From assembly GCA_964035545.1 (NCBI GenBank), contig OZ037769.1, positions 852,501 to 916,500 of the forward strand: a stretch of 64,000 nt of DNA. The letters are read 5' to 3'. Positions within the stretch are counted from its first letter, which is position 1. Every line of letters starts with the position of its first letter. Positions 1-64,000 of this stretch are shown here, in pieces. This DNA is from Bugula neritina (taxonomy: Eukaryota > Bryozoa > Gymnolaemata > Cheilostomatida > Bugulidae). A program made the position numbers and the translations under genes. The notes under the pieces are model-generated. The model was not told the DNA's origin. It did no database searches and saw only the letters and a list, made by a program, of their open reading frames with translations.

Positions 1-733
1 CGAAAGATCGCGATTCTATTGTTACTGTGTTTTGCCGGACACCAGTCACTGCCCGAGCTCCTCCTTCTTTCGCTCTGCAAGTTAGTTATACTAGTTATAT
101 AAAATCTAATGCATATTTAATTTTCTAGCATTTTTCATCGTGGTTACTGTTTTTTCTGATTAATATACTTTTAGTCGTTTTAGCAATTAAGATGGCTGTA
201 TTTTCAGCGATAAAATCTATCTCACAGGTTACGGTAGGCTACCGCTAAGGCTACAGAGTTGAGAGTACACTCACTGCACAATAGTCAATAAGTTTGACTG
301 TACAGTGTGAGTGTGAGTGTTCACAATCACTGTACAGTGATTTTCACAGTCAGTGAGTCACTGTTTATCTCATAATAATAATGATGCTTATACTTATATT
401 TATAGTTGTACTGATATTGGGAAAAATCATTAGTCTATTATTATTATCATTATGGTTATGTACCACAATCATAATGATGAACTAGGAGTCAAAGTGAAAA
501 TCAGCATGCGCATGACTATGGGCTATGAGTATAATTATTAATATCAAAATAGCTTAATCAAACTATTGTTATTATTAACTTTTTATTTTTTATAATTACA
601 ATTGTCATGAACCGTAGCCGTAACAGCTCTCCAATACATAGGAAACCAGTGACTTTAAAGTATAGAAAAAATGTTACCAACTTATTTTTCATTTTCAAAA
701 ATGTCTAAGCTAATTTTTTGTGCTTTTTTTCAG
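1..733. other. Upstream region of the GSTO gene, no coding exon seen
   Basis: AT-rich sequence with no convincing coding exon. It probably contains the promoter and a 5' non-coding exon, because the first GSTO coding exon is preceded by a pyrimidine-rich acceptor (cttttttTCAG ending at 733). A short run of gtgagtgtgagtg-like and cactgtacagtg-like motifs lies at 290-360. I could not place a transcription start. Confidence 0.4.
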
Positions 734-746
734 ACGAAGTTATTTA

Positions 747-2709
747 ATGATGGTTGCTGTTTCACTGCATAAGCTCCCAATACAGCTGTTAAGTTCAAGA
801 CAGCATATTCTACGTATCAGTTTGCCTGCCTGTTTCTCTTCTTCCTGTGTATCAGCTGGTGCCCTCCCAGCCTATTTAATTAATCAAAGTAAACATCTGC
901 GCTCTGGTAAGTAAGCAACTGTGGGTGTGCAAGCAATCCTTTAAAGAATCACTTGGCTGCTAATCAGTTTTGTCAAACTGATTTTTTTTTTTGTAACAGA
1001 AGACACTTGGAAAAAATAAATTTAATAAACTTTCACTTCCTTTTCCGTTTAGTAAAATGTTCCGCCTGTTTGATCAGTTGTAATTTACTAAGTATTTTTA
1101 GCTTTAGTATAAGGATGATTTTGATGAAAATTGTCTGAGCTTTAATAATTGAACTCTATACAATATGTTGTATTCTGAGCCTATAAAATTGGTATGAGAA
1201 TATCAAAATTAAGTATCAAGTTATAGCTATCAGTAGTTGTGTTCCCTTGACATAAGAAAAACTTTTCATACATTGAGCCCATCACATATTACAATAACTA
1301 CTAATTACTGATCTGATAACTTGGGTTATAGAGTTGGAAAGTCGGACTAATCTCTAGTTACTGAAAACTAGCTGCTTGCTATTAGCTTCTATTTCCATCT
1401 TATTTTGTTTTGCCATCATATGATTAAACCTGTGTTGTTAGTTGCTGTTGAATGATGTAGGAGATGCTGACCCTCCTCTGTCACTCAACTTACCTCGTCT
1501 CTACTCCATGAAGTGGTGTCCATATGCACAGCGTAGCAGACTGGCATTGGCATACAAACAAGTTAGGTAGTTGTCTTCTCCCAGCACAGCATCCGCACAT
1601 GTCATAGTCACATTCTATAGTGTATTATATTATACTGTGTTGTGTTATATTATATTGTATTATGCTGCAGTGTATTATGCTGCATTGTGTTGTAATATAC
1701 TGTGTTATATTATATTATACAGTATTATATTACATTACAGGCATGAAGAAGTTAATATAAATCTTTCTGATAAACCCAGCTGGTTGTTAGACAAGAACCC
1801 TGAAGGTACAGTTCCAATTCTAGAGATTTACTCTGGTCACTCTAATTCTTCTCTCACTCGTATTATTGGGTAAGTCTTACCTTTACTGAATGTATTATTG
1901 GGTGAGTTTTGCCTTTACTGAATGTATTATGGGGTAGACTGTGAACCTGTTTGTATTGCTGTAGCTCCATGGAAATATGCGAGTGGCTGGAAGAAGAGTA
2001 CCCGAATACACCCTCTCTCTTTTCTAGTATAATTGAATCGCCTCTCCACGCTGACATTCTATCTCAGTTCAGACTGGTAAAAGTTCTTGAAGTTGTCTTT
2101 CCTTCAATATATAATCCCAAGACTTGTTTGCTCTTAGTATAGTCCTAACTGCATGCCTTAGAGTTATTTTCTCTATGTGGTTTGAAAATCATTTGCCTGA
2201 AGACGTAGTAAATGAGCTCTAACTGACATGCCACTTGCATTATGTTTTCATCTCTACGTGTTTTCCGCAGGTTAGTCCAATAATGAATGATTATATATAC
2301 GACAGACTAGGGGATGACCTGCAGTCACCTACTCAGACTAGGGAAGTGGTGTTGAACAGTTTGCACACTCTAGAACAACTGTTACATCAGAACAACGAAT
2401 ATTTACTAGGTTAGTATGACCTACAAACAGCGCCCTCTCGTATCTTACGTTTCAGTGTTTTAAATCATGTATGGAGTGGCTACTTTTACAGGAGATTCGG
2501 TTGTCATCACAGATTTCTTACTCTGGCCTCTCTTTGAGAGGTGCTTGGCTAAGGGGTTAGCCCTAGATTCTCTGCCGAAACTATCAGGCTGGGTAGAGAG
2601 GCTGTCCACCCTTTCTGCAGTGAAAGATGTTAGGAACTCGCGAAAGGATTATGAGTCGTATTGGAAGAGTCAAAGGTCTGGCAGCACTAACTGTGACATT
2701 GATGTCTAG
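747..2709 (+). CDS. gsto: Omega-class glutathione S-transferase, six coding exons
   Basis: Coding exons 747-906, 1461-1566, 1741-1869, 1965-2076, 2271-2409 and 2492-2709 join in consistent phases (1, 2, 2, 0, 1) to give about 287 residues. Exon 2 carries the thioredoxin-fold start with the omega-type active site WCPYAQR, where the cysteine would be the catalytic residue (glutathione-dependent thioltransferase and dehydroascorbate reductase type activity in this class). Exon 3 has NINLSDKPSWLLDKNP followed by the conserved VPILE cis-proline segment. Exons 5-6 give the all-helical C-terminal domain, including ITDFLLWPLFER, very close to vertebrate GSTO. The usual ES glutathione-contact pair at the exon 3/4 junction reads GS here. 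The N-terminal extension of about 50 residues before the core is basic and serine-rich and could be a targeting presequence; two adjacent ATGs (747, 750) start it. A candidate AATAAA polyadenylation signal is at 2909-2914. Family assignment is firm; the first exon is less certain. Confidence 0.92.
1859..1938 (+). repeat. Tandem repeat of the GSTO exon 3 splice donor (three copies)
   Basis: The exon-intron junction ATTATTGG|GTAAGT is followed by two further copies of a 32-33 bp unit, the second containing ATTATTGG|GTGAGT (GT at 1902-1903) and the third a decayed TTATGG|GGTAGA. Use of the second donor would add 32 nt and meet a TAA immediately, so it would truncate the protein. Confidence 0.85.
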
Positions 2710-3999
2710 TAACTGTCACTACCAACTTGACATCTTATCAATGATGTCTAAACCTAATCATAGATCAATTCAGTGTGTAACTGTTGCCTGTTTGTTGCTT
2801 ATTTGTTGACCTTGACATATAAAGGTTTACTCAGGTTTAACCGCGCCATTTGAATTTATCCGCTCTTTACTTTCAGTTACGATTTAGCAGCTGGTCACAC
2901 ATTATGTTAATAAATTATCACCAACTCTCAATATTTCAAGTTTTGACACAACTTCAATAGTTCAGCTTAGTTGATATGAATTGAAAACTGGCTGTAAATT
3001 GAGTTCTTTTATTTTGATAATATATTTTATATATAATATGCGTAAAATAGTAAAATAAATATAATTACACCATTGCCCTTAACTAGGGCATTAATAGAAA
3101 ATTGAATTTACAATGTTTTTGTTGAAGAGGCTATTCTGAATATTCCTGTAATAAAAATATATCAGTGGTAATAGGGGGTTAGTATCTATACAGGCTATTT
3201 CTGGCAAGACGATGCTTTCGTTTGTCTGTTTGTGTGTAGCAATTTATAGTCAAGACAATGGAAGATATGAAGGAAAGGTAATATAGTTAGCATGACTAAA
3301 AACTGTATAAGAAAAGCAAATTAGAAAAAGAGATCACGGAAAGACATAAAACATGATCTCTAAACTGGTGAACAGTTTTTCTGTTGAAAATTGTTACATA
3401 GAAAGTAAAAATATCAGTATAAAGGTAATAGATCTGTGATATATTATTTGCATAGAATAGGGTCTCTTACAAACTCAGGACAATATCAATATATAAAATG
3501 CTACGATTAAGGATATATACTAAAATATCTGATGATATTTTGAAACTGAATCGGTTTTTAGAAAATAGAATACTATTAAGAGTGTATAGCTATATAAAAT
3601 ATTGACCTAAGAATGTATTATAATATACAAGTGACTAGTATCTTATATATATTATAGTATGTATAATATATCAGCTGTAATAACTAGAGAAATAAAATGT
3701 CGCAATAGTACAGCTGAAAATATGCTATGTACGGAGTTATCTACTCGGTACTGATGAGTTACTAATAGAATATCACTATATTGACAGTGGAATGTAAGTT
3801 GATCTCAACTCAATAAGGAATGCATTAGTATCAACTATTGCACAGAGGTCACGTGATAATGTTGCATGAGATTGCAGAAATAAGCAGCAGCAGTAAGGGG
3901 AGTGCATGCGTTAACATTAGGTCTTGTGGACTGACCTAAGGCTATGCTTACAGCTCCAAACTGTGACAGCGAGATCTCTGGGAGAGAAGGTAGTAACAG
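2710..3999. other. Intergenic region between convergent GSTO and Pax genes
   Basis: AT-rich, with no supported coding exon on either strand. It should hold both 3' UTRs, since GSTO ends at 2709 (+) and Pax ends at 4000 (-). AATAAA at 2909-2914 suits GSTO; the reverse complement of AATAAA lies near 3009 and could serve Pax, but it is distant. Confidence 0.4.
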
Positions 4000-6900
4000 C
4001 TAACACTGTTCAGATTTGAAGTTGGTCGAACTGGCTGTGCTCACCGGCTGGTAGTAGTAGGTGGAGCCTGTGAAATCAAAACTGTGACATCAGATTTGCT
4101 TATTTATTATTTCCAATTGTGTTTGCAACGAGGCATTTGATTGGGTGATGAAAGAGGTGTTGTACTCACCGTTGCTACTGGTGAAGTACTGATACTGATA
4201 GTTAGGGTAGAACTCCGCCCCCTCTGAGAAAGGTTGCTGCTGAGTGGTGGGGGTGATGAGAGGGGCCACCATAGTGGCTAGGGAAGGGGTGCCGGCGGTA
4301 AACTCGGTTGACGAGGCTACAACAAACATACTTCGTTAGCAGAAGAACACTACATTGATATCTTCTACTGAGATAGCACTGTGTATAGTATAGTAGAGTG
4401 ACAGAAGAGCCTGAGTTCCTACCTGACACAGCTGCATAGTTCTGCTGGGGGTGGGGTGAGTAGGCCTGAGGCAGGTTTGATATGACGGGCTTCAGCTCCG
4501 TCAGTTCGTTGACGGCCGAGTTGTCGTGGGGACTGCTCTGACGCACTTGGTTAGGGGTGGTCGCCCTACCCTCCCCGTTGTTGTTGTCGTTAGCTGGAGA
4601 ACGTTCTGAGGCTGTAAAATTATAACACCAATTTCCAAAACTATTTCAAGTGTGCAGGTGAAGTATCAACTCTACCAGCTGTTTACTCACCTATAGGACT
4701 GTAGCCACTGTGTGCGAAGTGTGCAGGGGAAGTATCAACTCTACCAGCTGTTTACTCACCTATAGGACTGTAGCCACTGTGTGCGGAGTGTGCAGGGGAA
4801 GTATCAACTCTACCAACTGTTTACTCACCTATAGGACTGTAGCCACTGTGTGCGGAGTGTGCAGGGGAAGTATCAACTCTACCGACAGACTTGCTAAGAT
4901 CTTCCACGCTAGGTAGAGGCGTAACTCTACCGGGACTGGGCTGAAGCTGAGCCTGAGGGTAATACTGTATCACGTGATAGTCGGGCTGGGTGCTCACTAC
5001 CCCTTCCCCTCCCTCCATCACTCTCTTCTTGTTGCTTGCTGGCCATGGATTCTACAACAATTAACTCATCATGAGTGAAAAACTTCATTGCATTACAGTT
5101 GAAATTTGTATCTATTTATTATAACCCTTCTATATTATTATTATATTTATATTTTTGTGTGATGTCAAATAAATTGTTCTGTGTATCCCTTATGTAACAA
5201 AATATATTATAAACATTATATTTATTGTGGAATGTCAAAAATAAATTCAACTATTCATTCAAACAGTAATTTCGGGTTAACAAGTTACTAAACCCTTTTT
5301 CATTATTCCTCAGTAAAAGTTCATAGATCTCTAAATGACGAGTTGAGATACTCACCACGATCTCTTCGCCTTTTTCATCTCTACTTTCCTCATCTGTAAA
5401 CACAAACAAACAGAAGCTGTTATCAAACATGTTTACACATTAATCTGCATATCAATAATAAAAAACATTATAAGAATCATATAACTAGCATCAAGTACAT
5501 CAACGTGGAATTTCAAGTGCTTTACGAAAGGGTGTGGGTTTGCATACTCGCATTGATCACTTGCGATATGTTATATTATTAATAAATACAGTTATTATAA
5601 TTCCTCTGACAATGTTTGATTCATTTGAGTGGGCGAGCTCAGTTATGTAGCTGGGGGAATGTATTCAGCAATGGCAAGATGGCACAGGACAAAACCGTCC
5701 CAACAGCCACTACAGTTTTATGGATTTTAGGCTATGTGCACCGAACTGGCCACTTGTAGTTAGCTTTGGTCCAACAACTGGGAATTAGATAACTGAAACT
5801 ATAGGTACATAGGCTAAAGATTTAGTACAGCAGAATCGAACCGAGTTAAGAGTCTGTGTTTACAATGCTTCTAAATATCGATAAAGAGGATATTTGTATG
5901 CATATTAGTCAAACAAGTGGAGATGTTCAACAAAATTCAGGAGTTTCTTGCAGGTTTATTGAATTTATCTGAAGACTGATGGATAATCAAGAGATAAATA
6001 CCAAGAATAGACTGTGGTGCAGATATTGGGGGGAGGCCTGAGTAAAGCCATTAGATCAACTCAGGTTCAACTGCTGACAAATTTTTTCACAATTTAATGC
6101 AACAAGCCAAACTTTTATATATTGCATTCTAAATTTTAAATCAACCATTTATAGAATTGAGATTTCTGACCAAAATGACGGTCTTTTCAGTCAAAAATAT
6201 GTTCAACATATTTATTCTTATATATTTATTATCATATATTTCTTATTACAGATGTTTATTATCTATTATCATATGTATATATCATTATGTTTATTATTTA
6301 TTACCCATTTTATTTATTGATTCAATGCCAAAAGACCTGGCAAATTTCCAGTTTTAAGTAAAACTGTTAAATAATCTACACCCCCCTCCCCCCATACGCA
6401 AAACTTGGAGCCACTTTCATATTCAACCAATCATAAGTGCGCAAACTATCCACAATATTTAGGCCAATACCAAAACAGGTAGCAAAGAAGCAGCCCATTA
6501 AAATTACAAGAAGATTAATAGAATTCAGTAGCAATTTAATAAACTTTTCATTTCTACAAATGTACCGAGAAGATTAGATAATCTCCTTGATGAGGAGAGA
6601 GTAAATGAGGTTCCAACCACTTGAGTGTGGAGCAACAAGTTCTTTTACAAGAATAACTCAATCACTACGAGTGATTAGAATGTCAGCAAGTAAGCTGTGT
6701 GCGCTTCTCCTACGGGATATGCTATATGCTATATATGCTAGTATGATATGCTATATATGCTAGTACGATATGCTAGATATGCTAGTACGATATGCTATAT
6801 ATGCTAGTATGACATGCTATATATGCTAGTATTCAATGTATTTTCATATATATGCATGTTCCTAACAAAGCAGATATTTCACCAAAAGTCCAGAGAATCG

Positions 6901-9900
6901 CCTGCATATTTCTGAGAACTATGCAGCATTATATAGCATAGTGCTATAAGACATAGCGCAGTGCTATAGCAGAATAGCGATATGGATATAACAATATAGC
7001 TATGTGCCATATTTACATTACTATTTTCGTTACTAGTTATTTCTTTCATCAATTCACTGAATTTGCTATTAAATCATTTCATCGCCAGACCCTCATCTAT
7101 CTTGAAATCAAACCAAACTCTATGATGAACAATATTCAGGTCACACAAACCATGACTCTACTTGTAGTGAACTCGGAGTGTATAGACATAGACTCGGAGT
7201 GTATAGACATAGACTCGGAGTGTATAGACATAGACTCGGAGTGTATAGATATAACTTACATTGAGTTTGCCGTTTCCTGTTGCCCATGCTCAGATCTGCA
7301 ACCTCCGAGACTATAGGCCCGGTATTATTAAGGTCCAGCACTGTGGCATTAATCGGGTCATCCTGTGCAGGAGCTCCGGGAATACTTATTATTGTACCTG
7401 CAATGCATCATGGGTATTACATAGTATTGTAGCTGCAATGCATCGTGGGTAATACATAGTATTGTAGCTGCAATGCATCCTAGGTATGGCCTACTACACT
7501 TTCAGGTACCTATAGCACTACTGGATGATGTCATTATATTATATAATACTAGCCCATCTATTCATCATTTGAAACTATCTTTTATACTCTGTCATTGTAA
7601 TATATATATTAAAATAGCATTTTTACTGCTATTACAATATTATAAATAAAATAATATTTCATATAGAAATTTAGTAACTTTAATTAGCAATTAGTAATTA
7701 ATTAACAATATTTAATATGAATTATTACAAACAGTACCTATGGTATACTGGTGACCAGGCAACTGGCTAACTGATATAATATTCGGATGTTGGAGATTAT
7801 CTCCTCCTGTAAGATTCTGTTGGGGTTGAGGAGTTGTCCTATTCATGTCCTCGCCAGGATGCTGCTGCCGGTGTGGTGATGCTCGATTTATCTTGTCTGC
7901 TGCTTTGTTGCGCACAATTCTACAATATTACATCATTGGAATACAGGGAATGCCTGGAGGTTGTGAAGAGAAGACAACTACGAGGTTTTTACACTACAAC
8001 CGGTGGGATAGCACTCAAGAAAAGATATCTTTAAGGAAAATCTAATTAAAGTTGAAGCAACAATTAAGAGAATAGATAAACATCAAACGACTTAGAGAAG
8101 GAACGGAGAGAATGTAATGATGACTTTGATAGGTGATCCAAGTGGCCAGATGTCTGTCTGTGTGTCTAGCTATAGGAGAGAATGAAGGAGAATTCACTTT
8201 ATTATAGAGCTGTTAGGGTTTCAATGAGCTGCTCTGTTTGATATGGAAGACCCTTAATTAGAGACAACTCAGGGTAATTAACAGCAGTTCAGATTACATT
8301 ACTAGCTAGATAACACCAAACCTCTCATCTCTACTTATACAACGCTGCCGACGACGTATCATGACACATCGGCGCTGACCTGTTAATAGAAGACACACTG
8401 GGAACATTCTCCTGGTCGCACACCCCGTCAGAGAGCAGCTTGTCTCGTATTTCCCAGGCAAACAGAGTCATGTTCTCTTTCTTATATTGACATATTGCAT
8501 TGACGACCTTGGGCGTGGCAACCTTAGGCTTAGAGCCACCTATTATCTTGGGACGTATGGAGCCCGTCTCGTTGAACCTGAAGTGTAGAGAAAAAGATGC
8601 TCACCTGTTGATAGAGCTCACGCTGGGTATGTTCTCCTGTGTACAAATGCTTTCGGATAACAGTCGGTCTCTGATTTCCCAGGCAAACATGGTCGGGTTT
8701 TCCTGTTTATATTTGATGATTGCATCAACTACGGAAGGTGTGGCCACCTTAGGCTTAGATCCACCAATAACACCGGGTTTGGTAGAGCCCGTCTCGAAGT
8801 ATCTGTAAGAAGGAGAGCAATGACTCAGCCCTCCTCTTCTTCCGTTATTAGTGGATACTCTGTAGCCCGGTAACCCAGGGGGAGGGGGTCCATTGCACCA
8901 CCCGCACTGTGAGTAAGTAGACAGACAGGAAGTGGGGGTCGACAGGAGAGCAACTGTTCACCGAAAGCATTTGTACAAAGGAATCAGGTACTACCTCAGT
9001 AGTATCAGGTGTAGAGGGTATACAGCGTGGTGGGGGTAACTCCAAAATGTAGTCAATACTACACAGCTTGTTACATGTTAATTAGATGTAATACATTGTT
9101 ATAGTTGGGAGTTGTACCCAGCCAGCCCGTGTGTGTTAGCTGTGTATTTATAGAATGTGTTAGTAAATAGTTAGACACAGGAAAAGGTGTTTATATACAC
9201 AGGACAATAATTCATATGAATACATAAAAGAGCAAAACAGGTAAAAACACAAACAATTTAATAAATAGAGAAAATTCTTTGAATATACATCCCAGAGGTT
9301 ATTAGAAAGGAAGACACCAATACCAATCTTGATAGGTTAAATAATTCAACTTCTGCTATCTAATGAAAAATGTCATTATAATCCAAAATGTATTCGAGAT
9401 TCCAATTACATATTATTTTGTCACTTGAGACTTCTCTCAAACAATGTCTCATTGGCTAGCGAGAAAGGTAATCAGCCAATGAGATCGCTTACCTTCTCAG
9501 CATCTCCCACGAGGAGAGAATTTTTCTTAGCCACGGAGTAGCTTAGAAATTAGAGAAAGAAGGAGGAGTGTGCGCTTACCTGCCCAGTATTTTACTGACA
9601 CAGCCGTGAGAGACCCTCAACTGTCTGCTAATATCACAGGGTCTGACCCCCTGATGAGCCAGCTCCACTATCCGCTGCCTTACTGAGTCCGGCAGCGGGC
9701 GGCCATTCACAAACATTCCACCAAGTTGATTGACTCCCCCATGACCTACAAACAAAAACCCATCAATCAGATGTAGGGTAACAGAAAATTCCCTTAGAAA
9801 CTGCCAATCACAGCGCATGTAGCAAATGTATGTTTTTCCAGCTATTGCCTCATTTTATATGACAAAATATATGCAAATATTGCGTTGAATCTACTTTCGT

Positions 9901-12637
9901 AATTTTTTGATCAAGAATTTCAAGTACTGTGGGTTAAACAACTGCATGAATAATTATGACTGATTTTGATGGAAGTAATAATTGAGTTGGTATAAACCAG
10001 CCAAGAACAGAGCACCTTTTGCCATATTACCAACATTGTATAATCACACACTAACATCAAAAGAGCCATCTATAGCATTGACAGAAAATCCGACTTTCTA
10101 TATTTTTTTAGTAAACTCAAAAGCAATGATTGAAAGAATTTTTACAAAGTGAGCACAACTAACATGGGATTTTTTGGATGACTTACTGTTAGAAGTAAGT
10201 AGATAGGTGTGTAAGTTAAATATACTGCCCTATTTGCCCGGGTATTATGTTATATATCAGTATTTTCAAATTAATTTACATCAGACAGTTAACAACTACA
10301 TTAGCATCCTGTATCTTTCACACAGCCCCATTGTAAGAGAAATTTACCTCTACAATTGTTTTCTAGTCAATTACAATGAAATAATAACAAGCAATAACAC
10401 AATATAATAACTAACTTCATTATATTAGTATTCAGAGTTGAAGATGCTTAACGCTTCGGTTGAAAATGAAAATTAATTAAAAATATCAATTTTAGTTTTT
10501 AAAAAAAGGTAATTCTGGAAAGAGATGTTGATAATTCACTACATAAGATTGAGAAATTTTCACTAATATTGTGTAACTATATTTGTAACTAGTAACTGGA
10601 TATCTATAGTGTTTGCACTGGAACACACTCTAAGATTACAGTTATATAATACTATAATATGCTTAAGCAATGTGTCAGAAACAAAATGTACTCTATCACC
10701 GAAATAGGAGGAATGTGTTGAGAATTATCTTTTTGAAAATCTCGAAATATCAACCTATCATATATTATAACTATCTATAAAAATACTTCAGTTTGAATCT
10801 TACATAAATCAGGTATTATGTAAAGAGATACGAGGGAACATTATCAACTTCATTTACAAACCGCTATTCTAGGTTCTTCATATTTGTATTTAAAAAAAGT
10901 TTAGGATGACTTTTCGGTAAGTTAAAACTCAGTCATAGAAAGAAAATTGATGATGTCATGTATATGGTGCAAAATTCATCCAATTGAAGAGGAAACTTGG
11001 CATGCGAAAGGTTAGTGTCAGTTGGTGTCGGTTAGAAGTGAGGGGGGCAAAAAGTGTATCGGTTAAAGAGTTGAGTCAGACTCAACCCTGAGTCACTTGA
11101 AATGAGCAACTTTTCTAGTTTTATGCATATAGTGACTCTTTTCAAACCAAAAATAATTCAAATCTAACAGATGGAATAAAAATAGGGTAATTTTTCAACT
11201 CCTAAAAATATTCAATTTAATTCAATTTTAGATAAAGCAGTTACTGCGTTCCTCGATCAGGGATGAAAAAAACTTTGTTTCTATAATACATATTGCGCCA
11301 ACCAATATATCCAGGATATTAATAATCGTAGGACTTCAGGAGATTCAGAACACAAATTAATAGGACGATCCATAGTCTAGGAAATTAGATTATGGATCAT
11401 GCATATCAAACCACTCAGTGTCTACCATCGCCGTCCAAACCACTTCAAATTTCAAAAATAATCCGTTAAAAATTCTTAGCAAATTTTAGGCCATATAAAA
11501 AATTGAGCTTATGTATGACCTATTAAACCAATAGGACTATCTCTACAGATTCATAAGCCTAATGGTATTTTCAAAGAGCGTAAAAACAATTTATCATGTT
11601 CAGTGCTACATCAAAAAGCCTGGCTCTACCCCCCAGATAACTAAAGGGTCCTCTAACTGACAATCATTGGAAAGCATCCATAATAATTATATGATATATA
11701 ATTTCTCATTTCATACTGAATTAATCATATTTGGAGTGATTACTCATAGACTGGCAGGGATTGGGAAGGGTTTGAAAGTGAGAAGTCAGTGGATAGATGA
11801 AAAGGAGTACTATATCACAGGATACCAGAACCCTCTGCCACCAGTCAATAGTTCGCATACGTAGAATACATCTCACAACAACAACCAACAATGTAGTACA
11901 AATACTACCTTGTCAAGTGCAATATGTATACAATTCAACGAAAGTAAATAGCAGCAAAAACGAAGAAGGAACACCCATAAAAATTAACATGCTCTGGAAA
12001 ATCTCTCACCGCAAGGGGCAATGCACTAGCAATAACAGATCAAATCACTTTTAGCAGCAAAGTAATTTATAAAGTCCAGATAATTAATACTTGAAGACAC
12101 AACAATCTAAATATACTCCAAGAGTAAAAATAGATAGCTGAAGCAGAAAAACAAGATTAACTTCTAAATCTCTAAATGCCCAAACTATTTTAATTACTAC
12201 AATCATGAAAAACAACTTAAATGTTGCAATCCACTGAACTGTTAGGAAAACATGTTAATTCCGCTTAATAACTTGGAAAATCATATATTTCTTAATTTCA
12301 ATCACCAAGAAAGGAGGAAAATAAACAACCCTGACTGCCAGTGTGTAGTTTACTCACATGATCCTGTCCTTGACATGGCATGTAAGGTGCCCGATCTTGG
12401 TAGATGTGTCATGGAGCCCATGTTGGCAGGTGACATGTGGTGGTGACTAGATGTAGCAGGTGACATGCCACCATGGTGCTGGTGATGGTGTGTGTGAGAT
12501 TGTATAGAAGAGACAGGTGGGGAGTTGTGGTAGTGATTGAGGTGGTGGTGAGGTGACGGCTGAAAGTGTGGAATACCAGGATGATGCCCGGCTGCCAGAG
12601 TGTGGTGATGTCCTGCGTACGGATGTATATCCATCAT
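4000..12637 (-). CDS. Pax2/5/8: Pax2/5/8-type paired-domain transcription factor, 11 coding exons with two alternative RED exons
   Basis: Coding exons on the minus strand, in order: 12637-12358, 9745-9580, 8802-8605 (RED-A) or 8577-8380 (RED-B), 7919-7738, 7397-7260, 5393-5356, 5051-4829, 4611-4423, 4316-4170, 4067-4000. With either RED exon all phases agree, giving about 542 residues. The start MMDIHPYAG resembles the MDIH/MDMH start of vertebrate Pax2, and MSRTGS before the paired domain resembles Pax5. The exon is very His-rich. The PAI subdomain contains [19 protein letters not shown] and [18 protein letters not shown], diagnostic of Pax2/5/8. After the paired domain come [11 protein letters not shown], a degenerate octapeptide position (HQYTIG), an NRKRQ basic patch matching the NKRKR of Pax2, then a Pro/Ser/Tyr-rich transactivation-like C terminus ending FKSEQC. 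No homeodomain, not even the usual partial first helix, was found. Nuclear DNA-binding regulator by family. Confidence 0.92.
4651..4890 (-). repeat. 69-bp tandem repeat spanning a Pax exon end and its donor
   Basis: Period of exactly 69 bp (repeat starts 4661, 4730, 4799, 4868 on the + strand). Each unit contains, on the minus strand, the coding stretch [19 protein letters not shown] followed by AG|GTGAGTAAACAG. The most upstream donor, at 4828, gives the phase-1 join to exon 4611-4423. Reading past it meets TAA at once (GGT GAG TAA), so later copies cannot extend the protein unless the short segment between copies is removed. Confidence 0.85.
6715..6835. repeat. About 22-bp tandem repeat (atgctatatatgctagta), five copies, Pax intron
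   Basis: AT-rich minisatellite, unit atatgctagta(c/t)gatatgct, in the intron between Pax exons 7397-7260 and 5393-5356. No coding content. Confidence 0.8.
7166..7252. repeat. 21-bp tandem repeat, four copies, beside a Pax donor
   Basis: Unit actcggagtgtatagacata(g), starting a few bases downstream (in Pax direction) of the GTAAGT donor at 7259. The unit is a multiple of three and is open in several frames, but it lies in the intron. Confidence 0.85.
7397..7480 (-). repeat. 35-bp tandem repeat carrying the Pax acceptor for exon 7397-7260
   Basis: Two full copies and one partial copy of a 35-bp unit each contain GATGCATTGCAG or a close variant, so the 3' splice site at 7398 is repeated upstream. 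The copy closest to the exon (cattgcag|GTACAATAA) gives the phase-1 join needed to follow exon 7919-7738. Confidence 0.75.
8380..8577 (-). CDS. Pax2/5/8: Pax RED subdomain exon, copy B (downstream, divergent)
   Basis: 198 nt, phase 2 at both ends, acceptor ctacacttcag, donor GTCAGC at 8379. It encodes [18 protein letters not shown], then [20 protein letters not shown] and [20 protein letters not shown]. By hand count 47 of 66 residues match copy A. The [17 protein letters not shown] and PSVSSINR segments are kept while helix residues between them differ, so it looks like a working exon with altered specificity rather than a decaying copy. Confidence 0.92.
8605..8802 (-). CDS. Pax2/5/8: Pax RED subdomain exon, copy A (upstream, canonical-like)
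   Basis: 198 nt, phase 2 at both ends, acceptor cttcttacag, donor GTGAGC at 8604. It encodes [18 protein letters not shown], then [20 protein letters not shown] and [20 protein letters not shown]. This is the C-terminal DNA-binding half of the paired domain and is the closer of the two copies to ordinary Pax2/5/8. It is the alternative to copy B, from which only 27 nt separate it. Confidence 0.93.
8953..8982. promoter_or_regulatory. Intronic segment antisense to Pax RED-A exon (candidate RNA-pairing element)
   Basis: On the + strand this 30-nt segment matches the minus-strand (coding) sequence of RED-A at 8664-8635 in 27 of 30 positions, with an unbroken 17-nt core CCGAAAGCATTTGTACA. In the Pax pre-mRNA the two would be complementary and lie about 300 nt apart, so they could form a hairpin over the 3' half of RED-A. 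It could instead be the relic of an inverted third RED copy, because the + strand reading around it gives FTESICTKE. Confidence 0.6.
9580..9745 (-). CDS. Pax2/5/8: Pax paired domain, PAI subdomain exon
   Basis: The acceptor tttgtttgtag precedes GTCATGGGGGAGTC and the donor GTAAGC follows at 9579; phases are 1 in, 2 out. It encodes [17 protein letters not shown] through [11 protein letters not shown], the N-terminal helix-turn-helix half of the paired domain. Residues that define Pax2/5/8 ([22 protein letters not shown]) are intact. Confidence 0.95.
9746..12357. other. Pax intron between N-terminal exon and paired exon
   Basis: 2.6 kb of AT-rich sequence. I see no coding exon that fits the phase-1 join across it and no mobile element I can name. 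Confidence 0.5.
12358..12637 (-). CDS. Pax2/5/8: Pax coding exon 1, His-rich N terminus
   Basis: It begins ATGATG (second ATG at 12634) and encodes [12 protein letters not shown] followed by several histidine runs, then ends in MSRTGS plus one base before a GTGAGT donor at 12357 (phase 1). Joining to the paired exon makes the residue before HGGVNQLGG a cysteine rather than the usual glycine. An AG acceptor candidate lies about 12 nt upstream of the ATG (near 12647); if used, an upstream exon could extend the N terminus in frame. Confidence 0.8.
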
Positions 12638-15094
12638 GTTGAGACGAGCTGCTAATCGGTAATGACAGGGTTGACTAGGTGTCCACCAGTTATTAGATGA
12701 CTGTTGTTGGCTGCTCCACTCTACTTACACTGATCCTGCATGCTCCACTCACATACTATTATAGCATTCGTACTCTGCCTTGACTCGTCTTCACAGGCCA
12801 TTAGTCATGTGACATTAACACCAGTATCACCATAGCTACTCGTACACACAGCCTAAGCCAATATCTACACATCCCCTGCATATATCCCCTGCATACGAAG
12901 GCCTTGTTGTAAGCTGATCTTATCACATCATATTTCTAACAGCGGATTCTTCTATCTTTTCGTGTTCTTCACAGAAAATTATGATCCACAATTATTAGCG
13001 CTGAATTCTAGTGTTGGATATAACAGGGGTTCCCAGTGGTGGAAGTATAAATACTTTATTTTGTTCAAACTGCACAACAGTTAAAGTAAATGCAAAAATT
13101 TTAGAAAAAGAAAAAATATCACAACATAGAAAATACATTAATATAAGAATGATTTCATTTTTTTAAAAAGCTTGCCACTGTGAAGTGTGGAGTTGACCAA
13201 CGACTTTCAAGATTGTGGCAATGTAAGAGTAACTAATGTCTTCTAAAACATGCATTAATATTACAGCTAAAAAATTGTTTTAATAGTAAAATGTAAATGA
13301 ATTTCTGGAACTTATAATAGTATATTAGCCATCAGATTCCATTCATATCGAGACAGCATAAATATGTTTGATGAGTAATTCAATCAGAACATTTTCTTAT
13401 GTATTATTTAAAGCTAAATCTTATTATATTTACATTATATTTTATTATATCACATTATATTCATATTATATTATATTAGATTATATTCCTATTATATCAC
13501 ATCATAATAATATTATATTACATTACATCTATAATATATTATAATATTATATTATATTCCTTGACATTAGATAAAAGCAGGAAAGTTGAATTCAAACCTT
13601 CGCCCACCCTTCCCACATTCCACAAGGTGGGTCACTCAGTATCTCCTGCCAAGTCAATAGACAGATAAATATATAACTCAGTCACCCCAGCCAACTATTT
13701 TCAGGAAAAATTTAGGGTAAACATAAATAGAGAGGAGCAGGCGCCAGGTTGATAAATCACCTTCACCTAGATTTCTCATGTTATGGCCATTTGACGTGGC
13801 TTATTTGGAGTCGTCTTCTATTCTACCAGATGATTGTAGACACCATTCATTAAAATTATGTATATAAACTGCAGGGTAAGATGTTTGGTTAGTCATTTTA
13901 AACTAAACCTTCTTTGAAAAATTATGAAAATTTCCATTCTTACCAGAATACTTATTCAATATAACTAAGACTGGTTTGATTGATATAGATTGCATTTTTA
14001 AAAACTTTCGACAGAAAAATACACAATTTTCCTATATAATCAACTTGCTCCTACCCCTGCACTATACCCCCTGTCCTACACCCCCTCCTGTACTACACCC
14101 CCCTGTACTACACCCCCTGTACTACACCCCCCTGTACTACACCCCCTGTACTACACCCCTTGTACCACACTTTGACACAATAGTATTTAGCATAGAATGA
14201 TTTCATAAGCTGAGAGGTTCCTCCAAAAACATTCAGATATTTTACACTTTCTCCAGCTACTATTACATAATTAGTGTAAAAAACTAGCTTGAAGATTTTA
14301 CAATTTAATGAAATGTTACTTACATCTACATAAAAACAACACATGCTGGTGATTACAGTAACTCTAGTATGAGGCAATATGTGATATTCAAGATTATGCA
14401 ACAGGTTTATGACATCAACCAACACCACATATCACACATGTATACAACATGTTGCATGTGTTTATACACATACATGTTGGTGTTTACACACATACATGTT
14501 GGTGTTTACACACAGAGTGTGTAAACACCCAGTGAAGCATTCTCTCAACATGTTCATGTAACATTGTAAAATATACATCAAATAATTAAATAATGTATGA
14601 AAAGTTTTTGAACAAAAATAATTAAGGTTAATAGTTGAAACTTTTCAAGTTACCAAAAGTTGTCTGCCCTGACAAGGCTCCCAAACTCGCGTATATTAAT
14701 GACTAGAAACTGAGGCTAAAAGTAACAATTCTATAAATAAATGAAATAAGTGCAGGGTATCTCCGTGACATAATGAGGAATATTTTTAAGCCAAAAGTTG
14801 GCCACATTTCAAGTAATTACCACATCACAGGGACAGAAAAAGGAAATCAACATATTATTACCAGTTATGTTGAGTGGAGATTCAAAGCAACTTGAGTTCG
14901 ATTAATTATTGGCTTAAAACAGTTGGGATACTTTCACCAGGTTTAAATATCTACAGTCAGGATGAATGACTAATTAGAAAAACTTTCAACAAATAGCTTC
15001 TATTAAAATGTTGCAAGAAATGCCTTGCATGTTCCAAAAAGTAATGTTTTGTTATATAAGTGAGTGGGCGTTAGATTGCCTTTATGATGTAGAG

Positions 15095-15262
15095 ATAAGT
15101 ATATAGTAAGTGTATAGTAAGTGTAGAGTAGGTGTATAGTAAGTGTATAGTAAGTGTATAGTAAGTGTAGAGTATGTAATGAGTAAGTATATAGTAGGTG
15201 TATAGTAAGTGTAGAGTAAGTTTATAGTAAGTGTATAGTAAGTGTAAGGGTAAGTGTAGTGA
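15095..15262. repeat. Short tandem array of gtatagtaagt units
   Basis: Roughly ten-base units (gtatagtaagt and gtagagtaagt variants) repeated about fifteen times. Each contains GTAAGT on the + strand, antisense to Pax. Confidence 0.8.
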
Positions 15263-16229
15263 AATAAACTACTGGTAGCAGATCAGCAGAAAACTGTCAT
15301 CACTGAATTTCGTAAAAAAACTGATTTTCATTTCAACTAGCGAAAAGTTAGTCTGAAAAAATGCAAACTGTTCCCTTTGAACTCTACACTATATTATGTT
15401 ATTTGTGGAGAGTACACACTGAGAGATGTGACATCATGTGCAGGTCTAGCTGTCTACCAACGGCAACCATTGCCAGGTGCTCCAAGTAGTCTAGCAATAG
15501 ATGAAGCTTAAAATAAATATAAAGGGTGGTCACCCTACGTCCCAACTTACTCTGACACTAGTGTAACTAGGGTAGCACTAGCTAATTGCAAACTAGTTTG
15601 TCCTCAGCTTAGCAATTGTAAATTGTTACTTCATGAATATTCCAGCAAAAAGATGATGTAGCAATGGAAACCAACGCAGAATGTTAATAGAGGTCATGAT
15701 TCACTCCAGCCGCAAGTATTCTCCACTCTTAACACTTCACTGTGGAATAACGCAACTAGCCGCAGAAAGTAAAGGTTTAAGCTGGGGAGTAGAGTGATTA
15801 TTTGAGGGTATTTCCTCACACAGATAATTCATTTCCTTATTTTGTAAACAAGTAACTGGAAACAAAACAACGCTTGACCTTCTTTTTACAACCACTGTCA
15901 ACTATAGCCTACTCATTGTTGAAAATTACATCTTTCTAGACCCTTCCACTGTCACCATAAGAACATACAAATGTAGTTACTGAAAGCTTGTGAATTGTAT
16001 TTTCCAACCAAATCATTCTGAAATGAAACCCTCAAACCTGGTAACCCTCAGAGCTGGTGTCTGTAGAATAGCAAGTGCTCTGTGTAAGATGTAAGTACTT
16101 TATGAAAGGTGTAAGTTTCCTATGGTGTAAGTATACACATACTTATAGGTTGTTAGTGCAAGTGTAAGTGTAAGTTACAGAAACTGGGAGCACAAGACTA
16201 CTAGCTATACTAGCAGTAGTTACTCCTAA

Positions 16230-16405
16230 CTTACATGTAAGTACACAACCACATAATAGTCATATAAACTCTTTACTTACATGTAAGTACACAACCATAT
16301 AATAGTCATATAAACTCTTTACTTACATGTAAATACACAGCCACATAATAGTCATATAAACTCTTCACTTACATGTAAGTACACAACCACATAATAGTCA
16401 TATGA
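16230..16405. repeat. About 52-bp tandem repeat, four copies
   Basis: Unit containing acttacatgtaagtacacaa followed by ccacataatagtcatataaa; copies differ by a few bases. The core ACTTACATGTAAGT is itself a palindrome. Confidence 0.85.
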
Positions 16406-16609
16406 ATATTCCACACTTACACACACTACTGAAACAGAGTGTCAAACGAAAAATCCCCACAAAGTATCTGATATTCAACATGTTTTCTATCGGGCTGACT
16501 GTGACAGCAACTTGTGTTAATATAAGTGAACTCTGACCCCAGATGAATGTTGAAGCATGCATTGCCTTTTACTCTCACGTCTTAACTAACAGCTGCTGAT
16601 GGTAGTAGT

Positions 16610-16806
16610 ATGAGAATATTAGTAGTAATAATAGTTAAAATAGTAGTAATAGTAGCAGTAGCAGTGCTACTACTACTACTACTACTACTACTAGTACTAC
16701 TAGGACTAGTACTAGCAGTACTACTACACCAGTACTACTACACCAGTACTACTACTACTAGTACTGCTATCAGCGCTACTACTAGTCCTAGTAGTACTAG
16801 TAGTAC

Positions 16807-16838
<32 letters not shown>

Positions 16839-17172
16839 CTGGTGTAGTAGTACTGCTAGTACTAGTCCTAGTAGTACTAGTAGTAGTAGTAGTAGTAGTA
16901 GTAGTGCTACTACTACTGCTACTGCTACTACTACTACTACTAGTACTGCTACTACTACGACTAGTACTAGCAGTACTACTACTACTACTAGTACTAGCAG
17001 TACTACTACACTAGTACCGCTATCAGTACTACTACTACTAGTACTACTACTACTAGTACTACTACTACTAGTACTACTACTAGTACTAGCAGTACTACTA
17101 CACTAGTACTACTACTACTACTACTACTAGTACTACTAGTAGTAGTAGTAGTAGTAGTAGTACTAGTAGTAT
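16610..17172. repeat. Long (CTA)n/(TAG)n trinucleotide block in alternating orientation
   Basis: About 560 bp made almost only of CTA/ACT and TAG/AGT triplets that switch orientation many times through ACTAGT junctions, with occasional GCAGTAC interruptions. The complementary runs can fold into long hairpins on either strand. The long low-complexity leucine/valine reading frames here are artefacts of the triplets. Confidence 0.95.
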
Positions 17173-17550
17173 ATCATAGTGACTAGTCACACTGCCAGTG
17201 TGTAGAGTTAAATCAGACAATACATCATTTAAATGTGATTAGTAGTACATCCTGTTAGACTAGAGAACTGCACACATCTGTATGTCCAGAGCTAGTGATA
17301 GCCGTGGTGTAGTTAAGGCACACATCCCACTCACATTATATAACCTAGTAATGTAGTAACTAACCCTTAGCTAAGAGCTGCCATAGCAGCACACAGCCAC
17401 ACATTCTACAGAGATGACTGCCCGCCACCTCTCCTGGTACCAGCACAATACACTAGAATACTGAGAGAAATAATCCCCTTAATTACTGAATTTGGGATTA
17501 AATCAGCAGTTACAAGTACCTCTACAGCAGACCCACTGATCTCTACTCAC

Positions 17551-17842
17551 CTTTCTCTTTGTCGCTCAACTCGCCCTTGCTGACCTTGGTTCCCGGCTTC
17601 CTAGAGTTGACTGTGATGTTCTGTAGACTAAGGGCATTGGCGTTGGTAGCAATAGTCGTGATGGGGGTCAGTTCCATCTTCTCATCGTGTTTCTCGTGTT
17701 TGGCTATGGTGGTGATTTCTAGCGTCTCGGCATTGATGTAGTGCACAGCCGGTGCTATGAGGATTTGCTCTCCTTCACTTGTCTCGGGAATCATGACGAC
17801 TCTGTCAGCGTAACGCTGCTGTGGCTCTGCGTAAACAATCAT
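17551..17842 (-). CDS. Candidate alternative first coding exon of the Pax gene
   Basis: It opens with ATG at 17842 (MIVYAEPQQRYADRVVMIPE) and runs 97 codons to KGELSDKEK plus one G before a perfect GTGAGT donor at 17550, phase 1. Spliced directly to the paired exon at 9745 it would read [13 protein letters not shown], restoring the glycine that normally precedes HGGVNQLGG. Alternatively it could splice to an acceptor near 12647 and lengthen the His-rich N terminus. The protein has no family I recognise; it is of mixed charge, with repeated Ile/Thr patches. Codon-like composition and the exact phase support a real exon, but it could belong to another gene. Upstream, a donor-like CTCCGT|GTAAGTA near 18125 may end a 5' non-coding exon. 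Confidence 0.5.
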
Positions 17843-17899
17843 GGTGTTGTAGCAGAAGATGGCACGGGTTACCAGAGAGTAGTGTGTAGCATGTAGTGG

Positions 17900-20800
17900 A
17901 GCAGAACTTTTACAAACTAGTAAAATGCTAGAAGGAGTTCATTCGGCACACATTTAATTAGTCACATTTCACTGGCTTTCTTCATTGAAGCATGTAAAAT
18001 TTAGGGAATACCCGTAGAGTGGGAGAACCCTCTGTTGCAGTACTCAAAACTAATCAAGCAAAACAAAACACTCAATAGCCACACGGAAGCAGGCGTGTGG
18101 AACACAAAGTCAAACAAATACTTACACGGAGTGAGAGAATCGGTCGTCTGCGCTGAGTAGCTCGTCTGTAGGGAGTAGCTTTCACACTGAGTGTATCCAG
18201 GCTGATTACAATGGCTGAAACTGCATAACTCGAGTAGAGTTTAGTGTTGCTGGTGATACGGGGTGATGATTGGTTGATTAGTATAGTGGTTGCTAAATCA
18301 GCCTACCAACTTTAGCTCCTACTCTAATGACAGAGCAAGGCCATCATTCACTCACTCGATCTGCCTAGTGTACCAACAATAGTCACATAGACCTGCATAT
18401 AATTTTACTTGATGGAAAGATATGCTAATTTATAGGTATGATCATTTATCATTCTTGTCATTTTATGCGCCTCAATGCCTGTATTCATCATGCAATGCTC
18501 ACATACTTAACTAGATACGTTTAGTCGAGAGCAAAAAATGCCCTCAATTCAAGTGAAATGGAATATACTGATAACATCAGCTAATGGAGTAATATTTTAG
18601 TCATTTTGCAACTGCCATGTGTATCATGAATAGCCTCTTTACAAACAACCGACAATGTAAATTCTTATTCTAAATACTACAATTACACAAAATGGTTTAC
18701 ACCCAGGCTCGCACAGCACTGTGACGAAATCACTCACCTCCTTGAAACTAGACACCTATTTGTAGGCAGAATGAAAATAGATATGGAGATTTTGCATGAC
18801 ATCAGCTACAAACAAAAATATGATGCAAGAATTTTAATTGAAACAATACAATGTTATGCAAAAGATGACAAGGGTTGTTTACAAGTCTCACTCAAATGTG
18901 GGGACATAAACATTGTTGTTTGTCGAGTATTCCTAGCCAGCAGTGAATAGCATTACCAAGGCAAGTGCCTTCAATGCTGAATTATGAAGAATGAAGTACT
19001 TCACATTATTTACTTCTTCAATCATATTCTATGATTGTTTATTATTTACAAGGTATGAAGAATTTAATAACCCTGCAAGTTCACCCTTTTATATAAGCAG
19101 ATATTGCAAAACATTATCATCACATTTCAACACACAAATATCTTACTTTTAAAGACAAATATCCTAATGCTCACAACTATTTTTTTAAATTTTTTCAAAC
19201 CGTAGTACCTTTTTCTTAAAAACTAAAGATTTAAATGCTAAAGACTGTAATATTGTGATAACAGAGGCTGTATTTGAAGAAATGAAACGGGTTGAATTCT
19301 GCTGATTCTCCCAGCAACATTGGAAGACTTATTGGTAAGCCATTTGACTAGGGATTATATCCAGTGATTAATTACCATAGAAACCCCTACAGAGCCATGG
19401 AATACTTAGAAATAAGAGTTTAGCCAGCATTGCAGGTGATTACAAGACCTCCAGGTGTTGACTCAACCATTTTGAAATAAGCTTCTTACAGCCCACCACT
19501 ATGTAGTCATATATTCAAGTGATGGTTGCTGAATATCTGCCTGGTTTAACTACTCCAATGGTTGGGGTATTCAAAGCAAATTTCATGACATCACTGAGTC
19601 TTCAGTCTGGTATCTGCTTCAGTAGATTTGAATAGCTAGGCGTGTGCAATCAGTTGTGTGGTTAGTTATGTGACAACAGTGACCTTTAACCTTCAACTTC
19701 ACTAAGATCTGTCATAGCATTTACAATTAGCTACTTGCACTTAACTTCTGTATTGTATTTCAAGGAAAACCAGAGCGAAATTAATTTGCTGCAATGAATT
19801 CTTGTTTCATGTCCATAAAACTTGTCAGGAAAGAATTTGAATACCGAACAAAATATGCACAGATAAAAAGAAGTCCTTGATATTCATATATGAATATAGC
19901 TATAGCTGTTCAATAAGTGCTTTCTCTTGGGAGTAAGCCACTTGCCAATAAGCGGCAGCAGGGCTAATCCTGACAGCTCTTGGCAGCACTAATGTAAAGA
20001 TAATTCCAGCAAGAGTTAAAGCAGACTACTGGCGGCTGTTTGCAAACAATTTTCTAATTCAAGCAATGTTTTCATGTTTAACAATTCTGGGAGAGGCATG
20101 TAGTATAAGGTTGGCCCCACTAAACAAGTAAAATCCAAATAAAACAATCACTGAAACTTTTCCTGAACCCAATACATTCAATTGAACTTTTAAAATATTT
20201 AAATGTTTTTTTCTCATACAAGCATTTAACTTTTACACAATTACAAAATTCACAGCACAGCTGGAAGGTAAAACAACTGTCAAAATTTGAGAAAACAAGA
20301 TTTTGAGGAGTAAATAGAAACTTGTAAGCTCAAAGTTATTTGTTTACAAACTGGTAGAGAGGAGAGTAAGGGTTAGTTCAAATCTTCAAAGAGGTGTAAC
20401 GTGTAGAGTATAAACCAGGAATATCATATTGCACAGCCTACTGGACCTGCTCCCATTCAACCACAAAGCATAGCTGACTACAATGGTCTTTATGAAATAC
20501 AATCTGCAGGTAAACAGAGCTGCGCAGGTAAACAGAGCTGCGCAGGTAAACAGAAAGCTACAGGTCCACTGAGTTGCAGATTCTGATAACAAAGTTACCA
20601 ATTCCTTATTCCAAAATATTGACTGCCCAAAACTTTTGGCAGAAAGGGTTTAGTGTTTGACCATTCCAACACTGAGTGAAATTTAAAAGAAATTTCACGT
20701 AGTAATAGCTATTTCTATGTATGCAGCTAAAAACAATAATAAAAAATCACTATTAAAACTTGTCAATTTTCTAATGACATGATATTAGATACCAGTGGCA

Positions 20801-22527
20801 TGGCTAGGCGGTACAAATAGCATTCTTTTGACACTTTAAAAGAACAATACAGCAGCGAGTATACTACTATAGTACTATGGTATTAGTACTTCAGTTAGCC
20901 ATCACTAATTCCAATGTTGTAAGTTGAGAAATGTAAATTAAATTTTATGTTTTGGACACTTTGGGTTTTGCATTATGTAAGCAACGTTTCTAGTTATCTA
21001 ATTGGCACCAACGAATCTCTTTGAGCTATGCCAAAAATACATCAACCTTTTCCTGAAATAAGTGTTATGCAAGAAGTAACTAATCTACAAGCGTCACTGA
21101 GTTTTATATAATGCTATGTAAAGTTTTGAAATCGTTCTCTTAGTTGTTCTAGCAGCTTCATAGTTGATTATTACTTTATTAAAGTTATGAAGATTTGCAA
21201 ACATTCTCTGGTTCTTTTATTTGATATTAAATAAAATAAACCATTTAACAATCCAACTTGCAGTTCCAGCGCAACAGCTACAATAAGGTTAGTTTGCTGC
21301 ACCTTAGTCTTGTTTTGTCTGAAATATCTTGACATTCCAACACATATACCTCCAGTCAAAGAAACTGATACAAGTCTCCAGCAGACACTGTGACATCCAC
21401 TGTAGTTCTGATTGAAAGACTCAGTACAGACTCAATCCAAGTCTAATTCTTTGTATCATGTCTTTTCATGATGAAAATAATTTTGTATCTGGAGCAGTTG
21501 CACTGACTATAAGCTATTTCAAGTTGCAGTATTCAACATAAAGATATTTCATATTATTAAGGCTCAGCCCACACTCGTGCTATGCTAAACATTAATAGCA
21601 GCTGACAATAAATACAGCAAATGCTGACATTAGAAGTAAGTAGTAGTTATTGTCCTGTGGTAAGTGAGTGACAGGATATATTTCAGCTTAAGAATACAAA
21701 TTCAGTCTCAAAGCAGGAATAATGTGCAGACAGTCGACTAATTTGCTCTTCCATTACATACTTTCTATTAACACCATTAATACTAGAAATAGTCACTAAA
21801 TATACTTCAGCACTAAATATTTTTCTATTATTTAATAAAATAGTATGAAACATGATGCCTAGTAGTTATAATAACAGTCATGTTCAAAATAAATATCCTT
21901 TAATATTTCATATTTAACTTCTTGAAATATTATTTGAACTGAATGCATGCTCAATCATCACGACTCTGGCTATCACAATCGCAATGAAAATCATTTCCAC
22001 GATAGCAAGCCTAAGTGGTTGTCATAGTCATTGTACAACTAACTGTGCCTATCTCTTATCACTTAGGCCCTTTGAAATTAAATGTTGCAATATAAATACC
22101 CATGTTCATTTTGATATTCAATGTCAATATCATATCGATAATCCTAGTAGTAATACTACGAGTAGTAGTACTAGTAGTAGCAGCAGTGTCATTAAAATAT
22201 AATTTTAAGTTTACGTATTATACTAAATGCATATAATAAGAAATTAGAAATAGCAACAATAATTATTATTATAATAAGTGACAACTAAAAGAACTATAGC
22301 CATAGGCATAGGTAATAATTATATTATTTCAATCTATTAAATAATTATTCACAAAATAAAATTAAATTATAATTCCAAATATTTATATTATCATTTTATT
22401 TATATTATTATAATTATATAAACATTTAAAATAATTTAACCCATCATATTTATGATTATCATTATGTTTATGGCCTTTAGTTTTACTCTTATAGTTAGTG
22501 CTACACTTGCAGTTACTACACCACTAC
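17900..22527. other. Region upstream of Pax, left of the retrotransposon
   Basis: A possible 5' non-coding exon ends near 18125 (minus strand). The rest is AT-rich with no coding exon I can support. A small 17-18 bp repeat (aggtaaacagagctgcgc) sits at 20510-20560, and AGT/ACT triplets at 22140-22185. The ORF-sized open stretches lack recognisable motifs. Confidence 0.45.
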
Positions 22528-22722
22528 TGTTGATGATATGCTGAATAAGCTTTGTTTTTGTTTGTAAAGGTTTATACTTTATACTATGTTATTCGTGTTA
22601 TTAATAATAGTCAGTTTGTGCTTTTAGATCTATCCAGAGTGGACCTTTAATATCTTGAGCAATAAACTATCTTAAACTCTTTGACCGGTCTCTGAATCTA
22701 TAAAGCAAACATAGCATAAACA
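22528..22722 (+). repeat. 5' LTR of the gypsy element
   Basis: 195 bp, TGTTGATGATATGC to CATAGCATAAACA, the same as the 3' LTR by direct reading. AATAAA (in gagcaataaactatc) about 65 bp before its end is the likely polyadenylation signal. Confidence 0.97.
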
Positions 22723-22740
22723 TGGTGCCCCGAGTGAGGA
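22723..22740 (+). other. Primer-binding site of the gypsy element
   Basis: TGGTGCCCCGAGTGAGGA immediately follows the 5' LTR. It starts with the TGG complement of a tRNA CCA end. From memory of tRNA sequences it best fits the 3' end of an elongator tRNA-Met, with about one mismatch. Confidence 0.75.
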
Positions 22741-22831
22741 CTTAAAGAAACTAAAAGTAAAGTGTTTGCTGGAAAGAGAGACAACAAACAATACAACTAA
22801 ATCAAAAACAACAAAAAATCACAATATCAAG

Positions 22832-23578
22832 ATGAGTATCAGTGTTGACTTTTTAGCCCCCAAGCCTATTCAAGATGGCTCTGACTTGTCCAACCAGTGG
22901 ACGAGATTTAAAGAAGAATTTGAGCTATTCCTCACAGCAGCTGAGAAAGCAAATTCTGATGATAAAGTCAAAGTAGCCATTATGTTAAGATGCATAGGCC
23001 CAAGAGGCAACGACATATTCAAAACATTCACTTTCTCAGATGGTAAATCAAAAGAAGTCTATGCTGATGTTGTGGAGAAGTTTGATGCTTTTTGTCAACA
23101 AGGCACTAATAAAGTAGTAAAAAGACATCAACTGTTATCAACCAAGCAGAATACCATGAACATTGATGAATATGTCACCTCGCTTCACAAAATCGCTCGA
23201 GAGTGTCAACTGGACACAATGTATGACGATTTCATGCTTCAAGCTTTACTCCTGGGCATCAACGATGCCCAACTAAGAAGGAAGCTATTTGATGATGCCA
23301 GCGGGGACATTGGCTTAGGACTAGAAGAAGCTATAAAGAAATGTCGTATTGCTGAGAATTCAAGGAATGACATGGCTGCAATCCAGTCTGAAGAATCAGT
23401 GCAGTTCATCGGTTCCAAAAAGAAGCATAATAAGCCAAGCAAAGATGAGGATGATAATGCAGTAAGGTCCACTCGAACAGGAAACTTCTCAAAAGGAAGT
23501 TGTGGCAACTGTGGGCAGTCTCACCCTCCCAGAAAGTGTCCTGCATACGGTCACCAGTGTCATAACTGCAAAAAGTGA
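22832..23578 (+). CDS. Gypsy gag polyprotein
   Basis: Starts at ATG 22832 (MSISVDFLAPKPI), about 249 residues; the frame is open upstream from 22766 but the later ATG begins the recognisable region. The capsid-like part has WTRFKEEFELFL and a long helical segment. Near the C terminus there is a lysine-rich linker and one zinc knuckle, CGNCGQSHPPRKC (CX2CX3HX4C). A second knuckle begins (CHNCKK) but ends at a TGA before its histidine and last cysteine. Pol continues in the +1 frame. The cut second knuckle suggests a small deletion at the gag-pol junction rather than a normal recoding site. Confidence 0.88.
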   Translation: MSISVDFLAPKPIQDGSDLSNQWTRFKEEFELFLTAAEKANSDDKVKVAIMLRCIGPRGNDIFKTFTFSDGKSKEVYADVVEKFDAFCQQGTNKVVKRHQLLSTKQNTMNIDEYVTSLHKIARECQLDTMYDDFMLQALLLGINDAQLRRKLFDDASGDIGLGLEEAIKKCRIAENSRNDMAAIQSEESVQFIGSKKKHNKPSKDEDDNAVRSTRTGNFSKGSCGNCGQSHPPRKCPAYGHQCHNCKK

Positions 23579-26500
23579 TGGCTCAAGTGAATCGTTGTTG
23601 AGCATACAGGTAGTCAGAAAGAACAAAAAGTTGATGACAACTATAAGAGCCAGTGTGAATGATAGTCACAAACCGACACAGTTTCAGATTGACACAGGAG
23701 CATCCTGTAACATTCTCAATCACAAAGATTTTGTTGATCTCGGTAAGCCAAAGCTTGACAACAACCAGACAAGACTAAAGCAGTTTGATGGTTCTATCAC
23801 TCGAGCATTAGGAGGATGCGAACTGGAAGTAGCTGGAGAGAAGCTGTATTTTCTGGTGCACAAGACACAAAATCACAGCCTTCTATCTGGTGAGGCCGCT
23901 CTTCAGCTCGGTTTGATAACCATTAAAGAGGAGTGGGTTAACCTAATAAGCAATGCCAGCCTAGATGACATTCTCGGAAGCTACCCAGAGGTTTTTGAAG
24001 GTATTGGATGTTTGCCTGGGGAATACCATATTGAAATAGATGATAAGGCTATCCCAAGACAAAGTCACAACAGAAAGACGCCTCTCTCGATGGTAGCTGA
24101 TCTCAAACAAAAATTGCAGTCATACACCCAGAAAGGTATCTTAAGTCCAGTAGACTATCCAACAGCTTGGATAAACAATCATGTGGCTGTGAGAAAACCC
24201 AATGGCACACTGAGAGTATGTTTAGACCCAAGCAACCTAAACCAAGTGATTCAAAGAAATCATTTTCCAATGCCGACGCTGGACGATGTGCTTAGCGAGC
24301 TGGATGGTGCTCGAGTATTCTCATTGTGTGATGCCAAGGACGGCTTTCTGCAGATAAAGCTCAGCAAAAAGTCCAGTGATTTAACTACATTCTGGACGCC
24401 ATTTGGCAAATACAAATGGCTGAGGATGCCTTTTGGGTTGTCCTCAAGTCCTGAAGAGTTCCAGAGGAGACTCTCAGATGCACTTAGCGGTCTCGACGGA
24501 GTAACTGTAGTAGCAGACGACATCCTAATTTATGGGAAAGGAGCTACTCAAGCGGAAGCAGTGCAAGACCATAACCAAAAGCTCGAAAAACTTTTAGCCA
24601 GAGCACGTAGGGTTAATCTCAAGCTAAACAAAGAAAAATGTAAGTTTCTTCTAGAAGAGCTACCTTATATTGGTCATTTGATAACAAAAGATGGAGTGAA
24701 GCCCGATCCTAATAAAATCCGAGCCATAACGGACATGAAGCCCCCTGTCAACAGTGAAGAAATACAGAGGTTTCTTGGTCATGTGAACTACCTATCAAAG
24801 TTCATACCTCACTGCTCTGCTGAATGTGAACCACTAAGACGGCTGATTGGTGTAAGCAAGGAAGAGTTTGTCTGGGGCCAAGATCAAAAGAGAGCGTTTG
24901 ATGAGATTAAAAAACTCATCACGAAAACTTCTTCACTCAAATACTTCAACATGAACCAGCCAGTAGTTGTACCGACTGATGCAAGTCTAGAAGGGCTCGG
25001 AGCTGTACTTTTACAACAGGGACAACCAGTAAGCTATGGCTCTAGAAGTTTGACAGATAGTGAGAAAAACTATGCACCTATTGAACTAGAACTTCTGGCC
25101 ATCGTCTATGGGATGCAGAAATACGATCAGTACGTTTTTGGAAACCCAGATGTAACTGTACACACGGATCACCACCCTTTAGAAACAATATTTAAGAAGC
25201 CTCTGAACAAAGCGCCTAAACGCCTGCAATCAATGCTATTAGCTCTGCAAAGATACCAAATTAAAGTGCACTACAAACCTGGTTCTGAACAAGTTACAGC
25301 AGACATGCTGTCTCGCGCTCCTGTTGGTGAACCCCAGAACAATACATCAAAAGAACAGATTTTCACAGTTAATCAATTAAAGTCATTTATGTCTGACCTA
25401 AGCGAAACGGGTCTGAGGCAAGACCTGCCAGTGTCAGAAGCGACCTATAAACTGATCCAACAGCATACGGGTAATGATCCAGTAATGGTGCAGCTGCAAT
25501 CTCTGATAACCTCAGGATGGCCTAACAAATTATTTCAACTTCCAGAAGAGGTGAAGCCGTACTATTCATACAAAGATGAACTTGCAGTACTAGATGGGAT
25601 TATTTATAAAGGATCTAGACTGGTTGTGCCCATAGCTGCCAGAGGTGAGATACTCAACAAGCTTCACACTAGCCATCAAGGAACAGCTGCCACTATCAGA
25701 AGAGCTCGCAATGCGGTATTCTGGCCTCAAATGGCTGAGGACATTCGAATGAAAACTGACAAGTGTGTCACATGTGCAATGGATGCACCTTTACAACAGC
25801 ATGAGTCTCTGCAAAACCATGACATACCAGACTTACCTTGGAGTAAAGTAGGCATGGACATACTAACCTATAAGCATTAGGATTATTTGATGCTGGTAGA
25901 TTATTACTCTGACTTCTTTGAGTGTGAACCTTTATCTGATACACAATCTAGAGCAGTAATCAAGGCTTGCAAGAAAACTTTCGCAAGGTATGGAATCCCT
26001 CACCAGCTTCAATCAGACAATGGACCACAATTCACCTCGGCCGATTTTGCTCGATTTAGCACTGAATGGGGTTTCAGCCATACAACCTCATCTCCGGGAC
26101 ATCAGCAGTCGAATGGGAAGGCAGAAGCAGCAGTTAAAATAATCAAAAGGCTGATGAAGAGAGCAGAAGACCCATATTTGGCTCTGCTAGAGTATCGAAA
26201 TACCCCGACTGCAGGGATGACCTCATCACCAGCTCAGAGGATGTTTGGGCATTCCACGAGGTCTATTCTTCCTACAGGTGACATGCCAAAGAACAATGTC
26301 TTACAGCAAAAAGCTAACAAGAGAAAAGTGGTACAGAGCAGCTACAATAAATCAGCTAAAGATTTGACAAAGTTGGCTATTGGCTCGCCAGTGCTGCTGA
26401 GAGACTTTGTGTCACAAAAGACTAGATGGCAGCAGGGTAGAGTGGTTGAACAGCTGTCGGACCGATCATACCTTGTCTCAAACAAAGACACAGACATGGC

Positions 26501-26753
26501 TGTGAGGCGAAACAGGGCCGATTTGCGCCCTCTGAGTGATGTGGAAGCTAGTCAGCCATTGACTACAGTTGAAATACCAACAGACGCCAATGACCCAGTA
26601 TCCAGTCATTCTGTTCCAGACGCACAGATTCAATCAGCCGCAACAGCAATTCCTACAGAAGTGAATACAAACCCTGATCCAACCCCAGTTAGATGGCAAC
26701 GGTCAAGACAAACAAAAACCCCAGCTAAATATGAACAATACGAACTATACTAG
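23502..26753 (+). pseudogene. Gypsy pol (protease, RT, RNase H, integrase) interrupted by one stop codon
   Basis: One frame open from 23502 to a TAG at 25878, then open in the same frame to 26753. Protease: DTGASCNIL near 23690. Reverse transcriptase: DAKDGFLQIKL and VVADDILIYG near 24510 (a VADD form of the YXDD motif). RNase H: TDASLEGLGAVLLQQG near 24975 and HTDHHPLE. Integrase: the H-H and CVTC zinc-binding part near 25660-25770, catalytic GMDI near 25850, SDNGPQF near 26010 and the glutamate in NGKAEAA near 26115. The stop lies between the first catalytic aspartate and the second, so no complete integrase can be made without readthrough. The frame overlaps gag and is +1 relative to it. 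Confidence 0.92.
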
Positions 26754-27013
26754 ATAATTATACCTAATCTGACCGAAGGCAATCGGACAATAAACTCTTG
26801 AAAAAAAAAAACAAAAAAAACTTAGATTTAAATAGCCCAAACCCAGAAAATAATATACTGTACTTTAAATTAACAAGGGAGACAATCTTGTAATAATATG
26901 CTAATCTGCTATAGACTGTTAATAACAAAATTGTATTACTTGTTCATGTATCAATTCTTAATTTTTTGTTTAGTTTTTTTTCGTTTGTTTGTTCAACATT
27001 GTCAAAGATTTGT

Positions 27014-27021
27014 AAAGGGGA
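27014..27021 (+). other. Polypurine tract of the gypsy element
   Basis: AAAGGGGA directly abuts the 3' LTR, the expected place for plus-strand priming. Confidence 0.8.
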
Positions 27022-27216
27022 TGTTGATGATATGCTGAATAAGCTTTGTTTTTGTTTGTAAAGGTTTATACTTTATACTATGTTATTCGTGTTATTAATA
27101 ATAGTCAGTTTGTGCTTTTAGATCTATCCAGAGTGGACCTTTAATATCTTGAGCAATAAACTATCTTAAACTCTTTGACCGGTCTCTGAATCTATAAAGC
27201 AAACATAGCATAAACA
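27022..27216 (+). repeat. 3' LTR of the gypsy element
   Basis: 195 bp, same sequence as the 5' LTR, followed by the target duplication ACTAC. Confidence 0.97.
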
Positions 27217-30200
27217 ACTACTATTAGTATTAGTATTACTATTAGTAATAGTATTACTATTGGTATTATTAAAAATTAAAATATAGTAGTTATTATTTAT
27301 TATATTGAATTTAACTACTATAACTATAAGTATAAGCATAAGTATATCATCATATTTAATAATTAATATTATAATCATTATTATTATATTTATAAAGTAA
27401 TATTCGAAGTTAGGATTGGGTGTGTATAACTATAATTAAAATTATCAATATAAATATTATTATCAATTTATGAATATAAAATTGAATAACATGAAATTGA
27501 ATAACTTAATATGAATATGAATATCAATAAGTCAAAGTGGATATGAAATTGAATATGATTATGAAATTGAATATCAATCATATGATAATCATATTGATAA
27601 TAATAATAATAATATTAATAATAAATTCAACATTTATAAATAATATAAATATCAATATGGCAATGTACCTATGACCAAGAATCAGGGAATGAGATACATA
27701 CATTTACAATGAAATTGGTACTATGGTCTGTTAGCTGATGATTTCTTTTGAGTAAGCATGTGCTCACAAATATAGTAAACACTGTAATTTTGTTTTAAAT
27801 TCTATTTCAACTGCAGACGGCAGTGCAGAGGCTGTCACAATTAGAACTAGTAGTACTGAATTGTTTTATTAGCAGCGCTAAGTTAGAGGATGACTGAGTG
27901 CAGTGTTTTGCAGTTTTCGAGTTTGCAGTTGGGAGTTTCAAACTGCTGCACTTAGTCAACCCCAGATTGGAGCTGCTTATAGATTAATTCATTAAAACCA
28001 GACAACCACTTTGCATGTGCGCTCCACGTTTGTTTTTACTTCCTAGCTTTAGTGAATAATGGCCCGTCAATGCAAATGTGAACAAGGTTGTTTCTTTCAA
28101 AGACATAAGGCTATAGTAATACCTCAAGACACGTCTTTGAGCCGAGCTCTCTGTGCTGCGATAATATTTCTAAACAAATCAATTGAGAGCGAGTCCATTA
28201 CAGCTTGTTTACAGCTTCCGGTATTCAAAAGGATAGGGAGTTACCATCGTTACCTAATCTGCATATAAATATTGCTCATGCAAGTTTAGCATTTATATAA
28301 TATGCATCGCAATCTGGACACAATGTAACAGTTATGTAGCACTATACAATAATATATAGCTATACATATATACCACAGTATAACTATATTTATATGTTTA
28401 AGTAATCAAATCATTGGAGTATGCATATACGCTATCTTGGAACCATTTTGATTTTACCGGTTTTAAGAAAACAAAACTAATTTCACTAGATAGGCCTGTT
28501 ACACTTACTATAATACTATGACATTTCCACACCAAGTATGCTACTACATTACCTCTGTCTTTGCAGTAGAATTATGTAATTCAACTACTCATCTTTAAGC
28601 ATCAAGCTTTAGCACTATAACAAATCAGATGTTTATATATAATACACACTGCATATACTATTACACAATTACATATATACTGCATATTAGTCACATAATT
28701 ATTTGCTGTATTACAGCAGCTATAATTGTGCGTAAGTCAACCACTCAGTCAAGTGATACATATCATAACATTTCGATATTATATAATATCCCTGTGCTGT
28801 ATATAATGATGTCTCATCTATAATAAGTGGCTATAGACACACTCATTTGTTTTAGAAAAATAATAAAACAGAAACATGTTACTTTTAATATAATAATTTA
28901 TACTATGATATTTTTGCTACATCTATTTTATAGTTTGCATATGGCTTCTACATTATAGATTCTATATTACAACTTCCATATTACAATTTCAATATTATAA
29001 TATTTCTATACTACATTATAAATTATAGCTCCTTATATATTACAACTCCTATATTACAACTCCTATATTACAACTCCTATATTATAACTCCTATATTACA
29101 ACTCCTATATTATAACACATAAAACTCATACATTAGTTCTTACTTCCCATCTGATAACTTATCAGTCACATAACATAATGTCACTCAAGTTTTATTACCA
29201 CAAATCTCAGTGGAGACTATAAAAAGGTATTAAGATAAGTTGATAACTGTGACACGACCCTGCTGACGCAAGCCAAGAACTGCCCACTTTGTTCACCACG
29301 CTGCCGTTGTTTCACAGATACTCGGAAATCTCTGCATCTTTTTTGTTTGATTAGATTTGGTCTACACGGAATTCTAAAGGAATAAATTCACAAATATCTA
29401 AGAACACTCCTTAGAATAGTTCACATGTTGCATGTGTTTTATGCAGGCACCACCATTCCAGTCAACATAGTGTCTCTTGTCTCTTTAAATACTTGGTGTG
29501 ATTTATTTCAATATATTCATATAATGTAACATTAAAGCATATAAATTAACTATAGACTATAGACTATAGAATATAGAGCATAATTTTAAGGTTAAATTGT
29601 AATAGTGTGCACATGCGTGTATTTGTGTAAAAGTAGAAACAGCTAATATTCACAAAATAAAATAATAAAGGCTACAATTGCACTTGCAGAAAATAAAACT
29701 ACATGTGTTTATGAAAATCATCACTCGAGCACTACTCAGATGTTCACAAGTTATATAATTTATATACATTAAATTGGGAATACAAAATACAAGTTTTAAT
29801 TTTCTGAATATAGAAACTTCATCATTTTACGTATAGGTTTTCACACACCTCAATTATACTTACAAGTTACAAAATAAATATACTTACTTCTCTTGTAAAT
29901 AATCTCCCAATGCAACTTGTCTAATGATTTGTTAATTACCACGCAGTTCATATTGACTGTAATACAAATTTTGAAAAACATAAAATACTTATTAACAATA
30001 TTATTTGAACAATGAAGACTTTTCAACAATACAAGTAGAAGACAACTCTTTACTCAGTCATATTTTTTACTTTCAGCTGGACACTGAGTGCATGTGTACT
30101 AACAAGTCTAATGAAAATAATTGCATTTTATTATTCATTAGGTTTATTCACTCCATTCTTAAATATATACTTTAGGACAATAAAAAAATTGCAATGCATC

Positions 30201-33200
30201 AAAACAAATTACAGATATACACGCATAACTGAATATAAACGTCTTTATTTTTAATAAATATTTATATTATTATTTATAAGAATGATATTTGAGATCACAT
30301 AAGAATACCGCACAAAGTTGTACTGCACTGGCATGATTTCACTTTAGCCCAGTCTTTCCGTCACCTTCTATACTCATTCCTTATTGGAACTTCCTCAAAA
30401 TGGTGGAGTATTAATCACCCCAGCTAGGGCGTAGCTTTACTAAATACCTTCTAATATCATCATTGCCACATGACAAGTAAAATATGCTTTCTCTTCAAAC
30501 ATAATTCATATTTTGAAAATTTCAAACCTGTCACTTATTCATAACCTTTGGAAAAAAAGTGAAAGTAATATATCATTGCAACACTTTTCATAACTTTCAT
30601 AATTTGGGCAAACTTATATAATTAATTATTGTTTTTAAGTGGAACGCAGAAAATAAGTGCAGATTGCAAAATACAAAGAGTCAAAGAGTATGTCCATGTA
30701 ACATTGATAATATGGAGCATATTATGAATAACAATATCCGTCGATATTTACGTATACCACAAATATGTAAACAAGAATGGCCTGCTTTACTGATTCGTAA
30801 GGCAGGTTTATAACATTACCAATTTGGAGAATTTTAGCAAAATTATTTTCATCTCATACAGATTTAAAACACACATAAGTTTTAAAGCTGCTGCAATATT
30901 TATCACTGTGATGTAAGATAATTAGATTTCATGGGTCTATAAAATCTATATTTATACATGATGGGCACTTGATACACGCCATATAAAAAGTATATATTAT
31001 ATTATATATTATACTATTCACTTTAGAACATAAATTTATTTATGTTTTTTTGCAGAATTTGCTAGAATATCATACTAAAAGGAGAGAGGGCGGTATGTAC
31101 AGCTAGATTGATAACTTTATAGCATATTTTAACTTTATTTTAACTATATTTTAACTTATTTAAATCTATTTTAACATCAAATATTAGCACCCAATACCTT
31201 TGATCCATGCAGGTTAGTATTATACATTCTACAGGACATTAGTTCTAGTCAAGTGGTGGAGTGGAAATAACTTTCAGTTTTAATAATATTTTTGTGCGAA
31301 CCCTGGTAAAAAGTTAAGGTATAAAAATATCCGCAGCGACGCAATTAATATTTTCAAGTGTCCACTCAATACTAAAATTATAAGAATAATGTTATGGAGA
31401 ATGAGTTAGATTCCTTCCCCGATTAGAATATCTTAGACTAAAAAATAGTGTGCATGTCACGTGAAAGTCTTGTTGTACTAGTTTTTGATCATAGCACATG
31501 GCATTACCATACGAGTAACTTTTTTACCGAAGTTGCTTAGTTGAAGGTCAGCCAACAGAGACGGGAAATTTTGAAATCACTTATTTAAGATTTAAATTTT
31601 GAGTCCATTTATAAGAAATTGACCTAAAGTTAAATACAACAATACAAAGGATATCTATACTAAAAACTAAAAGCTGTATTAATAATTTCTATTTGAAATT
31701 GTGAGGTCAATGCTAAGGAAGATAATTTACGGTTAGAAAAAATTGATTAATGAGCAGTTTTAACGTGGAAGCTTATTTAAATTCTTTCCCAGCTCTTTAC
31801 AGATTATAAATATTTTACCCTTATCCTGCACATATATAGTAACCTCACAGTGTAAATCCGTTCAGGGAAAACAGGTAAAAATAATTCTTTTTTTACTAAA
31901 ATACTTTTTTCACTAAATGTTTAGTATATTATATTAAGTTTTAATGAGGACACATGTAAAACTTTGAATATTTGAATCTCTTTCTTCTCAGTAATACGTA
32001 ATTTTTGCTAAATGAGATATCATAGGGTATTTTTTTATATGATGGAAGGAATGGTTTGTAATATCATGTGTTTTGTCAATTTTTTTAAACTACATAGCTA
32101 TTTTATTTTATCCTAATTTATTTATTGATGTGTTACATAACATAAAAGTTAGATTTCACAGAAAAGTGTATTTTACAAATTTTATAAAAACCAAAATACA
32201 GATTATTTTTTGTTGGCATTTAAAGTTTCTTTATTGATGAATTTCACTGTTGAAATTCGTTGAATGCTTTTATTTAGCTAAAAGGTAAAAATAATTTGTG
32301 CCTAATTTAATAATACCTGATATATAAATTATATTGTATAAAATATATCAGGGTAAAGCCTGCTCTATGCACTGTACAGCTCATAATATATAATTTGAGT
32401 ATAACCTGTTTTGCTGATAAATAAACATTTGGACCTTTACAAACATTTTCATTTCCACACACATCTTAGGTTATGAAATTATCATAAAATTGGTAATTGT
32501 CAATTGTTGTGCGTCTCTTAAGAGTTATGACATATAATAATATAATTATGGTATAAATTGAAACAAGCACCTGAAAGATAATATGAGCAGGTTGGATACA
32601 ATTGGTGATTATGAAAATGGCAGGAGGCATCAGGTGCTCTAACATGATCCTATAACTACATGTCAATCTCGGATGTCACATCCCATCAGCTTATTACATA
32701 CAGAAATTGCCAAAATGTATTATATCCAGTTTCCTATAATTATAAGATATCAAGTTTCAGCTAAGAATTATACATGTTTTGGTGATTTAGGTGTGAACGG
32801 ATTGTCACGAGTAAACAATATTGGTATGTGAATAACACCATTTCATGACTCATCTGCTATGGAAGAAAACAAAAGCTAGAAAGATGATTTCACTCGCTAG
32901 CTTACGTCCATTTTTGTATTTACAGATTTCATTCATATTTATTTTCATTGATTAGTAACCATAATTCACAGTCCATATGCGAACTAATGAGGCGCCATTT
33001 CTGTCACAAAACTGTCAGTCAGTTTGTCTCTGTGTTACACACTTTTATTGAAATAAGCAGACGTACTGGGAACTTTCAGCGTCCAGCATTTTTCCAAATT
33101 ATTTAAAGCAGAGAAACATTGGAACTGGACTTCATATGAAATATTAGGGTGCTAATTATACCAACACTTTATTATTGATCAAGGGTTAATTTCGAAACTT

Positions 33201-33929
33201 GGGCTACTATTTAATTTCTGTACTTAACACATTACTCATACGGACTTTGTGTAGCCAACACCATTTATTAGTCTATTAAAAATTAATCTACACAGTTGCA
33301 TTTCGCTTCAACAATGTCTTAATTACAATCCAAGCAATAGAATGTATACAATATTAAAATAAAGATTTGATTGCATAGAGTCATAAAGATTTAGAGGATT
33401 GACTTTGAAGTATTAACCATTGGAGAATTTTAGCAGAGATTAAGTTTCTTATGAAGGTGAAAGAGAGGAGAGAAAGAGTAATGGGAGGATGGTGGAGAGC
33501 CATGAGTCTATCGGTGTGGATATTGTATCTAAAGTATGTATGTTTATTATAGAGCCAGCGAGTCTAGCGCGAGTCATAACACGAGTGTATTAGTAGGAAT
33601 GTCGCGGATATAGCACCAAGGGCAGAGATAATGCTATGATATCAATTATATTTATGAACATTAATAGTTAAAATGGACAGAAGAACTGTTCACTGATAAC
33701 ATAGGAGATAATTATACATATTTACACAAAACTTCTTTCAATTACATGTAAATTTATAGAAGATTTCCTCAATTGTCACCTTTCATAAACTACTGACAAA
33801 AATGTTTTCGAATAATATATTTTAAAATGATATTGCATAAACTAATAGATTTCTTCAGAACATTGATGAATATAATACACTATTTAGCAAGGGTTCTAAA
33901 TATTGGAGCGATATCAGTGAGGGCGTTGT
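27217..33929. other. Long AT-rich stretch between retrotransposon and LUC7L
   Basis: 6.7 kb with no exon I can support. It includes AT-rich runs of gaatatgaaattgaat near 27480-27600 and a roughly 16-bp repeat at 29035-29115. The LUC7L 3' UTR must lie at its right end. A small open frame at 28059-28268 (+), MARQCKCEQGCFF, has no recognisable family. Confidence 0.45.
29035..29115. repeat. About 16-bp tandem repeat (tattacaactcctata)
   Basis: Five to six copies with minor changes; intergenic, no coding content. Confidence 0.85.
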
Positions 33930-36542
33930 CTAGTCCCGCCTATCTTCGTTATTCAAGCCTCCATTCTCACCATGATCTCTGGACCTTCTATCACGGGACC
34001 TGCAACATATTCAGGGACATGGCTGGTAAGAGAAGAGGTTGAGGTAAATTGACAATTTAAAACTCAAATAAAGAGAACCGTGTATTTGATTGTCTCAATA
34101 TATTAATTAGCAGGGTGTGGGTTATATTATGTAACATTAATATACAACATATAATAATAGTAGTATAGCACTTGACACAATATATAATAAATATCATATA
34201 ATGGTGATTTAAACTAGATTATATTCTAATGAATTTACAAGTAATAAGAAATGGCAGGCAAGATATATCTGAGAGACATTTACCTAGCACTCATTAGTTA
34301 CGTGTCATTAGCGGGCGATAAAACACCTCTCTAAGTCAGATTTGACGGTACACACAGCAAACAAGGGGACGTACGTGTCATATGTATCTGTGTGGACACA
34401 GAGATGTGCAGGGCTGATAGTTACCAGGTTATAAATGACTTACAGCTTAGCTAATACCATGCCAATGTACATACACTCACCAAAACACATTACCAAACGG
34501 AAAACAACTTTATTTGAAATCAATTACATATAATATTCTGGTACAATATGCAGCTCCTTCAACACATTCATCCTTCTAAACTGTCCAAATGTATCTTTTC
34601 TAACCAACAATTAACAGGCTGAATTTGATAGTTATTGATTATCATATTTTAAAAACCCAATCAATCAGCTACTTGAGGTCATTATTAGCCCTAGGTATGG
34701 TCTAGCCTAGAGTGCTGAGGGGGTAGACAGTGGTGAGGGGTAGACAGTGGTGAGGGGGTAGACACTGGTGAGGGGGTATACAGTGGTGTGGGGGTAGACA
34801 GTGGTGCGGGGGGTGTACAGTGGTGAGGGGTGTACAGTGGTGAGGGGGTAGACACTGGTTAGGGGGTTATACAGTGGTGAGGGGTATACAGTGGTGAGGA
34901 GGGTATACAGTGGTGAGGGGTTATACAGTGGTGAGGGGGTATACAGTGGTGAGGGGTATACAGTGGTGAGGGGGTATACACTGGTTAGGGGGTATACAGT
35001 GGTGAGGGGTATACACTGGTTAGGGGGGTAGACACTGGTTAGGGGTATACAGTGGTGAGGGGTATACAGTGGTGAGGGGGTATACAGTGGTAAGCATCTG
35101 TGAGATTAGCCTTGAGAGAGTAAAGAGAGACACTATTTATTATTAGCAGAAAGGACAGACTTGAGAGAACAATAAAGGTAATCAAATGGGTGTGTAATGT
35201 TGTGGTTAAACAGTCCAACAACTACTGCATGGATGAACAAAATTACTAGAGAAACATGCAGTGGCTGAGCAAAGAATGTGAAGTATTTATGAGCTTGTCA
35301 AGTGTGAAGGTGGTTGGATGGCAAAACTCTACATGTACAACAACCTCTACGTGTACAACAACCTCTACCCTCCATGTGATAGTAGAATGTTATAACATCA
35401 TACGCTGGCCGAACCTGCCAGTTCTATACTTCCCAAGAGCCAAGTGGTAGAAAACAGTTTCAACAGACCCAAGTTCAAAGTAGAACAAAGTAGAGCAAAC
35501 GCAGAAAGTGCTAACTGGAGCAGAGGAACAGAAAGGACTTGTTAACAGACACTCTGGTGTGTTTTATTACCCAGTGATACCATCAGCTAATAAAATCTGT
35601 CGCCATTATCTTGTACATTTTTGGGATTTCTTGTGACATTAAATTACGTTATTATATAAAAGTTATTAGCGGATTTATCATTCCATCTTGACCACATCTG
35701 GTACCTCCCCACCACTCTAACTCGGTGACACTCTAACTCAGTAGTTAGTCTCACTCTAACTCAGTCTCACTCTAACTAAGTACCACTCTAACACAGTCAC
35801 ATCTGTTTGTCATCGAAACTTTACATGCAAATAAAGAACTAATACTCCCACCTCTCTCTACACACAACACAAAACAATGTCTAGAATCAAGTTACACCGA
35901 TAACTAACCTTGATCTCTTTCTGTTTCGTCTGTCTGACCTCGGTGACCTTGAACGGGATCGTCTACGATCTCTAGAATGGAAGTGTAGAAGAGGTCATAG
36001 TGTAATAGAAAATAAAGTGTCATCAAATGCATTAATATAACTCCACATAAACCTGTTGCCAGGAGCACTGAAGGTTCACCATTTCTCTCTCAGAATGACA
36101 GGAAATGACATCACCGGATAATGAACACTCGGCAAACTTGATATCTACTAACCTTCTGCCTCTATCTCTACTATTCCCACGTCTCCGTCGGTCACGTGAC
36201 CTGCTTCTACGCCTCTCTCTACTTCCTGGCCTTCTCCCTCTGGAATAATCAATAGCCCAATAATCAATAGTTATTTGCAAAACTCGATACCATTCAATAA
36301 TGTGCAATTAGCAATATACAATCATCAATATTATTATTCAATAATATTATTCAGTATTAATATAATATACAACAATAAATACAAAATAATTTTTCTCCAC
36401 AGGTATTGTAACTCAAAATATTAATGAAAACTAAAATATGATACAATGTACTATGCAAATAGGATAATATATATACAGTAAAATATATACATTATAATAT
36501 ATACACAGCATTATATCTACAGGATAATATATATAATGTATA

Positions 36543-36613
<71 letters not shown>

Positions 36614-39600
36614 TAATACTCAGGCTTGTCAGTTCATTACTCCATATTTACGTTTTCATTCTAAGTTCTCTTTTGTTAGTTGAACATTTTATGAGCAATA
36701 TATTGTAGTTGACAAATCTCTCATCTTTTAGCATATCATATCAACACGATATCACGGTTTAAGGAGTTGTTTGATGTAGATTATTAAGCAGACACACGGT
36801 TTAGACTTGGAGACTGGAGGCACCGAATAATGAGCGAGGAAGGAGCAATGTGATACATTTAATTATGTTTCAGTAATAATTAGTGGCTACCCTGAATTCT
36901 TTAGTTATTAATATTCATATCTAGCATTTATCTCAGACAGATATGCTTATATATTCATGAAGAGAGGAGATAATAGGTGATTTGCTAGCGCTCCAACCAG
37001 TTTTTGATCAGCAATTGTCAATTTAATTGAATTAATGAGATTACATAACGTGAGTTAGTTTTGTAAAATTTAAATAATAACTGCATTAATTGAAGTAGTA
37101 TGCTGCATACGTTGAATGACTTTCAGCTTCGACATGATTTATTACTTATGCAGTTGCATTTGCAACTCCTAAAATATTATTTTATGTGTAAAATATTCAT
37201 AATTTCTTATTAAATGAGGAAACATTTATTAATCTCATACCAACTTTCTACAGCATTATACTGCATGCATTATTCTATTTCGTACACAAAGTACACACAA
37301 TAACAAACCAGTATAACTTTATTTGTGATGTTTTTGCCATAATTTCAAGGAATAATTGCTTTTGTAAAATTTTTTAATTACTCTTACCAAATACACATGT
37401 GACTAGCAAAGCTGCCTCCCTATAAAAAGAATAACCACTGAACCCAACTTGTCAACTAAAAGCTATCATGGGGCACATACTGCTCACTGTCACATGACTT
37501 GAGTTTGACGCGTTACAAGAGCGCTATGAGAATAGGCTATGTGCTGTGTCAAACAAATGAAGAGCAAGTTAAGGTGCTTGAAGGTGGCAATACAGTATAT
37601 TAGAAAGGAGAAACAGAAGGAGATGGCAGGTACATGCATGTGCTCATATGCTTTCCGGTATGAATAAAATAAGATGGAAAAAAAAACCTTTATTGGTGTA
37701 GACCGTAGAGTGTAGAGTACAAAAATATGTTACAAGCTGTCCACTGCAGGTTGTTTAGTTTACCAACATGGAGCTCTCTATACTACATCCACAAAACTAT
37801 AGATAGTTTGTTGGCAGCTCTTCCATTACTAAGTCTACTCAGTCACATCATTATGGCCACGGAAATTATCAAATAGAAAATGTGTCACCATAATTACACC
37901 ATCTTCTTTTGTGAAAGCATGGCGCAGGGTGGAATGCAATAAGAACACCGTCCAACCAATTGCTGGCCGAAGGCGTGAGAAGAAAACGTCGCAGTGTTCA
38001 GTTACTAGACTTTCCCAATCTCTGCTTTAAGAAGTCAATTTCACGTTTCATTTACCTTGTACTAACATACATCAATTCACAAATAATGGACGAAAAAGAC
38101 ATTTTATCAGCTGATAAAAATAGTCCCAATTACTCCTCGGTACACTCAAAATATCTTTCTCAAAGATGAACTCAAAAACTAGTTCAATAAAAATAGAATT
38201 TAAACGATGTGAGATTTGTCTTTAGATATTTCAATCCTCACTTAGTTCAACACTTCAATTACTGATAGTAATACAATGTCAAGCTATGGAAGAAAATAAT
38301 ATAAAAGTACATACAAAACTTAATTGTTATATTCTTGATGGGCATATCACTTGAAGAGCGCAACTTAAAACTGCATCAGCAATTTTTTAAAAACTCTGAG
38401 CTGGTATAAATTGAATTTGGAAAATACATTACAAATGCACTCACTTCAACTAAATAGACATCATCTATTGTAAATGACTATTATATACATAATGAAGATG
38501 AGATATTATAAACATAGTGAGTGAAAATGTTTCAAAGATGCTAATCCTTCAATATTATTATGTAATACTTCAAGAGTTGGTAAAAAATGCACTATTATTT
38601 AACTTAATGAGTTAATCAGCATAAGTTAAGCCACACCCAAATGCCAATATTAATATGACAGCATGAAGCAGGTTGCACCCTAGACCAGAATAGAGTGTAT
38701 TATATTGGCAGAGATGAGCAAGTGCTTCCAGACTTATATATGGCAGATGATGTCAGGTGCTTGCACGACATGGTGCCAATACTCTGCTATAGCAAGGAGT
38801 ACAAGTGGAATTAGCCAAGAACAATTAAAACAGTCATTTTTCTCAAACATTGCATTAAATTTACAAGCTCCAAAGATTTATTTTCTAGATGTACAAGTCT
38901 GTTAACCCGATTGCTTTAGCTGAAAACTCAATTGTGAAAAGTTGAAAAATATAAATGCTATTTACAGTTAGAAATTCAAAGCGCCACCTAACAGGAAATT
39001 TGCTGAAAGCCAAGAAGTGTTTCATATAAAATCATATTTTTAAGTGTTGAAATTCATATCTATGTGCTGGAGAAATTTTAATTATGTAAATAGAGGTAAA
39101 TGATGTGTCGAAGTGACTTTGATATAATATTTACGAGGTATTGCCACATGCTAAGAGCCAGCCTGTATTTATATTTTATTAGACTGCAATATTTTGGCAA
39201 GGGTACCTGTTGGGCGAAGATCAAGTTTAGGTACAAGTCTTGCAAACTACCATTAAGTTTATTTATCACCCCACTTGATCAGATAGAGGTTTATGAGCTG
39301 GGTTTAGAGAGAAAGAGAAGACTGTGTTTATCTTGGTGTGATTCAATATGGGCGGACCACAAAATGAAACAGTGAATCGAGCTGAGCTGGTTTCCACCAA
39401 TCTCTAGAGCTGCACCGATTTAAAATGGTGAAGACACCACGGTCTACAAAGTTAGTTAAGAGAACAGGTTGTGAAAGTGCCTGTAGTTAAGAGTATAGGT
39501 TGGGGCTGCCAAAGTCAGTGAGGCGTAGTCATGACTCTAATTTCATGTATTGTTTATGACATGTAAGTTGTGACATGAAAGTGACGAAAGTATTATTCAA

Positions 39601-42600
39601 TAATGAATTGCGTTGCATATGGGCCCATGATTGGTGTGAATTGGAGCCAGCTACTTAAGATGAAACATTATATGAGCAGCACCGAGTCCAATACGTCAAG
39701 TGCCTGCCTTCTAATCATACAGGAAGCTGGTGATTTCCAATGAAGGACAATTGCACCGGTTGCACTGGGTAACCAGAGGTAATTTCTTATCCTTTCCAGT
39801 GACTAATGAAGCGCACCATCTTTAGAGAGAGCCAAGGGTATAAACCCCTCCCCCCACCTCCCGGACCCATGTTTTGATGACAGAGTATTAGAAATTTGAA
39901 AAATGTCACAGCTTATATAACTATTTCTTTTGAATAGAAACTTCTGGAGATATTGAAGAATAAAACAGAAGTTGACTAAAAGCAATACAAAAAAATAAAA
40001 AATTAAACTTATATTATTAATAATATGTCTTCTGTCACACGCGAGCGCGCACACACACACTTATCTCTGTCGCACAACACACACCTGTCTCTGTCACACA
40101 ACACACACCTGTCTCTGTCACACAACACACACCTGTCTCTGTCACACAACACACACCTGTCTCTGTCACACAACACACACCTATCTCTGTCACACAACAC
40201 ACACCTATCTCTGTCACACAACACACACCTGTCTCTGTCACACAACACACACCTATCTCTGTCACGACTTCTTTTTCTGCTCCGTGACCTTGATCTGTCA
40301 CGATCCCGTTCTGCGCGACGTTTCTCCATCCTCTCCTCTCGGTCTTTCTCCCGGGCAGCTCGTCTATCAACCACAGTCTTCTACAAACAGCATACGGCAG
40401 CAGTCAGCAGGGGCCCCCAAAAGGAGTGGATACAGATATTCACAGCAAAGGAGAGGGGGTAGTAAGCTTACCTTGAGTTCGTCCAGCTTGTCCCTGATCT
40501 CTATGAATCCGATGTGCAGTTTCCCACCAAAGTGGTCTGCCAGTCTGCGGTCGTTGTCATGGATACCGAGATACGCTCCGCACACCTCACACACCCTCAG
40601 CTTCTGCTGCTGGTAGGTGCTGGCTGGCATTGAGTTCTTAAAGTCTTCCTGTGATAACAGAGAGGGGGTGACAGACCAACCCAACTACGACCAATATACA
40701 GTAGAACAAGGGCTGTGGCATTACTTTCTAGGCTGTACAATATTTTAGTGAAAATATATATTTTCTGCTAAGATTTATAACTCAAAGTATTAAAACACAC
40801 AAATGAAATTACAAGATCTAATGCAAGTCAACAGCACATTTAGGGTTGTCTTATCATTGTAAAGTAACAAGAAAGAGCAGATAACTTCAAAATATGCCCA
40901 CAAACCAACATTTAAATATAATTAGTTGATTGCTTGGTGAATTGGAATGAAGAATTTAATAAACAAAAGCACAGCCACCATGTTCCCAGCTAAACTAGAT
41001 AGAAGCTAAATAGACTGAGAAACTAAATAGACTGAGAAACTAAATAGACTGAGAAACTAAATAGACTGAGAAACTAAATAGACTGAGAAGCTAAATAGAC
41101 TGAGAAACTAAACAGACTGAGAAACTAAATAGACTGAGAACCTACCTCAGCCTCCGCCTTGGCCTTGTTCAGCTCGTCTACTTCAGCCATCAGCTTCATG
41201 GACTCCTCGATGTTACCCTCTGCACCACACGACTCCGCCTTGGCCAGCTTCGTACCGATCTCTTCTCCCAGTTGCAGGATGGCGTCAGCCTGTACAGGTA
41301 AGAGTGACACAGCAGGTGAGAGTGACATCACAGGTGATACTCTCAGCACAGATAAGTTAGTGAACTAGCAACAGACTCAAAACACTCATCCTTAACATAC
41401 CCAGGTGAGATACTCAGGTGAGACACCCAGGTAAGATACTCAGGTGAGACACTCAGGTAAGATACTCAGGTGAGACACTCAGGTGAGATATTGAGGTGAG
41501 ACATAAAGCACCCACCTTGGAGGTTGCCTCCTCTGTGAGATCATCTTGAGTTTCCTTCAGCTTCTTCTTGGCTATTTCCGTGCGACGGTCACAGTCGAGG
41601 ATGAACTCCTCCAGGTGTTCCATGGCGTCGATGTCGTAGAAGTAGTCCCTCTCCTTAGAGGCCGTGTCAAAGTCAGCTCGGAGGGCGTGGTCGTGTACCT
41701 TAGGACACTCCCCCAAATCCATTCTCTACGCAGCAAACATATATAAGTAAGTAGGAGATGTAAGTAAGAGATGTAAGTAAGAGATGTAAGTAAGAGATGT
41801 AAGTACACCAAGAACTATAAATATAAAGTATTGAACTCTAATGTCAATCCACCCGATTATAGTACTAGTTGCAGTCAAAACTCATTTCTAAAAGTACCGC
41901 CCACATTACTCATAGCACCGCCCACATTACTTATAGTACCGCCCACTACACACAGAGAGACAAAGAAAGGAGTCGGAAGGCAGACGCCGAGACACTTACC
42001 GTACTGGAGAGGATGTCGTGAGGACAACACGACAAAAGGAAACTCTTACATACCCTCGAACTATCAAACTTTACTCGACTCTTAGTTTCCTCCCCTAAAA
42101 AACAAAGAGCTGAGCAGTTAGAGCAGAGGCTAACATCACCAGTCGCAAATTCAAGTCACACGCAAAGGATTTATGAATTTCATCTTACGCATCTGTAGAC
42201 CCGTTTTAACTAGTTGCACGCAACCCGATTCAACTCAGAGCTGTCAGCATCTACAAGGCAGCTGAAAGCCGCCTTTGGGCTACAAATATATCATCATATG
42301 CAAACAACAGTACAGAAATCAGTGTGAAACAAGTATTTGCAACGAGTTAAGAGCTTTACCTGGCCTTACCATACTTAATTCCACAAACTGCTATAAGAGA
42401 CTGAAACATTAAAAAGTACGTCATGGTATGCCTTCAACAGTGTGTGCAATCAACAAGATGAAGACATTGAAAAAGTGGGTTTGCTTTGTTTTTTTACAGT
42501 AAACTCACGGAATGGCGGCAAGAAATGTGCTGACAAGCTACGCTGATCTGCCCTATCTTAGGGGCCCAAGGGCCAAGTCCTTCTGGCCTAACGTGGCCGG

Positions 42601-43616
42601 CATTAGGAGACAAACCTTGAAAAGTGATTGAAAATATACATTAATTCTGGTAGTCTACTTGAGACTGCAAACTACTGAACCAAGTTGCAGCTCAGCTTTT
42701 CACAAATTATAATTCTAGAGGTGAGATTGGAAACAGGATCTTGTTGGGTCCCCAACACAACTACTGGTGGTGATTTATCATCGAACACCTCCCTCAACAT
42801 TAAAAGTGCTAAAATTATTCAAGTAAATCAACTCAAATAATTATATTTAAAAGACTACAAAATAATAAAATGAACAGGTATGTATTTTTATAGTTCCAAC
42901 AAAATGTAGGCCCATACCTACATCTTATTTTTAGGTTAAACTTAGAATTTAAATAGTAAAATAAAATTCAAACTGAAATTAGTAGTTTACTATTGGTCCT
43001 ACTCTCGTGCAGTCAATATCCTACTGTACATTTAACAATCTGCATTGCAATCCCAATTTCACACTCACTTCCCATTTGAATCAGACAATGACAATTGCTA
43101 CAGCCATGGGACTTTGAGCTAGTAATACTAATACTAATAGTAGAACTACTAGTTACTCTTAGTCAGTACCAAGTAACCAATTACTATTACTATTAGTATT
43201 AGCAAAGTAAAGTTAAACTTAATCATAATTATATTTATTATTATGATTATTAAATAAATATTAGAGTTGGAAATATAATATAAACACGAATAATAGCGAC
43301 CCATTTAACGTAATTTACTAATTAAAATGATCAGATTTAAAGATAGGCCTAAAGAATAGAACTAACTGTAAGTGTAAGTCTGTAACACCAGCAGTAACAC
43401 ATTTCGAAATCTAACTGCAAATTATCAAGCTTAAAAGTACTACAAGAAAAAGTAAATTCCAATTACATCTAATTCTATTCTAATTCATAATTAATCATTA
43501 TTGATTATAGCACTAGACAGTAGACGCAGTTATAATAAAACTAAAAGTTGCTTACCATCTCGACCAGTGCCCATCAACTGGTCTAACATTTGTCTCATCT
43601 GATCATGTGCTGACAT
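33930..43616 (-). CDS. LUC7L: LUC7-like U1 snRNP-associated splicing factor, nine coding exons
   Basis: Coding exons on the minus strand: 43616-43556, 42094-42000, 41725-41516, 41289-41146, 40648-40472, 40380-40253, 36239-36153, 35971-35909, 33999-33930. Phases agree throughout (1,0,0,0,0,2,2,2), giving about 344 residues, near the usual 370. It opens MSAHDQMRQMLDQLMGTGRD, then the first zinc finger (VCKSFLLSCCPHDIL to MDLGECPKVHDHAL), a coiled helical region, the second zinc finger (RVCEVCGAYLGIHDNDRRLA, DHFGGKLH) and an Arg/Ser/Asp-rich tail ending LNNEDRRD. Luc7 proteins sit in the U1 snRNP in the nucleus and help choose 5' splice sites. The exon 6 donor lies in a 24-bp repeat that offers several equivalent donors. 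Confidence 0.95.
34705..35093. repeat. Minisatellite of 15-17 bp units (gtatacagtggtgaggg)
   Basis: More than twenty imperfect copies in the LUC7L intron between the last two coding exons. G-rich on the + strand, with repeated GGGG runs. Confidence 0.9.
36545..36612. repeat. (AT)n/(AC)n microsatellite in a LUC7L intron
   Basis: About 28 AT dinucleotides followed by ACACACAC. Confidence 0.95.
36613..40008. other. LUC7L intron between exons 6 and 7
   Basis: About 3.4 kb of AT-rich sequence with no further exon I can support. Open frames at 37960-38169, 38705-38905 and 39100-39375 (+) lack recognisable motifs and conflict with the intron on the other strand. Confidence 0.5.
40054..40265 (-). 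repeat. 24-bp coding-capable minisatellite repeating the LUC7L exon 6 donor
   Basis: About nine copies of a 24-bp unit. On the minus strand each holds GACAGAGAYAG|GTGTGT, a usable 5' splice site, at the same phase 2. Read through, the array is open and encodes (DRDRCVLC) about eight times, continuing the RD/RS tail of LUC7L, then ends at a stop near 40009. So each donor gives an in-frame protein differing by eight residues per unit, and retention gives a cysteine-rich alternative C terminus. Confidence 0.85.
41008..41139. repeat. 17-bp tandem repeat (gaaactaaatagactga) beside the LUC7L exon 4 donor
   Basis: Eight near-perfect copies in the intron immediately after the donor at 41145 (minus strand). 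The copies stop short of the exon itself. Confidence 0.9.
42095..43555. other. LUC7L intron 1, with a tRNA-like segment
   Basis: 1.46 kb. Near 42108-42175 a segment resembles a tRNA-derived SINE head: an A-box-like gagcagttagagcagaggc, then a B-box-like caaattcaagtc about 30 nt later. A GC-rich palindromic patch (ggggcccaagggcc) lies at 42562-42600. Both are tentative. Confidence 0.35.
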
Positions 43617-44438
43617 TGTGATTCAGAATTTGATTGTTTCTTTATCGATAAGCGGCGATTCAGCTTGAGCTTCCAAGTTCAACTTCAAGAGATCCAGTTT
43701 CAGTTTGAGTTTCGACTTTTATTTTTACTCTAGTTCTAGAGTCAGAGTGCAAAATTAAAATCAAAATGAGAAAAATAAGCTGATAGTTATACTCTGAGCT
43801 AAAACAAATAAGCTGTGTATAAAGTTGTTCACTACTATCTCTAAAAATGAAAACCGAAAACGTTTAGACTAGAAAGCAATCATAATAATGTCATTGTCAC
43901 AATCACAATATCAATATTCTCAGTTCCAGAAACAATTTGAATCAGCAATAACTTTAGCCACACCACTGCGTTTAATAAAACGAGGTTTTGCGTTAACTTA
44001 TACGCAAGCCGTTCTAGTTGAAGGAATGACAACTCCTTTATATTTGCCAAATAAACTTCCATAATAATAATTATAGAGTTAATAACATTGAACTATGATT
44101 TTAGGTCATTGGTTAACAATGCGGATATTATTTTAATTTGAGAAATAGTCTGAATAGTACTGGAATTAATGAGCTAAGCATATAATGTCAACATTTAGTA
44201 ATGAGAGTTTTAGTATAACCCAAAAATCAGCAATTCAAACTAAACTATAACTTTACAAGATTGAGTTGTGAACACAACTTCACATAGTATTGGAAGAGTG
44301 GTAAAATTAACAAACACCGAATAAAAGCATATGCAACATCGCTCAGTTGTAAAAAGTAGCAAAATCAAAAGTCAAATCTTTATGAGCAAGCAATTATACT
44401 GGTATAATACTGTTTTTACTGTAATATGTATAATATAG

Positions 44439-44725
44439 TCAGATGACTGGTGATGTCATATCCTGTCTGTTCTCATAAAGAGGAACTGTTGTGTTCAGTT
44501 GAAGTTGTTCATATGCTGATGATGGAGAGGTGGTGAGCTGCTCGTAAGTGTTGGTGGGAGGATTTGCTGAGTTTGAGGGTCGAGTAGACACAGGTTCTTC
44601 ATATACTTCATGTTTATCAGATGGGGTGTCTCTACAGGGCAGACTACTTCTTTTCAAGTAGAGAATAATACTACCCAGTGTAACCACTGCTAGTACCAGA
44701 ACTACCACCACTCCAATCAAACCAT
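44439..44725 (-). CDS. R4 exon 8: transmembrane helix and ITAM-bearing cytoplasmic tail
   Basis: Phase-1 entry (D-G-L-I-G), 22-residue hydrophobic span, YLKRSSLPC stop-transfer, then four tyrosine motifs: YEEP, YEQL, YEQL, YENR. The two YEQL motifs are spaced by seven residues. YENR also fits a Grb2-type pYxN site. It is nearly identical to the R1 tail. Confidence 0.9.
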
Positions 44726-47700
44726 CTAAACACACAAATAATTTACAGTTGATAATTGCAGGTCAAAATTAGCAAAGAAATTATGCTTAGACAAGGCAAT
44801 ATGTATAAATAAATTTGTGCGACCAAAAATGTTCAGAGTAGAACATATCTACTTGACAGATTATAAAGTTTTACAAGACAAATCAATTGTATAGATTTAC
44901 CATTGTATAGTAATGCTGTCAGAGAACTGAAAATTAAGTTGTTCATTGCTGAGCATTACTTGGGTTTAGGTAACTTATCAGTTGTAGTCAATTGCAATAT
45001 TTCGTCAATACAATCACATCTCATATATACAAGCTCACCAATATAATATTTATAAATTTGTTTATAAAGACCGTTATGGTTTGTCACAAACTACTTCCAT
45101 CCGCAATGTATTATTGTACACCTGTGCGGAAATGCAAACTATATAAAACTGTTTTAATTCAGCTCGCTAGAAGTTAAAATAAAAAAACGTGCTCGCTAAA
45201 TATTACATGGTAATAAGCCAATTAGATCAAACACACACGAGCGTGTCGCACTTCTCACTCAGCATGTTAGACACTTGAAAATCCGCACGCAACGTCCAAT
45301 TTTTGAGCTAAATAGCTTTTCTCGCACGTCACGCTCGAGCAAAACGCGTCGTGTGGCCCTACAGTAACAATAGTTTACCAGTGTCACTTACCTCTTTGTG
45401 ACTGAACAGGGAAATGGCTGTTTCCTGAAACTGCAGAAACTTTACCATCTTTGACCAACAAACAACCAGGGTCATGTGACCAGTTACCAGATTCTGTACA
45501 GACATGATCTGTAGTCTTAGTATAACCAATATCACATGAGTAGAGTAGATTATCTCCTCTGTAATATCTGTCTGTCTGTATGTCTCCGTTAGTTAGATTT
45601 AGTGCTGTAGGGTCACACTCAACTGTAAGAATAACCACGGCCACATATATGTATTGTATATACTCCTCAAAGCTGTATTACCATACAACTACAGTTTGAT
45701 GGATGTATATTATTGAAATTAGTCTAAATAATCTTACCAGTTTCAGAACATTCTGGAACACTGGACCAACTACCATCATACTGACATTGGATAACACTCG
45801 GATTTGTTTTCTTGTAACCATAGTAACAATTATACTGTAGAACTTCTTGGTAGAAATATGTGTGAGTTATCCCCCCTTTAGATGTCACATAAGTAGTTGT
45901 TGTGTTGAGAAACAAATCACTAATCTCACATTCCACTGAATAAAAAACAGCAAAGTTTTTTTGCATAATTGCATTGAGACATTATGCTATATTCATGATA
46001 TATTATAGCACAACTATATAGTATAGATATATACCTATTGTACATGTTGAAGATATATTACTCCATATCCATGGTATAATATTACTATATACATATACCT
46101 GGTGTACATGTTAGAGATATATTACTCCATATCCATGGTATATTATCTGTATCAGTAGAACTACATCTAGATACAACTTCTTCTATTCCATTTCTACTTT
46201 CATATCCTTTTATACACTCATATACTGTTGTATGAGTATCAGTCTTAGTTTTAGTAGTAAACTCAACATCTCTCGGCTCTTCTGTACAGTAGGGGACTAA
46301 AAAAGATATTTAAAAGTACTAGTTTGAATTATTAGAATACAATTAGAAGTATTATACTCAGGTATTAGATGAAGTCTATATAATATAATACTTATCATGC
46401 AAGCTTGTGCTATAAATATATACCTGGAATACATTTGATCTCTGATTGGTTGACCCACTTAGCCTCTGTACCATCTACATTACATTCAGAAGTTGAGTTA
46501 TACTTCAACTGATAGTCAGTATCTTCACAAGAATAGTTTATTATCGTACCAGGAAACCAGGGAGATTTAGTAGATGGAGTACTTGTCACATGATCTATTT
46601 CAGGTTTATCTCCACATGTCAGTACTGTGAAACATACAAAATAACATGCAGCAAGATAAACTATAATTAGTCTTATATAATATGTTTTAAAAAGAAAATT
46701 TCTCATTGGTTTGATCAGCCTAATTTCTTGCTCTGATTCTTTGCTTCTCTCACTCACCTGTAAACTGGATCATAAAGAATACTCCCTCTACATCTCCAGA
46801 TACAGGATCTGGTTCTTGTTCATATCTCACAGATAGTTGATTGTTTGTAGAGTTTATGTTATGTAGATATCCATCAGGGAAGTTAGCAAACTCCTGATTA
46901 TCAATAAACCAGAAGTCCTCTTCGAAATCATCTGTCACAATAATAAAATCAAACCTAACATAGTGAGCTGCACTTGGTAGGTTTGATATTGTAAACTCAC
47001 AGGATGGTAATGGCTGTTTATTAATTGTATAAGAGCTGGTGAATATTCCAGTCAACTGTTCAACTTGAAGTCTGTCTGGTATCTGAATATCTTCACCACA
47101 TGATGTCACTGTAACAGAAATTATGCATCCATTTTCTAATTGCTCAATTTGGTAATGCTGTATATATTAGCATAAAACATTAATTTCTTGCACAGGTTAG
47201 CTTTACCTGTAGTATGTACCTGTTGAGAAGAACTCCAAATTGAATCCTGTCATGTTGCTGAGAGTAGAAACTGATAATACAGACGGTTCTTGAGTGAACT
47301 TCTGTATTATACCTTCAGGTCTTGTAGAGTCAATACAGTATGTTGTACCATCTATTTGTATTTCTGTGCAAAAGTATCCTTCAAAATATTTATACCCAAC
47401 TCCTGGTATACTGATATAACTACCAGCAGGTGTTCTCAGAGTTAGACTACATCTAACAGGTGCCCCCTCTATCTCTCTATGTTCTATTATCCCTGCATAT
47501 CCTCTATCAACTGTCACTGTGTTATTATCACATATATTCACTGGTTTAATATCTTGCCCTTTTATCAATATGATGATATAACCACTCAGTAGCAGCAGGA
47601 GTTGTCTTCTGACTGACTGAAACAAGAACGTTTAATATTAGTGTATATACACTTCTACATTTTGTACAGAAAAACTCAACCAAACTCTATGCATGACTAA

Positions 47701-47766
47701 CCCTTTTGCACTGCTGATCCTACTAACTAATATCGGCATACTGTACATACACTGTGTACTTACCAT
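44439..47766 (-). CDS. R4: CUB-like/sushi type I receptor with ITAM-like tail
   Basis: Coding exons: 47766-47764 (ATG only), 47616-47220, 47108-46758, 46624-46424, 46296-46099, 45935-45738, 45622-45392, 44725-44439. The first intron is phase 0, all others phase 1; product about 621 residues. Order: signal peptide (SVRRQLLLLLSGYIIILIKG), CUB-like domain 1 (four Cys), CUB-like domain 2 (SCGEDIQIPD to MIQFTG), four sushi domains each with four Cys and a Trp before the last Cys, a short stalk, transmembrane helix (LIGVVVVLVLAVVTLGSIIL), then a basic KR and a tyrosine-rich tail. The tail has VYEEP, YEQLTTSPSSAYEQL (YxxL-x7-YxxL, an ITAM) and YENR. It should sit on the cell surface, bind a ligand outside and recruit SH2 kinases inside; this role is inferred from motifs. 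Closest paralogue is R1. Confidence 0.88.
45185..45370. other. CpG-rich insertion in the R4 intron before the TM exon
   Basis: A block with many CpG dinucleotides (cacgagcgtgtcgcac, ctcgcacgtcacgctcgagc, aaaacgcgtcgtgtggccct) inside otherwise AT-rich intron. The composition suggests a foreign insertion such as a non-autonomous DNA transposon or SINE, but I find no clear terminal repeats. Confidence 0.4.
47220..47616 (-). CDS. R4 exon 2: signal peptide and CUB-like domain 1
   Basis: The acceptor cttgtttcag is followed by TCAGTCAGAAG. The hydrophobic leader RRQLLLLLSGYIIILIKG precedes QDIKPVNICDNN. C1 and C2 are 27 residues apart, as in CUB domains, and C3/C4 are close together. The apparent upstream start MFQ in this frame is an artefact of the acceptor; the true ATG is in the exon at 47764. 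Confidence 0.8.
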
Positions 47767-47942
47767 TATATTGAAGGTACTCTGTAAGTAGGTAGTTTAT
47801 GTATATAGCTGTGATGTGTTCACCTTGTGTAGTATCTTATACACAGTATAGACTTATATATTCCCAATAATACTAGTCAGGGAGTAAAGTATAGTCTATT
47901 ATCACAAGTCAAATACTTCAGTATATATACTTGTGATTATAG
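47767..47942 (-). promoter_or_regulatory. R4 promoter region with TATA box
   Basis: On the minus strand AATATATAAGTC (TATA core at about 47853-47860) lies about 90 bp before the ATG exon. The same box and flanks recur upstream of R3 and R1. Further upstream is an inverted repeat, ATCACAAGT (47901-47909) and ACTTGTGAT (47929-47937), perfect here and degenerate in R1 and R3. Confidence 0.6.
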
Positions 47943-49469
47943 ATATACTTCCTTGTAGAAAGATAAATAATGTTATCACAATGATTATATTCAACTAGAT
48001 ATATGAACACCTTCACTCTAATCATTCATTCTATAGTCATATACATAGTTATCATACAATACAATATCAAGGTATATTACGTACTTCATACATGGAGGTA
48101 TACCTCTTTAGTGTTTAGTAGATGGGCTCTGCTGGTTATTCATCAACTTCTAACTGCAATTAACAATGAATTTAGAAGCCTTTCACCAAAAGGTGTAGGC
48201 ATAAGATTTAATACAATTTAAAACCATTTAGATTACCCTTTATTGTTTAAGAATTAAAAGCTACCAAAGTTACCACTGGAAAGCAATTAGGATGTACTCA
48301 TGTCTATATATTATTTGTTTTGTATAAAAGGAATAAAATAATAGTTAAGTGTTTTCTCAATGTTTATAACCAACTGCAACTGTGACAAACTAATATTTTA
48401 AAGCATACAATTAAATATAAGCACACTTTTATGCATGAATTCAACAACCTCTTGTTTAAAAAGCATACTGTAGCAGTCTCGTTTCAATTTGTAAAAAGTA
48501 GAAAATTCATTAAGATTTCTGAATTTTAAAATCTACAAAATGTATAGGCTCTGGCAAGGTCAAGGTCAAGTGAAGGGCAAACTTATGACTAGATAGGAAA
48601 CAAATAAATAATTAGAAGATATTTACTTGGAAGTTCATGCAGGAGTCCCAATATTTCCAATACCAGCAAGCAAGATGAGAGAGTATATTGTTCACAAAGT
48701 ATACAATACAGTTTACTGGGTGTATCTTAATTTATTTATATTTTAAAGGTGAATTGTTTCAATACAAGTAAAAAGTTCAGCTGTTTCTCTATTTATATAT
48801 TGTATTCCGTAGGTAGATGTTGTACAATATTAGTGTATATATTCCGTAGGTAGATGATACATGGTCTGACAGCATGGCCTTACGCAGGTACACATCTATT
48901 ACACTCATTTCTGACAAAACATAAAATTATACTACAACAGCAACTCAGTAACAACAGCTTTCCACACATGATATTAATGAATATTTTTGTCATTTGATTA
49001 TAGCTGAATATCAAGTAAACTCTTCAAGGCTCTAGATTTATGCTAGATCAGAGAGTATGATATAATTGTTACGGCAATGATATAATACAGCATGCAGAGA
49101 GATAGCTAATATTTATTAAGGAGAGAATAACTCCGTACATGTTAGTTTAAAGTTGTGTTTATACATCTTTTGAATCTCAACTCGGCCAAATTGAATTTCT
49201 GACTGAAAATCGTGAAGGTATAAAGGCAACTTTACTCTAGAGAGCAGCTCTCTTGATATTAACTATAAATGTCATTACTGAAAGCATAACTGAAACTTGT
49301 ATCTACTAAAGACAAGAGAGTATAATAATTATAATCTTTATGCAAGGAAATAAAACATACAGTGAAAAAATCTCTACTATAAAGTAACATTGTGAATTTG
49401 ATACATGTTGTATGAATAAAGGTTTATGATGCTCACGATTCCTCTCTATATTAGTTATTGTCTCAGGAG
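47943..49469. other. Intergenic region between R4 and R3
   Basis: No coding exon. The first 800 bp (to about 48735) match 63240-64000 at the window edge almost base for base, so it is part of a segmental duplication that includes R4 and R1. Confidence 0.7.
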
Positions 49470-49708
49470 TTATGCCACCTTAGTTGATGGCAAATTGCTG
49501 ATGCCCACACCTACGAACTCGTAAGTGTTGGTGTTGTTGAGAGAATTTGCTGAGTTTGATGGTCGAGTAGACACAGGTTCTTCATATACTTCATGTTTAT
49601 CAGATGGGGTGTCTCTACAGGGCAGACTACTTCTTTTCAAGTAGAGAATAATACTACCCAGTGTAACCACTGCTAGTACCAGAACTACCACCACTCCAAT
49701 CAAACCAT
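49470..49708 (-). CDS. R3 terminal exon: transmembrane helix with ITAM-less tail
   Basis: The first part matches R4 and R1 almost perfectly (IGVVVVLVLAVVTLGSIIL, DTPSDKHEVYEEP). Identity stops after ACTTACGAG, where R4 continues CAGCTC and R3 continues TTCGTAGG. The new end has one YEFV and no second tyrosine motif. Confidence 0.88.
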
Positions 49709-52700
49709 CTAAAACATGTCATGTGATTTATAAAATGTAACACAAAATAGCAAAAGTGAAAGTTTGACAGAGCTCAAAAGAATAGCACAGAGAATGTATA
49801 AATAAAATTTATAAATAAAGTGCGGCTTAATTAGTCGTTATTGAATAAAACAAAGTTATTGCTGGTAACAATGTTTGGATTTTAAAAGTGAGTCAGTTTA
49901 ATTAACCCAGAATAACATCTTTGTTTTAGTTACAATGGTCTCAATTAATTTTCCCTGAATCTGAATATTGTTTATTGTATTTCTAAAGATTTATTTGCTA
50001 TACCAACTGTAGTGGTGTAATAATAGTGCGCCTGCTGTAACCCAGAGTTCTCGGGTTCGAATCCCAGTGGGGGTAAAAGTTTTATGCTATCTCATTGGTT
50101 TGTCAGATTATCTTCTGGCTCCAAGAGTTGGTGAAACTAATTTAATGTGTCTACTAGCTGCTCATTGTATTAATTAGAAATTTAATTTTTACCTTCAACA
50201 ATCAATTTAACAGCATCAAATACCTCTTTGTGACTGAAGGTAGAGCTTGCTCTGCTCTAAGACTTTAAGACGTTTACCATCTTCAACCAACAAACAATCA
50301 GGGTCATGTGACCAGTTACCAGACTCTGTACAGACAGGATCTGTAGTCTTAGTATAACCATCATCGCATGAGTAGAGTAGATTATCTCCTCCGTAATATC
50401 TGCCTGTCTGTAAGTCTCCGTTACTTAGAATCAGTATTGTAGGGTCACATTCAACTATCGAAATAATGGAAAGCACTACTATACTTTAAGTTACTCAGCA
50501 ATCATAGTTTTGCAGTTTTTAAAAATTTGATTAAAAATACGCTGCTTATTAAAATATTAGTAACTATTCGTAACAATCGTATAGTATTGTATCAGATAAT
50601 AATGCGATTTGTGTGCAAAGGGGAGGTTATATACTTGCTTACAATAATATTATAATTTAGTATATAAAATTAAAATATACAGTTTTAGCTTATATACAGG
50701 AGTACATATATCAATTATGAACACATAATTGTTTGCAGTATATTATTACTATATATATACATATACCTGGTGTACATGTTAGAGATATATTACTCCATAT
50801 CCATGGTATATTATCTGTATCAGTAGAACTACATCTAGATACAACTTCTTCTAGTCCATCTCTACTCTCATATCCTTCTATACACTCATATACTGTTGAA
50901 TGAGTATCAGTCTTAATTTTATTAGTAAACTCAACATTTCTTGGCTCTTCTGTACAGTAGGGGACTAGAAAATACAATTATAAGTATTATATTCAGATAT
51001 TAGAGAAAGTCTATATATAATCCTAATTATACAGCCTTGTGTTATGAAAACATACCTGGAATACATCTGATCTCTGATTGGTTGATCCACTTAGCCTCTG
51101 TACCATCTACTTTACATTCAGAAGTTGAGTTATACTTCAACTGATAGTCAGTATCTTCACAAGAGTAGTTTATTATGGTACCAGGAAACGAGGGAGATTC
51201 AGTAGATGGAGTACTTGTCACATGATCTATTTCAGGTTTATCTCCACATGTCAACACTGTAAAAGTACACAGAAGTATGAGCTCATATGCGGCAGACAAT
51301 CTGCATCTTCAAAATCTGAAATAGTTTTAATTGTAGTTTTCGGAATATAATATGTTTTCCATAATGATATTTCGGTAGTGTCTTCACGCAAAACTTATTT
51401 ACTTTGCACTGCTCACTCACCTGTAAACTGAATCATAAAGAATACAGGCTCTACATCTCCAGTAGTAGGATCTCCCTCATTTTCATATCTCACAGAGAGT
51501 TGGTTGTTTGTAGAAATTATGTCATGTGGATATCCATCAGGGAAGTTAGCAAACTCCTGATTATCAATAAACCAGGAGATTCTGGATGATTCTTCAAGCT
51601 CAGTAATAATACTAAACTTAACATAGTGAGCCTCACTTGGTAGGTTTGATATTGTAAACTCACAGGATGATAATGACTGTTTATTAGTTGTATAAGAGCT
51701 GGTGAATATTCCAGTCAACTGTTCAACTTGAGGTCTGTCTGGTATCTGAATATCTTCACCACAGGATGTCACTGTAACAAAAATATGTCTACATATATTG
51801 AACATATATACTACCTTTGCCACAAAGTGAAATGGTCTTCACAGCTTGCTAGAAAACCTTTTTCATCAGGGCTCTTCTCACAAGAATAGCAAACATCAAC
51901 CCTCCTGTTATATACCAATGGACTTTATAAAGTGTTCCTAATAATATCTTACTAATTTGGTGTAACACATGTCTGATATCAAATATACTCGCTATGGTAT
52001 GATATATCCTACAACCTACAACCTAGATGCGTTATTTCTTAATGTTGATTAATCTATGTCCACCAGTCAATAGATAATTGATATTTCTTATATTCCAAAT
52101 GCCAATAAGGTCTGCTGAATATACTGTAAATATATATTGTGTTTAGGTAAGTTGAAGACATAACAAAAGTCAAAACTGAGGGCGACACTAGCTGAGACAG
52201 CAGAATTGGCCATCTGCAAACTGGCAAAATTTCATTGCTACTTCAAAAACTACTGTTTTTCAGTTTCCCTTTAAATATCTTCGTTATGTAAAATTAAAGT
52301 TAAAACTTTGCAATAAAAACATGAAATGCAGTTACGCTGCTAAATAACAGCACTTTTTAATGGTTAGGTGTTCCGCCATTTTGTCACATATACTATAACG
52401 TACTCGTATGCTCTCACTATACACAGCAGTGATTTACTAGTGCTGTTGGGTTGAAAGTCGGCTGCATTTTTAAAACTATAGATAAATAAGTTTGAGTTGC
52501 TGTTCACTGCTACAAATTATCTTCCAATATTCTTACACTGCCTGGAGGGTGGTGGGGGTTATTAAATGGCTGGTATCACCATTGTATAATATAGTAATTT
52601 GACACATTGAAACACTAATTTAATCATTGTCATATTATTCTACTGCAAGAGGTCAGTACATTGTTCTTATAGAGTTATATAATATATAGAGAGGTGAATG

Positions 52701-52810
52701 GAATGAGGCTTTAATAAACCAGCCTTGAATGTTTGAATACAAGATTAACATATAGCGAAAAATATTTTATGAAAACTACATTCTTTCCTAACATATTCAT
52801 CTAGCTATAT

Positions 52811-52881
<71 letters not shown>

Positions 52882-53595
52882 CATGTCACTCAATTTACAA
52901 AATACAAAACTTTTTGCACTTTTGCACCAAAATTTTGCTCATTCAATTAATTTTCCGCTAACTATTATAACGAAAAACTTCATAGTATTTGCATTTCCTT
53001 CAGACAACAAAACTAGCCAAAGATACATAAATATATATTAATATTTACCTGTTGAGAAGAACTCCAGGTTAAATCCTGTCATGTTGCTGAAAGTAGAAAC
53101 TGATAATACAGACTGTTCTTGGGTGAACTTCTGTATTATACCAGGTTCTGTAAAGTCAATACAGTATGTTCTACCATCTATCTGTATTTCTGGACAAATA
53201 GCACCTTCAGCAGCTACCTCAACTCCTGGTATACTGATATAACTACTTATAGCAGGTGCTCTCAGAGTTAGACTACATCTAACAGGTGCTCCCTCTATCT
53301 CTCTATGTTCTATTATCCCTGCATATCCTCTATCAACTGTCACTGTATTATTATCACACATATTCACGGGTTTAATATCTTGTCCTTTTATCAATATAAC
53401 GATGTAACCACTCAGTAGCAGCAGGAGTTGTCTTCCGACTGACTGAAACAAAAACGTTTAATATTAGTATATATATACACTTCTACATTTTGTCCCGAAA
53501 AACTGAATCAAATACTATAATGTATGATTCCCTTATGCACTGTTGATCTTACTAACTAATATCAATATAATGTACATACACTGTGTACTTACCAT
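49470..53595 (-). CDS. R3: CUB-like/sushi receptor lacking sushi 3 and the ITAM
   Basis: Coding exons: 53595-53593 (ATG only), 53442-53049, 51771-51421, 51256-51056, 50964-50767, 50454-50224, 49708-49470; product about 538 residues, phases as in R4. Order: signal peptide (SVGRQLLLLLSGYIVILIKG), CUB-like 1, CUB-like 2, sushi 1, sushi 2, then directly the sushi equivalent to number 4 in the others, stalk, transmembrane helix identical to R4, and a tail that keeps VYEEP but then reads NTYEFVGVGISNLPSTKVA and stops. There is no YxxL pair. No relic of the sushi 3 exon is visible between 50480 and 50760. The intron after exon 2 is large and holds a (TA)n tract. It could act as a decoy, inhibitory or adaptor-dependent partner of the ITAM-bearing paralogues, which is inference. 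Confidence 0.87.
50005..50078 (+). other. tRNA-like sequence (degenerate tRNA or SINE head) in R3 intron
   Basis: A clear B-box and T-arm (CGGGTTCGAATCCCAG) is preceded by an A-box-like tagtggtgtaataatag and a CTGTAAC loop that would give a Tyr-type GTA anticodon. Stems have mismatches and appear to lack a base, so it is more likely a tRNA-derived repeat than a working tRNA. Confidence 0.45.
52814..52880. repeat. (TA)n microsatellite, R3 intron
   Basis: About 32 TA dinucleotides without interruption. Confidence 0.97.
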
Positions 53596-53790
53596 TGTAT
53601 TGAAGATACTCTGTAAGTAGATAGTTTATGTACAAGCTGTGATGTGTACACCTATAGTGTTGTATCTTATACACAGTATAGACTTATATATTTCCAATAA
53701 TACTAGTTAGGGAGTAAAGTATAGTCTATTATCACAAGTCAAATACTTCAGTATATATACTTGGGAATTATAGTTATACTTCCTTGTAGA
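53596..53790 (-). promoter_or_regulatory. R3 promoter region with TATA box
   Basis: The same minus-strand TATATAAGTC box as in R4 and R1, at about 53683-53690, about 90 bp before the ATG exon, in a conserved block reaching about 53780. Confidence 0.6.
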
Positions 53791-54972
53791 AAATTAGATT
53801 ATATTATTACAATGCAATCATTTAATTATAACATATGTATGAAGCTTGTACAAATTTAATTTGTCAATTCAATTATAAAAGCCTTTGTATGCTGTTAAGT
53901 TTGTCACTTATCATTGTACTTACACATTGTAAAAATAGCCCATCGGGTCTTGGCCTTATCCCTATTTTATGTTAGTTATAGCTTTAATATAGAGATATCA
54001 TTGATATTATATGCTATTGTAAAGCTCTACAGCTTCTGTCAGTGCTTGATCATATTATAGACATGATACAGTAGACTTAACTATAATATATTATTCCCCA
54101 ACAACAGTGCTACTCCAACAAATATACAAGCTAGAAAATTCGTTGCCTGCAGCAATAACGATTTCAATGCGTAATGATTCATAGGAATTTAGAATAAATC
54201 AGTTTGAAGAACTATTGTGCACTGTGTCGCTCAAGCTAAATTTATTTGAAAAAGTAGGAGTAAAATTTATTAGATTTTAGTGCCTTGCGCTCTGAAAATG
54301 AGCTAAATATAATACATGAGAGAGTATATTGTTCATAAAGTATACAATACATTCATAAAAGGTGATAATATGAATATTTCTATATTTTAAAAGTTGAATG
54401 ACCAATATTATAAATAAATAACTCCAGACAGGAAAACTATTTGGTATTATAATATAATTTTATTAATTACGCTTTAGTAATAAGTGATATATGGTATGAG
54501 AAATTTTGTAAAACTTGTAGCCTTATAGTTGTAACCTCAAAAGAAAAAAAGCTAAAAACCTTTAGTTATAATTATATTAATTCAAACTAAAAGTAGTTAG
54601 CAGCTGTGGTTTAGGAATAGCTCAGTGAATGTCTTACAGGTACAAATGGCAAATAAAATTATACAAAAATAGAAACTAAAAGTTGTAATCAATAAACTTG
54701 CTTATCAAAAACTAAAGAAAAATGGCTGTAATTGGAAAGTGAAATAAACAAAATGGGATGAATGGGATAGGTATTATAAAATTCTAAACTGAAGTTGCTT
54801 AAAATTTTCCCAATAAAAATGTTGACAATGCAAAAATTAAAAGTCCACTTCGCCAGCAAATAGCATATAGAAAAATCTTCATTTACTGAAAAATGATCAC
54901 TACAACTACAAGTTAATTTTATTAAAAATAAAAAGTATAAATTGCATATAATTTACTATATAATTCCAACAG
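53791..54972. other. Intergenic region between R3 and R2
   Basis: AT-rich, no exon. A short stretch near 54310-54360 (gagagagtatattgttcata) echoes the R4 and R1 upstream flanks, indicating an older shared origin. Confidence 0.55.
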
Positions 54973-55301
54973 TTAAATATTTTCATAAGCTGATGATTCT
55001 AGCTGCAGCTTTTCATATGTTGGTGCAGGAGCTCCGTTGTTTTGTAACTTTTCATAAAGAGAACTTTCATTGTTTACAGGGTTGCCATTGGTTACTGATG
55101 TAGACGTGTCCATTTCCTCATAGTTGTGAGTAGCTGAGTTCACTCTGGGAGAGAGTTGAGTAGACATGGGTTCCTCGTACACATCAGGGTCAAAAAGTGG
55201 GTGGGTTGTACAGGGCAAACTATCTCTTTTCAAGTAGAGTATTATAATACTGATTGTAATCACAGCTACAGGTACTGCTATGGTCAGAGCAATGAGACCT
55301 C
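54973..55301 (-). CDS. R2 terminal exon: transmembrane helix and ITAM-like tail
   Basis: 109 codons including stop; five tyrosine motifs (YEEP, YEEM, YEKL, YEKL, YENI) against four in R1 and R4. The tail has diverged in sequence but keeps the order YEEP, paired YxxL, YEN. Confidence 0.88.
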
Positions 55302-58121
55302 CTGGAAAGAAGTTAATGTTAAGTCTACATAAACATGTGCAAATTCAACAAATTTATATTCTGTAGACAGCTACTGAACTCTAGTGAGAGGGTATGTAAT
55401 ATATTCTGTAAACAGCCACTGAACTCTAGTGAGAGAGTATATAATATATTCTGTAGACAGCCACTGAACTCTAGTGAGAGAGTATATAATAGATAAAATA
55501 GAAGAAACAAGAACTTACCACTGAGTGGCACAATCTTTTCATCTATGGTAGTAGAACGAGTCATATCCTCAGATACAACACAACCAGGGTCATGTGACCA
55601 GTTACCAGACTGTGTACAGACAGGATCTGTAGTCTTAGTATAACCATCATCACATAAGTAGAGTAGATCATCTCCTCCGTAATATCTGTCTGTCTGTTTG
55701 TCTCCGTTAGTTAGGGTTAGTGCTGCTGGGTCACACTCAGCTGTTAGGAAATAACAGAGTCTGTTGAAATAATTTTACATATGAAAACATAACAAGCTAT
55801 ATTATAGGAATATTCTATTATATTTGAACCTATATATAATTACCTGTCTCTGTACATTCTGGAACACTGGACCAAGTTTTATCATGTTGACACTGTATCA
55901 CGTCCATGTTTGTTTTCTTATAACCATAGTAACAGACATATGATAGAACTTCTTGGTAGAGATATGTTTGAGTTGTCCCTCCCTTAGATGTGATGTTAGT
56001 AGTGGAATTATTGATCGAGAGATCAGTGATGTCACACTCAACTAAAGTTATTATTAAAAAACAAACTTGCGGAGGACAAGGAACATATATACGTAGTGTA
56101 AAATAAAAAATTATTATTGAAAAACAAACTTTAAATTGGCAATGAAATTTTTCGCAAAGTAATTTAAGTTGTCATTACTAATTTAGTATATTAAATTTAA
56201 ATTATGTAGTTTTGGCTATAAAGATAGTATGTAATATATATACAATATCTACACTCTACAGTGCATTATTACTATATACATATACCTGGTGTACATGTTA
56301 AAGATATATTAATCCATACCCATGGTATATTATTACTATATACATATACCTGGTGTACATGTTAGAGATATATTACTCCATATCCATGGGATATTATCTG
56401 TATCAGTAGAATTACATCTAGATACAACTTCTTCTATTCCATCTCTACTCTCATATCCTTTTATACACTCATATACTGTTGTATGAGTATCAGTCTTTGT
56501 TTTAGTAGTAAACTCAACATCTCTTGGTTCTTCTGTACAGTAGAGGACTACAGAAACAGCATTTGGAAGTATTATATTTAGTTATTAGAAAAATTCTATA
56601 TTATCCTCATTATACAGGTTTATGTTATGAATACATACCTGGAATACATCTGATCTCTGATTGGTTGACCCACTTAGCCTCTGTACCATCTACTTTACAT
56701 TCAGAAGTTGAGTTATACATCAACTGATGGTCAGTATCTTCACAAGAGTAGTTTATTATTGTACCAGGAAACCAGGGAGATTCAGTAGATGGAGTACTTG
56801 TCACATGATCTATTTCAGGTTTATCTCCGCATGTTAACACTGTGTAAAAGTAAAGAGAAAGTTGGCTCGCATATGGCAGACACAGGGAGAAAGTCCAAGA
56901 TATTTCTGAAAAAAGTTTCAGTTGTAATTTTCAGAATCTAATTTTGGCTGTGACGGCTTTATAATATTTTGATGCTTAAAAACTCATTTATGTGCGTTTT
57001 TCACTCACCTGTAAACTGAATCATAAAGAATACTGATTCTACATCTCCAGATACAGGATCTCCCTCATTTTCATATCTCACAGAGAGTTGGTTGTTTGTA
57101 GAGATTATGTCATGTAGATATCCATCAGGGAAGTTAGCAAACTCCTGATTGTCAATAAACCAAGAGGTTCTGGATGATTCCGTAAGCTCAGTAATATCAA
57201 ACCTAACATAGTGAGCTTCACTTGGTAGGTTAGATATTGTAAACTCACAGGATGATAATGACTGTTTCTTAGTTGTATAAGAGCTGATGAATATTCCAGT
57301 CAACTGTTCAACTTGAGGTCTGTCTGGTATCTGAAGATTTTCACCACAGGATGTTACTGTAAAAGAAATATACCTAGCAAAATTTACTTTAATGCTTATT
57401 ATATTTTTAAAGATATTTGCTCTACAGTGTTGAGTGAACCTTATTAAATGGGTTGCTTCTCAATGAACACTGTATAACTGATAACTAACAACACAATAGC
57501 ATATCACAACTACAGGCAAGTTAATCATTCAAACTATTTGTTAGCTAATAGATATTAGTTTTCTGTACTTTGAAAAGATTTACAAGTTTTTTACATTAGA
57601 ATTACTTATATAAATTCAAAGTGCATCCCTTTACCTGTTGTAAAGAACTCCAAGTTGAATCCTGTCATGTTGCTGAGAGTAGAAACTGATAATACAGACT
57701 GTTCTTGAGTGAACTTCTGTATTATACCAGGTTCTGTAGAGTCAATACAGTATCTTCTACCACCTATCTGTATTTCTGGACAGATATCACCTTCTTCAGC
57801 TACAAAAACTTCTGTAATGCTGATATAACTACCAGCAGGTGCTCTCAGAGTTAGACTACATCTAACAGGTGCTCCCTCTATCTCTCTATGTTCTATTATC
57901 CCTGCATATCCTCTATCAACTGTCACTGTATTATTATCACATATATTCACTGGTTTAATATCTTGTCCTTCTATTAATATGGCTGTGTTATAGATACTCA
58001 ACAGTAGGAGTTGCAGAGGGAAGAACTAAAATATAATTAAATTAAATAATGAAAACTGTAGATTGTAAGATTATATACTAGATACTATCCCATGTGTGTG
58101 TAAATAAGTTTTACTCACCAT
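54973..58121 (-). CDS. R2: divergent CUB-like/sushi receptor with ITAM-like tail
   Basis: Coding exons: 58121-58119 (ATG only), 58025-57635, 57356-57009, 56839-56639, 56547-56350, 56041-55844, 55740-55519, 55301-54973; product about 629 residues, same phases. The signal peptide differs (FFPLQLLLLSIYNTAILIEG). Two CUB-like and four sushi domains follow, then a different stalk (TRSTTIDEKIVPLS), a different transmembrane helix (LIALTIAVPVAVITISIIIL) and YLKRDSLPC. The tail carries VYEEP, NYEEM, YEKLQNNGAPAPTYEKL (YxxL-x9-YxxL, within the accepted ITAM spacing range of 6-12) and YENI. It is the most divergent member, which points to an older duplication, and its preservation of the motif pattern suggests the tail is under selection. 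Confidence 0.88.
55360..55495. repeat. About 48-bp tandem repeat, three copies, R2 intron
   Basis: Unit containing ctactgaactctagtgagag and tgtaatatattctgta, between the sushi 4 and transmembrane exons. Confidence 0.85.
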
Positions 58122-59626
58122 TCTTAGACTGATTTAACCAAGCAATTTCGATTCAAATATGGTTTCTAAAAAGTTACATTTACTCTACATGTATCTGTAT
58201 AGTACAAGACATGCACTGTGTGCTGCAGTTAATCTATAACTAACTTTATCAACTTAGCTCATGAATAGAAGGAGTTTATATTTTAACTTCCTCCTAGTAC
58301 CTATAATGTATTATTCACTCAGCGCTTGCTAATTCATAAGCAAATTGAATATGATCATTAGATAAGCAAACATGTATATCTATAGATAGTAACCAACTTC
58401 CCTATTATATACACTATGTTGAGTATTCTATACTATATACTGCACTAGTTATATGAGGGTTATTTATTTTTCTTAGTTATTTGAATAAAGAACTATTACA
58501 ATGTTTTGCTTTACAATCACATTGAAAACTGATTACCCCATCTAGTATCTAATGTTATACTCACAATCTTGCTCACTGTTAGCAGTTCAGTTTCCTGCAA
58601 TTAGAAACTTCTCTTATCAATTTTGTTTTTCTTGTTGGGTGCAAATACAGATTTCAAAATCACAGAAGAAATATTTTGCTTTCAAAACCAAAATATGCTT
58701 CAATATTACATCAACATACATCTAATGCTAATTCATAAGTATTTTGAAAATACAATACTTGAAAAAACTGAACAATACACACACTGTTGTCAGTTATTGT
58801 ACAGCTAATCATATTATACCAGTTCATTTTCTGCGAAGAATAAAGGCAATGCCTATAATACAGGTGTTGAAATGCGTAGCTATGGAGTAAGTGTAAGAGA
58901 TTAATACTCTGCAATAGATTGTAGTTATTGTAATATATAATCATGTGTTTTATCATAGCATTGTAGCTATACAAGCTTTTAGAGAAAAAGCTATGAAAAG
59001 CTTTCAGCTAAATAGCTAATGCTTGATGTATAAATAATGTTTCTAATCTCTCTGTACTATGCAACTAGTTAATACATGTCCTACTCCCAATAATACATGT
59101 TTATTATAAATAATTCTATAGCTAATATTGCAGAGTATCAATTTATATAGAAATTGCTTTTCATAGATTTATTGGGATTAAAGATGATGGTTGAAACAGA
59201 CTTTGTAGCTAGGTATATGCACCTATATTGTATAATAAAAGAATAACTTTTTAAAACTTATCTCATTCACCATCACAGTGCAAAATACAACTACTAATAA
59301 ATTTGTTATTAAATTTCAGAGCATGTGGGCAAAAAATAGAAAAGCAGTAAATAAAATTGTTTGTTCTGACAAATGATAAAATTCTAATATTCAGTAATGT
59401 GAGTTTTAGTAGTGCAAAAAATAAATAATTCAAACTAAAATATAACTTTACAAAACTGAGTTGTGAAGACAATTCACATGGTATCAAAAAATTGGTAGAA
59501 GTATTAAATACTAAATACAAGCATGTAAAAGTTTTCAGTTGCAAAAAGCAGTAGAATCAGAAATAAAGTGTGCATAATTAAGCAAGCAATTATAATACTG
59601 TGTTTACTGTAATATATATAGTATAG
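58122..59626. other. Intergenic region between R2 and R1
   Basis: AT-rich. No TATATAAGTC promoter block like those of R1, R3 and R4 was found upstream of R2. The right part (about 59390-59626) aligns with 44160-44438, so it is the duplicated R1/R4 3' flank. Confidence 0.6.
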
Positions 59627-59913
59627 TCAAATGACTGGTGATGTCATTTCCTGTCTGTTCTCATAAAGAGGAAATGTTGTGTTCAGTTGAAGTTGTTCAT
59701 ATGCTAATGATGGAGAGGTGGTGAGCTGCTCGTAAGTGTTGGTGGGAGGATTTGCTGAGTTTGAGGGTCGAGTAGACATAGGTTCTTCATATACTTCATG
59801 TTTATCAGATGGGGTGTCTCTACAGGGCAGACTACTTCTTTTCAAGAAGAGAATAATACTACCCAGTGTAACCACTGCTAGTACCAGAACTACCACCACT
59901 CCAATCAAACCAT
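59627..59913 (-). CDS. R1 exon 8: transmembrane helix and ITAM-bearing tail
   Basis: 287 nt, same length as in R4. YEQL-x7-YEQL spacing is kept and the only changes near it are conservative (SSA to SLA). Confidence 0.9.
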
Positions 59914-62900
59914 CTAAATGAAATTCATATAATTAATAAAATAATAAACAAAATAAAGAAAATTTTTATCTATATAGGTATAAATAAGATAAGTAGAGTG
60001 GAAAACCCTGCTAAAGCTCTAATGCATGAAACAATAAAGAATTTTCTGCAAACAAGTTTAATCGCAGCAAAACCATTATTGTAAAACATAAGGCTTTTTG
60101 GCTGCAGCTTGAAATTCTTGATTTGCTCCAATCATCTGTCAGTTTGAACCCCAGTAGCTGACACTTCCTAACCAGTTGTTTAAGTTACTGAGTACTTTAT
60201 ATATGCATGTATAACTGAATACTAGTCTAATGACAGTTTAACAGCATCACTTACCCCTTTGTGACTGAGGGTATAATCCACTGTTCCCTGTGACATCAGT
60301 AGATTCACCATCTCTGACCAACAAGCAACCAGGGTCATGTGACCAGTTACCAGACTCTGTACAGACAGGATCTGTAGTCTTAGTATAACCATCATCACAT
60401 GAGTAGAGTAGATTATCTCCTCTGTAATATCTGTCTGTCTGTATGTCTCCATTACATTGATTAAGTGCTGCCGGCTCACATTCAACTGTCATAATAGACA
60501 GTAAAATGTATAGAAAATATGAACCAAAATAAATGAAATGATGCCAAACTATTATGTAAAAATTTTTGTTGAGTTTTTCTTTTCATGTATAAAAAAATGA
60601 TAATATACTTTTAAGCTTGTAGCAAACTTGTATTATATGCTAAAAATAAAAATCACAATTAATCACCTGTTTGTGTACATTCTGGAATACTGGGCCAAGT
60701 TTTATCATGTTGACACTGTAACACATCCATGTTTGTTTTCTTGTAACCATAGTAACAGTCATATGATAGAACTTCTTGGTAGACATATGTGTGAGTTATC
60801 CCTCCTTTAGATGTGATCATAGTAGTGGAGTCATTGATGGAGAGATCAGTGATGTCACACTCAACTAAAATTGTTAATAAAAAACAAACTTGCAAATGGC
60901 AATGAGATTTTTACACAAAAAGATTTTATACTTGTTATTATTAAAATTTAGTATGTCAAAAAATAAAATATGCAGTTTCAGTTACAAATATTGTACATAT
61001 ATATGTATTCTTTACAGTACATTTTCACAACTGTGTTATATACCTATTGTACATGTTAGAAATATATTACTCCATATCCATGGTATATTATCTGTATCAG
61101 TAGAACTACATCTAGATACAACTTCTTCTATTCCATCTCTACTCTCATATCCTTTTATACACTCATATACTGTTGTATGAGTATCAGTCTTAGTTTTATT
61201 AGTAAACTCAACATTTCTTGGCTCTTCTGTACAGTAGGGGACTATAAAATACAATTATAAGTATTATGTTAAGTTAATAGAGACATTTTAAATATAATAT
61301 TTCTATTACGTAGCTTTATATTATGAATACATACCTGGAATACATCTGATCTCTGATTGGTTGACCCACTTAGCCTCTGTACCATCTACTTTACATTCAG
61401 AAGTTGAGCTATACTTCAACTGATAGTCAGTATCTTCACAAGAATAGTTTATTATTGTACCAGGAAACCAGGGAGATTCAGTAGATGGAGTACTTGTCAC
61501 ATGATCTATTTCAGGTTTATCTCCGCATGCTAGAACTGCCAAAGAAAACAAAAGTAAGCTCATATGTGGTAGAAACAGGGAGAAAGTCTAAGATATTTCT
61601 GAAAATACTTTTAATTGTAGTTTTCACAATCTAATTTTGGCAGTGAATGCATTATAATATAATATAATAATTATGTTATAAACTCTTATATGTATAAATT
61701 TCTCACTCACCTGTAAACGTAATCATAAAGAATACTGAGTCTACATCTCCAAATAGAGGATCTGGTTTTTGTTCATATCTCACAGAGAGTTGGTTGTTTG
61801 TAGAGGTTATGTCATGTAGATATCCACCAGGGAAGTTAGCAAACTCCTGATTATCAATAAACCAAGAGATTCTGGATGATTCTGTAAACTCAGTAATCAT
61901 ATCAAACCTAACATAGCGAGCTTCACTTGGTAGGTTTGATATTTTAAACTCACAGGATGATAATGACTGTTTATTAGTTGTATAAGAGCTGGTGAATATT
62001 CCAGTCAACTGTTCAACTTGAGGTCTGTCTGGTATCTGAATACCTTCACCACAGGATGTTACTGTAAAACCCCAGCAAATGGCATATTATATATTATTTT
62101 ACACAATACAAATAATTGTTATATTTTGTAGATATTTTTTCACAGCAATATTTTAGTAGAAAGTGAATTGAGAAAAAGCCAGTCTCACAACTCAGCTGAT
62201 CATAGCAAACTTAAGATAACATGTCATAAACACTTACTAAAGTTTAGTGTAGTGTTGAGGGAACCTTATTAAACGGCTTATATACTTTCTAATATACATG
62301 GAGTCTGCTAACAATATATCTTAACTACTTGTTTGCACAGGCAAGCTGCTAAATGCTAACTCAAGATTATTACTAACCTCAATGCAATAAGAATGCTATA
62401 CTCTAGCTACTAGTGTTTGAAATTTTTTTAATATAAAAAGATACATTCATAGATATACAAGAGACATTATGAATTCAGTAATTTCTACCTGTTGTAAAGA
62501 ACTCCAGGTTAAACTCTATCATGTTGCTGAGGTTAGAAACTGATAATACAGACTTTTCTTGAGTGAACTTCTGTATTATACCAGGTCTTGTAGAGTCAAT
62601 ACAGTATGGTGTACCATCTATCTGTATCCCTTTCTGTATCTCTGGACAGATAGCACCTTCAGCAGCTTCATCAACTCCTGGTATACTGATATAACTACCA
62701 GCAGGTGCTCTCAGAGTTAGACTACATCTAGCAGGTGCTCTCTCTATCTCTCTATGTTCTATTATCCCTGCATATCCTCTATCAACTGTCACTGTATTAT
62801 TATCACATATATTCACTGGTTTAATATCTTGTCCTTTTATCAATATGATAATATAACCACTCAGTAGCAGCAGGAGTTGTCTTCTAACTGACTGAAATAA

Positions 62901-63044
62901 GAACGTTTAATATTAGTGTATATATATAAACTCCTACATTTTGCACAGTAAAGCTCAACCAAATTCTATGCATGACTAACCCTTTGCACTGCTGATCCTA
63001 CTAACTAATATCAATATAATGTACATACACTGTGTACTTACCAT
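59627..63044 (-). CDS. R1: CUB-like/sushi type I receptor with ITAM-like tail
   Basis: Coding exons: 63044-63042 (ATG only), 62891-62489, 62061-61711, 61535-61335, 61241-61044, 60864-60667, 60485-60255, 59913-59627; product about 623 residues. Domain order and phases are as in R4: signal peptide (SVRRQLLLLLSGYIIILIKG), two CUB-like, four sushi, transmembrane helix, tail with YEEP, YEQLTTSPSLAYEQL and YENR. CUB-like 1 has a small insertion (QKG before IQID) relative to the others. The sushi 2 exon ends ATAG|GTATAT rather than CCAG|GTATAT, matching the second, unused donor copy in R4. Ectodomain differences from R4 are spread over all domains while the tail is almost unchanged. Confidence 0.88.
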
Positions 63045-63240
63045 TGTATTGAAGGTACTCTGTAAGTAGATAGTTTATGTACAAGCTGTGATGTGTACAC
63101 CTTGTGTTGTATCTTATACACAGTATAGACTTATATATTCCCAATAATACTAGTCAGGGAGTAAAGTATAGTCTATTATCACAAGTCAAAAACTTCAGTA
63201 TATATACCTGTGAATTACAGTTATACTTCCTTGTAGAAAG
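63045..63240 (-). promoter_or_regulatory. R1 promoter region with TATA box
   Basis: Minus-strand AATATATAAGTC with the box at about 63130-63140, about 90 bp before the ATG exon; the block continues with the conserved segment shared with R3 and R4. Confidence 0.6.
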
Positions 63241-64000
63241 ATAAATAATATTATCACAATGATTATATTCAACTAGATATATGAACACCTTCACTCTAAT
63301 CATTCATTCTAGTCATATACATAGTTATCATACAATACAATATCAAGGTATATTACGTACTTCATACATGGAGGTATACCTCTTTAGTGTTTAGTAGATG
63401 GTCTCTGCTGGTTATTCATCAACTTCTAACTGCAATTAATAATGAATTTAGAAGCCTTTCACCAAAAGGTGTAGGCGTAAGATTTAATACAATTTAAAAC
63501 CATTTAGATTACCCTTTATTGTTTAGGAATTAAAAGCTACCAAAGTTACCACTGGAAAGCAATTAGGATGTACTCATGTCTATATATTATTTGTTTTGTA
63601 TAAAAGTAATGAAATAATAGTTAAGTGTTTTCTCAATGTTTATAACCAACTGCAACTGTGACAAACTAATATTTTAAAGCATACAATTAAATATAAGCAC
63701 ACTTTTATGCATGAATTCAACAACCTCTTGTTTAGAAAGCATACTGTAGCAGTCTCGTTTCAATTTGTAAAAAGTACAAAATTTATTAAGATTTCTGAAT
63801 TTTAAAATCTACAAAATGTATAGGCCCTGGCCAAGTGCATGGAGCGCAAACTTATGACTAGATAGGAAACAAATAAATAATTAGAAGATATTTACTTGGA
63901 AGTTCAGGAGTCCCAATATTTCCAATACCAGCGAGCAAGATGAGAGAGTATATTGTTTACAAAGTATACAATACAGTTTACTGGGTGTATCTTAATTTAT
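63241..64000. repeat. Segmental duplication of the R4 upstream flank
   Basis: Aligns along its whole length with about 47945-48735 with few differences and small indels (for example a shortened gcaaggtcaaggtcaagtg segment). It runs off the window end. Confidence 0.9.

Follow-up and report, generated by a model that had tools for sequence, protein, structure and literature searches.

The window analysed, a stretch of 64,000 nucleotides from Bugula neritina, contains four tandem genes on the minus strand, designated A to D (Table 1). In all four models the junctions are GT/AG and consistent in phase, and the exons follow one order: an ATG-only exon, an exon encoding the signal peptide and domain 1, an exon encoding domain 2, the sushi exons (four each in A, C and D, three in B), and a final exon encoding a transmembrane (TM) helix and a tyrosine-rich tail. 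The intron after the ATG exon is in phase 0, while later junctions are in phase 1. Hydropathy profiles gave one strong TM peak and an N-terminal hydrophobic peak per protein, with an extra weak peak at residue 238 in D. An earlier note on this DNA had described four paralogues in the same orientation, each with a signal peptide, three or four sushi domains, one TM helix and a tyrosine-rich tail, with which the spliced models agree; the span of 44439-63044 assigned to them is exact, as D starts with its ATG at 63044 and A finishes with its stop codon at 44439.

Table 1. Positions in the window of the receptor genes A to D, their exons and the tyrosine motifs of their tails.
Feature	Position	Strand	Exons or tail motifs
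Gene D (g7), 623 aa	59627..63044	-	ATG 63044-63042; signal + domain 1 62891-62489; domain 2 62061-61711
Gene D, sushi 1-4	61535-61335, 61241-61044, 60864-60667, 60485-60255	-	
Gene D, TM + D-type tail exon	59627..59913	-	YEEP, YEQL-x7-YEQL, YENR
Gene C (g8), 629 aa	54973..58121	-	58121-58119, 58025-57635, 57356-57009, 56839-56639, 56547-56350, 56041-55844, 55740-55519, 55301-54973
Gene C, TM + C-type tail exon	54973..55301	-	YEEP, YEEM, YEKL-x9-YEKL-x6-YENI
Gene B (g9), 538 aa, three sushi exons	49470..53595	-	53595-53593, 53442-53049, 51771-51421, 51256-51056, 50964-50767, 50454-50224, 49708-49470
Gene B, truncated tail exon	49470..49708	-	YEEP, YEFV, no pair
Gene A (g10), 621 aa	44439..47766	-	47766-47764, 47616-47220, 47108-46758, 46624-46424, 46296-46099, 45935-45738, 45622-45392, 44725-44439
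Gene A, TM + D-type tail exon	44439..44725	-	YEQL-x7-YEQL

Extracellular domains

Proteins A and C were scanned against Pfam, and Sushi scored above the cut-off in three stretches of each (52.9 bits in A, 51.6 bits in C). Counting by position placed at least four cysteines in every sushi exon of A to D, with five in the last one of D. No CUB match up to an E-value of 10, and no Ig family, was found among the Pfam matches of A and C. The two CUB-like domains proposed in the earlier note were borne out in part: the predicted structure of domain 2, a weak model (pLDDT 59.8), had CUB or spermadhesin proteins as its eight best PDB matches (E-values of 6e-3 to 2.6e-2, with no match at E ≤ 0.001), other beta-sandwich proteins ranking after them, whereas domain 1 gave no usable model (pLDDT 43.8) and no clear PDB match. 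Domain 2, as modelled, is probably a CUB domain; a CUB-like fold for domain 1 is putative. A PDB sequence search with protein C matched the vertebrate proteins CR1, CR2, beta-2-glycoprotein I and factor H, all within the sushi stretch; neither the tail nor the two N-terminal domains had a match in this search, and the likeness to these proteins is that of the sushi domains.

The genomic array and the variation of its heads and tails

The window holds 4 of the 11 genes of one array, in a B. neritina cluster of approximately 20 similar receptor genes. The genome-wide copy count that the earlier note had proposed placed the family essentially on C5, with 22 matches to the domain-1 exon (all at C5:591-951 kb), 23 to the domain-2 exon (22 on C5) and 15 to the tail exon (all on C5); three genes at C5:590-615 kb had no tail match in this search. 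Models were intact in 10 of the 11 array genes, and an upstream ATG exon running directly into GT(A/G)AGT was present in all 14 genes examined. Signs of decay were a disrupted gene in the array, the loss of a sushi cysteine from another, and a missing tyrosine in one tail elsewhere. The ATG-exon and intactness check, the exon statistics, the pN/pS values and the trees all exclude the divergent genes g11 and g15-g18; g1 (domain 1), g6 (sushi 2) and g12 (sushi 4) are missing from single exons of the statistics owing to a stop introduced by the fixed exon extension or by a frameshift, and the tree comparison, from which g6, g9 and g12 were also excluded, comprised 11 genes.

Two classes of tails were distinguished, D (YEQL-x7-YEQL) and C (YEKL-x6-YENI plus YEEM), which form two clades in the tail tree (support 100/100) and largely alternate along the array. 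The truncated tail type of gene B also occurs in g6, and similar tails are found in the metagenome ORFs P0012 and P0013. Among the 11 genes compared, domain 2 together with sushi 1-2 rejected monophyly of the C-tail genes (AU p 0.0087; domain 1 lay outside this tree), whereas sushi 3-4 do track tail class; the head tree is poorly resolved, with six of its eight inner branches open. These comparisons indicate that domain 2 and sushi 1-2 have been swapped between the tail classes, with similar heads on differing tails as expected of paired receptors.

Variation within the heads is carried by loops of the two N-terminal domains that adjoin near-invariant blocks, windows in columns 69-89 of domain 1 reaching a pN of 0.25-0.37 versus 0.000 in columns 29-41. 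Since pS is also elevated in the variable loops and every head exon has an overall pN/pS under 1 (0.61 in domain 1, 0.92 in domain 2, 0.29-0.82 in the sushi exons), positive selection is not supported; nor is purifying selection on the D-tails, because pN (0.027) exceeds pS (0.011) within them. Independent DNA provided eight domain-2 ORFs and six tail proteins, and in independent ORFs the pattern of column variation was moderately reproduced (Spearman 0.38, p 2.6e-5, 116 columns, with the divergent P0008 left out). One of these tail proteins comes from B. neritina and bears a D-type tail; the tunicate frame of the earlier note does not hold, the host being this colonial bryozoan. A search of a 5.8-billion protein set with the full-length proteins returned nothing at E ≤ 0.001, not even sushi proteins like those matched well in the PDB. 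As exon-sized queries did match relatives, that set apparently contains few animal proteins of full length, and the null result is not evidence of novelty. In the open-licence papers searched, no described family of this exact build was found, in line with the earlier note, nor was a bryozoan receptor of this build.

Tyrosine motifs and candidate signalling partners

A YxxL/I pair at ITAM spacing (6-8 residues) is present in 10 of the 15 genomic tails, the other five being without a pair. Two YxxL motifs spaced by 7 or 9 residues, previously noted in three tails of the window, were found in A (7), C (9) and D (7). The YEKL-x6-YENI arrangement of the C tail was absent from that list. Shuffling each of these tails 20,000 times produced a strict ITAM pair (spacing 6-8) in 70 cases for D and in 104 for C. 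Classical ITAMs have an acidic residue shortly before their first tyrosine; it was absent in all ten tails with a pair, and the tails are for this reason termed ITAM-like. The motif content supports a family of receptors whose ITAM-like tails, in their two classes, resemble the signalling tails of vertebrate immune receptors.

The genome also encodes candidate partners. In a Syk-like gene (in L073), the N-SH2 exon matches ZAP-70 and SYK best, and so does the exon patchwork (ZAP-70 at 1e-113, SYK at 2e-112), with an entry labelled EGFR at 6e-107 and ABL1 at 8e-63; its second SH2 domain is split across exons, the first piece scoring 17.6, under the Pfam cut-off of 21. A SHARK-like gene (in L066) shows the order SH2-ANK-SH2-kinase. 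A tandem-SH2 Syk-family kinase is, by these matches, predicted in the same genome as the receptors, as ITAM signalling would require.

Interpretation and comparison with known recognition systems

Taken from sequence, the cluster is rather probably a lineage-specific, tandemly expanded set of single-pass type I receptors that signal in the ITAM/Syk manner and are organised as paired receptors are. Ligand binding would fall to the variable loops, and the sushi domains may form a stalk; receptor clustering would then lead putative Src-family kinases to phosphorylate the YxxL/I pairs, on which the tandem SH2 domains of Syk or SHARK could dock. Phosphorylated YEEM, YEEP and YEN sites are PI3K-, Crk/Nck- and Grb2-type docking sites, respectively, and would add the corresponding branches. 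Similar heads on two kinds of tail would act as paired receptors, giving two outputs for related ligands. We infer that colony cells or epithelia most probably use the receptors for immune or self/non-self sensing; the tandem array, the variable loops and the apparent head/tail exchange lend weight to the self/non-self or pathogen role suggested in the earlier note.

The tails could instead be inhibitory or mixed docking platforms, with SHP-2 recruited to paired ITIM-like sites, chiefly in the C-tails, and the YxxL/I pair not acting as an ITAM. The ITIM consensus [SIVL]xYxx[IVL] occurs at two to three sites in each of the four C-tails, and at least two such sites arose in only 191 of 20,000 C-tail shuffles, nearly as rarely as the strict ITAM pair; furthermore, an SHP-2-like SH2 exon is present in the genome, and Botryllus FcoRs are described as carrying ITIMs (PMC12065747). 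However, the six pair-bearing D-tails have one ITIM-type site each, and at least one arose in 2310 of 20,000 D-tail shuffles, far more often than the strict pair, and we consider an inhibitory or mixed docking role of the tails unlikely. YEQL, YEKL and YENI also match the general Yxx-hydrophobic pattern of endocytic sorting signals, and the proteins might be uptake (scavenger-like) receptors in which SH2 signalling is secondary or absent. This appears very unlikely, as sorting alone leaves unexplained the 6- and 7-residue spacing, the presence of YENx in 11 of 15 tails and that of YEEM in all four C-tails.

On the ligand, another reading fits alongside ITAM/Syk signalling: microbes, among them the bacterial symbiont, could be the targets in place of other colonies, a substantial possibility although less likely than not. 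Arrays of variable, germline-encoded genes are a frequent feature of microbial sensing. B. neritina is reported to host a symbiont (PMC7576161). More simply, the cluster might be an ordinary expansion of adhesion or matrix receptors by tandem duplication and gene conversion, its loops varying under relaxed constraint. The pN/pS values below 1 are consistent with this, as are the decayed copies and the abundance of sushi domains across the genome (150 scored of 480 candidates), but the limitation of variation to loops beside near-invariant blocks, and its moderate recurrence in independent ORFs, argue against it, making such an origin improbable.

A more specific version of the paired ITAM/Syk reading is advanced tentatively and is rather doubtful as a whole: the cluster might be a bryozoan self/non-self or immune complex of paired receptors, whose near-interchangeable variable-loop heads are repeatedly transferred by gene conversion from one kind of tail to the other, the first of activating type (YEQL-x7-YEQL) and the second bearing ITIM-like and PI3K-type sites. 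It would then parallel, as a lophotrochozoan case of separate origin, the clusters of Botryllus and Hydractinia and the NK-receptor clusters of vertebrates, with convergence on Src-ITAM-Syk logic. Should the tails prove to act as ITAMs and the receptors to serve allorecognition, bryozoans would be the third colonial phylum to place unrelated recognition domains on the same signalling logic. Bryozoan historecognition has been called well documented (PMC12018476), and cheilostome histocompatibility was studied by 1983, judging by a title cited in PMC11686985; the 2020 B. neritina draft genome paper mentions only weak similarity to Alr1. The cluster is a candidate for how Bugula colonies sense self, strangers or microbes, and with its variable heads and ITAM-spaced tails mapped to one place, in a species that has a chromosome assembly and a deposited alternate haplotype (GCA_964035465.1), it makes bryozoan self-recognition directly testable.

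Vertebrate KIR, LILR and SIRP receptors carry similar heads, of Ig or lectin type, on differing signalling tails, and their activating members usually use separate adaptor chains. The Bugula receptors resemble them in having similar heads on different tails, apparently kept alike by sequence exchange, but their pair sits in the receptor's own tail, and opposite outputs of their two tail classes, which differ in motif content, are hypothetical. Hydractinia Alr proteins, with Ig-like ectodomains, likewise form a cluster of variable single-pass receptors in a colonial animal; they are cnidarian, however, and allorecognition is established for them, whereas it is a candidate role in Bugula. Their tails are described as containing ITAM/ITIM motifs (PMC12065747). 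According to the same source, Botryllus schlosseri FcoRs combine V-type and C2-type Ig domains with one sushi domain and ITIM or hemITAM tails; FcoR and fester, encoded in pairs, share with the Bugula genes a clustered, multigene, type I organisation in a colonial animal, sushi domains and a tyrosine-motif tail (PMC12065747). The general idea has a precedent, since sushi receptors with tyrosine-motif tails were already reported there. The Bugula proteins differ in their two CUB-like domains, three to four sushi domains and ITAM-spaced pair, with no Ig match in A and C, and the likeness between chordate and bryozoan is one of description; Botryllus and Hydractinia provide precedents in kind. 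Among protostomes, Drosophila Draper-I belongs to another family, the CED-1-family damage or corpse receptors, but similarly has an ITAM of its own that, after phosphorylation by Src42A, recruits the Syk-family kinase Shark (PMC4503800).

Gene Structure and Domain Composition

The four receptor genes of the window (A, B, C, and D, corresponding to family copies g10, g9, g8, and g7) assemble on the minus strand with GT/AG junctions and consistent phase, in agreement with the four same-strand paralogues proposed in the earlier note. Exon 1 of each consists of the ATG directly followed by a phase-0 intron, all later junctions are phase 1, and the predicted products comprise 621 (A), 538 (B), 629 (C), and 623 (D) aa. 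The sushi domains were borne out by Pfam matches in A (52.9 bits) and C (51.6 bits), the two proteins scanned, and by at least four cysteines per sushi exon of A–D. PDB sequence matches of protein C cover its sushi part and are sushi proteins, including CR1, CR2, beta-2-glycoprotein I, and factor H. The CUB-like assignment of the earlier note stood only in part. Pfam CUB gave no match up to E 10 in A and C, and the AlphaFold model of domain 2 from four paralogues was weak (pLDDT 59.8, pTM 0.57), with no PDB match at E 1e-3 or below. The eight top PDB matches of this model were without exception CUB or spermadhesin structures, at E 6e-3 to 2.6e-2, followed by other beta-sandwich proteins, so that domain 2 is likely CUB-like on this weak model; the domain 1 model (pLDDT 43.8) had no clear PDB match.

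Family Copies and Their Variation

The genome searched totals 215.8 Mb, with chromosomes 4, 5, and 7 of 24,795,343, 17,720,077, and 15,813,509 bp; the available text on assembly tzBugNeri2.1 of B. neritina gives nine chromosomes, 216.00 Mb in total, and 24.8, 17.72, and 15.81 Mb for the same three (PMC11480708). The window, at 852501–916500 of chromosome 5, thus belongs to a colonial bryozoan and not to a tunicate. The genome-wide copy count that the earlier note had called for yielded 22 matches of the domain-1 exon, all at 591–951 kb of chromosome 5 (C5), 17 with at least 78% identity and five with at most 67%. The domain-2 exon had 23 matches (22 in this region, one on chromosome 2) and the tail exon 15, all in this region. 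Family genes were read in C5:852.5–953.5 kb, 676–696 kb, and 698–718 kb, and 11 consecutive genes in a single orientation occupy C5:897–951 kb. Models were intact for 10 of these 11; the second sushi exon of g6 has a frameshift of one base, and g4 keeps an open frame but its last sushi exon has lost the first cysteine. An exon ending in ATG and followed by GT(A/G)AGT lies upstream of domain 1 in all 14 genes checked. Other dense sushi-exon clusters in the scored list (C1:3.24–3.46 Mb, C1:33.48–33.51 Mb, C2:28.07–28.11 Mb, and C7:7.99–8.00 Mb) suggest further expanded sushi families on chromosomes 1, 2, and 7.

Variation was concentrated in particular segments of the heads. Among 13 copies of domain 1, pN was 0.000 in windows of columns 29–41 and 0.25–0.37 in those of columns 69–89; among 14 copies of domain 2, it was 0.006 at columns 65–73, about 0.21 in windows of columns 53–65, and 0.26 at 101–109. 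Overall pN/pS was 0.61 for domain 1 and 0.92 for domain 2, and positive selection is not claimed because pS is also raised in the variable loops. JGI records provided eight domain-2 ORF matches (45–92% identity) and five tail ORF matches, and the tail search also retrieved EB796_002687 (matching protein P0011), a hypothetical protein of B. neritina; three tail types (D, C, and truncated, see below) were all present among the matched tails as read. Each of the seven domain-2 ORFs compared (three partial) differed from every one of 14 genomic copies, the best identities being 80–95%, and three matched D-tails showed 92/94, 88/94, and 88/94 identity to the genome. The non-identical ORFs suggest polymorphism and do not prove it, since the genomic copies compared leave out three genes at C5:590–615 kb. 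Column variability of domain 2 agreed moderately between ORFs and genomic copies (Spearman 0.38, p 2.6e-5, 116 columns).

Tail Classes and Their Relation to the Heads

Two tail classes, named after genes D and C, were distinguished. D-type tails (seven read) carry YEEP, YEQL-x7-YEQL, and YENR, the second tyrosine of the pair being lost in one (g13), and C-type tails (four read) carry YEEP, YEEM, and YEKL-x9-YEKL-x6-YENI. The tails of B and g6 share one truncation point, and those of the divergent relatives g15 and g16, read as tails without splice models, are tyrosine-rich with no pair. The ITAM-like character put forward earlier holds to this extent: a YxxL/I pair at 6–8 spacing occurs in 10 of 15 tails and arose in only 70 (D) and 104 (C) of 20,000 shuffled tails; an acidic residue before the first tyrosine was absent in all 10 tails with the pair. 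Each C-tail also holds two or three ITIM-like sites (two or more in 191/20,000 shuffles). The tails may instead work as ITIM-type tails, above all the C-tails, or the motifs may be endocytic. In the cytoplasmic tails, pN was 0.027 and pS 0.011 for the D-type, values that do not show purifying selection, and 0.039 and 0.101 for the C-type. Other tails occur in divergent members (g11, g15–g18; loci L069, L071, and L072, C5:676–708 kb), of which g11, g17, and g18, judged from open frames rather than splice models, seem to end in short, basic tails that lack tyrosine motifs. The truncated B and g6 tails share a short 3' end sequence that recurs in similar form behind g12, though in a different frame (window 49470–49560, L064, and L069 for the three together); loss of the tyrosine pairs may be due to a shared repeat.

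In order of increasing coordinate, the tail types of the array are D, truncated, C, D, truncated, C, D, C, D, C, D. Phylogenies built for 11 genes separated the C from the D tails with 100/100 support, and sushi 3–4 likewise placed the C-tail genes together (100/100). For domain 2 plus sushi 1–2, the tail label was not clustered beyond shuffles (262/500 as low), and grouping of the four C-tail genes was rejected (AU p 0.0087) in a poorly resolved tree (six of eight inner branches open). Array genes with C-tails differed at synonymous sites from those with D-tails by 0.10 in domain 2, 0.08 in sushi 1, and 0.06 in sushi 2, versus 0.20 in domain 1, 0.43 in sushi 3, and 0.32 in sushi 4. Alignable DNA extends over 3.8–4.7 kb among the four C-tail genes versus 1.7–2.4 kb with D-tail genes. 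The simplest reading of these sequence comparisons is that part of the head moved between two old tail classes by gene conversion or unequal exchange, for which vertebrate paired receptors, with heads exchanged between tail classes, are a comparison case.

Candidate Partners, Related Systems, and Other Features of the Window

A genome SH2 scan gave 46 matches among 58 candidates. Locus L073 (C4:3.66 Mb) reads as a kinase preceded by two SH2 domains, and no ankyrin repeats were noticed on visual inspection. ZAP-70 and SYK are the best matches of its N-SH2 exon, and the first piece of its second SH2 scored 17.6 bits, under the Pfam cut-off of 21. The patchwork of its exons matches ZAP-70 (1e-113) and SYK (2e-112) best, followed by an entry labelled EGFR (5.8e-107) and, further down, ABL1 (8e-63). 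Locus L066 (C7:14.37 Mb) has the order SH2, ankyrin repeats, SH2, kinase, the domain order of SHARK, and SHP-2 is the best match (5e-30) of a further SH2 exon, located at C3:23.74 Mb. Beyond the demonstrated anatomy, copy number, tail classes, partial head exchange, and encoded partners, the variable head loops would bind ligand, the tail tyrosines would be phosphorylated, Syk/SHARK could dock on them, and the two tail classes may give two outputs, in a putative immune or self/non-self role. Protostome ITAM signalling has precedent, since the available text on flies describes phosphorylation of the Draper ITAM by Src42A and subsequent recruitment of Shark (PMC4503800).

No bryozoan receptor family of such build was found in the open-licence papers searched. 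Nearest in kind, in the available text, are the Botryllus FcoRs, which combine Ig and sushi heads with tails of ITIM or hemITAM type, number 53 loci to date, and are encoded as pairs with fester genes (PMC12065747); they differ from the Bugula receptors in domains, and the likeness is one of kind. The 2020 B. neritina draft genome paper mentions, in its available part, a weak resemblance to Alr1, and nowhere does its main text use the term "sushi".

Other features of the window
Feature	Window position	Strand	Description
Paired-domain gene	8380–9745	minus	Exon 9745–9580, first half of domain
RED half of paired domain	8802–8605 and 8577–8380	minus	Two back-to-back exons, equal phase, own AG and GT each
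Retroelement	22715–26750	plus	Gag-like, reverse transcriptase-like, and integrase-like open frames
Splicing-factor gene beside the array	40012–42155	minus	

We take the paired-domain gene to be Pax-like. No ordinary intron would fit into the 27-nt gap between its RED exons, and mutually exclusive splicing of alternative DNA-contact halves is therefore predicted. The retroelement is presumably Ty3-like and the splicing-factor gene presumably LUC7-like, with an in-frame tandem repeat (CVLCDRDR) within or behind its charged tail.
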